Of a stretch of DNA of 64,000 bases, positions 1 to 64,000 are shown one piece after another. The notes beneath the pieces were generated by a model, which was not told the DNA's origin, made no database searches, and worked only from the letters and a program-made list of their open reading frames with translations. Within the stretch, counting starts at the first letter, position 1. Each line of letters begins with the position of its first letter. The position numbers and the translations under genes are program-made. The DNA is from Siphonodentalium dalli (taxonomy: Eukaryota > Mollusca > Scaphopoda > Gadilida > Siphonodentaliidae). The stretch is from assembly GCA_032622095.1 (NCBI GenBank), contig CP136064.1, forward strand, positions 131,633,129-131,697,128. The letters run 5' to 3'.

Positions 1-740
1 ACCATGGATTGTCATTGGGCAACTATAGATGTACAATCAAATAATCTGATCGAATATGAATGTACTGTAAACAGGAACGAAAGAACCGATCGTGAACATA
101 AACATCACAATAGAATCGGAACCTTTTGTTGCTTTTTGAGGCACTAATTTGAAGGAATTGTACGGCGAGGAACCGTCGGAAGGTATTATAATTATAATTA
201 TCTAATGTTCAACCATAAAACTTGACAAGTTTCAGTCCAATTTAAAGTAGACAAGGCCGATAATCTGAGCATCAAAGTGCTGCTTAATTTTCATGGGAAA
301 TGCACCCAAACGCACTACGTCTGTAACTGTGCACAACATGCAGCCGATTTTGCTTTACTGTCACCAATAAACGCGTATAAAGACATAATCTGTCGATTGT
401 TATTGGAGAAAACATTCTGTTTTGACATTCAGTCTATAAACAACGGTCAAAACTTAGAAAACATGTTTTAGAAATCGCGAAAGAGTCGGAACTTAATTCG
501 ATAGAGACGGAACCGGAAGGGCGATAGAATCGATTCTGGTGAAACAGTTTCCCCCCAGTGTAAATGTCCCCCAGGCGGACTTCAGAGGAGGAAATATGAT
601 GGCGCTGACATTGAAATATTGTCACACCTGGATCTTTCAATAATGCCCAGATTAAGTAAATGAATATAACATATCATATTCTCCTGAGGGTAGATTTATA
701 TTACCATTGGTCATTTATATAGGCGACAAATAACGACCGC
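1..740. other. Unassigned AT-rich DNA
   Basis: No feature is supported here. Short open frames at 277-471 (+) and 434-640 (-) lack recognisable domains, a repeat identity or convincing splice context. Confidence 0.5.
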
Positions 741-990
741 GGTGATGATATTGAGGATTATGAGGACGATTACGATAATAATGACGATGACGAAGATGAT
801 GGTGTTGATGATGACGATGATGATGATAACAAAGGCGATGCTGATAATGACGACGATGATGATGGTGACGATGAGGATGAGGACGATGGTGATGAATGAC
901 GATGATGAAATGACGAGTAGTTGACGATTATGATCATTGCATGATATTGGTGATGATGATGATGATGATGCGACGACGATGATGACTGCA
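741..990. repeat. GAT/GAC trinucleotide microsatellite
   Basis: About 250 bp of imperfect GAY triplets (gatgat, gacgat, gatgac) interspersed with gagg and ggtgat. It yields artificial Met/Thr-rich (+) and Ser/His-rich (-) open frames. The density falls off after about 985. A related GAT/ATC tract occurs at 61400-61460. Confidence 0.9.
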
Positions 991-1896
991 TGACTATGTT
1001 GTAAATAGTGTATATATGTTCACATTCATCTCTAATTTCATGATTGAGTAAATAAAGCATTCACGGGCATGATTATGATACTGTACTCATCGGGACTTTC
1101 AATATTTTATTTCTGCCTATTAATGTCACTTAATCTCCCGTATTAGGTATTTATTGTGTTATTTCTTAATATACCTGTTCTATTATGCAAATTACATAAG
1201 CTACAGTCATTATCTGGTTTAAAATGTCAGATACACAAGACGATTTTCGGACCCAAGTGCAGAAATCGTTCGAATAAATCTCATGGACAGAACCGTCACA
1301 GCCATGATCGGTTTGAAATAGAACCGTAACACGCACCCGTGTTGATTACGAGGTCACAGCTCCCAATTATCAACCCCTATCGGGATACTTTCTCAGCTAT
1401 TTTACAAAAGAATAACACGGGTACACTTTATAGTCAGTGTTTGTCGTCAGAATGCGTTTCATATTTTATACGCCACGAAAAACAAAGAAATTGCGTCCAC
1501 GTGGCTTGATTTTCAGTGGTAACATGTTGATATTTACGCGTTAACTCGCTAATACCGAGTTAATTGTGGTCTAGAGTTCAGGTTTCGATAACACGGTACT
1601 TCTGCAGCCTCTGTTCATTCGGGAAAGTTTAATATATTCAAGATATCTATAATTATGCGTGATTTTGTCACAAAAATGGTTATTTTCAATCATCAGGAAC
1701 CGTAACAAATCAGGCAAGAACCATCACACTACCGGCGATAGAACGATTTCCGATGTAACAGTTCCTACACAGTGTATTTTACGAGTGCTAATCACAACAA
1801 GGTCACGCACACATTTTGATAAACATGTTTACCGCCAAAATAACTTGTTTACGTTACGTTCTACGTCATATGTGTTGCTAAAAACGTGTCAGTGTG
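991..1896. other. Unassigned intergenic DNA
   Basis: No recognisable protein, RNA or repeat. The open frame at 1659-1985 (+) runs into the inverted repeat at 1897-1980 and has no family resemblance. Confidence 0.5.
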
Positions 1897-1980
1897 CCTA
1901 CGAGATAACTCGTAGTTGGCAATGGTGGTGGGAATACACAAATTCCTTCCGCCATTGCAGGCTACGAGTTATCTCGTGGT
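1897..1980. repeat. Long inverted repeat (hairpin), MITE-like
   Basis: The arm at 1898-1915 reads CTACGAGATAACTCGTAG and pairs with CTACGAGTTATCTCGTGG at 1962-1979. Inner segments GGCAATGG (1918-1925) and CCATTGC (1952-1958), then GGAAT and ATTCC, extend the stem almost to the loop. The outer arm is itself nearly palindromic. It shares ACGAGATAA with the tandem repeat at 2128-2276, which suggests one repeat domain. No target duplication was established. Confidence 0.7.
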
Positions 1981-2127
1981 ACTAACATCGCGTATGTCAC
2001 ATAAACTCGCTACGCCGTACAATTCTTGCTTCAATGAGGCCACACTAAGGTGTACAATGGGTACCTATCGTGTCACGATTTGGCAATCTGGCGAGATTAC
2101 TAATTGGTTTCCGGCACTCAACGTGTT

Positions 2128-2276
2128 AAACGAGATAAAAAAAAAAAGTATGGCAAGATATTATCTCGTTTAAACGAGAAAAAAAAGTATTGCAAGATAT
2201 TATCTCGTTTAAACGAGATAAAAAAAAGTATGGCAAGATATCATCTCGTTTAAACGAGATAAAAAAAAGTATCGCA
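2128..2276. repeat. Four-copy tandem repeat joined by palindromes
   Basis: Units begin at about 2128, 2172, 2211 and 2252 (39-44 bp spacing). Each unit is AAACGAGATA, an A-run, GTATGGCAAGATA, then TATCTCGTTT, so consecutive units meet in the palindrome TATCTCGTTTAAACGAGATA. A-run length and single bases vary between units. The function is unknown, and such arrays can extrude cruciforms. Confidence 0.85.
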
Positions 2277-2317
2277 AGTGGGACTTACGGGGCTCCGTAT
2301 GGATGCACGGAAGGGAA

Positions 2318-2935
2318 GGGGGGGGGGGGGGGGCAAAATTGATATACTAATTCTAGCGCCGATTTCCACCAAATTGATATACATGTATATTCTGAATCAT
2401 GAAATCTAGTTGTGCGATTTGAATAGCCCAACTTGGTGTCGTTTGGATAAGAGATTGAGGTGTGCACTAAATTTGAGAGGACTGATCGTAGATTGCCACT
2501 ACCCTTATACAAAATCATCCCCATAGTATGAGGAGTCTGATGGTGTGGCTTACATTTTTTCAAAAGTATAGCCTCATTTGCGTCAGGTTGCACTGAAAGG
2601 GAGAGGGGCACCAACTTTGATACACAATATTTTCAGCGCAAATTTCTACCAAATTGATACACGTTCTTATCCATGATATGAGAAATCTATTCGTGTGATT
2701 TAAAGACATCTTATTGGTGCTGTTTGGGTGAGAGATGGTGGGGAGGGGTCGGAACCAAATTTGATAACAATTTGTTTAGATGCCAATTAGCACCAAACTT
2801 ATAATTAATCATCTTCATAATATCAGGAATGTAATTGTGCGGGTTTAGAATGTCACAAGTGGGTAATTCGAGTCCGTGTGTCTAGATGTGAGAGGGACAC
2901 ACACAAATGATGTGCATTATTTTTTTCAAAAGTAG
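2318..2935. repeat. Poly-G tract followed by a degenerate ~140-bp tandem repeat
   Basis: Sixteen consecutive G at 2318-2333 are followed by diverged units. Each unit carries a version of 'accaaattgatacac' and 'atcatgaaatctagttgtgcgattt' (near 2368, 2512, 2647 and 2791). The open frame at 2285-2614 (-) is a by-product of the repeat. Confidence 0.55.
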
Positions 2936-3306
2936 CCTCATTCGTCGTGTTTTATTTTTGCGAACTGATGTGTTTATGATGTTCATGTATCCTAATATAA
3001 GGTCTGAAGTATACATGGTTGTAACTAAATAAATACTTCAATAGTTGTGGAACGGATTAATCGAGATAAACAAAATTACAATCCAAAAGGTGAGCCACTA
3101 CTTATATTCCATGAAAGTTATAGATATAGTTAGAATTAATGTGGTTATGGTTACGGCTAGAGCAACGTTATGCTTATAGAAAACATTTAGCCTTGGGACA
3201 TGGTACGGATTGCCGATAGGTATGGTTATGGTTAAGGTTTGGGTTATGGGAAAGGTAATGATTGAGAAGGGGTTTGGATTGAAATATATATAATTATATG
3301 GAAGTA
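2936..3306. other. Unassigned; degenerate GGTTAT-rich stretch
   Basis: 3124-3250 contains several GGTTATGGTTA-like segments, but they are not a regular telomeric TTAGGG array. Nothing else is recognised. Confidence 0.4.
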
Positions 3307-3811
3307 TCAAACTTCCAATTGGAAGTTTAAAATTTCTAGTTTACATTGAAATTGCTTAACTCGATTCTTTTGAAGCTTCACCCTTAATGAGCGTGTGTAT
3401 ATGAGGCCTTCAACCTCTATCTCGGGACGAGTAGTTTGATGCGCTGATCAATTTCGTCACACTTATTTATTTTATATAAAAAAAATCCATGATTGTCTCC
3501 ATTTAGCTGAGATGGCTTCCAGAATGGCCGAAATTTTGGTTAAAGCCGTGTGACAGACGTTTGGTTTATTTACATTGAAGTTGCTTAACTCGATTCATTT
3601 GAAGCTTGATACCTCTATCTCGGGACGGGTAGTTTGATGCGCTGATCAATTTCGTCACACCCGGATACCCGTGCGGCGTGACATTGACCTTTAAAATGAC
3701 CTTGAACCTGTATCTCGGTATCCGCTGGGCCGATTTCCACCATTTTCGTGGTGTTGGTGTAAAAAAAAACAACACAACGACTCTACCCCGTCAGGACGGG
3801 TACCCAGCTAG
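3307..3811 (+). mobile_element. Helitron-like non-autonomous element (type D)
   Basis: The 3' end is a textbook Helitron terminus: a stem CCCGTC-AG-GACGGG (3787-3800), seven bases, then CTAG at 3808-3811 followed by T. A plausible 5' end is TC at 3307-3308 preceded by A, running into the perfect palindrome AAACTTCCAATTGGAAGTTT (3309-3328). The body holds a direct duplication: 'gcttaactcgatt' recurs near 3354 and 3582, and 'atctcgggacg' plus 'gatgcgctgatcaatttcg' recurs near 3419 and 3616. No Rep/helicase is encoded. The 3' end is well supported and the 5' end less so. Confidence 0.6.
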
Positions 3812-3823
3812 TATATATATATA

Positions 3824-4435
3824 GATGACAAGCAGCCACAGCACTATACCAGACTTGGATAATTTAGGTCTTGTGAGAGATCATCTGAGTTGAAAGACAT
3901 GTAAATAATTCACTGATTGGCTTGAAGCACTGATGACAGATAGTTTGTACCCATTGATAATGACATTAATGTTTGAGACAGTTGCTCGCTCTTTTTCCGT
4001 GCACACAATGATCTAGGTATTAGTTACATCAGGACAAGTTTACTTATATATGCATTGTCATTGTACAGGATACACACAATTCCATAATTTCTAACAATTT
4101 ACCGATTAGTCTGTCAACCAGCCCATTATCTAGCATTATGCCTTAACACTTTTGTTAGTCTACTGGAGCAACCTCTGTTATAATAAATGACAAACAGTCA
4201 CTATGCCAGACAGCCCAGACTTGGATATTTTAGGTGTTGTGAGAGTAACCGATCATGAGTTGATAGACATGCAAATATTTCACTGATTGGCTTGATGCAC
4301 CGATGAACAGTATGATGACAGTTATATTCTAGCCATTGATAGTCACATTAATGTTTGAGACAGTTGTTCGTTCTTTTTCCATGCACACAATGATCTAGGC
4401 TTTAGTTACATCAAGACAAGTTTATTTCAGTTGTA
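3824..4435. repeat. 361-bp direct duplication
   Basis: The segment starting 'gatgacaagcagcc' (3824) is repeated as 'aatgacaaacagtc' (4186). Both copies contain 'cactgattggcttga', 'attaatgtttgagacagtt' and 'gcacacaatgatctagg'. The copies have diverged by substitutions and small indels, and about 120 bp between them is not duplicated. No coding content was recognised. Confidence 0.8.
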
Positions 4436-6778
4436 CATTTCTCGAAGCTTCTTTCCGAAGGGTGTCGGGAAGGAAAATTTTCACTCACCCGCCCCATATG
4501 CAACATGCCATAGCTTAATGTCATCTCCACTAAGGCCCATATGAGGACCCAGTATCATAAATATGGTGTTTGCAGTTATAAATTCTTATAATATGTTTTA
4601 AACTGTTACAAATGTCAAATACTAGTAAGGGCACAAAAGGTATTCAGTAAAAAATTTGCATGATGTTGTAAAAAACGCGTTTTTTTCCCCTTGGGCCACC
4701 CACCACCCCGGCATACGTTCCTGCAAATTTTTACTACCCCCCCCCTGTACAAAGGGTTAATTCCTGTGCCAATGGTTATTTTACCTATGGGATTTTAAAT
4801 CATAGGGAAGAGGTGTGATGATTTTTTTTATGCGAAAAGCACACAAGGCTATTGACCAATCAGCGCCCAGTGTCCATTTTATTCTCTCCTATATATTCCT
4901 CCCGCATCCGCTAGATGTCACCCCGAACCATATTTACACCAGTGTAACCTATTGTTCGAGATATCGCTTCGGTGTTGCGACAATCTTGTAGATAATGTAA
5001 TTCCGGTTCCAACGGTACCCGAACGGACGTTTCGTACCACTACGGTACTTAGGACAAATTGGAACTCAGGTCGCGAAATTTAAAAGGCAGTAAAATGTTG
5101 TTCAGTTTTAATGTCGAAAAAAAGCATTGCGTCAACTGAATAATATACTGATGACTATAAGAAATTGCAAAAATCACAATGGCTGAGTAATGTTTCAAAG
5201 TATAACCTTTTTTTGAGAGATCTTAAAGGCCCACTTAATTTTCGAATCACTGCGATCCGTTCGTAGACACTTTACGCATGGTGCGTACTGAAACATTTTC
5301 TATCCGACCGGAACCAAATTTTGTATATGAGTTTTTTTTTCGGAGTTATGGCATGCTGCGAAAACTCAAATAATGTTTAATCGATCGGAACAAAATTTGG
5401 CATGTGAATTTCGTAACCGACAATACAGATCGAGTTCGAATATGGGTTTGATCCGATGTCTTTTACAGAGTTAGGACTCTTTTGAAGTTAATTAATACAG
5501 GCTTCAGTGTGAGAGACAGTGACAAGAGATAATGTGGTTTATTGGATTAGAGTTATTTTTGGCCCTCGTATGTTAGCCCAATAAGAGAACTAACCACACA
5601 TTGGCCTTATCATGTTAACCATGTGTAAGCTGTAAACCTTTAATGAATCAATGGACTCTCCCATTCAGTTCTAAAAGTTAAAAATGGAATATCTGTAGGG
5701 ATGTTCTCAGACACAGAGAACCCCATTTAGTAGCACTAATTTAAATAATCCAAAAATCTTCTGCTGTCTCAATGGGCGGATTTCTATAATACATGGCATG
5801 GATAATTGCCATAAGACAGTTTATTATTTGTCCATGCATATGGTCATGGTTGAGTGAATTTTAGGGGACACCGATGGGTCAGAAGATTAACATTGAATAT
5901 TATTGATTTTAGCGTCCAAGCTACTTGCAAAACATTGCAATGTGTGAAATAATTCCATTGAGGGCTAATTACTACTTATGTTCTTTAATAACTGTTCAGA
6001 TTCTATAGATATGAGGATTTGTGAAATTCAAGATTTTTCTCCAGATCCAGAGAAATTCTTTGTTGAAATTGTCTTATATTTTTTGACTAGATTTATTGCA
6101 AAACGCACTTCTGACCCATAACAAATTCCCGGTGCTTGTGTCACAAAAAAAACAAAACGATTTTGTTCGCCCACTGTGTGGTTGGAAATCTAATTATCAT
6201 TTTTGGTTTAATCGAGTTTTGCCCATTTCAATATAAGAAGGTAGTTACTATATTGCCTGTCTACCCTCTTTATGTTTGAACAATTCCTAATTCAAACGCA
6301 GTGACCACAAGTGCACGCCCGGGCTCTGCACTCTGCAAATGTTTGATTTGTAAATACGAACTACACCAATATATAGATATCTATCTCCACAGGATCTCTG
6401 CCCAAATATGTCTTCACATTTGCCCACGTTATTGAAGCAACAATTAAGCTGAAAGATTTTAGAAGGATGTTAATTCCACAAATGCGTTTTCCTTGTTCAA
6501 TTCCGATTGATTGTATCAACATGATTTGACTATCATGAGGAGATAATAGTTATAATAGGATCTTCTAGTCGTTGGCAACAATACAAGGGGATTTGGCCTC
6601 AGATCGCAACGCTGCTAAGTTGCTTCGTTAATAAACCAATACTACTTATTATAGAAGAACTAGACTATTGTCGGCTCCCGGACGTCTCAACGAGTTATTG
6701 TCCGAAAATCAGACTGGGCCCGTCAAGTGCCCGAGAGAGGTTCTCTCTTAGCAATCATCTCCAGCACTGTAACCAGCA
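4436..6778. other. Unassigned DNA with faint repeat traces
   Basis: No gene was recognised in 2.3 kb. Two traces are visible. 5290-5420 carries the 'gatcggaacaaaatttggca' type of module that recurs in other repeats of this window. 5224-5246 ('taaaggcccacttaatttt') matches the end of the MITE at 58897-59143 and may be a solo end. A CCAAT-like 'gaccaatcagcg' at 4855 has no adjacent gene. Confidence 0.4.
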
Positions 6779-6977
6779 ATGTCTGAGATTGTACCATATT
6801 CCCGGGGGTATTTTAATAATGAGGCCTATATAGCGCTTTTAAAACTCTCTAACATAAATGACCCTATAATCGCCGCACGTGCAATATTATCCCGATTGTT
6901 GAGCAATGTCGGGTCTTATACCTGCTGCAATTGTACATTACGGATTCTCATCCAGCAAACCATGCAGGTAACTTTTT
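6740..6977 (+). other. Possible single coding exon, unidentified
   Basis: A polypyrimidine stretch ending 'ctctcttag' (about 6750) precedes an ATG at 6779. An open frame of about 62 residues follows and ends at CAG|GTAACT near 6966-6967. It starts MSEIVPYSRGYF and has a CCNC cluster near residue 49. An acceptor-like and a donor-like signal flank a frame without recognisable domains. This could be chance, and I would not call it a gene without transcript data. Confidence 0.2.
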
Positions 6978-7343
6978 AGGATCCAGGTGCGACGAAGATG
7001 TTAGCGTACTCAAGGATCTTACCCACCTTGCTCAAGGATCACAACTATATGCACCGTGCATATTTGAACAGCGTATAACTCTAAAATCACGCTCCGCTTA
7101 ACTCTAAACATGCCAATACTGAGATAAACTCAATATAGTCTATCGACGGGCTCGAAATCATCGATGTGTTGACTGCGAAGACAAACCAGACACGTTAACC
7201 ACACGACCACTCAGTTCCCTAACATGTTTCTAGACCATAACCAGCTAGTATTTTGTCTGAAAAGCTACAGTGCTCCAAAATTAAAAAAAAACAAAAAACA
7301 AACAAATAATGGGTTACCCCGGATCTATGTATAGGATAATGGC

Positions 7344-7416
7344 TGTACATTATTTCAGGGAATGGATCGATCGAGACCGCAGGTCGATATCGTTCCATTC
7401 GCTGAAATAATGTACA
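7344..7416. repeat. Inverted repeat with ~29-nt arms
   Basis: TGTACATTATTTCAG at 7344-7358 pairs with CTGAAATAATGTACA at 7402-7416. The stem continues through GAATGGA/TCCATTC towards a central 'cgagaccgcaggtcg'. It could be a short MITE or a structured transcript. No target duplication was identified. Confidence 0.7.
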
Positions 7417-7549
7417 GTTTGAAGCTATTATCTGACTTAAAACATGGCCGAGTCCATTTGTTTGATGCGTCACCTCTTATCAGAATGGATTAACCCGAAA
7501 TTGGGTCAAGACACCTGAGTTGTACCATGTGTTCGACCCCGGTGTGACT

Positions 7550-8297
7550 AAACACCGCCCGGACCAGCCCGGACCCCACATATGGACTATATGAGTAATT
7601 TAATTGGCAATATAAGTGCAGGGGTGTCACGGAAACACACTCAGGGTCGCTATTAACCCTCAAAATGCCGGCATCGGCGAAAATGTTCGCCGCGAAATGA
7701 AGCTAACAGCCCGGACCGCCCCTGCTGCGCCCAGGTGTGATTTTGGTATCCATATCTGTGCGAGGGTGTTAATGAAACCCAAATACGCACGGAGAGTGGT
7801 CAAGGTCAAACGGAAGTGCCGTTATCAACCCCTAAACTTCCCAGATTCAGCCAGAATTACAAAATTGTGCCCCCAATAAACAAACTCACAGCCCGGACCC
7901 CCTTAATGTCCTCGTACTTCTAATAACTCCTTACATATATGTTGCGGAACTACCCTCGACTATACACTCACGAAAACAAAAGGGCGAGTCGCCCACGAAT
8001 GCCTAGCAATTAACCCCCAAAATGCCGCCATCGTCGAATATGTTTACCGATATCGACGCTGACAGCCCGGACCAACCCGGACCCCACATATGGACTATAT
8101 GAGTAATTTAATTGGCAATATAAGTGCAGGGGTGTCACGGAAACACACTCAGGGTAGCTATTAACCCTCAAAATGCCGGCATCGGCGAAAATGTTCGCCG
8201 CGAAATGAAGCTAACAGCCCGGACCGCCCCTGCTGCGTCCAGGTGTGATTTTAGTATCCATATCTGTGCGAGGGTGTTAATGAAACCCAAATACGCA
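7550..8297. repeat. 508-bp tandem repeat, first unit and start of second
   Basis: The sequence from 7616 ('ggggtgtcacggaaacac') recurs at 8124, an offset of exactly 508 bp, with only a few substitutions. Each unit is relatively rich in CpG and contains repeated 'gcccggacc'. Unit two is interrupted at 8297 by LINE insertions and resumes at 12057-12152 and again at 13364-13632. The short frames at 7616-7879 and 8124-8309 are duplicated noise, not genes. Confidence 0.85.
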
Positions 8298-9260
8298 CGG
8301 ATAGGATAGGATAGGATCATTTATTTACAATATACATGAATTATACAATGGCAGAAATACATAATAAGGTAAAGCAGTATATTGTCGGGGGTAGCCTAGC
8401 CCTATCGGGCTGTCTTCCTGCTACCCCCTAAAACAGGTATCAGTATAAATAATAGAAAAGATGCTTGTATCCATATCCACGCACAGACTATAATCATATA
8501 TAAAACTTTGTAGAATCCAGTACTTAGGGCATTTCAAAAACAAGTATTTGTGTGGTTGTGAGCCAATCCAGACGAGTTATAAGATCGAAAATGTATTATC
8601 TCTCCATATGAATGTTTTGAACTGTTCAGATTTTCTAAACATATGACAGTTTCCGTTCCAGTTCCGGTTCCATGGGTTTATTAGGAACAAAACAATTAGT
8701 TTTTTGTTGCTACAACGGATTCAGGCGAGAGATACCACCATCTTTAGTTCGGTAAACACAATGCGGATCTATAAAGATCGCCGGAAAGTCTCTTTGTTGA
8801 GTGAGGTTTTGGGATAATTCAGATTAACAATATTACATATATATAATGTTATAATTTTATTATTATGTATGTCTAGTGATATAGGGTCATTGCCACGTTA
8901 GAGTAATCATAATAATTTTATACGGTAACATCTATGATGTATCGTAGTGTATATGGGCATGCTAGGAACGAGAATCCGATGTGTGTCCACTTGCAGGTGT
9001 GAAGAACATTATTCGAGTAGAGTTAGGATTATACATCGCATATGACAATTAATGTTCGTAGTATTATAGAGCACAATCGGGACATCCTTTGTTTTTACAG
9101 CGTACATTTTCTGGGTATTTTCTCAGCATGGCTATCTGTAAGCGCTTCTTCAATGTGTGCCTGCTTTGGCAAGAAGTATATACTTTTTCCATATTGTTCC
9201 ATGTTGTGGGGAAGGCGTGGTTGGGCAGGTTTCCTGACCAGTCAGTTCTAGGAAGTTCCA
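8298..9260 (-). mobile_element. 5'-truncated LINE, minus strand
   Basis: The lower-coordinate end is the element's 3' terminus. It shows a (TAGGA)n tail at 8298-8316 (ATCCT repeats on the coding strand) and an AATAAA-like stretch. A stem-loop lies at 8387-8428. The C-terminal protein tail reads minus-strand over 9064-9255 and includes FPTTWNN and CKNKGCPDC, matching the intact LINE at 38397-40986. It is flanked by 'acgga' at 8293-8297 and 9261-9265, consistent with a target-site duplication. The endonuclease and reverse transcriptase are missing, so the copy is dead. Confidence 0.85.
8387..8428 (-). promoter_or_regulatory. LINE 3'-UTR stem-loop, copy 1
   Basis: On the element's strand the order is GGGGGTAGC, A, GGAAGAC, AGCCC, GATA, GGGCT, AG, GCTACCCCC. 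This gives an outer 9-bp stem, an asymmetric GGAAGAC bulge, an inner 5-bp stem and a 4-nt loop. The same architecture with different stem sequences occurs at 11926-11967 and 38488-38529. The likely role, by analogy with LINEs that recognise a 3' stem-loop, is template recognition by the reverse transcriptase (inference). Confidence 0.75.
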
Positions 9261-9279
9261 ACGGAGAGTGGTCAAGGTC

Positions 9280-11598
9280 TTCACTTAAGAAACAAGAACT
9301 ATATACCCGTAAACTAAGCTCGCCTTCCTCCATCCATACGAATTCCTACCTCAAATATCGACAACTATATAACAAACTTATCCGGAAAAGTAGAAGCATG
9401 TATTACTGTGAAATATTAGAAAAGAATAAGGATAGTTTTAAAATAACATGGAAGACCCTCAAAGGTGCAATAAAACGAGACAAAAATACGGACGGATACC
9501 CGAATGTTCTACATGATAACAACATACAGTTTACAAATCCTGACACTATCGCTGAAAAAGTTAATGACTATTTTTCCAATATAGGTAAAAAAACCACAGA
9601 ACTTATTGAAAATCACACAGATGTAAACTTCCTCGATTATTTAACGAATAGACAAAGCAACGAGCTAAATATTACGCCCACCACAATTCAAGAGGTTATT
9701 TTAACTTGCTACTCAATGAATGGACAAATCAGCAGTGACTTCAATGGAATATCTACAAAACTGATGAAGGAAACCATATTTTATGTAGCACCAGCATTAA
9801 AGCATATATTCAACTTGTCGTTCAAACAAGGTCATGTTCCCAACAAAATGAAAATAGCTAAAGTTGTACCAATACCGAAAAATAGTGACAAGGGGGATAT
9901 ATAGAGGATCTCACATGAGTTTCTATTTTATACGGAATTTATCAACCGAGTTCACTAAATTCGATTTTAGCCGAGGTTTACCGAGGCTCAAATAGAATTT
10001 AGTGGACGAGGTTGATAAATTACGTATAAAATAGGACGAGTGCGAGATACTTTTTATCACATGATCAAATAAACGCGAAGCAATGCGAAATATCCATCGA
10101 AAACAACGATAAAAACCGCAGCGATCGCAAGTCATTTGAAGAACGATGTGACGTCATCGCACGCGCTGATATTAAACGTGTCTCTTATCGATAATTATGA
10201 AACTGCTTTTATGGGCAAATTATGTGATAAAAACAATTATCGTCCAATAAGCATTATTCCCGTATTTTCTAAACTACTCGAAAAACTCATGCAAAAACGT
10301 TTAGTTGATTTTCTTAATGAATCGGACATCTTATTTAAACATCAGTACGGATTTCGCCCAAACCATTCAACTTTTCATCCCATCATTCATCTACTGGATC
10401 ATATTGTGAAAAATAACGACAAGCCCACGAAAGATTCCACCGTAGCCATTTTTCTTGATCTGTCCAAAGCTTTTGACACAATAAACCACGAAATCTTACT
10501 TACACAAATTGAACATTATGGAATTAGAGGCATGGCAAACAACTGGTTTCGAAGCTATCTCAATGAGAGACGACAATACGTAGAATTCAATGGAAGCAAG
10601 TCAAATCTCCTTAAAACATCATGTGGTGTTCCTCAGGGTCCTTTCTCGGGCCCATAAATTTTCTCCTCTACGTGAGCGATATGTCAAATTCAACTACTAT
10701 GGATCTCTTATCATATGCCGACGATACAACCCTAATGGCCAGTGGACAAAATGAAGCGTTAATCCAAAGTTATGTCAATAACGAATTAAGAAATCTATCT
10801 GACTGGTGTTGCTGCAACAAACTAGCCATCAATGCTAACAAAAGCAATTATATGCTCTTGCATCCACAAAACAATGACAAAAAATGGAATACAATTAAAA
10901 TATATCTCAATGGAGCCGAACTTCGACGGATAGGGAACATGCGGAACGAATCGTCTGCCAATTTTTTAGGTATCCATATAGATGAAAACCTGACCTTTAA
11001 TAAACACATTTCTATTGTATGCTCAAAAATGGCACATGCAATTTATTGCATTAATAAAGTTAAACATTTTCTCCCGAGCAAGGCTCTCAAAACATTATAC
11101 TTCGCCCTAATTCAAAGCCACTTAGTTTATGGCATCCAAATATGGGGACATGTATCGGCAGTGAAGAAACTATATTTATTACAAAAAACGAGCCATCAGA
11201 ATTATATGTAACAAAAAATATAGAAGTCACACCGATCCTCTTTTCAAACAAGAAAACATTTTAAAAATAGATGATTTACATAAATTACATGCATCCATTT
11301 TCATGCATGATTGGTACTACGATCGCTTACCGGTGTCTTTTTCTGGTATGCATGACAAGAGAGCAGAACAAAATAGACGACAACCTAATCCTATAGTACA
11401 AAAAAATTCAGGACCATTTCTAAAGTTCTCCCATACCATTCATTCCCCTTTATGTGGAATTCCCTAGAAATTAAATATACCTCTAAACAATCAAGACATG
11501 TGTTCCGAAAACGTTTGAAAACGGATATCATTACTACCTATTCAGCGAGCGTGCGATGCAAAAACCGAAGATGCCCTGATTGCACAAACGATACATAA
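9280..11598 (+). pseudogene. Reverse transcriptase pseudogene of the plus-strand LINE
   Basis: RT blocks are readable in order: KMKIAKVVPIPK, then NYRPISIIPVFSK, QYGFR, LDLSKAFDTINHEILL, CGVPQG and SYADDTT. The catalytic aspartates FLD, AFD and YADD are still present. The frame is broken by a 330-bp insertion at 9899-10228 and by a one-base deletion near 10638 (PQG|PFSGP instead of PQGSFLGP). A further frameshift lies near 11170-11185. The C-terminal tail includes MWNS and CKNRRCPDC and stops at 11596-11598. It cannot produce a functional enzyme. Confidence 0.9.
9899..10228. mobile_element. 330-bp hairpin insertion (MITE-like) inside the LINE
   Basis: It splits the RT frame between ...KGD and KNNYRPIS. 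GATA occurs on both sides (9896-9899 and 10226-10229), which fits a GATA or TA target duplication. An inverted repeat with ~56-nt arms (9907-9962 and 9995-10050) carries CTATTTTATACG and AATTTATCAACC on one arm and their complements on the other. The remaining 180 bp is asymmetric. No terminal inverted repeat at the exact ends was found, so the superfamily is undecided. Confidence 0.75.
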
Positions 11599-11925
11599 TT
11601 TTCTGATAACAAAATAAACAAAACAATACAAAACAAAATTCACTCTAGTATGCATGTTAATTGAAAAAAAAAAAAAGAAAAAAAAAACAATTCCCAAAAC
11701 CTCACTCACATTATTCCTACTCGGTTCCACTCACACATGTATATTCATAGTAATCATTCATTATATCGACCAAGTAGGTACCCATACACACATATGAACC
11801 ACTTTTCGTACCATCGCCCTAACAACGCCTATATATTAAAAAACCCAGTCTGCACACAATAAACGTAACCTAAAAACAATCAAGTTAATTCGGCCATCTT
11901 CATCATATAATCTGTCACTACATCC

Positions 11926-11967
11926 AGGGGTGATAGGAAGACAGTCAGCCATGACTATATCACCCCT
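11926..11967 (+). promoter_or_regulatory. LINE 3'-UTR stem-loop, copy 2
   Basis: AGGGGTGATA (11926-11935) pairs perfectly with TATCACCCCT (11958-11967). GGAAGAC (11936-11942) is the 5' bulge, and AGTCA (11943-11947) pairs with TGACT (11952-11956) around a GCCA loop. The layout matches copies 1 and 3, but every stem base combination differs. An exact duplicate lies at 19669-19710 within the Helitron-captured copy. Confidence 0.8.
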
Positions 11968-12152
11968 AGCAATATACATGTATAGTCTATTAATATTATA
12001 TTTATTTGTAATTGTACTTTCCATGTATGTGTATTGTAAATAAAAATTATCCTAACGGAAGTGCCGTTTATTAACCCCTAAACTTCCCAGATTCAGCCAG
12101 AATTACAAAATTGTGCCCCCAATAAACAAACTCACAGCCCGGACCCCCTTAA

Positions 12153-13363
12153 GTCTTTCGACCCGGCAGCGCGCTAAAGCGGACACGACGTAATTTACGT
12201 TCATCCCGGCAGTCCGCTTTAGCGGGCAGAGCGCAATTGTCGGGAATAATACAATATTTCCAGAGATTTACAAATGATTTTATTGGTTAGCGACTTGTAT
12301 ATCCTTTGGGTGATATTCGGTATCAATACTAATTTATTGGAGCTCACGAATACCTAGCATGTACCCCATTAAGAGAATTTCCGGGCCTAAATATAGACAG
12401 CACCTGTATGACGTCACGATTACTATCTTGGGGTTTTCTAAAAATCGATGACGCAATATACTGCCGACAGGTGTGGTGTTTTGAGTCATATTTGATTTTG
12501 GTTTATTGTTTATTACAAACACATACCGATAAGATTATTGTTATTACGTTTATGAAATAAAGAAGATAATGTTGAACTTTCTAACAATGTTTTATTTGTG
12601 GTATCCGTCTAATGTCTTCTATTTTCGACGCAATATTACGGAAATCACCGTGCCGCTCAACGTCGTGACTTTAATAATAGCTGCACGTGTATATTATAAA
12701 CATGACATCGACATTCATAATCATTTTGGGAATCCGACCAGGACATTGGCAGTTGTTTTATTTCTAATGTTACTCATAATTCCTCAACTTACTGACAAAT
12801 AAATCTCTGTGTGTCCATAATTGCTAAATGTGGGAGTATATGTCTGTTTCGGTCAAATGGCATCTCGTATGCGTATTACCTAGGTTAGTACTGGTCTGCA
12901 CTTGCCTTTGATAAAGCAATTATGTTCAATGAACCGATTGGTAAAACATTTAAAACCATGCAGGGTGTCACCACAACAACGATTATACACCACACTTGCA
13001 AAGAATGACACATACATGTACAGTGTATATGTATTTGTGGAAAACATTGATATGCGAAGTGGATATCCCAGATACAGGTGATACGTGCCACTATAGCATA
13101 TATTGGGGCTCAATGCCCCTTCTCGGTTCTCACCTGCACACAGCCACACACCTGATATATCATTTAGATTTGAAACCACAACTGGTATATAACATAAATT
13201 GAAGGTCACTTGCTAACGATAATAAAACACGCAATTTGCCATACCGGACATCACTCTAAAGGTAGTGTTGCAGCAAAATATCAGGGACACATAATTTTAC
13301 TTAGGCAAGCTGATAATCCAGGGTTCTGGGACATCAATATCTGTATATTCAGGGATGAAAGAG
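12153..13363. mobile_element. 1.2-kb insertion of unknown class in the 508-bp repeat
   Basis: The repeat reads ...cccccttaa up to 12152 and continues gtcctcgtacttc from 13364, so these 1211 bp are an insertion. The ends are weakly inverted (TCTTTCgaCCC against TCTTTCatCCC read inward). An internal inverted repeat, GCTAAAGCGGAC (12171-12182) with GTCCGCTTTAGC (12212-12223), flanks an ACGTAA/TTACGT palindrome. The open frame at 12569-12802 has no recognised relative. The class is unassigned. Confidence 0.5.
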
Positions 13364-13632
13364 GTCCTCGTACTTCTAATAACTCCTTACATATGTGTTG
13401 CGGAACTACCCTCGACTACACTCACGAAGATACAAGGGGGAGTCGCCCACGAATGATTGGCAATTAACCCCCAAAATGCCGCCATTGCCGATTATGTTTG
13501 CCGATAACGACGCTGACAGCCCGGACCGCCCCTGCTGCGTCTAGGGGTGATTTTAGTGTCCATATCTGTGCGAGGGTGTTAATGAAACCCAAATACGAAC
13601 GGAGAGTGGTCAAGGTCAAACGGAAGTGTCGT
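13364..13632. repeat. Resumed, internally deleted unit of the 508-bp repeat
   Basis: It continues the unit interrupted at 12152 (gtcctcgtacttctaataac) and ends at 'cggaagtgtcgttt'. Between 'gacagcccggacc' and 'gcccctgctgcg' about 150 bp present in other units is absent. The right edge abuts Helitron-type sequence at 13633. Confidence 0.75.
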
Positions 13633-14190
13633 TTATTGCAATGGACGTGGCTAAACGACTGACCCCATGCGTCCGAAATACGGATGCGCGACGAAATGCA
13701 ATTATCTCGATTAAAAAGGCAGAATTGATCTAAGCAGCGTTTGTTTACAATTCAACGCAACGCTATCGCTCGAAATATTATGCAGAGAGATTTCACGACG
13801 GGATTAATTGACTGTCCGCTCTTTTCGGGGAGACGGGTACCATGAATTAACTCATTGAAAAACAAACAATGCGTTGTCTGTCGTTCCTAGGAAGGGGGGG
13901 GTTTCATCGGGTCAATTCGGGGACTAATCTAGGAACGGGGATGTTTAGGACGGGCACCATGAATTATCTCATTGAAAAACAAACAATGCGTTGTCTGTCG
14001 TTCCTAGGAAGGAGGGATTTCATCGGGTCAATTTTTTCCGCCAATAACAAAAAATTCATTTAAAAAATTAATTAAAACAATTTAAAATTAAAAACATTTA
14101 AAAATAATTAATTAAATTTAAAAAAACCATTAAATTAATATTAAAAAATTCAAAAAAAAAAATAAATAAAAACAAAATATTTAAAACAAG
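13633..14190 (+). mobile_element. Fragment of a type B Helitron body
   Basis: It matches the body of units at 18427-18800 and 43373-43860, from 'attgcaatggacgtggct' through 'gcagaattgatc' to the AT-rich module. The segment 'cgttgtctgtcgttcctagg' occurs twice (about 13872 and 13989). Both Helitron termini (ATATATTTTG start, CTAG end) are missing. It may be a decayed element or an internal piece left by recombination. Confidence 0.7.
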
Positions 14191-14538
14191 AAATTCAATT
14201 AATTGAGGAAAAACACCCACCGTCCTGAGTGGTATTGATAAGCTATTGGGGGGGGGGGTCTACCACTTCGCATGCAAAATAACACGAATGACACCAACAG
14301 CTTGGATGTGAGAATAATCCACCATATATGGTAGATATTCAACCAGACTGTGCTTAAGTTTCTCAATTGGTGACTGATGTACATATACAGTACACACAAA
14401 TAGTAATAACAATTAACGTTGTGATTTTGAAATTAACCATGCTAGAATATTGACGGTAAGGTGGTATTAACTACTACGAGCATAATAATAGTACTATTCT
14501 TTTATAATATATGTGGGCATGATGTATGGAAATATTAA
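14191..14538. other. Unassigned AT-rich DNA with a short poly-G tract
   Basis: It contains nine or more G near 14249-14258. Nothing else is identified. Confidence 0.4.
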
Positions 14539-15008
14539 AGGTACTCAATCCGATAAAACTCATCTCAATTACTATTTCAATGGCTTCGGGGGTCAAAAAT
14601 ATTTGATTCGAGTCGAGGAAGTCACCCATCAAAGCTCAGATTTGTTAGATATCGATTTTAGAAATCTATTATTTTTCATTATCGGGAATTCTTTCTGGCC
14701 CAGAAGACATTCAAAATTGCGTACCCTGATTATAGAGTTATCCATCCTTGTCTGTTTGAATAGAGTTTTGGCGTAAAATCTCGAGCAGGTTACCAAATTG
14801 ACGGCAGTTATTAGTACTCATCTCGAGCAATTAACAAATTTCAAAAATCAATATCTAATAACTCTGAGCTTTGTTTGATGGTTTCCTCGACTCGAATCAA
14901 ATATTTTTTACCCCCAAAGCCAAAGAAATAGTAATATAGGACCCTCTGATCGGATTGTTGTTGTTGGAATCTGTTGAGATGGGGACCCTCTTTTCGGATT
15001 GAGTACCT
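14539..15008. mobile_element. TTAA-flanked MITE with long inverted repeats
   Basis: TTAA lies on both sides (14535-14538 and 15009-15012). The termini AGGTACTCAATCCGA are inverted, and similarity between the arms continues with a few indels for over 100 bp (TATTTGATTCGAGTCGAGGA, AAGCTCAGA, GATATTGATTTT). TTAA duplications are typical of piggyBac and Kolobok transposons. Which of these mobilised it is not decidable here. A partial copy lies at 52023-52160. The open frame at 14513-14776 arises from the left arm and is not a gene. Confidence 0.8.
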
Positions 15009-15069
15009 TTAAAGGACAAACCAATAGTTACAATACAATTATAACTGTTGTTTTTTTAATTAAGAGCAA

Positions 15070-15520
15070 GAAGAGCTAATTGTGCTTAAGCACAATAAGG
15101 GATATTCCTTATTGCGCTTATAAGCTCAATAATGGAATCTCTATTGTGCTTAAGCGCAATAAGGGAATATTTAATTGCGCTTAAGCGCAATGAAGAATAT
15201 TCAAATTTCGCTGATAAAGCCTAATAATGAATATCTTATTAAAGAATAATATATTATATATAGTACATAAACTCCTTATAATACAGATGGTGTAGTCCAT
15301 CTCCATTCTCCATGGCACAATGGGTGGAACAAATATAGGATTATTCTACTATTTGCAGAAGGGTGATCTAATGAGAGATATATTAATTGTGTTTAAGTGG
15401 AATGGGAAGTAACTGCGGTTAAGCATAATAAGGAAATTAAGGAATGTCTTATTGCATTCTCATTGGGCTTAAGCGCAATTAGAGATTCCTTAAGTTATTG
15501 CGGTTAATCAAAATTGTCTA
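15070..15520. repeat. Array of degenerate ATTGCGCTTAAGCGCAAT palindromes
   Basis: At least seven versions of the palindrome are spread over 450 bp. Examples are TTGTGCTTAAGCACAA (about 15078), TTGTGCTTAAGCGCAA (about 15142), ATTGCGCTTAAGCGCAAT (about 15173) and GGGCTTAAGCGCAAT (about 15465). They are separated by 'aaggaatattc'-like spacers. Several keep dyad symmetry despite base changes. Confidence 0.75.
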
Positions 15521-15887
15521 TTAAATGTCAATTTTGATTCCCATAGAGATCATCAATGATGTCTATGCGCAAGGGCGACGTGCCAATCTTCTCTATTGGG
15601 ATTCCAATTGTTGGCTCATTAAATATGCACATATGCTTAAGATACAGTCGCGCATGAAGCGCGCTCCCGTAAGTCGGGTTTTGGATCCCAGTTAATGAAA
15701 ATATTATTGAAATAATCGGTTTTCCCCAATAAACAACCATATATTCAATATACATGTTTTGGAGCAGAATTAGGCTGTCCATATTGGACGCCATCATGGA
15801 ATTTATTTTTTTTGGTTTAATTTTCACACATATTTATTAGTTATGTGGATGAAGTTCTAATTAAACCTCACATCCTTATATTGGTTA
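15521..15887. other. Unassigned DNA
   Basis: Nothing is recognised. The minus-strand open frame at 15528-15827 has no domain or repeat identity. Confidence 0.4.
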
Positions 15888-16016
15888 CAGTAATGCCCAA
15901 AGTAATTGACCACTTAACCACATCAGAATTATTGGTAATTTTTCAGTATTTAAAATCCTGACAAATTACCCATTATTATGCTGTGGTTAAGTGGTCAATT
16001 ACTTTGTACATTACTG
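15888..16016. mobile_element. 129-bp TA-flanked MITE, copy 1
   Basis: TA duplications lie at 15886-15887 and 16017-16018. Inverted termini of about 60 bp begin CAGTAATGCCCAAAGTAATT and leave almost no loop, so the whole element is a hairpin. TA target sites and CAGT termini fit the Tc1/mariner group (inference). It has no coding capacity. Confidence 0.8.
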
Positions 16017-16062
16017 TATGAGGATTGAGTTATCATTACACCTCAAATCCTTATATTGGTTA

Positions 16063-16191
16063 CAGTAATGCCCAAAGTAATTGACCACTTAACCACAGCA
16101 GAATTATGGGTATTTTTTCAGCATTTAAAATCCTGACAAATTACCAATAATTATGCTGTGGTTAAGTGGTCAATTACTTTGGACATTACTG
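16063..16191. mobile_element. 129-bp TA-flanked MITE, copy 2
   Basis: It has the same length and orientation as the copy 175 bp upstream. The flanking 'cctcacatccttatattggt' is also duplicated (cctcaaatccttatattggt). The pair therefore arose by tandem duplication of MITE plus flank rather than by two independent insertions. Confidence 0.8.
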
Positions 16192-16844
16192 TATGAGGAT
16201 GGAGTTAAACCTCACATGAGTGTGTTGGGGATTTGGACCTTGACTTGGGACCTTTTGTTTTTAACGCGACAAATGCGCATACACCTTATACACAAATTTC
16301 TTATGTAACCAGAGTTTTTCTTGGATAAGATGAGTTTGAAGCCTGCTTACATTTCAAAATGTCGTCAGTTTTATATTGTCTGCAGCGGAAATTATCTATC
16401 TCTATAGATAGCACCAGGATTATATAGAAAGGAATAGTAATTGATATACGTATACGGTATACTATAGTAATACCATACACAAATAAGTACAAGTATCACA
16501 TGATAAAATATTACGTAACGTGACTATACCGATGAAAGAAATAAATAAATTGGACCGGGATTAGAGGTTGGGTTGGTTATATGTTGATAATTGGATATGG
16601 AATTCATACCGATGAAACGATACAAATTAGTGGAGTGATAAAGACCAATGTTGACATTTAGTCAGGCTACGCGGGAGAAAATAGGGGTTGATACGATAGA
16701 CCGAAATAAATTTGTCGGGTGATAATGACCAATGTTGACCTATAAAGTAACGCGACTGTACTGTCGGATAATTATCACGTGTAACCGGTCAAATATGAAC
16801 TCTAGTGACCAATTTAGAACAGCTCAGAAAACATTGGCAGGGCC
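16192..16844. other. Unassigned DNA
   Basis: No gene is seen. Short direct echoes ('ataccgatgaaa' near 16527 and 16606; 'gaccaatgttgac' near 16644 and 16727) suggest an old local duplication. Confidence 0.4.
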
Positions 16845-17395
16845 CTAAAATTTATTTAACACCGCATTTGCCATTAAAATCGATTTATATCGATAAAACT
16901 GTCATTTTTCAAAATTTTAAGCTGAGACTTGGGAGTGTGTGGGTGGGATACCTACATATTCCTAAAATGACAGAGTACAGCACGTAATTATGTTTTAGAT
17001 GGAAGAAATGAATTTTTTTCAATGACAAAAATTTAACATGGAATTTACCATTAACATCGATTTATGTCGATAAAACTGTCTTTTTTCAAACCTTTAGGCT
17101 GAGACTTGGTGCATGTGCGTGGGATACATATATGTTCCTAAAATGACAGAGTCCATCGCGTAATTATGTTTTAGATGGAAGAAATTGAATTTTTTTCGAT
17201 GATAAATTTTAACATGGAATTGTCCAATTCAAATCTATTTATGTCGATAAAACTGTTATTTTTCAAAAATTTAAGCTGAGACTAGGTGTTTCTGCGTGGA
17301 ATACCTATATATTCCGAAAACGGCAGGGTTAAGCACGTAATTATCTTTTAGGTGGAAGAAATTGATTTGTTTCGATGATAAAAATCCAGCGTAAA
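16845..17395. repeat. Three-copy tandem repeat, period 177 bp
   Basis: The marker 'cgatttatatcgataaaact' occurs at 16881, 17058 and 17235, giving two steps of 177 bp. Other shared marks are 'aagctgagacttgg', 'cctaaaatgacagag' and 'cacgtaattatgttttag'. Copies differ by many substitutions, so the array is old. The third copy ends near 17395. Confidence 0.85.
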
Positions 17396-18057
17396 ATAAT
17401 CGCCAATGGAGGCTTCGCTTCGCATGGTTGGCAATTATCACGATACACAGGGAACACTTTGACGTTCGTACTCATATTTCACCAATTTTTGTACCTGGCT
17501 TTCCAATCCTAAGTTTCAAGGGGAAATGTCTAATTTTACTCTATTTGTCGTTATATACATATTATACATATTTATCACACCATTTATTATTCATTTTCAT
17601 AAAAATAAAATAAAAAAGCCGAAGATGACATGTTTAAACTGTTTGAAGCACGAATTTGGCGATAACTTATCAGAGTACGTTATACTTGTGATAGTTACGT
17701 TACGCACACGTGTTCCAATATCCTATTGCGATAATCGCTTAACCCTTCAGTTTTCAACGGCATTTCAATTGGTTGAAATTAAAATTTCTCAAGTTCCAGC
17801 TCAACACGAATCTAGTGACCTAATTGGTAGAAATACTTTAGCAGTAATTCTTAGTTTTATAAGTCATAACTCTAATTTTATTGACGATACGAGCTCAACA
17901 TCATAATATGTCACTGTTTATGGCGGTGTTATCCAAACGTGTGCTTTGATAATGGTTATAATTTTATTTTGCGATCAAACGTCAGTGCAGCCAAGCAGAA
18001 ACGCATAGGCACTAGTTCAATTCAGCAGAAACGCATAAGTCCTACGATTATAGTACA
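17396..18057. other. Unassigned DNA with a 126-codon open frame
   Basis: The frame at 17526-17906 (+) has a hydrophobic N-terminal stretch and a CLNC pair near residue 36. It resembles no family that I know, and its codon use is indistinguishable from the surrounding AT-rich sequence. I do not call it a gene. Confidence 0.35.
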
Positions 18058-18091
18058 CCCACTGAACGCGCTTCGCGCGTTGGTCAGTGGG
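18058..18091. repeat. Strong GC-rich hairpin
   Basis: CCCACTGA (18058-18065) pairs with TCAGTGGG (18084-18091), and ACGCGC (18066-18071) pairs with GCGCGT (18075-18080) around TTC, with a TGG bulge. It sits just before the Helitron terminus at 18145. It may mark the end of another repeat captured by or fused to that element. Confidence 0.75.
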
Positions 18092-18145
18092 TGAAAAAAT
18101 GTCATGTTTCTGACCAACCACGCCAGTGGCGGGCTAACCTGCTAG
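18092..18145 (+). mobile_element. 3' terminus of a type B Helitron, 5' part unresolved
   Basis: 'atgtcatgtttctgac' is followed by the hairpin CGCC-AGT-GGCG, 'ggctaacctg' and CTAG at 18142-18145. The next element's TCTA follows immediately. This is the same terminus as in the full type B units, but no matching body lies directly upstream. Confidence 0.7.
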
Positions 18146-21100
18146 TCTATATATATATTGAGACTTCCGTATATATATATGTATATATGTGTGTATATAT
18201 ATATATGTGGGTACTTCATAGAATCGAAAACGCGTGTACAGATTGAGCTCAAATTTAGTATATAAGTGTAAAATCCCACGGACACCGTCGTGTTCGCGTT
18301 TTGGAGAAGGTCACAGAACATCTTCTCCCTTCCCAATCATCAAAATCACCGCAAACGCCACTTCGGGGGTTAAGGCATCGACGATCTTTATATTGACCAT
18401 ATTCGGAGGTGTTAAGGATTAACGCTCTTTATTGCAATGGACGTGGCTAAACGACTGACCCCATGCGTCCGAAATACGGATGCGCGACGAAATGCAATTA
18501 TCTCGATTAAAAAGGCAGAATTGATATAAGCAGCGTTTGTTTACAATTCAACGCAACGCTATCGCTCGAAATATTATGCAGAGAGATTTCACGACGGGAT
18601 TAATTGACAGTCCGCTCTTTTCGGGGAGACGGGTACCATGAATTAACTCATTGAAAAACAAACAATGCGTTGTCTGTCGTTCCTAGGAAGGGGGGATTTC
18701 CTCGGGTCAATTTTTCCGCCAGAAACAAAAAATTAATTTAAAATTAATTAAAACAATTAAAAATTTATTAATAAAAAAACAACATTAAATTAATATTAAA
18801 AAATAAAAAATTTATTGCATTAATAAAGTTAAACATTTTCTCCCGAGCAAGGCTCTCAAAACATTATACTTCGCCCTAATTCAAAGCCACTTAGTTTATG
18901 GCATCCAAATATGGGGACATGTATCGGCAGTGAAGAAACTATATTTATTACAAAAAACGAGCCATCAGAATTATATGTAACAAAAAATATAGAAGTCACA
19001 CCGATCCTCTTTTCAAACAAGAAAACATTTTAAAAATAGATGATTTACATAAATTACATGCATCCATTTTCATGCATGATTGGTACTACGATCGCTTACC
19101 GGTGTCTTTTTCTGGTATGTATGACAAGAGAGCAGAACAAAATAGACGACAACCTAATCCTATAGTACAAAAAAATTCAGGACCATTTCTAAAGTTCTCC
19201 CATACCATTCATTCCCCTTTATGTGGAATTCCCTAGAAATTAAATATACCTCTAAACAATCAAGACATGTGTTCCGAAAACGTTTGAAAACGGATAACAT
19301 TACTACCTATTCAGCGAAGATGCCCTGGTTGCACAAACGATACATAATTTTCTGATAACAAAATAAACAAAACAATACAAAACAAAATTCACTCTAGTAT
19401 GCATGTTAATTGAAAAAAAAAAGAAGAAAAAAAAAAACAATTCCCAAAACCTCACTCACATTATTCCTACTCGGTTCCACTCACACATGTATATTCATAG
19501 TAATCATTCATTATATCGACCAAGTAGGTACCCATACATACATATGAACCACTTTTCGTACCATCGCCCTAACAACGCCTATATATTAAAAAACCCAGTC
19601 TGCACACAATAAACGTAACCTAAAAACAATCAAGTTAATTCGGCCATCTTCATCATATAATCTGTCACTACATCCAGGGGTGATAGGAAGACAGTCAGCC
19701 ATGACTATATCACCCCTAGCAATATACATGTATAGTCTATTAATATTATATTTATTTGTAATTGTACTTTCCATGTATGTGTATTGTAAATAAAAATTAT
19801 CCTAACGGAAGTGCCGTTTATTAACCCCTAAACTTCCCAGATTCAGCCAGAATTACAAAATTGTGCCCCCAATAAACAAACTCACAGCCCGGACCCCCTT
19901 AAGTCTTTCAACCCGGCAGCGCGCTAAAGCGGACACGACGTAATTTACGTTCATCCCGGCAGTCCGCTTTAGCGGGCAGAGCGCAATTGTCGGGAATAAT
20001 ACAATATTTCCAGAGATTTACAAATGATTTTATTGGTTAGCGACTTGTATATCCTTTGGGTGATATTCGGTATCAATACTAATTTATTGGAGCTCACGAA
20101 TACCTAGCATGTACCCCATTAAGAGAATTTCCGGGCCTAAATATAGACAGCACCTGTATGACGTCACGATTACTATCTTGGGGTTTTTCTAAAAATCGAT
20201 GACGCAATATACTGCCGACAGGTGTGGTGTTTTGAGTCATATTTGATTTTGGTTTATTGTTTGTCACAAACACATACCGATAAGATTATTGTTATTACGT
20301 TTATGAAATAAAGAAGATAATGTTGAACTTTCTAACAATGTTTTATTTGTGGTATCCGTCTAATGTCTTCTATTTTCGACGCAATATTACGGAAATCACC
20401 GTGCCGCTCAACGTCGTGACTTTAATAATAGCTGCACGTGTATATTATAAACATGACATCGACATTCATATTCATTTTGGGAATCCGACCAGGACATTGG
20501 CAGTTGTTTTATTTCTAATGTTACTCATAATTCCTCAACTTACTGACAAGTAAATCTCTGTGTGTCCATAATTGCTAAATGTGGGAGTATATGTCTGTTT
20601 CGGTCAAATGGCATCTCGTATGCGTATTACCTAGGTTAGTACTGGTCTGCACTTGCCTTTGATAAAGCAATTATGTTCAATGAACCGATTGGTAAAACAT
20701 TTAAAACCATGCAGGGTGTCACCACAACAACGATTATACACCACACTTGCAAAGAATGACACATACATGTAGAGTGTATTTGTATTTGTGGAAAACATTG
20801 ATCCGAAATACGGATGCTGGACGAAATGCAATTATCTCGATTAAAAAGGCAGAATTGATCTAAGAAGCGTTTGTTTACAATTCAACGCAACCTTATCGCT
20901 CGAAATATTATGCAGAGATATTTCACGACGGGATTAATTGACTGTCCGCTCTTTTCGGGGACTACGGGGAAGTTTAGGACGGGTACCATGAATTAACTCA
21001 TTGAAAAACAAAGAATGCGTTGTCTGTCGTTCCTAGGAAGGGGGGATTTCATCGGGTCAATTAGAATAAAAATTAAATAAATAGGTCACTTAGAATAAAA

Positions 21101-21281
21101 ATAAAATAAATATAACAAAATTCAAAAAAACATAAATTAAATTTTAAAAACATTAAATTAATATTAAAAAATTCAAAAAAAAAATATATTAAAAAAAATA
21201 TATATATATAAATAATAAAAAAATAATAAAAAAAATGTCATGTTTCTGACGAACCACGCCAGTGGCGGGCTAACCTGCTAG
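18146..21281 (+). mobile_element. Type B Helitron unit carrying a 2-kb captured passenger
   Basis: It starts TCTATATATATATTGAGACT directly after the previous CTAG and ends CTAG at 21278-21281, preceded by the CGCC/GGCG hairpin. Helitron body runs from 18146 to about 18808. About 18809-20802 is a >99%-identical copy of 11040-13051 (LINE 3' half plus flank). Helitron body then resumes at 'tccgaaatacggatgctgg' (about 20803) and runs through the AT-rich module to the terminus. It encodes no transposase. Capture of chromosomal DNA is a known Helitron behaviour, and here both donor and captured copy are visible. Confidence 0.8.
18809..20802 (+). pseudogene. Captured copy of LINE 3' half and adjacent DNA
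   Basis: It begins in 'tttattgcattaataaag' within the LINE C-terminal coding region and ends in 'gtggaaaacattgat'. Compared by eye with 11040-13051 it has about a dozen substitutions, an 18-bp deletion in the sequence encoding the CKNRR tail (after 'attcagcga') and small A-run changes. It includes a second copy of the LINE stem-loop (19669-19710). The open frames at 19586-19774 and 20320-20553 are duplicates of meaningless frames in the donor. Confidence 0.85.
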
Positions 21282-21669
21282 TCTATCTCATATATATTTT
21301 GAAGACCTCTGTCTGTCTGTTTGTCTGTTTGTTTGTCTGTCATTGATACAAATCTACGATTCTCGACCGATCGGGACGAAACATGGTACTTGTGTGTAGT
21401 TTGACCAGGCGGTCGACGTTGTCGTATTGGCGAGCCCGTGCGGCGCCCGCTTCGCGCATGCGCAGACGAGATCTCGGAAACGGGTGGAGCTATCGACTTG
21501 AAATTTGGTATGTGAATGTATCTTGCCCCGGATACGAAGTTTATCGGGTCGCCGAGCCCGTGCGACGCCAGCTTCGCGCATGCGCAGACGAGATCTCGGA
21601 AACGGGTGGAGCTATCGACTTGAAATTTGGTTTTTGAATAGCCCGGACAACGTCGGGCTCATCGGCTAG
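21282..21669 (+). mobile_element. Type A Helitron unit 1
   Basis: It starts TCTATCTCATATATATTTTG, followed by a (CTGT/TTGT)n tract and 'ctcgaccgatcgggacgaa'. Two copies of a 122-bp internal repeat follow, then the stem GCCCG-GACAACGT-CGGGC, 'tcatcgg' and CTAG. The internal repeats carry GCGCATGCGC. Minus-strand open frames beginning MREAGVARARR are an effect of the repeat. Confidence 0.75.
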
Positions 21670-22040
21670 TCTCATATATATTTTGAAGACCTCTGTCTGT
21701 CTGTTTGTTTGTCTGTCTGTTTGTCATTGATACAAATCTACGATTCTCGACCGATCGGGACGAAACTTGGTACGTGTGTGTAGTTTGACCAGGCGGTCGT
21801 CGTTGTCGTATTGGCGAGCCCGTGCGGCGCCCGCTTCGCGCATGCGTAGACGAGATCTCGGAAACGGGTGGAGCTATCGACTTGAAATTTGCTATGTGAA
21901 TGTATCTTGCCCCGGATACGAATTTTATCGGGTCGCCGAGCCCGTGCGACGCCAGCTTCGCGCATGCGCAGACGAGATCTCGGAAACGACTTGAAATTTG
22001 GTTTTTGAATAGCCCGGACAACGTCGGGCTCATCGGCTAG
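21670..22040 (+). mobile_element. Type A Helitron unit 2
   Basis: It starts TCTCATATATATTTTGAAGA right at the preceding CTAG. The second 122-bp repeat is shortened ('cggaaacgacttgaaattt' lacks the 'gggtggagctat' stretch). It ends with the GCCCG/CGGGC hairpin and CTAG (22037-22040). Confidence 0.75.
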
Positions 22041-22423
22041 TCTCCTATATATTTTGAAGACCTCTGTCTGTCTGTATGTCTGTATGTCTGTATGTCATTT
22101 ATACAAATCTACGATTCTCGACCGATCGGGACGAAACTTGGTACGTGTGTGTAGTTTGACCAGGCGGTCGTCGTTGTCGTATTGGCGAGGCCGTGCGGAG
22201 CCCGCTTCGCGCATGCGCAGACGAGATCTCGGAAACGGGTGGAGCTATCGACTTGAAATTTGCTATGTGAATGTATCTTGCCCCGGATACGAATTTTATC
22301 GGGTCGCCGAGCCCGTGCGATGCCAGCTTCGCGCATGCGCAGACGAGATCTCGGAAACGGGTGGAGCTATCTACTTGAATTTTTTTTTTGAATAGCCCGG
22401 ACAACGTCGGGCTCATCGCCTAG
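22041..22423 (+). mobile_element. Type A Helitron unit 3
   Basis: It starts TCTCCTATATATTTTGAAGA, has a (CTGTATGT)n tract and two 122-bp repeats. A T-run precedes the terminal hairpin. The end reads 'catcgcctag', one base different from the usual 'catcggctag'. Confidence 0.75.
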
Positions 22424-23473
22424 TCTATACTATATATTTTGAGACTTCGTATATATGTGTGTGTGTGTGTGTGTACTTCATAGAATCCAAAACGCGTGTA
22501 CATATTGAGCTCAAACTTCCTATGTAAGTGTCAAATCCCACCGACACGACCGTGGTCGCGGTTTAGAGAAGCTCAGAGCACCCGTTCTCCAATCTCAAAT
22601 CACCGCAAAGGCACGGCGTGGGTTAATCAAGTGATTATTTAATGAGCGTTTGTTTTTGACGCATCTCTATAAAGAGCGTCTGTTTCCCATTCAACGTTAT
22701 TGGCATCTGCAGAGTTATACGGGAACGCAAACGTTATCGCTCGAAATTTATTCCCTGCGAGCACGGATGGCGCGCTTTGTTTTTACAGTATATACCTTTG
22801 GTATATACCGAAATCATCCCAGATAATCACGAATATAGCATCAGATTTCTCCCCAGATATACCGTTATAAAGCTACTGGAATCTGCCAATCTACTATTAA
22901 TATATGTGTATATTTGTGGGTACTTCATAGAATCGAAAACGCGTGTAGGAACGGGCATCCCCACGGCAATGTCGGCAAATATATATGAGTGTGTCCTTTA
23001 TAGACTCGAACCGATTGAGCTCAAACTTGCTAAATATTTACTGGGAAATTCCAGGCAATGCCGATTGAGCTCAAACTTGCTACCTACGGGAAGTGTCATA
23101 TATATGTGTGTGTCCTTTATAGACTCGAACCGATTGAGCTCAAACTTGCTAAATACGGGAAGTGTCATGGACGGGTTCATTGAAGAAAAAAAAAAATTGG
23201 GTAAAATTGAAAAACAAAATTAAAAAGGCACAATTAACACCTAGAAAAACCAAAAAAAATCGGGTAAAATTTAAAAACAAAAGCACAATTAACTCATTGA
23301 AAAACAAAATAATTAACTCATTGAAAAACAAAAAATTAAATTAAAATTGTCATGTTTCTGACTATTGCCGAAATTTGCTGCAAATGCAGCACAAGTGTCT
23401 CGGAACCTGTTGCAATTGCTTTTTCGAACAAAGCCATGGGACGAATGCCGCCAGTGGCGGGCTAACCTGCTAG
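22424..23473 (+). mobile_element. Type B Helitron unit 1
   Basis: It starts TCTATACTATATATTTTGAG with a (TG)n tract and ends with CCGCC-AGT-GGCGG, 'gctaacctg' and CTAG (23470-23473). It contains a segment from 'ctgcgagcacggatggcgcg' to 'tctgccaatcta' (about 22756-22892) shared only with unit 9 (33163-33297). That points to a common ancestor distinct from the other B units. AT-rich 'ttaactcattgaaaaac' repeats precede the terminus. Confidence 0.7.
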
Positions 23474-24295
23474 TACTATATATTTTGAGAACTCCGTATA
23501 TATATGTGTGTATATGTGTACTTTATAAAATCGAAAAAGGCTGGTCGGATCGAGCTCAAATTTCGTATATAAGTGTAAAAACCCACGGACACCGTAGTTG
23601 TCGTGTTTTGAAGAAGCTCAGAGCCCCCGTTCTCCAATCTCAGTCACAAAAAAACGGTACTGCGGTGGTTAATCAAGTGATAATTTAATGAGCGTTTGTT
23701 TTTGACGCATCGCTATAAAGAGCGTGTGTTTACCATTCAACGTTATTAGCATCTGCAGAGAGATATACGGGAACAATACTTTTGAGTGGTTTCCTATGCG
23801 GGGAGATTTATTGGATGCCATAGTACTCTTACAACATCATTGTTATAGTATGTATGACACTTAGGTCAGGGCTTAGGGTGGGGGGGGGGGGGGTGGTAGT
23901 TAGTGTGGATATAGGCATAATGCTTCTCAGAAATCCCGGTTACAAACCAACACTCACAATTTCGTCTTTTGCATCAGATACCAACACCTCGACCGATCGG
24001 GACGAAACTTGGTACGTGAGTGTAGTTTGACCAGGTGGTCGTCGTTGTCGTATTGGCGAGCCCGTGCGACGCCCGTGCGGCGCATGCGCAGACGAGATCT
24101 CGGAAACGGGTGGAGCTATCGACTTGAAATTTGGTATGTGAATGTATCTTGCCCCAGATACGAATTTTATCGGGTCGCCGAGTCCGTGCGACGCCAGCTT
24201 CGCGCATGCGCAGACCAGATCTCGGAAACGGGTGGAGCTATCGACTTGAAATTTGGTTTTTGAATAGCCCGGACAACGTCGGGCTCATCGGCTAG
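23474..24295 (+). mobile_element. Chimeric Helitron unit 2 (B 5' end, A 3' end)
   Basis: The 5' part (TACTATATATTTTGAGAACT, 'cgaaaaaggctggtcggatc') is type B. After about 23772 there is a ~220-bp segment unlike either type, including a run of 13 G near 23880. Type A sequence begins at 'ctcgaccgatcgggacg' (about 23990), with two 122-bp repeats and the A terminus CTAG at 24292-24295. The same chimera occurs at 35952-36720. Confidence 0.7.
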
Positions 24296-24871
24296 TCTAT
24301 CTCATATATATTTTGAAGACCTCTGTCTGTTTGTATGTTTGTCTGTATGTATGTTTGTCATTTATACAAATCTACGATTCTCGACCGATCGGGACGAAAC
24401 TTGGTACGTGTGTGTAGTTTGACCAGGCGGTGGACGTTGTCGTATTGGCGAGCCCGTGCGGCGCCCGATTCGCGCATGCGCAGACGAGATCTCGGAAACG
24501 GGTGGAGCTATCGACTTGAAATTTGGTATGTGAATGTATCTTGCCCCGGATACGAATTTTATCGGATTGCCGAGTCCGTGCGACGCCAGCTTCGCGCATG
24601 CGCAGACGAGATCTCGGAAACGGGTGGAGCTATCGACTTGAAATTTGCTATGTGAATGTATCTTGCCCCGGATACGAATTTTATCGGGTCGCCGAGCCCG
24701 TGCGACGCCAGCTTCGCGCATGCGCAGACCAGATCTCGGAAACGGGTGGAGCTACCGACATGAAATTTGGTTTTTGAATAGCCCGGACAACGTCGGGCTC
24801 ATCGGCTACTTGAAATTTGGTTTTGAATAGCCCGGATGAATAGCCCGGACAACGTCGGGCTCATCGGCTAG
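24296..24871 (+). mobile_element. Type A Helitron unit 4, duplicated terminus
   Basis: It has three 122-bp repeats. The terminal hairpin region is present twice. The first copy (about 24780-24806) ends 'atcggctac' and so lost CTAG, and the second ends in CTAG at 24868-24871. This suggests read-through of a defective terminator. Confidence 0.7.
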
Positions 24872-25422
24872 TCTCATATATATTTTGAAGACCTCTGTCT
24901 GTATGTATGTTTGTTTGTTTGTTTGTTTGTTTGTCATTAATACAAATCTACGATTCTCGACCGATCGGGACGAAACTTGGTACGTGTGTGTAGTTCGACC
25001 AGGCGGTGGACGTTGTCGTATCGGCGAGCCCGTGCGGCGCCCGCTTCGCGCATGCGCAGACGAGATCTCGGGAACGGGTGGAGCTATCGACTTGAAATTT
25101 GCTATGTGAATGTATCTTGCGCCGGGTACAAATTGTATCGGGTCGCCGAGCCCGTGCGACGCCAGCTTCGCGCATGCGCAGACCAGATCTCGGAAACGGG
25201 TGGAGCTATCGACTTGAAATTTGGGGTGTGAATGTATCTTGCCCCGGATACGAATTTTATCGGGTCGCCGAGCCCGTGCGACGCCAGCTTCGCGCATGCG
25301 CAGACGAGATCTCGGAAACGGGTGGAGCTATCGACTTGAAATTTGGTATGTGAATGTATCTTGCCCCGGATACGAATTTTATCGGGTCGAATAGCCCGGA
25401 CAACGTCGGGCTCATCGGCTAG
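24872..25422 (+). mobile_element. Type A Helitron unit 5
   Basis: It starts TCTCATATATATTTTGAAGA and has a (TTGT)n tract. Three full 122-bp repeats and one truncated repeat, fused directly to 'gaatagcccggac', precede the terminal hairpin and CTAG (25419-25422). Confidence 0.75.
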
Positions 25423-26588
25423 TCTATCTATACTATATATTTTGAGACTTCGTATATATGTGTGTATATGTGTGTGTGTGTACTTCATAGAATCCAAAAC
25501 GCGTGTACAGATTGAGATCAAATTTCGTATGTAAGTGTAAAATCCCACCGACACCGCCGTAATCGTGTTTTCGAGAAGCTCTGAGCACCCTTTATCCACT
25601 CCCAGTCATCGAAATCAGCTCAAACGGCACGGTCGGGGTTAATAACGTCATTATATATATATATGAAGTCAGAGTCTCCAAAGTTATACCGGAACAAACA
25701 CGTGTTTACGTCGTCTTGGGGGTCCACGATGGGAGTCTGACTTCAATGCAATGTTATCGCTCGAAACACGTGTTTACTTCGTGTTGAGGTTCACGATGGG
25801 AGTCTGACAATTGTTATCGCTCGAAATAGTACATTAGGACGGGAACGGCTGGACAGATTGAGCTCAAACTTCCTATCTAAAGGTAAAATAACACGTACGA
25901 TGTCGTCCACGCGTTTTCCAGAAGCTCCGAGCACCCGTACTCCACTCCCAGTCATAAAAATCAGCTCAAACGGCACGGTCGGGGTTAATAACGTCATTAT
26001 ATATATATATACGAAGTCAACGTTATTAGCATCTGCATTGAGTGCATTTCCTAGAACGCAACACGTGTTTTACGTCGTCTTGAGGTTCACGATGGGAGTC
26101 ATTTCAATGCAATGTTATCGCTCGAAACACGTGTTTACTTCGTGTTGAGGTTCACGATGGGAGTCTGACATTTCAATGCAATGTTATCGCTCGAAATATT
26201 ATGCAGAAAGGCAGATCTCGGAAACGGGTGGAGCTATCGACCTGAAATTTGCTATGTGAATGTATCTTGCACCGGGTACAAATTTTATCGGGTCGCCGAG
26301 TCCATGCGACGCCCGTGCAGCGCATGCGCAGACGAGATCTCGGAAACGGGTGGAGCTATCGACTTGAAATTTGCTATGTGAATGTATCTTGCGCCGGGTA
26401 CAAATTTTATCGGGTCGCCGAGTCCGTGCGACGCCAGCTTCGCGCATGCGCAGACCAGATCTCGGAAACGGGTGGAGCTACCGGGTACAAATTTTTCTTA
26501 TTGAAACGCGTGGAGCTAAAAATTAAAAACAAATATTAAAAAAATGTCATGTTTCGGACAAGCCGCCGGTGGCGGGCTAACCTGCTAG
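25423..26588 (+). mobile_element. Type B Helitron unit 3
   Basis: It starts TCTATCTATACTATATATTT. Two ~335-bp submonomers are marked by 'acagattgag', 'ggttaataacgtcattatat' and AAACACGTGTTT. They are followed by 122-bp repeats of the A kind and the CCGCC-GGT-GGCGG terminus (CTAG 26585-26588). It is nearly identical to the next unit. Confidence 0.75.
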
Positions 26589-27776
26589 TACTATATATTT
26601 TGAGACTTCGTATATATATGTGTGTGTATATATGTGTGTACTTCATAGAATCCAAAACGCGTGTACAGATTGAGATCAAATTTCGTATGTAAGTGTAAAA
26701 TCCCACCGACACCACCGTAATCGTGTTTTCGAGAAGCTCTGAGCACCCTTTATCCACTCCCAGTCATCGAAATCAGCTCAAACGGCACGGACGGGGTTAA
26801 TAACGTCATTATATATATATATGAAGTCAGAGTCTCCAAAGTTATACCAGAACAAACACGTGTTTACGTCGTCTTGGGGGTCCACGATGGGAGTCTGACT
26901 TCAATGCAATGTTATCGCTCGAAACACGTGTTTACTTCGTGTTGAGGTTCACGATGGGAGTCTGACAATTGTTATCGCTCGAAATAGTACATTAGGACGG
27001 GAACGGCTGGACAGATTGAGCTCAAACTTCCTATCTAAAGGTAAAATAACACGTACGATGTCGTCCACGCGTTTTCCAGAAGCTCCGAGCACCCGTACTC
27101 CACTCCCAGTCATAAAAATCAGCTCAAACGGCACGGCCGGGGTTAATAACGTCATTATATATATATATACGAAGTCAACGTTATTAGCATCTGCATTGAG
27201 TGCATTTCCTAGAACGCAACACGTGTTTTACGTCGTCTTGAGGTTCACGATGGGAGTCATTTCAATGCAATGTTATCGCTCGAAACACGTGTTTACTTCG
27301 TGTTGAGGTTCACGATGGGAGTCTGACATTTCAATGCAATGTTATCGCTCGAAATATTATGCAGAAAGGCAGATCTCGGAAACGGGTGGAGCTATCGACC
27401 TGAAATTTGCTATGTGAATGTATCTTGCACCGGGTACAAATTTTATCGGGTCGCCGAGCCCATGCGACGCCCGTGCAGCGCATGCGCAGACGAGATCTCG
27501 GAAACGGGTGGAGCTATCGACTTGAAATTTGCTATGTGAATGTATCTTGGTCCGGGTACAAATTTGATCGGGTCGCCGAGCCCGTGCGACGCCAGCTTCG
27601 CGCATGCGCAGACCAGATCTCGGAAACGGGTGGAGCTACCGGGTACAATTTTTTCTTATTGAAACGCGTGGAGCTAAAAATAAAAAAAAAATATAAACAA
27701 ATGTCACAATTAACTCATTGAAAAACAAAAAATGTCATGTTTCGGACAAGCCGCCGGTGGCGGGCTACCCTGCTAG
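26589..27776 (+). mobile_element. Type B Helitron unit 4
   Basis: It starts TACTATATATTTTGAGACTT at the previous CTAG and ends at CTAG 27773-27776 ('gggctaccctgctag', one base changed). It is nearly identical to unit 3 over its length, which indicates recent amplification of whole units. It has an extra 'cacaattaactcattgaaaa' before the terminus. Confidence 0.75.
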
Positions 27777-28919
27777 TCTCTATCTATCTATACTATATAT
27801 TTTGAGACTTCCGTGTGTGTGTACTTCATAGAATCCAAAACGCGTGTACAGATTGAGATCAAATTTCCTATGTAAGTGTCAAATCCCACCGACACGAAAG
27901 TGGTCGCGGTTTAGAAAAGCTCAGAGCACCCGTTCTCCACTCCCATTCATCAAAATCAGCTCAAACGGCACGGCCGGGGTTAATAACGTCATTATATATA
28001 TATATGAAGTCAGAGTCTCCAGAGTTATACCGGAACAAACACGTGTTTACGTCGTCTTGGGGGTCCACGATGGGAGTCTGACTTCAATGCAATGTTATCG
28101 CTCGAAACACGTGTTTACTTCGTGTTGAGGTTCACGATGGGAGTCTGACAATTGTTATCGCTCGAAATAGTACAACGGCTGGACAGATTGAGCTCAAACT
28201 TCCCATCTAGAGGTAAAATACCACGTACGATGTCGTCCACGCGTTTTCCAGAAGCTCCGAGCACCCGTACTCCACTCCCAGTCATTAAAATCAGCTCAAA
28301 CGGCACGGCCGGGGTTAATAACGTCATTATATATATATATGAAGTCAGAGTCTCCAGAGTTATACGGGAACAAACACGTGTTTACGTCGTCTTGGGGGTC
28401 CACGATGGGAGTCTGACTTCAATGCAATGTTATCGCTCGAAACACGTGTTTACTTCGTGTTGAGGTTCACGATGGGAGTCTGACAATTGTTATCGCTCGA
28501 AATAGTACATTAGGACGGGTACGAAATGCATTTATCTCGATTAAAAAGGCAGATCTCGGAAACGGGTGGAGCTATCGACTTGAAAATTGCAATGTGAATG
28601 TATCTTGCGCCGGGTACAAATTTTATCGGGTCGCCGAGCCCATGCGACGCCCGTGCAGCGCATGCGCAGACGAGATATCGGAAACGGGTGGAGCTATCGA
28701 CTTGAAATTTGCTATGTGAATGTATCTTGGGCCGGGTACAAATTTGATCGGGTCGCCGAGTCCGTGCGAAGCCAGCTTCGCGCATGCGCAGACCAGATCT
28801 CGGAAACGGGTGGAGCTACCGGGTACAATTTTTTCTTATTGAAACGCGTGGAGCTAAAAATAAAAAAAATATATAAACAATGTTTCGGACAAGCCGCCGG
28901 TGGCGGGCTAACCTGCTAG
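27777..28919 (+). mobile_element. Type B Helitron unit 5
   Basis: It starts TCTCTATCTATCTATACTAT. Its two submonomers are offset by 335 bp ('acagattgag' at 27848 and 28183). Two 122-bp repeats and the CCGCC-GGT-GGCGG hairpin precede CTAG (28916-28919). It is essentially the same as units 6, 7 and 10. Confidence 0.75.
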
Positions 28920-29547
28920 TCTCATATATATTTTGATGACCTCTGTTTGTTTGTGTGTCTGTATGTTTGTCTGTCATTGATACAAATCTACGATTCTCGA
29001 CCGATCGGGACGAAACTTGGTACGTGCGTGTAGTTTGACCAGGCGGTGGACGTTGTCGTATTGGCGAGCCCGTGCGGCGCCCGCTTCGCGCATGCGCAGA
29101 CGAGATCTCGGAAACGGGTGGAGCTATCGACTTGAAATTTGCTATGTGAATGTATCTTGCCCCGGATACGAATTTTATCGGGTCGCCGAGCCCGTGCGAC
29201 GCCAGCTTCGCGCATGCGCAGACGAGATCTCGGAAACGGGTGGAGCTATCGACTTGAAATTTGGTACGTGAATGTATCTTGCCCCGGATACGAATTTTAT
29301 CGGGTCGCCGAGCACGTGCGACGCCAGCTTCGCGCATGCGCAGACCAGATCTCGGAAACGGGTGGAGCTATCGACTTGAAATTTGCTATGTGAATGTATC
29401 TTGCCCCGGATACGAATTTTATCGGGTCGCCGAGCCCGTGCGACGCCAGCTTCGCGCATGCGCAGACCAGATATCGGAAACGGGTAGAGCTATCGACTTG
29501 AAATTTGGTTTTTGAATAGCCCGGACAACGTCGGGCTCATCGGCTAG
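28920..29547 (+). mobile_element. Type A Helitron unit 6, four internal repeats
   Basis: It starts TCTCATATATATTTTGATGA. Four consecutive 122-bp repeats are visible (marker 'gagctatcgacttgaaattt' at about 29122, 29244, 29366 and 29488), more than in any other A unit here. CTAG is at 29544-29547. It sits between two near-identical B units. Confidence 0.75.
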
Positions 29548-30676
29548 TACTATATATTTTGAGACTTCCGTGTGTGTGTACTTCATAGAATCCAAAACGC
29601 GTGTACAGATTGAGATCAAATTTCCTATGTAAGTGTCAAATCCCACCGACACGAAAGTGGTCGCGGTTTAGAAAAGCTCAGAGCACCCGTTCTCCACTCC
29701 CATTCATCAAAATCAGCTCAAACGGCACGGCCGGGGTTAATAACGTCATTATATATATATATGAAGTCAGAGTCTCCAGAGTTATACCGGAACAAACACG
29801 TGTTTACGTCGTCTTGGGGGTCCACGATGGGAGTCTGACTTCAATGCAATGTTATCGCTCGAAACACGTGTTTACTTCGTGTTGAGGTTCACGATGGGAG
29901 TCTGACAATTGTTATCGCTCGAAATAGTACAACGGCTGGACAGATTGAGCTCAAACTTCCCATCTAGAGGTAAAATACCACGTACGATGTCGTCCACGCG
30001 TTTTCCAGAAGCTCCGAGCACCCGTACTCCACTCCCAGTCATTAAAATCAGCTCAAACGGCACGGCCGGGGTTAATAACGTCATTATATATATATATGAA
30101 GTCAGAGTCTCCAGAGTTATACGGGAACAAACACGTGTTTACGTCGTCTTGGGGGTCCACGATGGGAGTCTGACTTCAATGCAATGTTATCGCTCGAAAC
30201 ACGTGTTTACTTCGTGTTGAGGTTCACGATGGGAGTCTGACAATTGTTATCGCTCGAAATAGTACATTAGGACGGGTACGAAATGCATTTATCTCGATTA
30301 AAAAGGCAGATCTCGGAAACGGGTGGAGCTATCGACTTGAAAATTGCAATGTGAATGTATCTTGCGCCGGGTACAAATTTTATCGGGTCGCCGAGCCCAT
30401 GCGACGCCCGTGCAGCGCATGCACAGACGAGATATCGGAAACGGGTGGAGCTATCGACTTGAAATTTGCTATGTGAATGTATCTTGGGCCGGGTACAAAT
30501 TTGATCGGGTCGCCGAGTCCGTGCGAAGCCAGCTTCGCGCATGCGCAGACCAGATCTCGGAAACGGGTGGAGCTACCGGGTACAATTTTTTCTTATTGAA
30601 ACGCGTGGAGCTAAAAATTAAAAAAATATATAAACAATGTTTCGGACAAGCCGCCGGTGGCGGGCTAACCTGCTAG
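29548..30676 (+). mobile_element. Type B Helitron unit 6
   Basis: It starts TACTATATATTTTGAGACTT and ends at CTAG 30673-30676. It is identical by eye to the following unit except for a few bases. The internal NRF1-like GCGCATGCGC of one 122-bp repeat has mutated to GCGCATGCAC. Confidence 0.75.
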
Positions 30677-31809
30677 TCTATACTATATATTTTGAGACTT
30701 CCGTGTGTGTGTACTTCATAGAATCCAAAACGCGTGTACAGATTGAGATCAAATTTCCTATGTAAGTGTCAAATCCCACCGACACGAAAGTGGTCGCGGT
30801 TTAGAAAAGCTCAGAGCACCCGTTCTCCACTCCCATTCATCAAAATCAGCTCAAACGGCACGGCCGGGGTTAATAACGTCATTATATATATATATGAAGT
30901 CAGAGTCTCCAGAGTTATACCGGAACAAACACGTGTTTACGTCGTCTTGGGGGTCCACGATGGGAGTCTGACTTCAATGCAATGTTATCGCTCGAAACAC
31001 GTGTTTACTTCGTGTTGAGGTTCACGATGGGAGTCTGACAATTGTTATCGCTCGAAATAGTACAACGGCTGGACAGATTGAGCTCAAACTTCCCATCTAG
31101 AGGTAAAATACCACGTACGATGTCGTCCACGCGTTTTCCAGAAGCTCCGAGCACCCGTACTCCACTCCCAGTCATTAAAATCAGCTCAAACGGCACGGCC
31201 GGGGTTAATAACGTCATTATATATATATATGAAGTCAGAGTCTCCAGAGTTATACGGGAACAAACACGTGTTTACGTCGTCTTGGGGGTCCACGATGGGA
31301 GTCTGACTTCAATGCAATGTTATCGCTCGAAACACGTGTTTACTTCGTGTTGAGGTTCACGATGGGAGTCTGACAATTGTTATCGCTCGAAATAGTACAT
31401 TAGGACGGGAACGAAATGCATTTATCTCGATTAAAAAGGCAGATCTCGGAAACGGGTGGAGCTATCGACTTGAAAATTGCAATGTGAATGTATCTTGCGC
31501 CGGGTACAAATTTTATCGGGTCGCCGAGCCCATGCGACGCCCGTGCAGCGCATGCACAGACGAGATATCGGAAACGGGTGGAGCTATCGACTTGAAATTT
31601 GCTATGTGAATGTATCTTGGGCCGGGTACAAATTTGATCGGGTCGCCGAGTCCGTGCGAAGCCAGCTTCGCGCATGCGCAGACCAGATCTCGGAAACGGG
31701 TGGAGCTACCGGGTACAATTTTTTCTTATTGAAACGCGTGGAGCTAAAAATTAAAAAAATATATAAACAATGTTTCGGACAAGCCGCCGGTGGCGGGCTA
31801 ACCTGCTAG
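30677..31809 (+). mobile_element. Type B Helitron unit 7
   Basis: It starts TCTATACTATATATTTTGAG and is 1133 bp long. It matches unit 10 exactly in length once the nested insertion there is removed. It shares the GCGCATGCAC mutation with unit 6, so these two are direct siblings. Confidence 0.75.
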
Positions 31810-32827
31810 TCTATACTATATATTTTGAGACTTCGTATATATGTGTGTGTGTGTGTACTTCATAGAATCCAAAACGCGTGTACAGATTGAGATCAAATTT
31901 CGTATGTAAGTGTAAAATCCCACCGACACCGCCGTAATCGTGTTTTCGAGAAGCTCTGAGCACCCTTTATCCACTCCCAGTCATCGAAATCAGCTCAAAC
32001 GGCACGGCCGGGGTTAATAACGTCATTATATATATATATGAAGTCAGAGTCTCCAAAGTTATACCGGAACAAACACGTGTTTACGTCGTCTTGGGGGTCC
32101 ACGATGGGAGTCTGACTTCAATGCAATGTTATCGCTCGAAACACGTGTTTACTTCGTGTTGAGGTTCACGATGGGAGTCTGACAATTGTTATCGCTCGAA
32201 ATAGTACATTAGGACGGGAACGGCTGGACAGATTGAGCTCAAACTTCCTATCTAAAGGTAAAATACCACGTACGATGTCGTCCACGCGTTTTCCAGAAGC
32301 TCAGAGCACCCGTACTCCACTCCCAGTCATAAAAATCAGCTCAAACGGCACTTCCGGGGTTAATAACGTCATTATATATATATATACGAAGTCAACGTTA
32401 TTAGCATCTGCATTGAGTGCATTTCCTAGAACGCAACACGTGTTTTACGTCGTCTTGAGGTTCACGATGGGAGTCATTTCAATCGAAACACGTGTTTACT
32501 TCGTGTTGAGGTTCACGATGGGAGTCTGACATTTCAATGCAATGTTATCGCTCGAAATATTATGCAGAAAGGCAGATCTCGGAAACGGGTGGAGCTATCG
32601 ACCTGAAATTTGCTATGTGAATGTATCTTGCGCCGGGTACAAATTTTATCGGGTCGCCGAGTCCGTGCGACGCCAGCTTCGCGCATGCGCAGACCAGATC
32701 TCGGAAACGGGTGGAGCTACCGGGTACAAATTTTTCTTATTGAAACGCGTGGAGCTAAAAATTAAAAACAAATATTTAAAAAATGTCATGTTTCGGACAA
32801 GCCGCCGGTGGCGGGCTAACCTGCTAG
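31810..32827 (+). mobile_element. Type B Helitron unit 8
   Basis: It resembles units 3 and 4 ('acacgtgttttacgtcgtcttg', 'tatatacgaagtcaacg') but has lost one 122-bp repeat and part of a submonomer ('tttcaatcgaaacacgtg'). CTAG is at 32824-32827. Confidence 0.75.
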
Positions 32828-33946
32828 TACTATATATTTTGAGACTTCGTATATATGTGTGTGTGTGTGTGTACTTCATAGAATCCAAAATGCGTGTACA
32901 GATTGAGCTCAAACTTCCTATGTAAGTGTCAAATCTCACCGACACGACCGTGGTCGCGGTTTAGAGAAGCTCAGAGCACCCGTTCTCCAATCTCAAATCA
33001 CCGCAAAGGCACGGCGTGGGTTAATCAAGTGATTATTTAATGAGCGTTTGTTTTTGACGCATCTCTATAAAGAGCGTCTGTTTGCCATTCAACGTTATTT
33101 GCATCTGCAGAGAGATAAACGGAACATACATTAAATTTAAAAAACATTTGTTTCTGACCAACCCTGCGAGCACGGATGGCGCGCTTTGTTTTTACAGTAT
33201 ATAGTTATATACCGAAATCATCCCAGATAATCACGAATATAGCATCAGATTTCTCCCCAGATATACCGTTATAAAGCTACTGGAATCTGCCAATCTACGG
33301 GAAATTCCAGGGAATGCCGATTGAGCTTAAACTTGCTACCCACGGGAAGTGTCATATAATATTATATGAGTGTGTCCTTTATAGACTCGAACCGATTGAG
33401 CTCAAACTTGCTAAATAAGAAAATAGCCCCCAAGCCGTAAATATCAACAACAACGATATTACTAAATACACGTTTTCGGCAATGTGAGAGTTTTCGAGTA
33501 GCCGTGATGCCAACAACAACGACCCGAAGCCCTGAATGCCAACAACAGATTCAATGCAATGTTATCTATTATGCAGAGAGATTTCACGACATTACGACGG
33601 GTACGGCAGACTCAAAATATTATGCAGACAGATTTCCCGACGGGAAGCGTTTGTTTTAAATTCAATGCAATGTTATCGTAGAGAGATTTCACGAAACAAA
33701 GAATGCGTTGTCTGTCGTTCCTAGGAAGGGGGGATTTCTACGGGTAAATTTTTCCGCCAGAAACAAAAAAATTAATTAAAACAATTTAATTAAAACAATT
33801 TAAAATTAAAAAAAATTAACAATAAAAAAACAATTCAGAAACAAAATATATTAAATTTAAAAAACATTAAATTCATATTCAAAAATGTCATGTTTCTGAA
33901 ACAAAGCCATGGGACGAATGCCGCCAGTGGCGGGCTAACCTGCTAG
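32828..33946 (+). mobile_element. Type B Helitron unit 9
   Basis: It shares the 'ctgcgagcacggatggcgcg' segment with unit 1. It also contains 'cccccaagccgt' plus 'caacaacaac' modules (about 33426-33545) that recur in the truncated unit 12 (37435-37590). It ends CCGCC-AGT-GGCGG and CTAG (33943-33946). Confidence 0.7.
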
Positions 33947-34970
33947 TCTATACTATATATTTTGAGACTTCCGTGTGTGTGTACTTCATAGAATCCAAAA
34001 CGCGTGTACAGATTGAGATCAAATTTCCTATGTAAGTGTCAAATCCCACCGACACGAAAGTGGTCGCGGTTTAGAAAAGCTCAGAGCACCCGTTCTCCAC
34101 TCCCATTCATCAAAATCAGCTCAAACGGCACGGCCGGGGTTAATAACGTCATTATATATATATACTAGAAGGTGACCCGACTTCGTCCGGGCTATTCAAA
34201 AACCAAATTTCAAGTCGATTGCTCCACCCGTTTCCTAGATCTGGTCTGCGCATGCGCGAAGCTGGTGTCGCACGTGCTCGGCGACCCGATAAAATTCGTA
34301 TCCGGGGCAAGATACATTCACATACCAAATTTAAAGTCAATATCTCAACCCGTTTGCGAGATCTCGTCTGCGCATGCGCGAAGCTGGCGTCGCACGTGCT
34401 CGGCGACCCGATAAAATTTGTATCCGGGGCAAGATACATTCACATACCAAATTTCAAGTCGATAGCTACACCCGTTTCCGAGATATATAGCCCAATGTCA
34501 TTTGCGGATACCTCGGCCGGTGATGAGTTAACGCGACACAGTCAAATGCATCGGCAGGGTGAGAGTTAACGTAATCTAACTTTATGACCTCTGACGACGT
34601 CATAGAAATTACGCATTGATTTTATCCCGATAAAAGCATTGTACCACTTGTACCTAATAATTGAGGCAGATAACTAAAACGGATACATACATATTATATA
34701 TCGTTGGAAAGATGAAGCCACACAGATTCTAACCGTGCAAATTATATGACTGGCAATTTATTATTCGCGCTATATCGAATCGATTTGTGAGCACCGAACT
34801 GAAATATATTAGCGCAAAAACGGCGTAAAAATAGATTTGACCTCCGCACGTGAAAAGTTGACCTCGCACGGACAAATAAATATGCCTATGTTCGTCTCCG
34901 GCCGAAAACACATCCAAATACCAAATTTCATCGAAATTGGCTTAGTCGTTTTCGAGTCCATCGATTTCAA

Positions 34971-35001
<31 letters not shown>

Positions 35002-35951
35002 AACACATACACAGATCTTTCAAAATATATAATAGATGAAGTCAGAGTCTCCAGAGTTATACCGGAACAAACACGTGTTTACGTCGTCTTGGGGGTCCAC
35101 GATGGGAGTCTGACTTCAATGCAATGTTATCGCTCGAAACACGTGTTTACTTCGTGTTGAGGTTCACGATGGGAGTCTGACAATTGTTATCGCTCGAAAT
35201 AGTACAACGGCTGGACAGATTGAGCTCAAACTTCCCATCTAGAGGTAAAATACCACGTACGATGTCGTCCACGCGTTTTCCAGAAGCTCCGAGCACCCGT
35301 ACTCCACTCCCAGTCATTAAAATCAGCTCAAACGGCACGGCCGGGGTTAATAACGTCATTATATATATATATGAAGTCAGAGTCTCCAGAGTTATACGGG
35401 AACAAACACGTGTTTACGTCGTCTTGGGGGTCCACGATGGGAGTCTGACTTCAATGCAATGTTATCGCTCGAAACACGTGTTTACTTCGTGTTGAGGTTC
35501 ACGATGGGAGTCTGACAATTGTTATCGCTCGAAATAGTACATTAGGACGGGTACGAAATGCATTTATCTCGATTAAAAAGGCAGATCTCGGAAACGGGTG
35601 GAGCTATCGACTTGAAAATTGCAATGTGAATGTATCTTGCGCCGGGTACAAATTTTATCGGGTCGCCGAGCCCATGCGACGCCCGTGCAGCGCATGCGCA
35701 GACGAGATATCGGAAACGGGTGGAGCTATCGACTTGAAATTTGCTATGTGAATGTATCTTGGGCCGGGTACAAATTTGATCGGGTCGCCGAGTCCGTGCG
35801 AAGCCAGCTTCGCGCATGCGCAGACCAGATCTCGGAAACGGGTGGAGCTACCGGGTACAATTTTTTCTTATTGAAACGCGTGGAGCTAAAAATAAAAAAA
35901 ATATATAAACAATGTTTCGGACAAGCCGCCGGTGGCGGGCTAACCTGCTAG
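33947..35951 (+). mobile_element. Type B Helitron unit 10 with a nested Helitron
   Basis: It is 2005 bp in total. Subtracting the 872-bp insertion at 34165-35036 leaves 1133 bp, the same as unit 7. The interruption is in the (AT)n stretch after 'ggttaataacgtcatt'. It ends CCGCC-GGT-GGCGG, CTAG (35948-35951). Confidence 0.75.
34165..35036 (-). mobile_element. Type C Helitron nested in unit 10, minus strand
   Basis: Read on the minus strand it starts TCTATTATATATTTTGAAAG and has a (TG)n tract. It carries 'ctcgaaaacgactaagcc', two 122-bp-like repeats and the stem CCCG-GACGAAGT-CGGG, then 'tcaccttCTAG'. It lies exactly between A (34164) and T (35037). Sister units have uninterrupted ATATATGAAGTC at this point. 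A relative is at 62481-63074. The open frames within it are not genes. Confidence 0.85.
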
Positions 35952-36894
35952 TACTATATATTTTGAGAACTCCGTATATATATGTGTGTATATGTGTACT
36001 TCATAGAATCGAAAAAGGCTGGTCGGATCGAGCTCAAATTTCGTATATAAGTTTAAAAACCCACGGACACCGTAGTTGTCGTGTTTTCAGAGCCCCCGTT
36101 CTCCAATCTCAGTCACAAAAAACGGTACTGCGGTGGTTAATCAAGTGATAATTTAATGAGCGTTTGTTTTTGACGCATCTCTATAAAGAGCGTGTGTTTA
36201 CCATTCAACGTTATTAGCATCTGCAGAGAGATATACGGGAACAATACTTTTGAGTGGTTTCCTATGCGGGGAGATTTATTGGATGCCATAGTACTCTTAC
36301 AATATGTATGACACTTAGGTCAGGGCTTAGGGGGGGGGGGTAGTTAGTGTGGATATAGGCATAATGCTTCTCAGAAATCCCGGTTACAAACCAACACTCA
36401 CAATTTCGTCTTTTGCATCAGATACCAACACCTCGACCGATCGGGACGAAACTTGGTACGTGAGTGTAGTTTGACCAGGTGGTCGTCCTTGTCGTATTGG
36501 CGAGCCCGTGCGACGCCCGTGTGGCGCATGCGCAGACGAGATCTCGGAAACGGGTGGAGCTATCGACTTGAAATTTGGTATGTGAATGTATCTTGCCCCG
36601 GATACGAATTGTATCGGGTCGCCGAGCCCGTGCGACGCCAGCTTCGCGCATGCGCAGACCATATATCGGAAACGGGTGGAGCTATCGACTTGAAATTTGG
36701 TTTTAGAATAGCCCGGACAACGTCGGGCTCAACAATTTTTCATCGGGTCAGTTCTTTCCGCCCGATGTACCTTAAATCTTTTAGGGACGGGTACCATAAT
36801 TTCTCTTGATTAAAAGGGCACAATTAACTCGTTGAAAAGCCAAAAAAATGTCATGTTTCTGATGAACGCCGCCAGTGGCGGGCTAACATGCTAG
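35952..36894 (+). mobile_element. Chimeric Helitron unit 11 (B/A/B)
   Basis: It follows the B/A chimera of unit 2 up to 'gcccggacaacgtcgggctc' (36711-36730). Instead of 'atcggCTAG' it then continues into type B sequence ('catcgggtcagttctttccgc') and ends with the B terminus, CTAG at 36891-36894. The A terminator was therefore bypassed or recombined. A run of 10 G lies near 36330. Confidence 0.7.
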
Positions 36895-37735
36895 TCTACT
36901 ATATATTTTGAGAACTCCGTATATATATGTGTGTATATGGCAGGTCGGATCGAGCTCAAATTTCGTATATAAGTGTAAAAACACACAGGATCGTCAACGT
37001 CGCACTTTGGACAAGCTCTGAGCACTCCTTGATCCTTAAAGTGCGACCTTCGTTTGGATACAATGGGTTTCGCTATCGATTCGCTCGCGACCCAAGAGGC
37101 GTAACTCGACATTTTTTATATCTATATGTATATTTTTATATCAATATTCACTTCAAACTGCTAAACCCGTTGAGCCAAAACTTGCTAATACCTCGCAAAA
37201 TATAGAATTTACATTTTCTGATATATTCATTTTTTGTTACGGCTGAAAATCTTAGTCTATTTCCGATACATTCATATTTTAAAACTATAAACTTACACCC
37301 CTCAATTCGTGCTAACTCACGCAGCTTATCTGGCTGCTGAAAGTTCAGTAAATACGAGGCATTGTGATACGTCCCCGAATCTGACGGGACTTCCACTGCC
37401 TTGTCCCTTGACCATCTCGTAAAGGTGGGGTCACCCCCAAGCCGTGAATGCCAACAACAACAACATTTTTGGCGAGAAAATAATTATTAAAAATTACTAA
37501 ATCCACACAATGCTATTTTCTCTTTACGGCAATGTGAGAATCTTCGGGTGGCCCCCAAGCCGTGAATGCCAACAACAACAACATTGTTGGCATACCTCTT
37601 TTAGGGACGGGTATCATAATTCCTCTTGATTAAAAAGACAGAATTAACTCATTGGAAAACAAAAAATGCGTGTTGTGTGATTCTTATGTCTGTCGTTCCT
37701 ATGAACGGGGAATTTTTCATCGGGTCAGTTTTTTC
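36895..37735 (+). mobile_element. Truncated type B Helitron unit 12
   Basis: It starts TCTACTATATATTTTGAGAA right after CTAG. The body includes 'cccccaagccgtgaatgcc' plus (CAA)n modules twice (about 37435 and 37552) and 'ttcctatgaacggggaat'. Similarity fades after 'tcagttttttccgc', and no hairpin or CTAG terminus is found. This ends the array. Confidence 0.65.
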
Positions 37736-38396
37736 CGCAACATGCTATTTATTCTATAAAGTAGCTGAGGAAATATCCCGATGTGGGTTGAAAATTTGGA
37801 GCATTAGCCTCGAAATCACAACTTATGAGTATTACGGTTCTATTTCAAGGAAATCACGGCTGCTTACATGATATTTATTCGAACGATTTCTGCACTTTGG
37901 GCTCATATAGTTGTTTGTAACAAACGTTTAAAAACTCGACAATGATTGTAGTGTATGTTATCTACTTAATCCAGCATGGACATTAAGAAATAAGAGTATA
38001 GCTATCTAGTATAACACAAGATTAGAATTACTTTAGTAAAATGTAACTGATTACTTTTCGATTACATCCGATTAATGTTTTTAGTTTCCAGCCATTTTGA
38101 TCCCATAGTAATAAATAATGAAATAACAAAATTAAAATATCAAATTTTATTTAATACAAACATCACTATATTATTTGTAAACAGGGAATGTTTGAACAAT
38201 TAAAACAAGCAAGAAATAAGCACATAAGTACACAAACATATTGGGAATAGACCATATTTTATGTGGATTTATTTCGTTAACATAGTTTTCATTTTGTTCT
38301 TGCCATCCAAAATATCATCGAGTGAAATGTTAATACGCTGGTATATGGTTAGCTGACTTTGTTTAATTGTTTATTTCTCTGGTTCCATTACAACAT
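37736..38396. other. Unassigned AT-rich DNA
   Basis: No gene, repeat or motif is recognised between the Helitron array and the LINE terminus. Confidence 0.4.
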
Positions 38397-38487
38397 TGTA
38401 AGCAAGTAAGTAAATATTTTATTATGGCATATCATCATAAAATGTGTTACACATATATAATTAAATAATAAACAATAATATGTCATA

Positions 38488-38529
38488 TGGTGGTGGCATG
38501 ACCATCTGGTCGTCTTCCTGCCGCCACCA
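38488..38529 (-). promoter_or_regulatory. LINE 3'-UTR stem-loop, copy 3
   Basis: On the element's strand TGGTGGCGGCA pairs with TGCCACCACCA with one mismatch. GGAAGAC forms the 5' bulge, and GACCA pairs with TGGTC around a 2-nt loop. The stem sequences are unrelated to those of copies 1 and 2, but the bulge is identical. Confidence 0.8.
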
Positions 38530-38914
38530 TTTGGAAATGGAAAATATGGACAAAAATATGGAAGATATACAAATTTATACAAAATTGGCATTTATGCAAA
38601 ATTGACATACTTGGTGGGGTTCAAATCATATAATATAATGAAATAATAATGACACGAGGCTTTGTGTGTGTCTGCGTTCTTTACAATTTGATTAAATTTT
38701 TTTAATCTTTAGCTATAAGGTTCAAAATAAAACTGTTCAAACTAGACAATGTTCTAATCAGTTTGCACCAAATAGTTAATATTTGCACTGAATATAGGCA
38801 CTCAACAACACAGAAGATAGGAAAAAAAAATATCTACATGCATATATACACATAAGCGCATACATACATGCATTTACATATATATATATATTCATCAGGC
38901 ACATCTTCTCATTT

Positions 38915-40882
38915 TTAAAAATTCATTTTACTAATGAGAGAAGGTCGTTTTATAGTTATAATTTCTTTCCTTATTGGAAGTTCAATTCCAAAAGTTAGAG
39001 TTAATTCTATCTTTTTAGTACAATCTGGACAAAACTTGTTTTTACACTTAATATTCGAAGAATAATTGTCAATAATTGATTTGGTAAATTTGTTCTTAAA
39101 GCCTGGCTTTGATTGGATATTCTGTAGAGTAACGTCAAGAGTGTTCCAAATTTTTGGAAATACATGGAGGGGTAGTTTTTCAGTGAATTTAATGCGAGCC
39201 CTTGTTTCCTGTATTTTTCCTGAGGACCTAGTACTCATACTCGGATGTTTATATATTCTAAAACTATTAACAAATGATTTGGGAACATTTACATATTTCC
39301 AGTCGTGCATAAATAGACATATCCGATGCATATACTCATCCTGCAGCTTCAAAATGTTATTAGATTTAAATAATGGTTCGGTGTGACTATTGTAGCGTTT
39401 TTTATTAATAGCTCGAATTGCCTTTTTCTGAAGTACAATAACTTGATTTTGAGTACTCGCATTTCCCCATAACTCAATTCCATAAAGAATGTGAGAATGT
39501 ACTAAGGTAAGATATAGCATTCTAAGACAATCGAAAGAAAGGAAATTTTTTACTCGATTTATAGCATAAAGAGAATTAGACATTTTCGCACAAACAGCTT
39601 TCACATGGTATTCAAATGTCAGATGTTCATCTATGTGAATACCTAAAAATTTGAAAGATTTTTCTTGACAATCGGATCCTATCCTTTCAATCGGCTGTTT
39701 ATTTATATTCAACATTCTATTTGCAACTAAATACGGGCCATTTATTGGTTGTATCACCATATATTTAGTCTTATTTGTATTTAATGATAGTTTGTTTGCT
39801 CTACACCAAGTACTCAATTTTTCAAGCTCTTTGTTGAAGTAGTCATACAAATAATCAAGGTTGTGATGTGAAGAATACACAGTTGTGTCATCAGCAAAGG
39901 ATAAAAGTGATAGGTTATTAGATCTGTGCATATCATTAACATAGACCAAAAAAAGAATCGGACCTGCAACAGATCCCTGGGGGACTCCACATGTAATTGG
40001 AAGTTTAGAAGAAACCATACCTTCCAGTTCCACACATTGGTATCTATTTGTCAGATAATTTCTAAACCACTCATTGGCTTTGCCTCTTATTCCATAAGAA
40101 TCGAGTTTATTTAGCAAAATTTCATGATTTATTGTGTCAAAAGCTTTGGAAAAATCAATAAATACAGATAGCGTACAATCTTTATCCTTCTTATCATTAT
40201 TCAAACCCACATCATAGAGTAGCTTCAAAATTGGATGAATTGTTGAATGATCTTTTCTAAACCCATATTGATTATGATAGACAGTATCATGTTTATTTAA
40301 AAAAACAACTAGTCTGTGACATACAATCTTTTCTAAGATTTTAGAAAAAATGGGCAGAATACTTATTGGGCGATAATTTCCCATTATCTTTTGGTCGCCT
40401 GATTTGAAGAGGGGTATAACTTTTGCTATCTTCATGTCTTCTGGAACAATTCCTGTTTCCATTGAGAGATTGAAAATATGACATACGGGTTGTGAAATTT
40501 CCGAGATAACTTTCTTCATAATGAAAGAGCTAAGACCATCTTTGTCAATGCTGTGCTTCCCTTTACTTAAGGAAACCGTTGTATGAATTTCTTCCGGTGT
40601 AGTGGGATGAAAAAAGATTGTTTCACTACAAGGTGTAGGTAAGTATGAAGAGTATTTGTTACAAGTTTGTGATATTTTCTCAGCCGCAGTAGCGCCAATG
40701 GTAGAAAAATATTCATTAAAGGCGTCAGCAGCTTCTTTCCTATTTCTACTTTCGACACCCCCAATAATGAATGACATGGGATATTCTAATTTTTTAGATC
40801 TTTGTTGCATTATCTCACCAATCAGTTTCCATGTTTTTTTCATATTATGTTTATATTCATTTATCATATTTTTATAGTACAA
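38915..40882 (-). CDS. LINE reverse transcriptase (655 codons from first Met)
   Basis: This is an RNA-dependent DNA polymerase of a non-LTR retrotransposon, which would copy its own RNA at a nicked chromosomal site. Visible RT blocks are KIAKVIPLFK (151-160), NYRPISILPIFSK (169-181), QYGFRKDHST (205-214) and FIDFSKAFDTINHEILL (241-257, with D243 and D249). CGVPQGSVAGP (298-308) and SFADDTT (328-334, D331 and D332) follow. The region after RT contains HSHILYGIELWGN (462-474), TEPLFKSNNI (501-510) and FPKIWN (575-580). A C-terminal cysteine cluster, CKNKFCPDC (613-621), lies near the end. All catalytic aspartates are intact and there is no frameshift. The open frame extends 35 codons upstream of the Met without a stop, so the true N-terminus, with the usual APE endonuclease, has been lost by 5' truncation. 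Retrotransposition by this copy alone is unlikely. The clade (Jockey/CR1-like) is inference. Confidence 0.92.
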   Translation of the reverse strand: MYYKNMINEYKHNMKKTWKLIGEIMQQRSKKLEYPMSFIIGGVESRNRKEAADAFNEYFSTIGATAAEKISQTCNKYSSYLPTPCSETIFFHPTTPEEIHTTVSLSKGKHSIDKDGLSSFIMKKVISEISQPVCHIFNLSMETGIVPEDMKIAKVIPLFKSGDQKIMGNYRPISILPIFSKILEKIVCHRLVVFLNKHDTVYHNQYGFRKDHSTIHPILKLLYDVGLNNDKKDKDCTLSVFIDFSKAFDTINHEILLNKLDSYGIRGKANEWFRNYLTNRYQCVELEGMVSSKLPITCGVPQGSVAGPILFLVYVNDMHRSNNLSLLSFADDTTVYSSHHNLDYLYDYFNKELEKLSTWCRANKLSLNTNKTKYMVIQPINGPYLVANRMLNINKQPIERIGSDCQEKSFKFLGIHIDEHLTFEYHVKAVCAKMSNSLYAINRVKNFLSFDCLRMLYLTLVHSHILYGIELWGNASTQNQVIVLQKKAIRAINKKRYNSHTEPLFKSNNILKLQDEYMHRICLFMHDWKYVNVPKSFVNSFRIYKHPSMSTRSSGKIQETRARIKFTEKLPLHVFPKIWNTLDVTLQNIQSKPGFKNKFTKSIIDNYSSNIKCKNKFCPDCTKKIELTLTFGIELPIRKEIITIKRPSLISKMNF

Positions 40883-40986
40883 GGTCTTACTTGCTCGTTT
40901 TATTTTATTAAAAAGTTTACAAAATTCTTTGTATTCTGTTACATTAGATACATTGAGATGACTATGTATAGATGATGCATTTATCT

Positions 40987-42616
40987 AAATAACCAAATTG
41001 TACAAGTAAGCCCAAAATAGAGTTAAAAAGAACTTTCATTACAAACTGTTTACCGGAAATCGACTGCACGGCTAAATCGACTCGAACTCACTTTATCATT
41101 CATACTGCTACATATGCAATGACAATTGTGTGCAAAATTAAATTAAAAAATGTGTTTTGGAAATTAGTGCATTAAATTATATATATGTATATATATACAT
41201 GTAGGGATCCCCGGTGGCTCAGTCAGTAAGGATTATGATGTAATAGACTGCCAAGAAGTGACGTGTTCCCAAGTAAATAGAGATTACACAGGGTGTCGTA
41301 TGGTGGCGCACATGACATCCAAATTCAGTTGACCGCCGTCCATTTTGGATCGGGTGGGGTTTGTGGTGAATATTTAGGGTGGCTGGGGGCACGTTAGAGC
41401 ACCCGTTGTTTGACCTAAATATATAAAGGAACCGAGAAATGGCATGTATCACCTATTTGAAGCCCACGTTTTTTCGTATAAGTTGAATACAAGCTGAAAA
41501 TGCGGCTTTTTGAAAGTGGTGGCCATTTGGAAAACAAGTGGCGGCCTTGGTTTGTTGGGGAAAAACAGTCATTCATGCCAAATTACATGCTTTGCGTCAC
41601 AATAAACTGAACGATTCTGTTACTACTGTTGACACATACTTATATATATAAGAATGATGTGTAAGTTAGTGTAACTCACCGAATTGATCATAAGTGGTGT
41701 AAAATCAACATAATGCATATTTTGTAGTGTTTACTTTGTTATTTTCACGAATCCTTCCAAATAATAGTCATAGTATTTCCCGTACAGAACCGATTAAATT
41801 GGGAGAGAACCGACTCGATCGAGATATATCACAATTTGAGGTGTTCGTCGTTGTTATGACTCGCAAAATGGGATTTTCATTTTGTTTACATTATTTGGGA
41901 CAACAGATTATTAGGGGAATGGAAACATTAATCGCAATCTAGATTGCTCAAAAATTTCGTTTTAACTGTCAAGAACTCTGGAAAAACACAGGGGCCTGTA
42001 ACGCGCTCCGCTGTCCGCCCCCCTTTTGCGCTGCCCATATACGCCGCTGCTATATACGCGCCTGCTTCACGCTAATGGTATAATAATAGCACAAGGGTAA
42101 CTGTAGAAATTCACCTTTTTACCATCACTCGCCGATCGATCAAATATAGATCATTCACACCAGTAATGCCACAGATATAACCACGGATGTATCGGCGAAG
42201 AATTCATCTTTCAATCAATACCACAAACTCCCATCAAAACCATTCATATACATAGCATTTGATAATTTTTTAACCACCGAATATTGTCTCCGAAGACCGT
42301 AAATTTTCATTTTGATCCGGCTCAGAACAAAATGTCCGAAATCTTCCTATAACTTCACCCCCGCGCGGCTCACTATAATTAAAAATCGGCCAAACGATCA
42401 ACTAAACGTTTAGCGCTCAGTGATTTCTTGTCGGCTAATAATTTATTTACTCATACAAATCAACAGATCGTCAGTAAACAATTTCTATAGAGGAGAAATC
42501 TGTCGATAATTGCAACTTTAAAAAAAAAATTGGTCAAGTCACAAAGTTCCTATAGCCAATACAGCCAATCACCGCTCAGTGTTTGAATCGAGGTCAGGTC
42601 ATAATGAATATTAAAA
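40987..42616. other. Unassigned DNA containing a SINE-like patch
   Basis: There is no gene. A tRNA-like A-box is annotated separately at 41204. 41300-41410 carries 'ccattttggatcggg', related in reverse to repeats at 47190-47390. 42000-42070 is locally GC-rich ('ttttgcgctgcccatatacgc'). Confidence 0.35.
41204..41460 (+). repeat. Possible tRNA-derived SINE fragment
   Basis: 'ggatccccggtggctcagtc' contains TGGCTCAGTCAGTAAGG (41215-41231), close to a pol III A-box (TRGCNNAGYNGG). A B-box at the expected distance is poor ('gtgttcccaagt'). No poly(A) or short-repeat tail was delimited. It cannot be a functional tRNA because it does not fold into a full cloverleaf. Confidence 0.3.
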
Positions 42617-43094
42617 TGATCTTTATTGCAATCGACGTGGCTAAACGACTAGCCCCATGCGTCCGAAATGCAATTATCTCGATTAAAAAGGCAGAATTGA
42701 TATAAGAAGCGTTTGTTTACAATTCAACGCAACCTTATCGCTCGAAATATTATGCAGAGAGATTTCACGACGGGATTAATTGACTGTCCGCTCTTTTCGG
42801 GGACTACGGGGAAGTTTAGGACGGGTACCATGAATTAACTCATTGAAAAACAAAGAATGCGTTGTCTGTCGTTCTTAGGAAGGGGGGATTTCATCGGGTC
42901 AATTAGAATAAAAATTAAATAAATATAAAAAAAATTCAAAAAAACATAAATTAAATTTAAAAAACATTAAATTAATATTAAAAAAAATATAAAATTATAT
43001 ATTAAAATTAAAAAAAATATATAAATAATTGTTTTTTTTTTTTTTAAATGTCATGTTTCTGACCAACCACGCCAGTGGCGGGCTAACCTGCTAG
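42617..43094 (+). mobile_element. 5'-truncated type B Helitron (second array, unit 1)
   Basis: It begins inside the type B body ('ctttattgcaatcgacgtgg') without a 5' start. It passes through 'cgttcttaggaaggggggat' and the AT-rich module and ends with CGCC-AGT-GGCG, 'ggctaacctg', CTAG (43091-43094). Confidence 0.75.
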
Positions 43095-43908
43095 TCTACT
43101 ATATATTTTGAGACTTCCGTATATATGTGTGTATATATGTGTGTATATATGTGGGTACTTCATAGAATCGAAAACGCGTGTACAGATTGAGCTCAAATTT
43201 CGTATATAAGTGTAAAATCCACGGACACCGTCGTGTTCGCGTTTTGGAGAAGCTTAGAGCACCTCTTCTCCATTCCCAATCATCAAAATCACCGCAAACG
43301 CAACTTCGGTGGTTAAGGCATCAACGATCTTTATATTGACCATATTCGGAGGTGTTAAGGATTAACGCTCTTTATTGCAATGGACGTGGCTAAACGAATG
43401 ACCCCATGCGTCCGAAATACGGATGCGCGACGAAATGCAATTATCTCGATTAAAAAGGCAGAATTGATCTAATCAGCGTTTGTTTACAATTCAACGCAAC
43501 GCTATCGCTCGAAATATTATGCAGAGAGAGTTCACGACGGGACAAACAATGCGTTGTATGTCGTTCCTATAGGAAGGGGGGATTTCATCGGGTCAATTCG
43601 GGGACTAATCTAGGAACGGGGATGTTTAGGACGGGTACCATGAATTATCTCATTGAAAAACAAACAATGCGTTGTCTGTCGTTCCTAGGAAGGGGGGATT
43701 TCATTGGGTCAATTTTTCCGCCAGAAACAAAAAATTCATTTAAAAAATTAATTAAAACAATTTAAAATTAAAAACATTTAAAAATAATTAATTAAATTTT
43801 AAAAAACATTAAATTAATATTAAAAAATTCCAAAAAAATAAAAACAAAATAATTTAAAAAAATGTCATGTTTCTGACCAACCACGCCAGTGGCGGGCTAA
43901 CCTGCTAG
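43095..43908 (+). mobile_element. Type B Helitron (second array, unit 2)
   Basis: It starts TCTACTATATATTTTGAGAC directly at the preceding CTAG. The body duplicates 'cgttgtctgtcgttcctagg' as at 13872-14005. The AT-rich module is followed by the CGCC/GGCG hairpin and CTAG (43905-43908). It is the closest full-length relative of the capturing element at 18146. Confidence 0.75.
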
Positions 43909-44719
43909 TCTCCTATATATTTTGAGAACTACGTATATATATAAATATATGTGTCCTCTATAGAATCTAAAACGGCTGGCTCGATTGAGCTCAAACTTCC
44001 CATCTAATGGTAAAATCCCACGGGAATCGTCTTCGCGGCGTTTTGGAGAAGCCCTGAGTACTCATTCTCCACTCTCAGTCATCAAAATCACCGTCCTCGG
44101 CACTGCGGGGGTTAAGGCAATCACGCTCTTTATATTGATCAAATTTGGCGTTGTTAACCGAGTAACGCTCTTTATTGCCATCGGCGTTGCTAAACGGTCA
44201 CCCTATGCGTACGAATGCGTACGCACCGGAACCGGAATGCATTTATCTTGATTAAAAAGGCAGAATTAACTCATTGGAAAACAACAAATGCGTGTCGTGT
44301 GATTCTTATGTCTGTCGTTCCTATGAACGGGGGAGATTTTCATCGAAACATACATCTTTTAGGGACGGGTACCATAATTTCTCTTGATTAAAAAGGCAGA
44401 ATTAACTCATTGAAAAACAAAAAATGCGTGTTGTGTGATTCTTATGTCTGTCGTTCTTAGGGAGGGGGGAGAATTTCATCGGGTTAGTTTTTCCGCCCTA
44501 GGGACGGGTACCATCATTTCTCTTGACCTTAAAAATGATAAATTCAAGGTCAAATCGGGTCAAATTAAAAAACAAAAAATTAAATTGAAAAATTAAAAAT
44601 TAAAATTAACTCATTGAAAAACAAAAAAAATCGGGTAAAATTGAAAACAAAAAATTAAATTAATGAAAAACAAAAATATGTTTCTGACAATTGCCGCCAG
44701 TGGCGGGCTAACCTGCTAG
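43909..44719 (+). mobile_element. Type B Helitron (second array, unit 3)
   Basis: It starts TCTCCTATATATTTTGAGAA, followed by a diverged body ('aacggctggctcgattgagc') and two 'gtctgtcgttc' modules. It contains 'attcaaggtcaaatcgggtc' near 44543, a type C feature, so it may be mosaic. The hairpin CCGCC-AGT-GGCGG and CTAG (44716-44719) end it. Confidence 0.7.
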
Positions 44720-45319
44720 ACTATTATATATTTTTGGAAGATCTGTTTGTGTGTTTGTGTGTGTGTGTAATCGATGAACTCGAAAACGGCCGACCCGATT
44801 TCAATGAAACTTGGTATGTGGGGGTATTTTCGGCCGGGGGGGGGGGGGACACAGGCCTATTGATTTGCCCGTGCGACGTTACCTTGACCTTGAACTCGGG
44901 GTCATTTCAAGGTCAAACGCCCGAATATCACGGGATTTCGATGAAACTTGGTATGTGGGGGTACTTTCGTATGGGGAGTCTCATAATCATATTCATTTGC
45001 CCGTGCGACGTGACATTGACCTTGAAATCGGGTCAATTCAAGGTCAAATCGCCAATTTTGATGGTATTTCGACGAAATTTTATACATAGGGTTACTTTTG
45101 TCCACTTGGTGTTTCGTGACCCTGACCTGACCTTGACCTTCAAAATGATCAATTCAAGGTCAAATCGGGTAAAACCGGATGGATTTCGACGGGTAATTTT
45201 GTCGGGTACTTTTGTTCGGGCAGTGTTTCGGACGAGTCAAATCGTGACCCCACTTGACATTGGCCTTCAAAATAGACAATTCAAGGTCAAAGCCCGGACG
45301 AAGTCGGGTCACCTTCTAG
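44720..45319 (+). mobile_element. Type C Helitron (second array, unit 4)
   Basis: It starts ACTATTATATATTTTTGGAA (first T changed to A) directly after CTAG, with a (TG)n tract and 'ctcgaaaacggccgacccga'. About four ~120-130-bp repeats carry 'gatgaaacttggtatgtggg' and TCAAGGTCA. The stem CCCG-GACGAAGT-CGGG, 'tcacctt' and CTAG (45316-45319) end it, followed by T. The 217-codon open frame at 44734-45387 is repeat-derived and runs past the element end, so I do not call it a gene. Confidence 0.8.
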
Positions 45320-46020
45320 TAGTATATATGTTCTTACGCGGACACCGGTGTGCCCGCGGTCCGTGTACTATATATATTCATTTTTAAAAATATTTAATAG
45401 TTAATAGTTTATCAAAAATATGACGCAAATATAATAAATGTATGTATGATATTAGATCCACGTGGGTGGATTATGATCATATGCACTGGGGGCCACCGCT
45501 CCTGCTGAATCCGTCAGAAATCGCATAATCGTCCGGAGGATTGAACAATCAGAAATTTATCATTTCGTTTTCCACATTTTACCGTAACCTGCATGCGGCG
45601 ATAAAGTTTGTTTTTAGACCAGAAATGGGACATTCCAATGGGTAAACCATAGTTTTCTGGTAAGTTTGTTATCTCCGGGACACGAAAATGCGAACATATC
45701 TGAACAGGTTTACAGGTGGCACATAAAAGACAAGCACACGGTGGATCCAGTCGAAATTTTTATGGCTCCAGTTCGAAAACGAACAAACATGATAAGCTCC
45801 AGTGCGCACCGACGATAAATAATTTCGATATTGCACATAATCCATCGAGAATTTAGTAGATTATTTATAGGCGTTATAGCCGAGCATAATGACATTTTAT
45901 CTAATATTTGTGTACAAATTTGTCTGCGCTTTGCAGAGCAAATATAGATGTTACCATTGCAAAAACCACAGTGTCCCCAGAAACGTGGCAAGTCGACGCC
46001 GCTTTGTTAAAGAAATAATT
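45320..46020. other. Unassigned DNA
   Basis: No gene or named repeat is seen. A palindrome ACACCGGTGT lies near 45342. Confidence 0.4.
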
Positions 46021-46920
46021 TTTTTTTTTTGAAGTCGAAAGGGTTAATAATTCCGTAAAGAAATATTTTTTCCGTCATCTATATACATGATGCACATCTC
46101 CAATGTGTGGGTAACAATACTCTGAAGTTTCAAATATCTACGATCAAACTGTAGGAGGAGTTGATTACACCATGAAGGTACCCTCATACAGAAAATTATA
46201 AAAATGTTTTTCAAAATCGAAAGGCCCATAATTCTGGGAAAAAATAATTGGATCAAACTCAAATTCGAATTTGACCTGTATTTTGATATGAACGACCCAC
46301 AAAAAAAAACAGAATTTCCAATTAAACAATCCAAACGAGTTATCATCCGGAAACTAAAGAAACAAGAAGAAAAATTTAATTTTCTAAGTGAAAAAATCAT
46401 CGGATCAAACTCAAATTCAAACTTGACCTGTATTTTGATATCAATGACTCACAAAAAACGGAATTTTCAATTGAACAGTCCAAACTTCAGTTATCATCCG
46501 GAAACCAAAGAAAAAAGAAGGAAAATTGAATTTTCTAAGTCGAAAAAAATCCATAACTCTAGGAAAAATCATCGGATCAAACTCAAATTCGAGTTCAACC
46601 TGTATCTTGATATGACTGATCCACTTGAAAACGGTATTTGCAATTAAAGCATCCAAACTTAGATATCATCCGGAAACCGAAAAAGTGAGAAATTTTCTAA
46701 GTAAAAACAAAGTTGAAAAAAAGGGAAATAACTCAATAAAAGAACATCGGATCAAACCCAGAATTGCAGAGCACCTTTGTTCTTGGTTGAGATACCTACA
46801 TACCAAGTTTCAATCAAAATCGGATGATCAATTCTGGAGTTATAACTCCGGACGGACGGACGCATGCACGGACGGCCAGACGGACGCGGCTGATTACAAT
46901 AGTCCCCAAAAAAAAAAAAA
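46021..46920. repeat. Degenerate 150-175-bp tandem repeat with GGACGGAC tail
   Basis: The markers 'ggatcaaactcaaattc' (46250, 46403 and 46575), 'gacctgtattttgatat' and 'tcatccggaaac' define at least three diverged units. The last unit ends in 'accaagtttcaatcaaaatc', 'ttataactccggacggac' and an A-run at 46907. The lysine-rich open frames here are by-products. It resembles widespread marine invertebrate dispersed repeats (inference). Confidence 0.65.
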
Positions 46921-47837
46921 TTCGGGAGATAATAAGGCGGCTAATTGTCCCTTTATATGCAAACCTGACATTTGGCATGCATGGCCAGTGTATGCCAATT
47001 ATGAAGACTGATTTGTTTCCGACAAATCAATCACAATGGTCGACATATTCAAAATGGCCGCACTTTTACGAAATGGCCGCCGTTTTCAGCTTTTATTCAA
47101 CGTATACGACGAATGTGACTTCTATTCCTAATTGAAAATGTTATAAAGGGTGTTGTAGGATGGCCGCAAGACTCCATTTACACACCCCCCTCAAATTGGG
47201 CCCAATCCAAAATGGACGCCGTCAAGAGGGATTCAAATGGGGAACCCATGCCAGTTCTCGGCCCTTTACCGATTTAGGTCGAACAATTAGTGGAGTATAG
47301 GGCTGCCCCCAATACACCCCACATATTAACCAAACACATCCGATTCAAAATGGGCGCCGCTCAGAGGGGTCCAAATATGGGACCACTGGGTTTGAACTTT
47401 ACAACTGTTGCAAATTTCCAACAAACCTGACACCACCTATAATGTTGGTATATTTCCAATTGATAGCAATTTCAGACCAAAATTTGGACTAAATATAACA
47501 AATATTTGCTAGTTGGTCTAAAGCAACAAATGTCCCACTAATTATTTGTTGGAAAATCAACAAACTAACAATTTCAACCTATAAGTGGTGTAAAACTTCC
47601 AACAAATGTTGTGTGAACTCTATAGTCCGGTCTTGGTGGTTTACAGTTGGAAGTGGACACCCCACCAATCGCGAAACACTTGGCTACGTCTCTGCTATAG
47701 TGTGCCAGATGGTTATTAATTACTACAATTTCTGGAATATCCCTCCGTGTGTGCAAGATTTTATTTAGTTAAAGGTTTTTATAATAATATATATACATGA
47801 ACTAGATCCCATCCATCTTTCCGATAAAGGCCGGTCA
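46921..47837. repeat. Degenerate repeats around AAAATGGRCGCCG
   Basis: 'atccaaaatggacgccgtca' (about 47206) and 'attcaaaatgggcgccgctc' (about 47343) head two ~137-bp diverged units. Similar words occur at 41335 (reverse) and 49337. 47400-47760 is otherwise unassigned, though 'tttacagttggaagtggaca' (47640) resembles 54985. Confidence 0.45.
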
Positions 47838-47925
47838 TAACTTAGGTGTTAACTTTAAGATGATCTTACGACCCAGACTTAAAGTTAAGACTGAAGTTAA
47901 GACCATCTTAAGTTAACACCTTGTT
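47838..47925. repeat. Inverted repeat around GTTAACTTTAAGATG
   Basis: AACTTAGGTGTTAACTTTAA (from 47839) pairs with TTAAGTTAACACC (to 47920), extending through GATGATCTTA/TAAGACCATC. It is followed by further 'cttaaagactatcttaag' echoes to 47975. MITE-like, with target site unresolved. Confidence 0.65.
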
Positions 47926-47929
47926 CGTG

Positions 47930-48544
47930 GAACGGATTTAACTCTGAAGTTTGAACTTAAAGACTATCTTAAGTACCAACTATGTCATAAGTTGCTCTCA
48001 TGAAACAGTGCGCAGTGCAATACATACTTTTTTTTTTACAATTGGACCTTTCTAGGACAACAAATATGGAATAAAATCCGACCTCATTGGCCACAATCGT
48101 TCTACAATTTGGTTGCATCTATGCCGCGGTTGCGAACCTTTTCGCTGTTGTTTCTTTCTCTGTGTAAACTGTTACGTCATGGCACGTTTGCACTGTTACG
48201 TTGCCAAAGGGAATGGTCATGATAATATTTATACGCTCGCTTTGAAGAAGAATACATTGGTCCATCGGTTAAATATCCGCAACGAAATTAATAAATAAAG
48301 TCAGCTCGATAAGTAAAATGGTCTGTATTTTTCCATATATACTCTTAAATTTTCATTTGCTGTGCGTTACCCATATTTGGGCGGTACTTTAGTCATATAA
48401 TTAAAAATACCAAATAGTCTTTATTTATCCGGGACTATTCCTTTACGTGGCCAAACAACGCATAGTTACGTGATAAGAATGTTAGTTTCGAGTCCCATTT
48501 GTTGATTTAAGTATGTTTTGTCTAGATTTTGGATCATGTAATAA
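47930..48544. other. Unassigned DNA
   Basis: No gene is recognised. The open frame at 48113-48298 has no identifiable domain. Confidence 0.4.
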
Positions 48545-48661
48545 ATAGAATCTACAACTCGTCCCCAGTTTATAGCGAAATTTACAAAACTCGTTCAGTA
48601 AATTTACAAAACTCGATTTGTAAATTCTGCTATGAACTGGGGACTCGTTGTAGATACTCTA
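48545..48661. repeat. ~117-bp hairpin element
   Basis: Arms AGAATCTACAAC, GTCCCCAGTT, ATAGC and AATTTACAAA (48547-48595) are mirrored by TTTGTAAATT, GCTAT, AACTGGGGAC and GTTGTAGAT (48616-48656). It is compact, AT-flanked and MITE-like. Confidence 0.75.
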
Positions 48662-48984
48662 TATATTAAATATATATAGATCGATGGTCGTATCTATAGT
48701 TTGAACCTTAACCGATGTGTGTCAGATAATTCAGTTACATACTGCTATTTAGATGGTCAAAAGCGACACCACGATGGTCTCAAATAGTCCATTGCCAATT
48801 GTTATTCTTATGTCTCATCGGTGTATTGATAATCGGCACTGATCGGATGTGTGTTCTTTTTGTTGTTGCAGTTACATCAGTAATTCATCACGATGATAAC
48901 CAGCATGGTAAATTCCAGATATTTAACTCGTTTGGGACGTGATTCTTTTGAGAAAACATTACTCACAGACGAGATTGTTTGCAG

Positions 48985-49690
48985 AAATGCTTACTTTTAT
49001 ATAATTTTATATCAATTTATGCGTTTATTCAATGTTGGGCCAGACCATGGCAGAATTCTTCGCGTGAAAACTCATACTATATGGGTGATCATCCGTAGTC
49101 TATAAATCTTCTATAAATTTTGGGTAGATACCACCAAATTGCGACCGGTTGCCATAGCAACCTACATGTATTAGCGGAAATTTATTATTCTGGGGGCTGT
49201 AATTCCGCTATATGACGATATGTTTTGCGACATTTTGAATCAAATATAAATGGTTTCCAAAGTTAAATGATCCAGGAATATTTTGCCAACATCTGGTACT
49301 AACCTTCCTAGAAAATCACCCATCACCGACAGAGGGCGCCATTCAAAATGGCCACCAAACCCCCGTTTTCTAACGTTAAAATGCTTACTTTTAGATCATT
49401 TTATAGCAATGTATGCGTTAATTTAATGCTGGGTCAGACTATTTGTCATGATAGAATTCTCCACGTGACAACTCATAATATACGGGTGATCATCCGTGGT
49501 CTATAAATCTTCCAAAAATTTTGGGTATATACCACCAAATTGCGACCGGTTGACATGGCAACCGATTTTCGGAAAATTATGCGTTTGGGGGCTGTAATTT
49601 CGCTATACGAGATGTCTGCATGCGACATTTTGAATCAAATGTAATTAATTTCCCAAAAATATGGTCCAGGAATATTCTTAAATTGCTATC
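48985..49690. repeat. 401-bp direct tandem duplication
   Basis: 'ctcatactatatgggtgatc' (49071) recurs as 'ctcataatatacgggtgatc' (49472). Both copies carry 'aatgcttacttttat', 'accaccaaattgcgaccggt' and 'gacattttgaatcaaa'. Divergence is moderate. The open frame at 48893-49105 overlaps the first copy only. Confidence 0.8.
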
Positions 49691-50740
49691 GCTTCTTTGT
49701 CCTTCCGCTGAAGTGGTCAAGATTCACCTGCCATGTTGATTACCACCCGACAACTTGTCTACGCGTCTACGACTTAGGCTACTAGGCGCCGACATTTTGG
49801 AACAATGACGTCACGAATCACGTCACGCGACCCTCACGTGACGCCAAAAATAGGTTACATCTTCCTGGACCCCTCACTGAGTGATCGGCCTATATATTGA
49901 ATACATGATACTATGCGCAAACATTTAATTATAAAAGATTCATTCGCTGATAACAAGTGCATGAAGTGGGAAACGGATATATCCGTTTCCCGTCCTGTAG
50001 GTAATGTTTTGGGAAACGGTTATATCCGTTTCCCGTCCTAAACGAGTTAAGGAGGTGAATATAAGGAGTCATACAAGCGAATTTCTTGCATCTATATATA
50101 TATATATGAGAACACTGAATCCAGTTCATGACACATAATGGAAATATAATATGTTCGGTTCGAATAAATACATTTGCGTACATAAACTAATGGATCTGCG
50201 AGTTTAATTTATGCCGGATATACATGTAACACCCCGACAAGAAGAGGCAAATATATGCATATAGATAGTGTGTGTTGTGTGTGTGTTTTTTTCTTTCTGA
50301 TGTTTGCGTTGCATGTATTTGGTCGGATGCAAGTTCATCTGTATGCATTGTGTCAATTTGTGTGTGAGATTTATTGTCTTTCGTTTTAATATTTTGTGTC
50401 ATATTGTCTTCCAACTGTATATGTGTTACAACTATGTTAGCTCTTCATTTCTGGAGGAAATAAAAAGATATCTATATATTTATATACTCAGAACAGTATC
50501 ATGAACTAATTATAAAACGGCATGCAACAACGCGATGTTATTTTTTTTATGTGATATCTTCTATCACCATGTACATAGTTCCCCATTTAATAGTAGGCCT
50601 ACTGGTGTGTAAACGAGCAATTACTCTAGGTTTAATTTAATCATATGTACTTTGAGCAGTTTAAAATTTTGCGCATCTACCTCAGATCACCCTCCAGAAT
50701 AATTATTTTTTAAGACGATGTTACCTAACAAAATATAAAG
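49691..50740. other. Unassigned DNA with two near-identical palindromes
   Basis: At 49968-49991 GGGAAACGGATA is followed by its exact reverse complement, a perfect 24-bp palindrome. 50011-50034 repeats it with one changed base, and both are followed by 'cgtcct'. The remainder is unassigned. 49800-49850 has repeated 'cacgtcacg' words. Confidence 0.5.
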
Positions 50741-51099
50741 CCACATATAATGTTTGAACGTTTTTTCAACATTATCGAGGGCACAAAATCCCCAAAAATA
50801 AGCTGAAATAAACACAATTTTATTGAATGCTAAGGGCATATATAAGCTAACAAAAATATGTAGCACTTTCGATAACTTTATTCAACAGACCAATAAAAAT
50901 TGACTTTTCTTTAGAGTGAACTCGTGATCAAATTTCTTGAAATCAATAACTAAATTAATGACATGTAATTTTGTCTTTATTTGAATTGCATATAAATTTC
51001 ATCTATATATGTTTCATTTTCTTGTCTTATTTTTGTGAAATTTAATGTTCTTTCAAATTTTAATACTTTGAAGTTCAAACATTATGTGGGACTTTAAAT
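50741..51099. mobile_element. ~360-bp element with ~28-bp inverted ends
   Basis: AAGCCACATATAATGTTTGA (50741) is mirrored by TCAAACATTATGTGGGACTT (51075-51094). The interior is AT-rich and non-coding. It is MITE-like, and TSD and superfamily are unresolved. Confidence 0.55.
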
Positions 51100-52022
51100 T
51101 GATTGGCATGTTGCATCGCAGCGGAAATTTATACGGACGCCCTGCATGTATAATATATGAGGCGACCGTTCCTACGAATGGAGCGATGCCTGCACACCGA
51201 AACAAGAAAGAATCTGCTCGACTCACCACTTGTGTATCTTCTTACAATTATAGAACTGTTATTTCAAAACACACTGTAATTGCCAAGCATATACATTACG
51301 AATGTCGGTAGACGTAGCACACACAATGCATATATACAATAGACATTCTGGTAGTATACATACGCGATACGGAGTCTCATTCACAATTTACTGGTCTGAT
51401 GTATGCAGGCACGTTGTTTTACTCCCGGTTTATGTCTGTCATTTGTATGCTGTTCTAAGTATCGCCCATGCGTCACTCTCACAGCAAATTAACATTTAGA
51501 TCGCACACGCACAAAGACCCATTCGACGCAATACACATGCATGATTTAAAAGCAGTTTCATTCCGCGACCCAAATTCGTCACACATATAATACGTTGTTT
51601 TCAATAAGTATTACAGAATGCCCCATGCTTATTGTGAGGCAGGATTGAGACAGCAAGCTATAGGATAGATATCCACTGCCAGAGACTCTCGGATTAACTC
51701 AGAGTATCATATACATGTTACACCCAAAGTGAAGACCATATATTATATTCCATGGAGTGACATTGGATTAATCACCATCGATTTGAATTCATTGCGACGA
51801 TAAGAATTAAACTTTATATTAAGGTAAGCAGAAATGTGTTGGGATCCTTCGTATTTTGATTTTAAGTGGTCTTTAGCAAACCATGCAACTAACAGAGTTT
51901 CCTCGATCGCCACTCAGAGAAAGGCGATATTTTGGCCTAACTCCTTCTGATATCAGTGATAATGCCCATTTGCGATAGGCTTCTGTTAATTAGGAAACTA
52001 CATGTAGGCATACTCAAATTAA
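51100..52022. other. Unassigned DNA
   Basis: No gene or repeat is identified. Confidence 0.4.
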
Positions 52023-52160
52023 AGGTATATACTCAATCCGATCAGACGCTCCTAAATTACTATTTCTTTGGCTTCGGGGGTAAAAAATATTTGATTCGAG
52101 TCGAAGCTCAGAGTGATCAGATAACGATTTTTGAATTAGCACACGAGCAATATAACCTAT
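52023..52160 (+). mobile_element. One end of the TTAA MITE family
   Basis: It follows TTAA (52019-52022). It reads AGGTATATACTCAATCCGAT and 'tatttgattcgagtcgaagc', matching the arm of the element at 14539-15008. The opposite end is not present, so this is a solo or deleted copy. Confidence 0.7.
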
Positions 52161-54119
52161 TTATTAAGAAAATGAACGTGTGCTTACTGGTTACAGTACA
52201 CCAATTATTCTCCATAGGCGACAGTGTTAATGTCCCGGGCTATGCTCGACTCCTTGTGGATGCAGGAACTTTCTAACCTAGTCAATTTTGAAGAATGACT
52301 CTTCGGACCCAATATGACCCAAAAAATTAATAGGTCCGTGTGCCTTTTCCGTCTTTAAATGTACCGCTTTTGATACTGCCCTAATTCCGCACAAAAAATC
52401 ATCACCAAATTTTCAAACATACCCCCATGAAATGCCAGGTTAATTATTTCACCCACACTGGATCAATATTCATCTAGGTATAATATTTCCATGGTGGCTT
52501 TGATTTTTTCTTGTTTTTGCATTAATTTTATCCAAATCATAATCAACCATTCAGCTGCCAGATGTGATTTTATGCTGACTTGAGTGTGGATGACAGCACA
52601 CCAAGGGGGGGGGGGTAATTTTTTATATTTGTGTACTATAACCTACTGGTGCGATCCAATACATTATTTCCAACTGTCCATTACGTTCGGATGGGGGCCT
52701 GTATTAGTAATTTAATGTCATTTTTGACGAGCCAATTTACCCCCCTAAAATCGGTGGACATCCGGAAGGGGGGGGGTGTGAAAAGGAAAACGGTCTGCCG
52801 TGTTTTATGCATCTTATAATTTTTGGGGTACCCTTCCCGAACGGGCAAATACAAATATTTTGTTTGCATACTATCCTAAAATTTGCTAATTACCAGAAGT
52901 AGGACAACTTGTTGAGTTTGATAGTTAATTTATGAGTTTGTAGAATATATCGCATGCAGGTTTTGGTACATGGTACTATGTCTATAAATGGTTTTGGTAC
53001 ATGGTAATATGTCTTTAAATTCGCAGAAAATGATTTCGACAGACATCCCCTTTCTTGGCGCAAAAATACACCAAAAAAAATTCCCGAGGCGACTGAGTTT
53101 GTGACTCAGTATTCGTGTTCGTACGTTGCTTCAATGTCCGAGAACAAGGTTTAGCAAACGTTATGAATAATTCTAAATATGTGTGTATGCACTATAGCTG
53201 ACATAATAATATGCCTCCGAAATAACTGGTAATTGAAAGTGAACAAAACTTGGAAAACAAGAGACACTAAACATTGACTCTATTACATCGGCTATGCAGA
53301 GAATAGATGTATGCACAATGTAGGTACTAACAAGTCATGGGCATGACCTCAAGAGAGTTATTGAGTTAAAAGCTCTCTTAGATCGCCTTTAACCATACAC
53401 TGTCTTTATTATTTGACAAACATGATTCCTATTAGCGTATGAAGTGAAATACTCAGCGCCGCTATCCACTTCCAAGACACAGAAACTTATCGAAACATTT
53501 TCCGATAGATCTTCTTTGATTCCATCGCCGATGTTTACCGATCCATTTTGGCGCGCAGAACTCCCAGAGGTGGTTAGCAAATTTGTTCCACTGAACATCC
53601 TCCTTGAAGACGGGGCCAATTTAGACAGGAAGGAAGCTGCCTATTCCCTATTCCAATTAAACACCCTCGCATCTTCGCGGGAGATCACGTAATACTTGTG
53701 GACCGGGATTACCTCTTTTTGTGAGTTTCTTTCCCGCGGGATATTCTCGCCTTCAAAAACATAACACTGAACAATTCTTCTAGAACTTTATTCCTGTAAA
53801 CATATTTATTTCTGATGAGTCATGCAGTTAACAACACATATAATAAATTATCAACCACAGAGAAAACGGATTTGACAATAATAGGCGGACGCATGTGAAT
53901 GCGTATAGTATATGGTGTTCACATCCAAGCGGTATATACTAATTTTGGTGGTAGTGTTTTGTAAAGTAAAGAATGTACCGTGCATATTTTATGCACACAA
54001 AATGGATGCACGTAGTCAGCTCGAGGCTGGCCAAAAAGAGCGCGACAAGGAGGCTGTGGGCGTGTTGTCACATTGCGTCCAATCGTATAGTCTGTCTCAA
54101 CAGCGAGACACATGCATGC
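52161..54119. other. Unassigned DNA with poly-G tracts
   Basis: G runs lie at about 52604-52616 and 52770-52778. A short duplication, 'ggttttggtacatggta', occurs at 52961 and 52989. Overlapping open frames at 53389-53692 on both strands and 53912-54166 (+) have no recognised domain or repeat identity. Confidence 0.4.
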
Positions 54120-54370
54120 GTATTATTAGCTCACCCAGTGACTCACATTCAGATTTGTTCAACTGAGGTCACTGGGTCAAATAGTTACAAAACCAGGACC
54201 ATAACTCTTTGGAACCCTACATAGTAATTCTTAAAACGACTTCTTCTCAAGTACCATCGGACCAAACGGTTTCATATTTGGCATGAAGGGTCCTTGGGCG
54301 ACTGGGGTTCATATTTGTTCAAATGAGGTCACAGTCTCAAATATGGGCGGAACCAGGTATATAAATCAAA
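54120..54370. repeat. Dispersed repeat copy 1 ('ttctcaagtacc' family)
   Basis: It contains 'gttcaactgaggtcac', 'aattcttaaaacgacttctt' and 'catatttggcatgaagggtc', with the gaggtcac half duplicated near 54320. A diverged copy lies at 59880-60145. Non-coding. Confidence 0.6.
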
Positions 54371-55364
54371 TTGTTTGAGATTGTAACTACTTGCTCAATC
54401 TAACCAAAAAGAAAACCTTTCTACTTTAAACAAAAATGTGAATTAAATTATTTTTTTCTTCAAATTAAAATTTCAAAAACTTGCATTATAACATCCACTG
54501 GATACTCCGAATCACCACACCAAATTTGGTTGAAATCAGTCCATGGTCTGGGAGAAACACCAGGAACAGACAGATTATTCCTTGCCATTTGAAGGGTCAA
54601 ACACTCATATTACCTTGTTATTTCACATTCCCAAATGAAACTAAATTTCTCTGACAAGTCATGACTTTCACTATAAAAAATAAGCTTAATATAAACAATA
54701 AGTTTAATAAGTCAACACATGCCGCCCTCTCTCATGAGCTATTCAGTGGTAATTACAGATCATGTTATCTGCCACTGTGGGTGGGGGGGGGGGGGGGGGG
54801 TTGACCCCAACTTTGGTATTCACTGGAAAATATGTTGTAATTAGGCAACTACATTTAGAATATTTCTAACTTTATGAGGGATGGAATGTTGGAAATTTCC
54901 AACCGTTTGGGAGCATGAAGTACCAGTTGTAAAATATATAGTTTGGTCCAGTTGGGAGTCCACTGGCTATAAGTCAGGGGTTTGCAGTTGAACACCCTCT
55001 GTCCCCGGTCTGTCAAAGACGACCGTCTAGCTATGTCCCTGTTTATAACTACTTGTTTTAAAGTGATTTGACAAGTACTGAATATTGTAGTCGTCATAGT
55101 CCCAGTCTATTCCGTCTTTAAAGTCATGTGAGCACTTCACAGTCATTGTCTGTCTTGTTTTTTTTACAGTTGTTGCTATTATATGACATTTCAACGTCAC
55201 AGTTGTGTCGGACGTTTGATCTCGAATGGTTGAGAAAGGTTCATCGGTATGTGTCGATTGTTTCATATAAAAAACAATAAACAATACAAAATATATAAGT
55301 CACACATATCCGCTGATTAAAACTATGGACATTTTGAAATTCAATGATATCTATACTCTGCATT
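54371..55364. other. Unassigned DNA with a long poly-G tract
   Basis: A run of roughly 18-20 G lies near 54781-54800. No gene is seen. Confidence 0.4.
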
Positions 55365-55657
55365 GAAACCTCCTTGTGCATGATTGGTTTCACGACCAGT
55401 CACCGAATTCATTTGAAAATGTCTTCACATTTTCCTAAAATGACACACGACAAGATGGTATGCTCATATCTGGGACACCGAAAAGTGTCTTCTCGGAAAA
55501 CTATCTTCCAAAGATGTGGAATTCCCCGGACGACAAACTAAAACGTATTCCAACACGAACAATGTTCAAAAAAGATTACTCTCGAAATATTCTATCTTCA
55601 TATCAACTGAATCCCAAATGTACATACACACATTGTCCTGGCTGCAACGATGTGTAG
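55365..55657 (+). pseudogene. LINE C-terminal fragment
   Basis: The frame reads VHDWFHDQSPNSF, a stop near 55435, then PKMWNSPDDKLKRIPTRTMF and CTYTHCPGCNDV, ending at TAG. It aligns with FMHDW, FPKIWN, FKNKF and CKNKFCPDC of the LINE at 38915-40882. The RT domain is absent. Its 3' flank lacks the GGAAGAC stem-loop, so it belongs to a different lineage. Confidence 0.75.
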
Positions 55658-55714
55658 TAAGTAGTATATTATTCGTATAGCGATAACTGACATTGTATAA
55701 TAAGAGAGAAGGAT

Positions 55715-56100
55715 AAACAAGAAAACCATAGTCAGAAATGGTAACGCCCTCAAGATCATACTATTAGCCATATATACAATATAAGAACTTTAATGAGGTG
55801 TTTGTGAACAATCTTTATACAGGTAACGCCTATGCAGTTGATTATATGTGATATATTTTTTTCTGATTTCATTTAAAATAGTGGTCTGAATACGCATGAA
55901 ATAGCATGCAGAATAATAATCGGGCAAAAATTTGCGATCTTCGTAACATGATTCAAGTACGCAAACACCGAGCACGTTTCTAATCAAATTTAGTATCCAA
56001 TTACGCAAATACCGAGTATGTTTTAATCACATTTAGTCCACCACTTCCTGCGACATGGTCAGATATACTTGCTAATATACATCCTAGGAGGGCGTAATGC
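55715..56100 (+). repeat. Repeat X, copy 1
   Basis: 'aatggtaacgccctcaagat' (55736) and, further on, 'gcaaataccgagta' (55995) recur in the same order at 60333 and 60616. The GCCCTC module occurs a third time at 63082-63140 in reverse. It directly follows the LINE fragment and could be its 3' tail. Confidence 0.6.
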
Positions 56101-57300
56101 TGATCTGAGAATGGCCTCATGTAATGCTCTCCTGATATGACCTCACACACGGATTAATTAAAATACAGGTATGGTTCCATGAGGGTAAATTAAAATATTG
56201 TCACACACAGAGAAACATTATACACGCGGAGCAAGCAACACGCACAATAAACAGCGCGACTGTAGCTGGGCATTTCGCTTCTCGGTGAGGTTTTGATGCG
56301 TCCGAACCTGAACGAAAATTGTCCGAACCTGAACGAAAATTGTTTCTGAACCTGAACAAAATCATTGGAAATATTGCGAATCTGAACCTGAACATTTTGA
56401 AATTTTCAAAGGTCGTTTTTCGGAGTTAGACAATAAAAATATTGCCGGTTATGCATTCCGAAGATGTGTGGTAGCATAATCTACTCTGGACAATACATAA
56501 ATTTGCGGATCCATGAGCCCATGGCCAAAAAATTACGAAAAAGCGAACATTTCGCCACCTTGATAAAATTTCGAAAATTTATGACGACTTGACACTCCAA
56601 ATACAACATTTCGCATGCCTGTCATGGGAAAGGCATGTTACATATGTGTTGGGCATACAAATTCCCACATAACTGTTTAAAGGTGTATCACCGAAAGATG
56701 TCGTTAATTGACGCTTGAAGACAATATATACACTTACCGTTTATCCTGTCCACTAGCTGGGCGCCGCCATCTTGAAACGTCCAAACCTAAACGGGTATCC
56801 GACAGTGATATATGGCAACATGCGATGCTATTGTATGATGTATACATGTAGAATGACATGTCCGTGACATTTCTAACATGCGGGAGCTGGAGTATAGTAG
56901 ATATGCAATTACACAAATATTCGCCTCTATCACATTCTGGTGGTTATAATTATTTCACACAGACGTGGGAAATTAATGGACTGTCCAATTATGCAAAAAC
57001 AAAAAAACACACAAAAATTATAACGCAGAACGCTCTCTAAACCACAATCAGAACGGGACCCGTTCCTTCCCCTTGATACGTAATTTCTTTCATTGTGTGA
57101 CTCTGTTCAATGCATATGCCATCTGAAAATATGTGTCCATACGTATTTCAAGCAAGGTGTCCGTGTTGGTGAATTAACGTAACAACAGAAAAATGAGCAA
57201 TTACTTGATTTCATATGTAATCGTTGTTGCAGTATTTCACTGTTCACAAAACACTTTAATACATATGACTATACATGTATAACAACACGTAATAGGCATT
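56101..57300. other. Unassigned DNA with a short 21-bp repeat
   Basis: Near 56298-56395 'cgaacctgaacgaaaattgt' is repeated two to three times with degeneration. No gene is seen. Confidence 0.4.
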
Positions 57301-57780
57301 ATCATTTGTGTCAGTGATTGCCAGGTGTCAGTGATTTCTACGTGTAGTTGAATTATTCGACAGGGAAATAACTTCATTGCACGTAGAAACCACCGTCACT
57401 GACATTACATTCCCCAATCCGTGTATATTTCACAAATTCGGATGGCATATTATACTACGCACCTGTCCGACTAAGTCACTTCGACCCTATGTTATCATTT
57501 TAAAAGTATTTCATTGAATACAAAACAGTTCTTACGTTAATACATATCGCACATGTAACTAAATACATGACAATAGATTCGAGGCGTTTGTCAATGCTAA
57601 CATCAAGATGATGTACACGATTTTGGGCATTCCCTTATTGTTATCTGCTCAATGAGTAACGGGATATATGAGTGTTTGTCGGGCGTCAAATATTTATCGT
57701 GCAGTTGAATCATTCCACCCACAAATCACTCCACGGCAAATAAAAACCACCGTCACCGTACAGTAACTGACAAACTTTGC
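57301..57780. repeat. Two diverged copies of an inverted-repeat segment
   Basis: GTCAGTGATTTCTACGTG (about 57328) faces CACGTAGAAACCACCGTCAC (about 57379). A related segment, 'cgtgcagttgaatcattcca' and 'aaaaccaccgtcaccgtaca', lies at 57700-57765. MITE-like, with boundaries unclear. Confidence 0.5.
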
Positions 57781-58460
57781 CAGACGAGCGCATCATGTTA
57801 CCATTTATGTCCGTAAATCACAAATCGGCGCTTGTCTGGATTTGAAGGGGCCAAATTCGCATTTGTTGGACGGCGTATTTGACCCATTATGCCATAACAA
57901 TAAAAATTGTCGCCATGTTACGGTGTAAGGAGTACATGTAGTATATTGTGTATATTTATTGGATATATCAAGGGATATACAGTGGGCTTTTATACTCTCC
58001 AAGCCACCAATAAATTCAAGGGTTAGCACAAACTTACCATACTCTGTGTGTTGAATAGGTCGGTATATTATACAAAGGTATGCATTGGATACATTACGGC
58101 CATTGTGCATGCATTTTGTCCGTGCTTGCGTTATGGAGTTATGGCCACTAAACCGACCTATCACATTTGTCGACAGCTGTGGAGTATCGATGGAACGCAT
58201 TGAGGTAGCGGAACGGGACAAATATTGTGATGTAGAGCAATTTAAACTTATCTTCATTTCTACAAAATGGCTGTATATTGACAAATTGGCAAATTCCACA
58301 GAAACTCAAAGGGGTGGGACGGTAAACAAAATCGCGAATCTAGATAACAAACTTGACGAGTGGATGAGATGGGTAGCATCTATGTGCAACATTAGTGCGA
58401 TTTTCTAAGTTTCCGAGCGAACGAGTGTAGAATGTAGTATGGTTTATTATACTATTTCAC
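57781..58460. other. Unassigned DNA with overlapping open frames
   Basis: Frames at 57805-58299 (-) and 58085-58408 (+) overlap on opposite strands. Neither shows a recognisable domain, so I call neither a gene. Confidence 0.35.
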
Positions 58461-59588
58461 CGTCATGATCAAGTAATATTATCGGGTATAGGGTTCTCTA
58501 TTCCGAAGGTTCATTATTCCGAAGGTTCGCTATTCCGAAGGTTCATTATTCCGAAGGTTCATTATTCCGAAGGTTCGCTATTCCGAAGGTTCGCTATTCC
58601 GAAGGTTTTCTATTCTGGGCGTATTTAACCAGAAATTAATGAAAATTTGCACCCCACCACAAAAAACACACGAGGAATGAAAAATACTATTACCCTAGTA
58701 TTCACATATAGTACATATATACACCCACTTCTAATTCCCAAATTGTTCCAGATGTCCGTTATTGATAGCAAGAAGACAGTATCAGTTTATCGTTTATTAT
58801 GGAAAGTTGAAAACACGATGACTGAAATAAACTACATGCATGTAAGAGATATAGTTTTTCCGAACTGGCTATCAGTATTTGAAAGAAACATCAACATTAA
58901 AGGCCCACTTAATTTTCGAACACACTTATGTTGCATTCTAGGAGCCATAACGGGGGGTATCTTTTTATGATTTAAGCTGTTTTCTATTTCTCTATGGACA
59001 TCTTCTGATACAGACGTTTCAAATGGTGATGAACTATAGTGTTTTAATCATATTTTATGGCATATATTGTTATTAAAACCTGATATCAAGGCACTATAAA
59101 AAAAATAGTCGGTGACTCGAAAATTAGCTAGCCTTTAGCTGGCGTATTCTTGCCTCTAAGATAATTGAGATATAACGTCATACGTGATGACATTAAATCC
59201 TATGGAAACATAGCAATTGTGTGGGCTGCCTGACGTGAATATGTTTTGGTAAATAACGTCATACGTAATAACATTTAATCTCAAGGAAACCCGGGCCGCG
59301 AAGAAAAAAATCGGTCACATTTATTGTTTGAATGTTTTAAGTTATTTCCTTCAGAAAAAGAGTCTTCGTGATAAAGAACCCTCTCAATACTTTAGAATAT
59401 AGAATTAACCTTTAAAATAACAAAAATCTTCGGAATAGCGAACCTTCGGAATAGAGAACCTTCGGAATAGCGAACCTTCGGAATAGTGAACCTTCGGAAT
59501 AGCGAACCTTCGGAATAGAGACATGTTCCCAATATTATCACCAACAAAAGGGTGCGTGATTTTTATTATACTCGTCATGATCAAGTAA
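58461..59588. mobile_element. Element bounded by inverted 16-bp minisatellites
   Basis: At 58497-58612 the unit ATTCCGAAGGTTCGCT (or ...TTCATT) is repeated about seven times. At 59426-59516 the reverse complement AGCGAACCTTCGGAAT is repeated about six times. Outside the arrays 'atattatcgggtat' and 'cccaatattatc' face each other. CGTCATGATCAAGTAA lies directly repeated at both edges (58461-58476 and 59573-59588). The interior contains a nested MITE and a duplicated 'ataacgtcatacgt'. No transposase is encoded. The class is unknown to me. Confidence 0.65.
58897..59143. mobile_element. Nested ~247-bp MITE
   Basis: TAAAGGCCCACTTAATTTTC (58898) is mirrored by GAAAATTAGCTAGCCTTTA (59122-59140). A solo match to the left end is at 5224-5246. 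The interior is AT-rich and non-coding. Confidence 0.55.
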
Positions 59589-59879
59589 ATCTGTTACAAC
59601 TGTTACTATTATAAGTAGAGAACTACATCGTGTATCATGCTTTATACACCACCAGGCATGTTTGAGATCACTTCCAGTTCATATACTAGGTCGATACATA
59701 CACAACGTGCATACGTGTAGTCAATAGCATGCATGTGCACGATATTATGTTTTCTTATTCATTTCTTTTAATTATCTAACATATAATTTCCAATTAATAT
59801 AAAGACTGTGTTCATTAAAAATGAACACATTTCTGGCATTTCAGAAATTTAAATCCTTGTTGAATTCAAATTGTTCATA

Positions 59880-60145
59880 TGGGGTCATCGGATAAAATAG
59901 TGAGGTTAACCAGGGACATAACTCTTTTTCGCGATAGTAATTATTAGAACGTCTTCATCTCAAAAAACATCATGTATATATATGGTAGTGAAGGTCCGTG
60001 TGTGACTGGGATTTATTCAAATGGGGTCACAAAGTCAATTAGTCCAGAGACGCTTTAGTTCCATAATAATTCTTAAAACATCTTCTCAAGAGCCAGCATG
60101 CCTATTCAGTTTATATTTGGTATTGGGAGTACTTGGGTAACTTGG
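59880..60145. repeat. Dispersed repeat copy 2 ('ttctcaagtacc' family)
   Basis: It shares 'cataactctttt', 'aattcttaaaacatcttctc' and 'tttatatttggtattggga' with 54120-54370, in the same order. Confidence 0.6.
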
Positions 60146-60310
60146 ATTCAATATTGAAAATTCAAAACTTGTCCACCATGGAAGGGAGCGTGAGCGACAA
60201 CCCCTTCCAAAACACCCCCATATCGGCGCTACGCGCCTCGGAGTCGCGCAAGAATGAGCGCATCTTTCATCCATCACCCCCATATCATATACCTTCCTAC
60301 CGGCCTGATA
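60145..60310. other. Short GC-rich segment
   Basis: 'gcgctacgcgcctcggagtc' and surrounding sequence are markedly more CpG-rich than the neighbours. It may be a fragment of an unidentified repeat. Confidence 0.35.
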
Positions 60311-60720
60311 ATAACAAGAAAATCATAGTCGGAAATGGTAACGCCCTCAAGATCATATTATTTGGCATATGTTGGAGATTTAATTTGTGATTTTGTGTAT
60401 GTGTGTATGGTGTGATTGATGACGAAGCATCTGAAACATTTTTAAAATAGGACTTGCCAAACTAAAGTTATGGCAATTTTGAAATATTTATACACCATGC
60501 GTCACGTATAATATGTGTTCACAAAGGGCGCATATGTTGCAATTGGTTGAAAGGTTCATCGGTAAGAATGCAACACCCATTGCATTTATACACACATAAC
60601 ACATCCATTGACAGTACGCAAATACCGAATTCGTTTTAAATAATATTTAGTACATTACCCCCTGCGAGAAGGACAGATACTTATATACACGCGTAATTAG
60701 CTTATATATAAACACTATAT
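60311..60720 (+). repeat. Repeat X, copy 2
   Basis: 'aatggtaacgccctcaagat' (60333) is followed by 'gcaaataccgaattcg' (60616) and 'accccctgcgag', paralleling 55715-56100 with strong divergence in between. Confidence 0.6.
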
Positions 60721-61008
60721 GGCTGGAGTTATATTATTAACGCCCCCGGTGTATACTGTTCTACATATTTTAGAAAGCTGTGGTCCGCTGAGCATTTTAT
60801 AAAATGATAATGGGGTTTTCCGGTTATTTTGGGACGCAATAAAGTTGTACTGCGACCCCGAGGCCGGTAAAAGCAGTAGTTGGAATTTCAATTTCGTTTA
60901 TTTATTGTCGTTGATTTTGGTTTGTGATAAGCTATGCCAATTACAAATAGAAGAAATGAAAAATATTATTTGTAAAATGCGTATGTCTGAGTGTAGTCTG
61001 AGACAGCC

Positions 61009-61366
61009 GAGTCAGCCACCGGTTCGTTAATTAGGTGCTGATCGGCGTGACAGTTTGCAGTAGGTCCCCTATTTGCCGAGGCATTTGCGAAAATCTCCGA
61101 TTTCTAGGAGTTCCCCTAAAATGGTCGAAATATGTTAATTTTAATAAGGGAACGGGTGCGTATATCTCAATTGATACGTATTTTAAAGAGGTTAGTCGGA
61201 TACAGCTGAATCCGCCACGGTTCGTTAATTGGTGCTGATCGGTGTGACAATTTGCAGTAGGTCCCTATTTGCGGAAGTCCCCGAATTCGCTGATTTCCTC
61301 TAAAATGGTCGAAATATGTTGTACGGGTGCCGTATATGTCAATTGATACGTATTTTAAACAAATAA
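61009..61366. repeat. 198-bp tandem duplication
   Basis: 'ggttcgttaatt' occurs at 61021 and 61219. Both copies continue with 'ggtgctgatcgg', 'tttgcagtaggtccc', 'aaaatggtcgaaatatgtt' and 'tcaattgatacgtatttt'. The second copy has small deletions. Confidence 0.85.
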
Positions 61367-61399
61367 CGACACGATCATCATAATAGTGGTTTGTTCTAT

Positions 61400-61460
61400 C
61401 AATCCTATCATCATCATCATCGTCATGATGATGATGAAGATGATGATGATGATCATCATC
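61400..61460. repeat. ATC/GAT trinucleotide microsatellite
   Basis: Imperfect (ATC)n switches to (GAT)n at about 61424, forming an inverted trinucleotide tract. Confidence 0.85.
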
Positions 61461-61649
61461 GATAATGCGGAACAAGGCTTTTCGTCCAATAACATTATTT
61501 GCAATGTTTGTTTACAAATATATGTATCGTCATTCGATATTTACTTGTGAGTCACTTGAACATATTAATAACTAATTCTTGTCGTCGAACTCGTATTTTA
61601 TATAATAGAAGAATGAGTCTATATATATTTTGAATTGATCGAGTGTTGT

Positions 61650-62005
61650 AGCCTCAACAGCGAAGTCTTGACAGAGAGTTCCAGCTATTTACCACCCTCT
61701 GCGTGAAGACATATTTTCCTATAGCCATGTTAACAATGGGCATCTGTAACTTTTTATTATGTCCTCTTGTTCTTCCTGATGAATGTCTTTCTAATATGTC
61801 ACATGCATTGATATTGTAATGACCATTCAACAGTTTATATACCTCGATTAGATCTCCTCTAAATCTTCGATATTTTAAAGACACCAGATTGAGTCTTATC
61901 ATTCGGTCTCGGTAGCATAGAGCACGAACTAGTTCCGTTGCTTTTCTTTGTATTTCTCTAACACAATGCTTTGATATGTGTGATGTGCGCTCCCTGCAGA
62001 GTTAC
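61650..62005 (-). pseudogene. LINE C-terminal fragment, minus strand
   Basis: The frame reads SKHCVREIQRKATELVRALC, YRDRMIRLNLVSLKYRRFRG and DLIEVYKLLNG, then TRGHNKKLQ and TQRVVNSWNSL. This is the hallmark post-RT region of CR1-like and related LINEs. It is a different family from the CxxxxCPDC LINEs in this window. The RT and the rest are absent. Confidence 0.8.
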
Positions 62006-62480
62006 AGTATTCGATGATAGTCTGACCATGCTTATGTAGAGCGATTAGAAAGTGTCGATGTCCAAGTTCGTGGAAATTCTATTGACTATGCCGACGATTT
62101 GAGAAGCTTGATTGTTTTAGGATATTGTAGGAATGCTAATCTGGCCGTGTCAAATTGAGCTATAGAGATGGGATATCTCGCAGGACAACACATTTCGGGT
62201 TTTCGTGGGGTGTGTATTCGCTGGGTGTCTTATAGTTGCAGCATGTAACTATTATGACCGCGTTAATTGCGTTCGATGTTTAGGTATGAACAATGGCTGG
62301 GCCATGCAAGATTTTATGGCGGGAACACAATTTTTGATCCGCATTTAGAAGCTTTCTGGTTTGGTGAATGAGAAACCTGCAGTAATAAGCCGTAGTTTTT
62401 TGTAATAATTTGAAGGATTAATTGTTTTAACGGAATTCTGAGGCGGTGCATTCATGTAACCAATATATTTTATATTATAC
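62006..62480. other. Unassigned DNA
   Basis: No gene or repeat is recognised. It may contain further decayed LINE sequence upstream (on the minus strand) of the fragment. Confidence 0.35.
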
Positions 62481-63074
62481 TCTATTATATATTTTGGAAG
62501 ATCTGTGTGTGTATCTGTGTGTGTGTGTGTTCGCGATGAACTCGAAAACGGCCGACCCGATTTCGATGAAACTTCGTATGTGAGGATACTATCGGTCGGG
62601 AAGTGGCATAGGCATATTAATTTTCAGATCCGAGGTCAACTTTTCACGTGCCGAGGTCAAATCTGTTTTTACGCCGTTTTGCGCTAATATATTTCAGTTC
62701 GGTGCTCACAAATCGATTCGATATAGCGCGAATAATAAATTGCCAGTCATATAATTTGCACGGTTAGAATCTGTGGCGCTTCATCTTTCAAATGATGTAT
62801 CACACGCATGTGTACGTTTAAAGTTTCTACCTTAATTATCGGGAAGAACGCAGGACCATGCTTCGCTCATCGAAAAACATTCAGTAAATATATTACGCCG
62901 TCAACAGATCGTGACGTGATCGCGTTTAACTCTTAACCGGCCGATGTCGCGTTAACTAATCACCGGCCGAGGTATCCGCAAATGACATTGGGCTATGTAT
63001 CTCGGAAACGGGTGGAGCTATCGACTTGAAATTTGGTTTTTGAATAGCCCGGACGAAGTCGGGTCACCTTCTAG
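62481..63074 (+). mobile_element. Type C Helitron, standalone copy
   Basis: It starts TCTATTATATATTTTGGAAG with a (TG)n tract and 'ctcgaaaacggccgacccga'. It shares 'aatttgcacggttagaatct' and 'tatccgcaaatgacattggg' with the nested copy at 34165-35036. It ends CCCG-GACGAAGT-CGGG, 'tcacctt', CTAG (63071-63074) and T. It is non-coding. The base before the start is C rather than A. Confidence 0.8.
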
Positions 63075-63075
63075 T

Positions 63076-63140
63076 TTATATATATGGCTAATAATATGAT
63101 CTTGAGGGCGTTACCATTTCTGACTATGGTTTTCTTGTAA
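63076..63140 (-). repeat. Repeat X, copy 3 (partial)
   Basis: In reverse it reads 'aagaaaaccatagtcagaaa', then 'tggtaacgccctcaagatca', matching 55715-55785. It abuts the Helitron terminus, suggesting the Helitron landed in or beside it. Confidence 0.65.
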
Positions 63141-64000
63141 CAACATGCCTCTGTGTCATCGTCGAATACGAGGACGAGAATATACATTATTAGAATATAA
63201 TTATGCAAAGCGCTCATTTGACACAGCGAAGGAAGAGAAGAAACTGCATGCGTGGCACGCACGCGGCACCCCTGTGTCCAGTCATATGAACCGTACCATA
63301 TTCATTCACATCAGAGACGTACAGCCCGGATGATGCCGATGAAAAACATTTATGCAATCATTATTTGCTTTGTGCATTTACATATACTATACACATTCAT
63401 GTATCACTCAGTATATCCAGTTTATAATTGAAGTATTTTTTTCTGGAATTAAATACGAGATGTAGACGACGCGAATCTCTTTATATCCAGCCAGCCGATA
63501 CGGACGCTCGTCTCTTTCACGCAAATGGCATTTGTTTGTAATTCTCTGGGGAAATCTTATTCTTCAAACAAAATGTGGTAATCCAATGTTTGACCAAAGG
63601 ATACGAATTAGAAACATTGGATTCTATAGTGTAGTTTCCGCAGACAAATATAGTTATTCCACCAATCTCCAAGACTAATCATTTTTGAATTACCAAGTCT
63701 ATTGTCGTGCTCGGGCTGTATAATAGCTGAATGTCGCGCGCTAAATGGGTAAACAAAAATCCACTATATACTGCGTGTAGACATGTAAATTGTATGTCAT
63801 TCCCCTGAAACAAGTCATATAGCACTAAATGCGCCTAATTAATAGTAATTATAAGACGAGGTTCTTTCCTCCTGATTTGCTGAATGTATAGGTGAGATCG
63901 CTTACTTGCGGTCAATCAGCCATTGGTCACCCGGAGGCCACAGTTGGGAAGTAGCATCTATGGAACCTTTATTTTGTCCTATATAATTACCCTTTGTCTA
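63141..64000. other. Unassigned DNA
   Basis: No gene, RNA or repeat is recognised to the window end. Confidence 0.4.

Follow-up and report, generated by a model that had tools for sequence, protein, structure and literature searches.

A 2-kb segment that includes part of a LINE, apparently copied from nearby DNA, lies between two truncated units of a Helitron-like array

Results

In the 64,000-nt window of Siphonodentalium dalli DNA analysed here (all coordinates count from its first base, and "window" means the whole stretch) we found that a 2-kb segment at 18809-20802, which we call the passenger, duplicates 11040-13051, and that it sits in an array of Helitron-like units between what appear to be the remnants of two different unit subtypes, L on the left and R on the right. 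An earlier note on this DNA had described a single Helitron that captured its cargo by interruption of one module; this does not fit flanks that represent two subtypes, each without one end, in a tandem array. The explanation we consider probable, though well short of certain, is a deletion across two neighboring array units that was filled by repair with 2 kb copied in cis. An array of non-autonomous units would have lost the 3' end of an L unit together with the 5' part of the next unit, R (~0.4 kb in all, judged against the L unit 43095-43908), and the gap would have been repaired by copying ~2.0 kb from the same DNA molecule, 7.8 kb upstream and in the same orientation, as filler DNA arising via template switching or synthesis-dependent repair. 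The product would be a chimeric 3.1-kb unit that has the 5' end of L and the 3' end of R and carries a dead LINE fragment. Since source and insert share one window at 0.6% divergence, both the joints and the copying direction are legible base by base, and the passenger looks like a well-preserved example of a known route of DNA shuffling in genomes.

The duplicated pair and the direction of copying

Self-comparison of the window aligned 11040-13051 with 18809-20802, both on the forward strand, over 2,014 columns at 98.3% identity; the 2-kb duplication is real, and a chance origin is no issue because E = 0. A base-by-base alignment found 12 substitutions (eight transitions and four transversions) among 1,992 compared bases, or ~0.6% divergence, in agreement with the "about a dozen" of the earlier note, along with one gap of 20 bp and two of 1 bp. 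The 18-bp deletion described there is correct as a net length difference but not as a single event, as the passenger differs from the donor by a 20-bp deletion and two 1-bp insertions.

The donor segment consists of the 3' part of a frameshifted LINE (to ~12052), 99 bp of a repeat with 508-bp spacing (12054-12152) and part of a 1.2-kb stretch. The LINE, as delimited by its match to the protein of a second LINE in the window, spans 9326-11586 on the forward strand, and a domain search placed a reverse transcriptase domain in its frames 10073-10654 and 10615-11208. That domain is also present in the second LINE (38915-40984, minus strand), whose 689-codon frame has no stop (reverse transcriptase domain E-value 6e-40) and which is possibly a young copy. 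The match between the two LINEs runs without a break through the left edge of the donor at 11040, confirming the claim in the earlier note that the donor is contiguous with its LINE, and the match of the recipient to the second LINE starts at 18810, where the passenger begins. Within 11506-11586 the donor encodes VRCKNRRCPDC, which corresponds to IKCKNKFCPDC in the second LINE and to VRCKNKGCPDC in a third LINE fragment (9070-9252, minus strand); the 20-bp deletion takes part of this motif out of the recipient, and neither of the other two LINE sequences that we compared from the window shares it. The substitution at 11579/19328 alters the aspartate of the motif in the recipient, and that at 11528/19297 alters, again in the recipient, an isoleucine that is common to the donor and the second LINE and is a methionine in the third fragment. 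Polarised by eye against the other LINE sequences, 3/3 differences were derived in the recipient; this polarisation covered two of the 12 substitutions and the 20-bp deletion. Because the LINE frame crosses the left edge of the donor and all three polarised differences are changes in the recipient, the sequences indicate that 11040-13051 is the original and 18809-20802 the copy, which is the direction that had been proposed. A frameshift near 11175-11200 is common to donor and recipient, from which we infer that the LINE was dead before it was copied.

At the other side of the donor, self-comparison showed two copies of the 508-bp-spaced repeat at 7554-8304 (forward strand), within which 7809-8073 holds in one piece what the donor locus has split at 12152/13364. 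As 7809-7906 adjoins 7908-8073 whereas the matching 12054-12152 and 13364-13527 stand 1.2 kb apart, the 1.2-kb stretch may either have been inserted in the donor locus or have been lost from the repeat copy at 7809-8073. This stretch (12153-13363) is bounded by CTTAA and GTCCTCG, carries CTTTC close to one end and GAAAG close to the opposite one, and contains the right edge of the donor segment at 13051. A Helitron module fragment close to subtype L (13632-14189, forward strand, found by self-comparison and module alignment) lies 580 bp downstream of the donor segment and is joined to the 508-bp repeat at TTTATT.

The flanks of the passenger

We compared the flanks with other modules of the window by module alignment, counting differences over the columns that match 20803-21062. 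The right flank (20803-21281, forward strand) differs from the unit at 42600 at 3/242 positions, from the left flank at 10/244, from the module at 13632 in the donor locus at 11/260 and from the unit at 43359 at 12/240. These counts make its assignment to subtype R a firm one. The left flank (18146-18808, forward strand) differs from the 13632 module at 6/244 positions, from the 43359 unit at 6/224 and from the 42600 unit at 7/226, and assigning it to subtype L is probable but less secure than assigning the right flank to R. It lies nearer the copies at 43359 and 13632 in the module alignment; four gap-free variable columns group it with the L copies and two with the R copies; after GGGTCAA it reads TTTTTCCGCC like the L copies, where both R copies read TTAGAATAAA; the gap pattern also agrees with L, as does the 94.7% match of 18150-18599 to the L unit.

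Measured on 43095-43908, the left flank runs from a TC 5' end into the AT-rich module and stops ~80 bp short of the 3' end of the unit, so that the terminator is missing too (A/T-rich sequence at this point makes the figure approximate), and the right flank lacks the first ~317 bp of its unit and retains the 3' end (...GGCTAACCTGCTAG). An interrupted AT-rich module, as described in the earlier note, is therefore seen on one side only: the left flank does end in that module (95.5% AT), but the right flank opens with CCGAAATACGG, which lies far upstream in the other subtype's module.

The two flanks overlap by ~340 bp, and since they differ at 10/244 positions and the passenger copies at 12/1,992, this overlap is older than the copying; the same comparison led us to reject the insertion itself as its source. 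The copying is also younger than the split of the two flanks (~4% apart), and the recent age previously given to the event holds as recent relative to the flanks. We likewise rejected a copy of the larger block 11040-14189 followed by an internal deletion, as the right flank stands at 3/242 from the 42600 unit against 11/260 from the donor-locus module. Gap-filling repair after a break or deletion within an array would be expected to produce just such an arrangement, two truncated units separated by 2 kb of nearby DNA, and the position of the donor in cis and in direct orientation points the same way. An ancestral L-R joint without filler, which the deletion would have removed here, was not seen in the window. 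Two other array units, 23474-24295 and 35952-36894, look mosaic by eye, with the 5' end of one type and the interior or 3' end of the other, and count in favor of repair within the array.

The module at 13632-14189 suggests a variant in which the broken right end, an R module, paired with it and copied leftward through the donor, 13052-13671 being lost later or concurrently. While a module of the same family in the same orientation 580 bp downstream of the donor is what such homology-guided copying calls for, we judge it quite improbable: it needs an extra loss of 620 bp that left no repeat at the joint, and with several module clusters in the window we estimate that one could easily fall within 600 bp by chance.

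The joints

The earlier note had suggested aligning the two segments to their exact breakpoints and any microhomology. That alignment fixes the edges of the passenger to within 2 bases (the AA at 18809-18810 can be assigned to either side), and by eye the left joint shares 2 bp, or up to ~6 bp if an A-run slipped, and the right joint 1 bp. Among random pairs, microhomology of at least 1 bp was present in 27% and of at least 2 bp in 8%; because matches this short are expected by chance, microhomology alone is not evidence at these joints. The sequence TTTATTGCA begins three module or passenger edges in the window (13632, 18811 and 42622). This 9-bp match between the left edge of the passenger and the start of a Helitron module is a lead only, as it was equalled at 2.8% of random edges and at 7.6% of AT-rich edges.

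The alignments showed no 3' tail, of A or of another kind, and no target-site duplication at the joints, which together with the mismatched flanks supports copying of the passenger at the DNA level. This bears on LINE retrotransposition of a 5'-truncated copy with ~1 kb of transduced 3' flank, for which the passenger has the right layout, in that it starts within the LINE frame and passes through the 3' part of the LINE into other sequence in sense orientation. The earlier note had dismissed retrotransposition on the grounds that the LINE is cut mid-gene, an argument that is invalid because LINEs are usually 5'-truncated; its conclusion holds for the other reasons just given. In addition, inspection by eye of the 30 bases preceding 13051 showed no AATAAA, both copies of the LINE carry a frameshift (although help from another copy could bypass that), and retrotransposition leaves two truncated flanks of different subtypes unexplained, so that we consider it extremely improbable.

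We also weighed an assembly artefact, in which a copy of the donor region from the second haplotype was wrongly joined into the array. A divergence of 0.6% is within the range of allelic copies in some invertebrates; however, assembly misjoins usually sit in long repeats and these joints share only 1-2 bp, and the 20-bp deletion has no counterpart in the other two LINE sequences, though an allele could carry it. An artefact of this kind is in our judgment improbable.

The array and the ends of its units

The region 18146-36894 comprises 18 Helitron-like units arranged head to tail and directly abutting one another, which we split at ends reading CGCCAGTGGCGGGCTAACCTGCTAG or GCCCGGACAACGTCGGGCTCATCGGCTAG and variants of these, leaving out two further matches, one at 24809 with the variant CTAC and one at 36739 ending in AATTTT. 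All 18 chosen ends have CTAG, partly by construction as such ends were the search target, and in 18/18 the next base is T; 13 units start with TC and five with TA. The recipient opens the array: before it comes a 52-bp 3' tip (18094-18145, forward strand), belonging to another unit, that abuts the L unit in the same kind of joint as at 43094/43095, and after it come 17 further units delimited by CTAG joints (21282-36894, forward strand). A second, small array (42620-44719, forward strand), our reference for subtypes L and R, has an R part, the whole L unit 43095-43908 and a diverged unit, and the base after its last end, 44719, is A. The unit at 33947-35951 is ~0.9 kb longer than most of its neighbors and has inverted stretches of the other unit type at 34176-34484 and 34983-35031; we read it as a nested or inverted insertion. 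Immediately to the left of the array, 18056-18093 forms a strong hairpin of 16 pairs with a 3-base bulge (z -6.0, unmatched by any of 200 shuffles) that may represent the terminus of another element. Elsewhere in the window, 16-bp tandem repeats (GGTTCACTATTCCGAA) occupy 58492-58615, and 0.8 kb on, at 59428-59518, much the same unit recurs as its reverse complement. The repeats of the window may resemble those of bivalves, which we take as a lead.

The good Helitron ends reported earlier are good by sequence, as the recipient unit starts with TCTATATA (TC at 18146) and finishes with CTAG at 21281 followed by T, but belong to a head-to-tail array. As to a subterminal 3' hairpin, folding of the last 42 bases up to 21281 was no more stable than that of shuffled sequence (z -0.81), with a lowest-energy fold other than the expected CGCCAGTGGCG hairpin palindrome. 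Ends of the recipient type at 18145 and 43094 gave z -0.12, and a B-type end at 21669 gave z -1.64. A Pfam scan (E-value 0.01) found no Rep/helicase in the 58 frames that it covered, out of 121 stop-to-stop frames 85 aa or longer (the other 63 lie mostly in the array repeats); the matches in the 58 were RVT_1 in three and a weak Ig_5 in one. The lack of Rep/helicase has no bearing on membership among non-autonomous Helitrons. Viral and prokaryote contigs contained no exact match to the Helitron 3' end, a result of little weight for a eukaryote, and plasmids contained none to 21200-22500. Rfam gave no hit in the window at gathering scores, nor did a tRNA scan with the bacterial code.

These ends bear on a capture coupled to transposition, whereby rolling-circle copying of an L unit was accompanied by a switch of the polymerase to the nearby LINE and then to an R unit, or a unit already loaded moved to this place. 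The product does have a 5' TC and a 3' CTAG with T next to it, internal capture of the filler type has been reported in Helitrons with end junctions of 2-13 bp (PMC6544945), and head-to-tail arrays fit rolling-circle copying (PMC5876387). However, transposition is not needed, with the donor at a distance of just 7.8 kb and truncated neighbors from an array as flanks, and self-comparison found no third copy of the passenger longer than 80 bp in the window apart from the 99-bp repeat piece at 7809-7906. We therefore hold this alternative to be unlikely, if a serious one, noting that the outcome would look nearly identical had the template switch taken place while a unit was replicating by the rolling-circle mode. 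We rejected end bypass from the donor, because a LINE and not a Helitron end lies upstream of 11040.

Discussion

Repair in place, without transposition, would account for both the truncated flanks and the nearby source, and suggests that some "Helitron captures" may be scars left by repair within tandem arrays rather than the outcome of transposition, an idea open to testing wherever a long-read genome contains arrays of this type. Further, and doubtfully, Helitron arrays might be break-prone and regularly healed with neighboring DNA, such that arrays and not single transposing elements manufacture loaded chimeric Helitrons whose 5' and 3' ends come from different subtypes and which could then be mobilised. 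If array repair were at work, TTTATTGCA at 13632, 18811 and 42622 would mark a preferred switch point.

Capture of filler DNA by Helitrons is already known; here the copied source locus is identifiable and still in place at 11040-13051. Among titles and the openings of abstracts we found no Helitron filler with a donor in cis, though such a case may be in print. Tan et al. (2021) attributed most single-copy captures in animal TIR transposons to gap filling independent of transposition, and reported for them a cis bias, internal breakpoints and a median microhomology of 2 bp (PMC8277862). The cis donor, the AT-rich left break and the short joints seen here agree, by analogy, with what is reported for these single-copy Pack-TIRs (PMC8277862) and with the filler-DNA model for Helitrons (PMC6544945).

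Like the passenger described here, Sfru_Hel1A of Spodoptera frugiperda has other DNA copied inside a Helitron, short end junctions and an identifiable source locus (PMC6544945); unlike in that report, the source here is 7.8 kb away in cis and the flanks are, by our assignment, two different array units. The single-copy Pack-TIRs share a cis donor, internal breakpoints and short microhomology (1-2 bp in the window and a median of 2 bp there), whereas our recipient is a Helitron-like array and not a TIR transposon, and our comparison was made within one window (PMC8277862). The Helitron-associated satellite DNAs reported in oysters resemble the window in their Helitron-type elements, central tandem repeats and tandem organisation, but the tandem arrangement in the window consists of whole units that meet at CTAG/T joints (PMC11136912).
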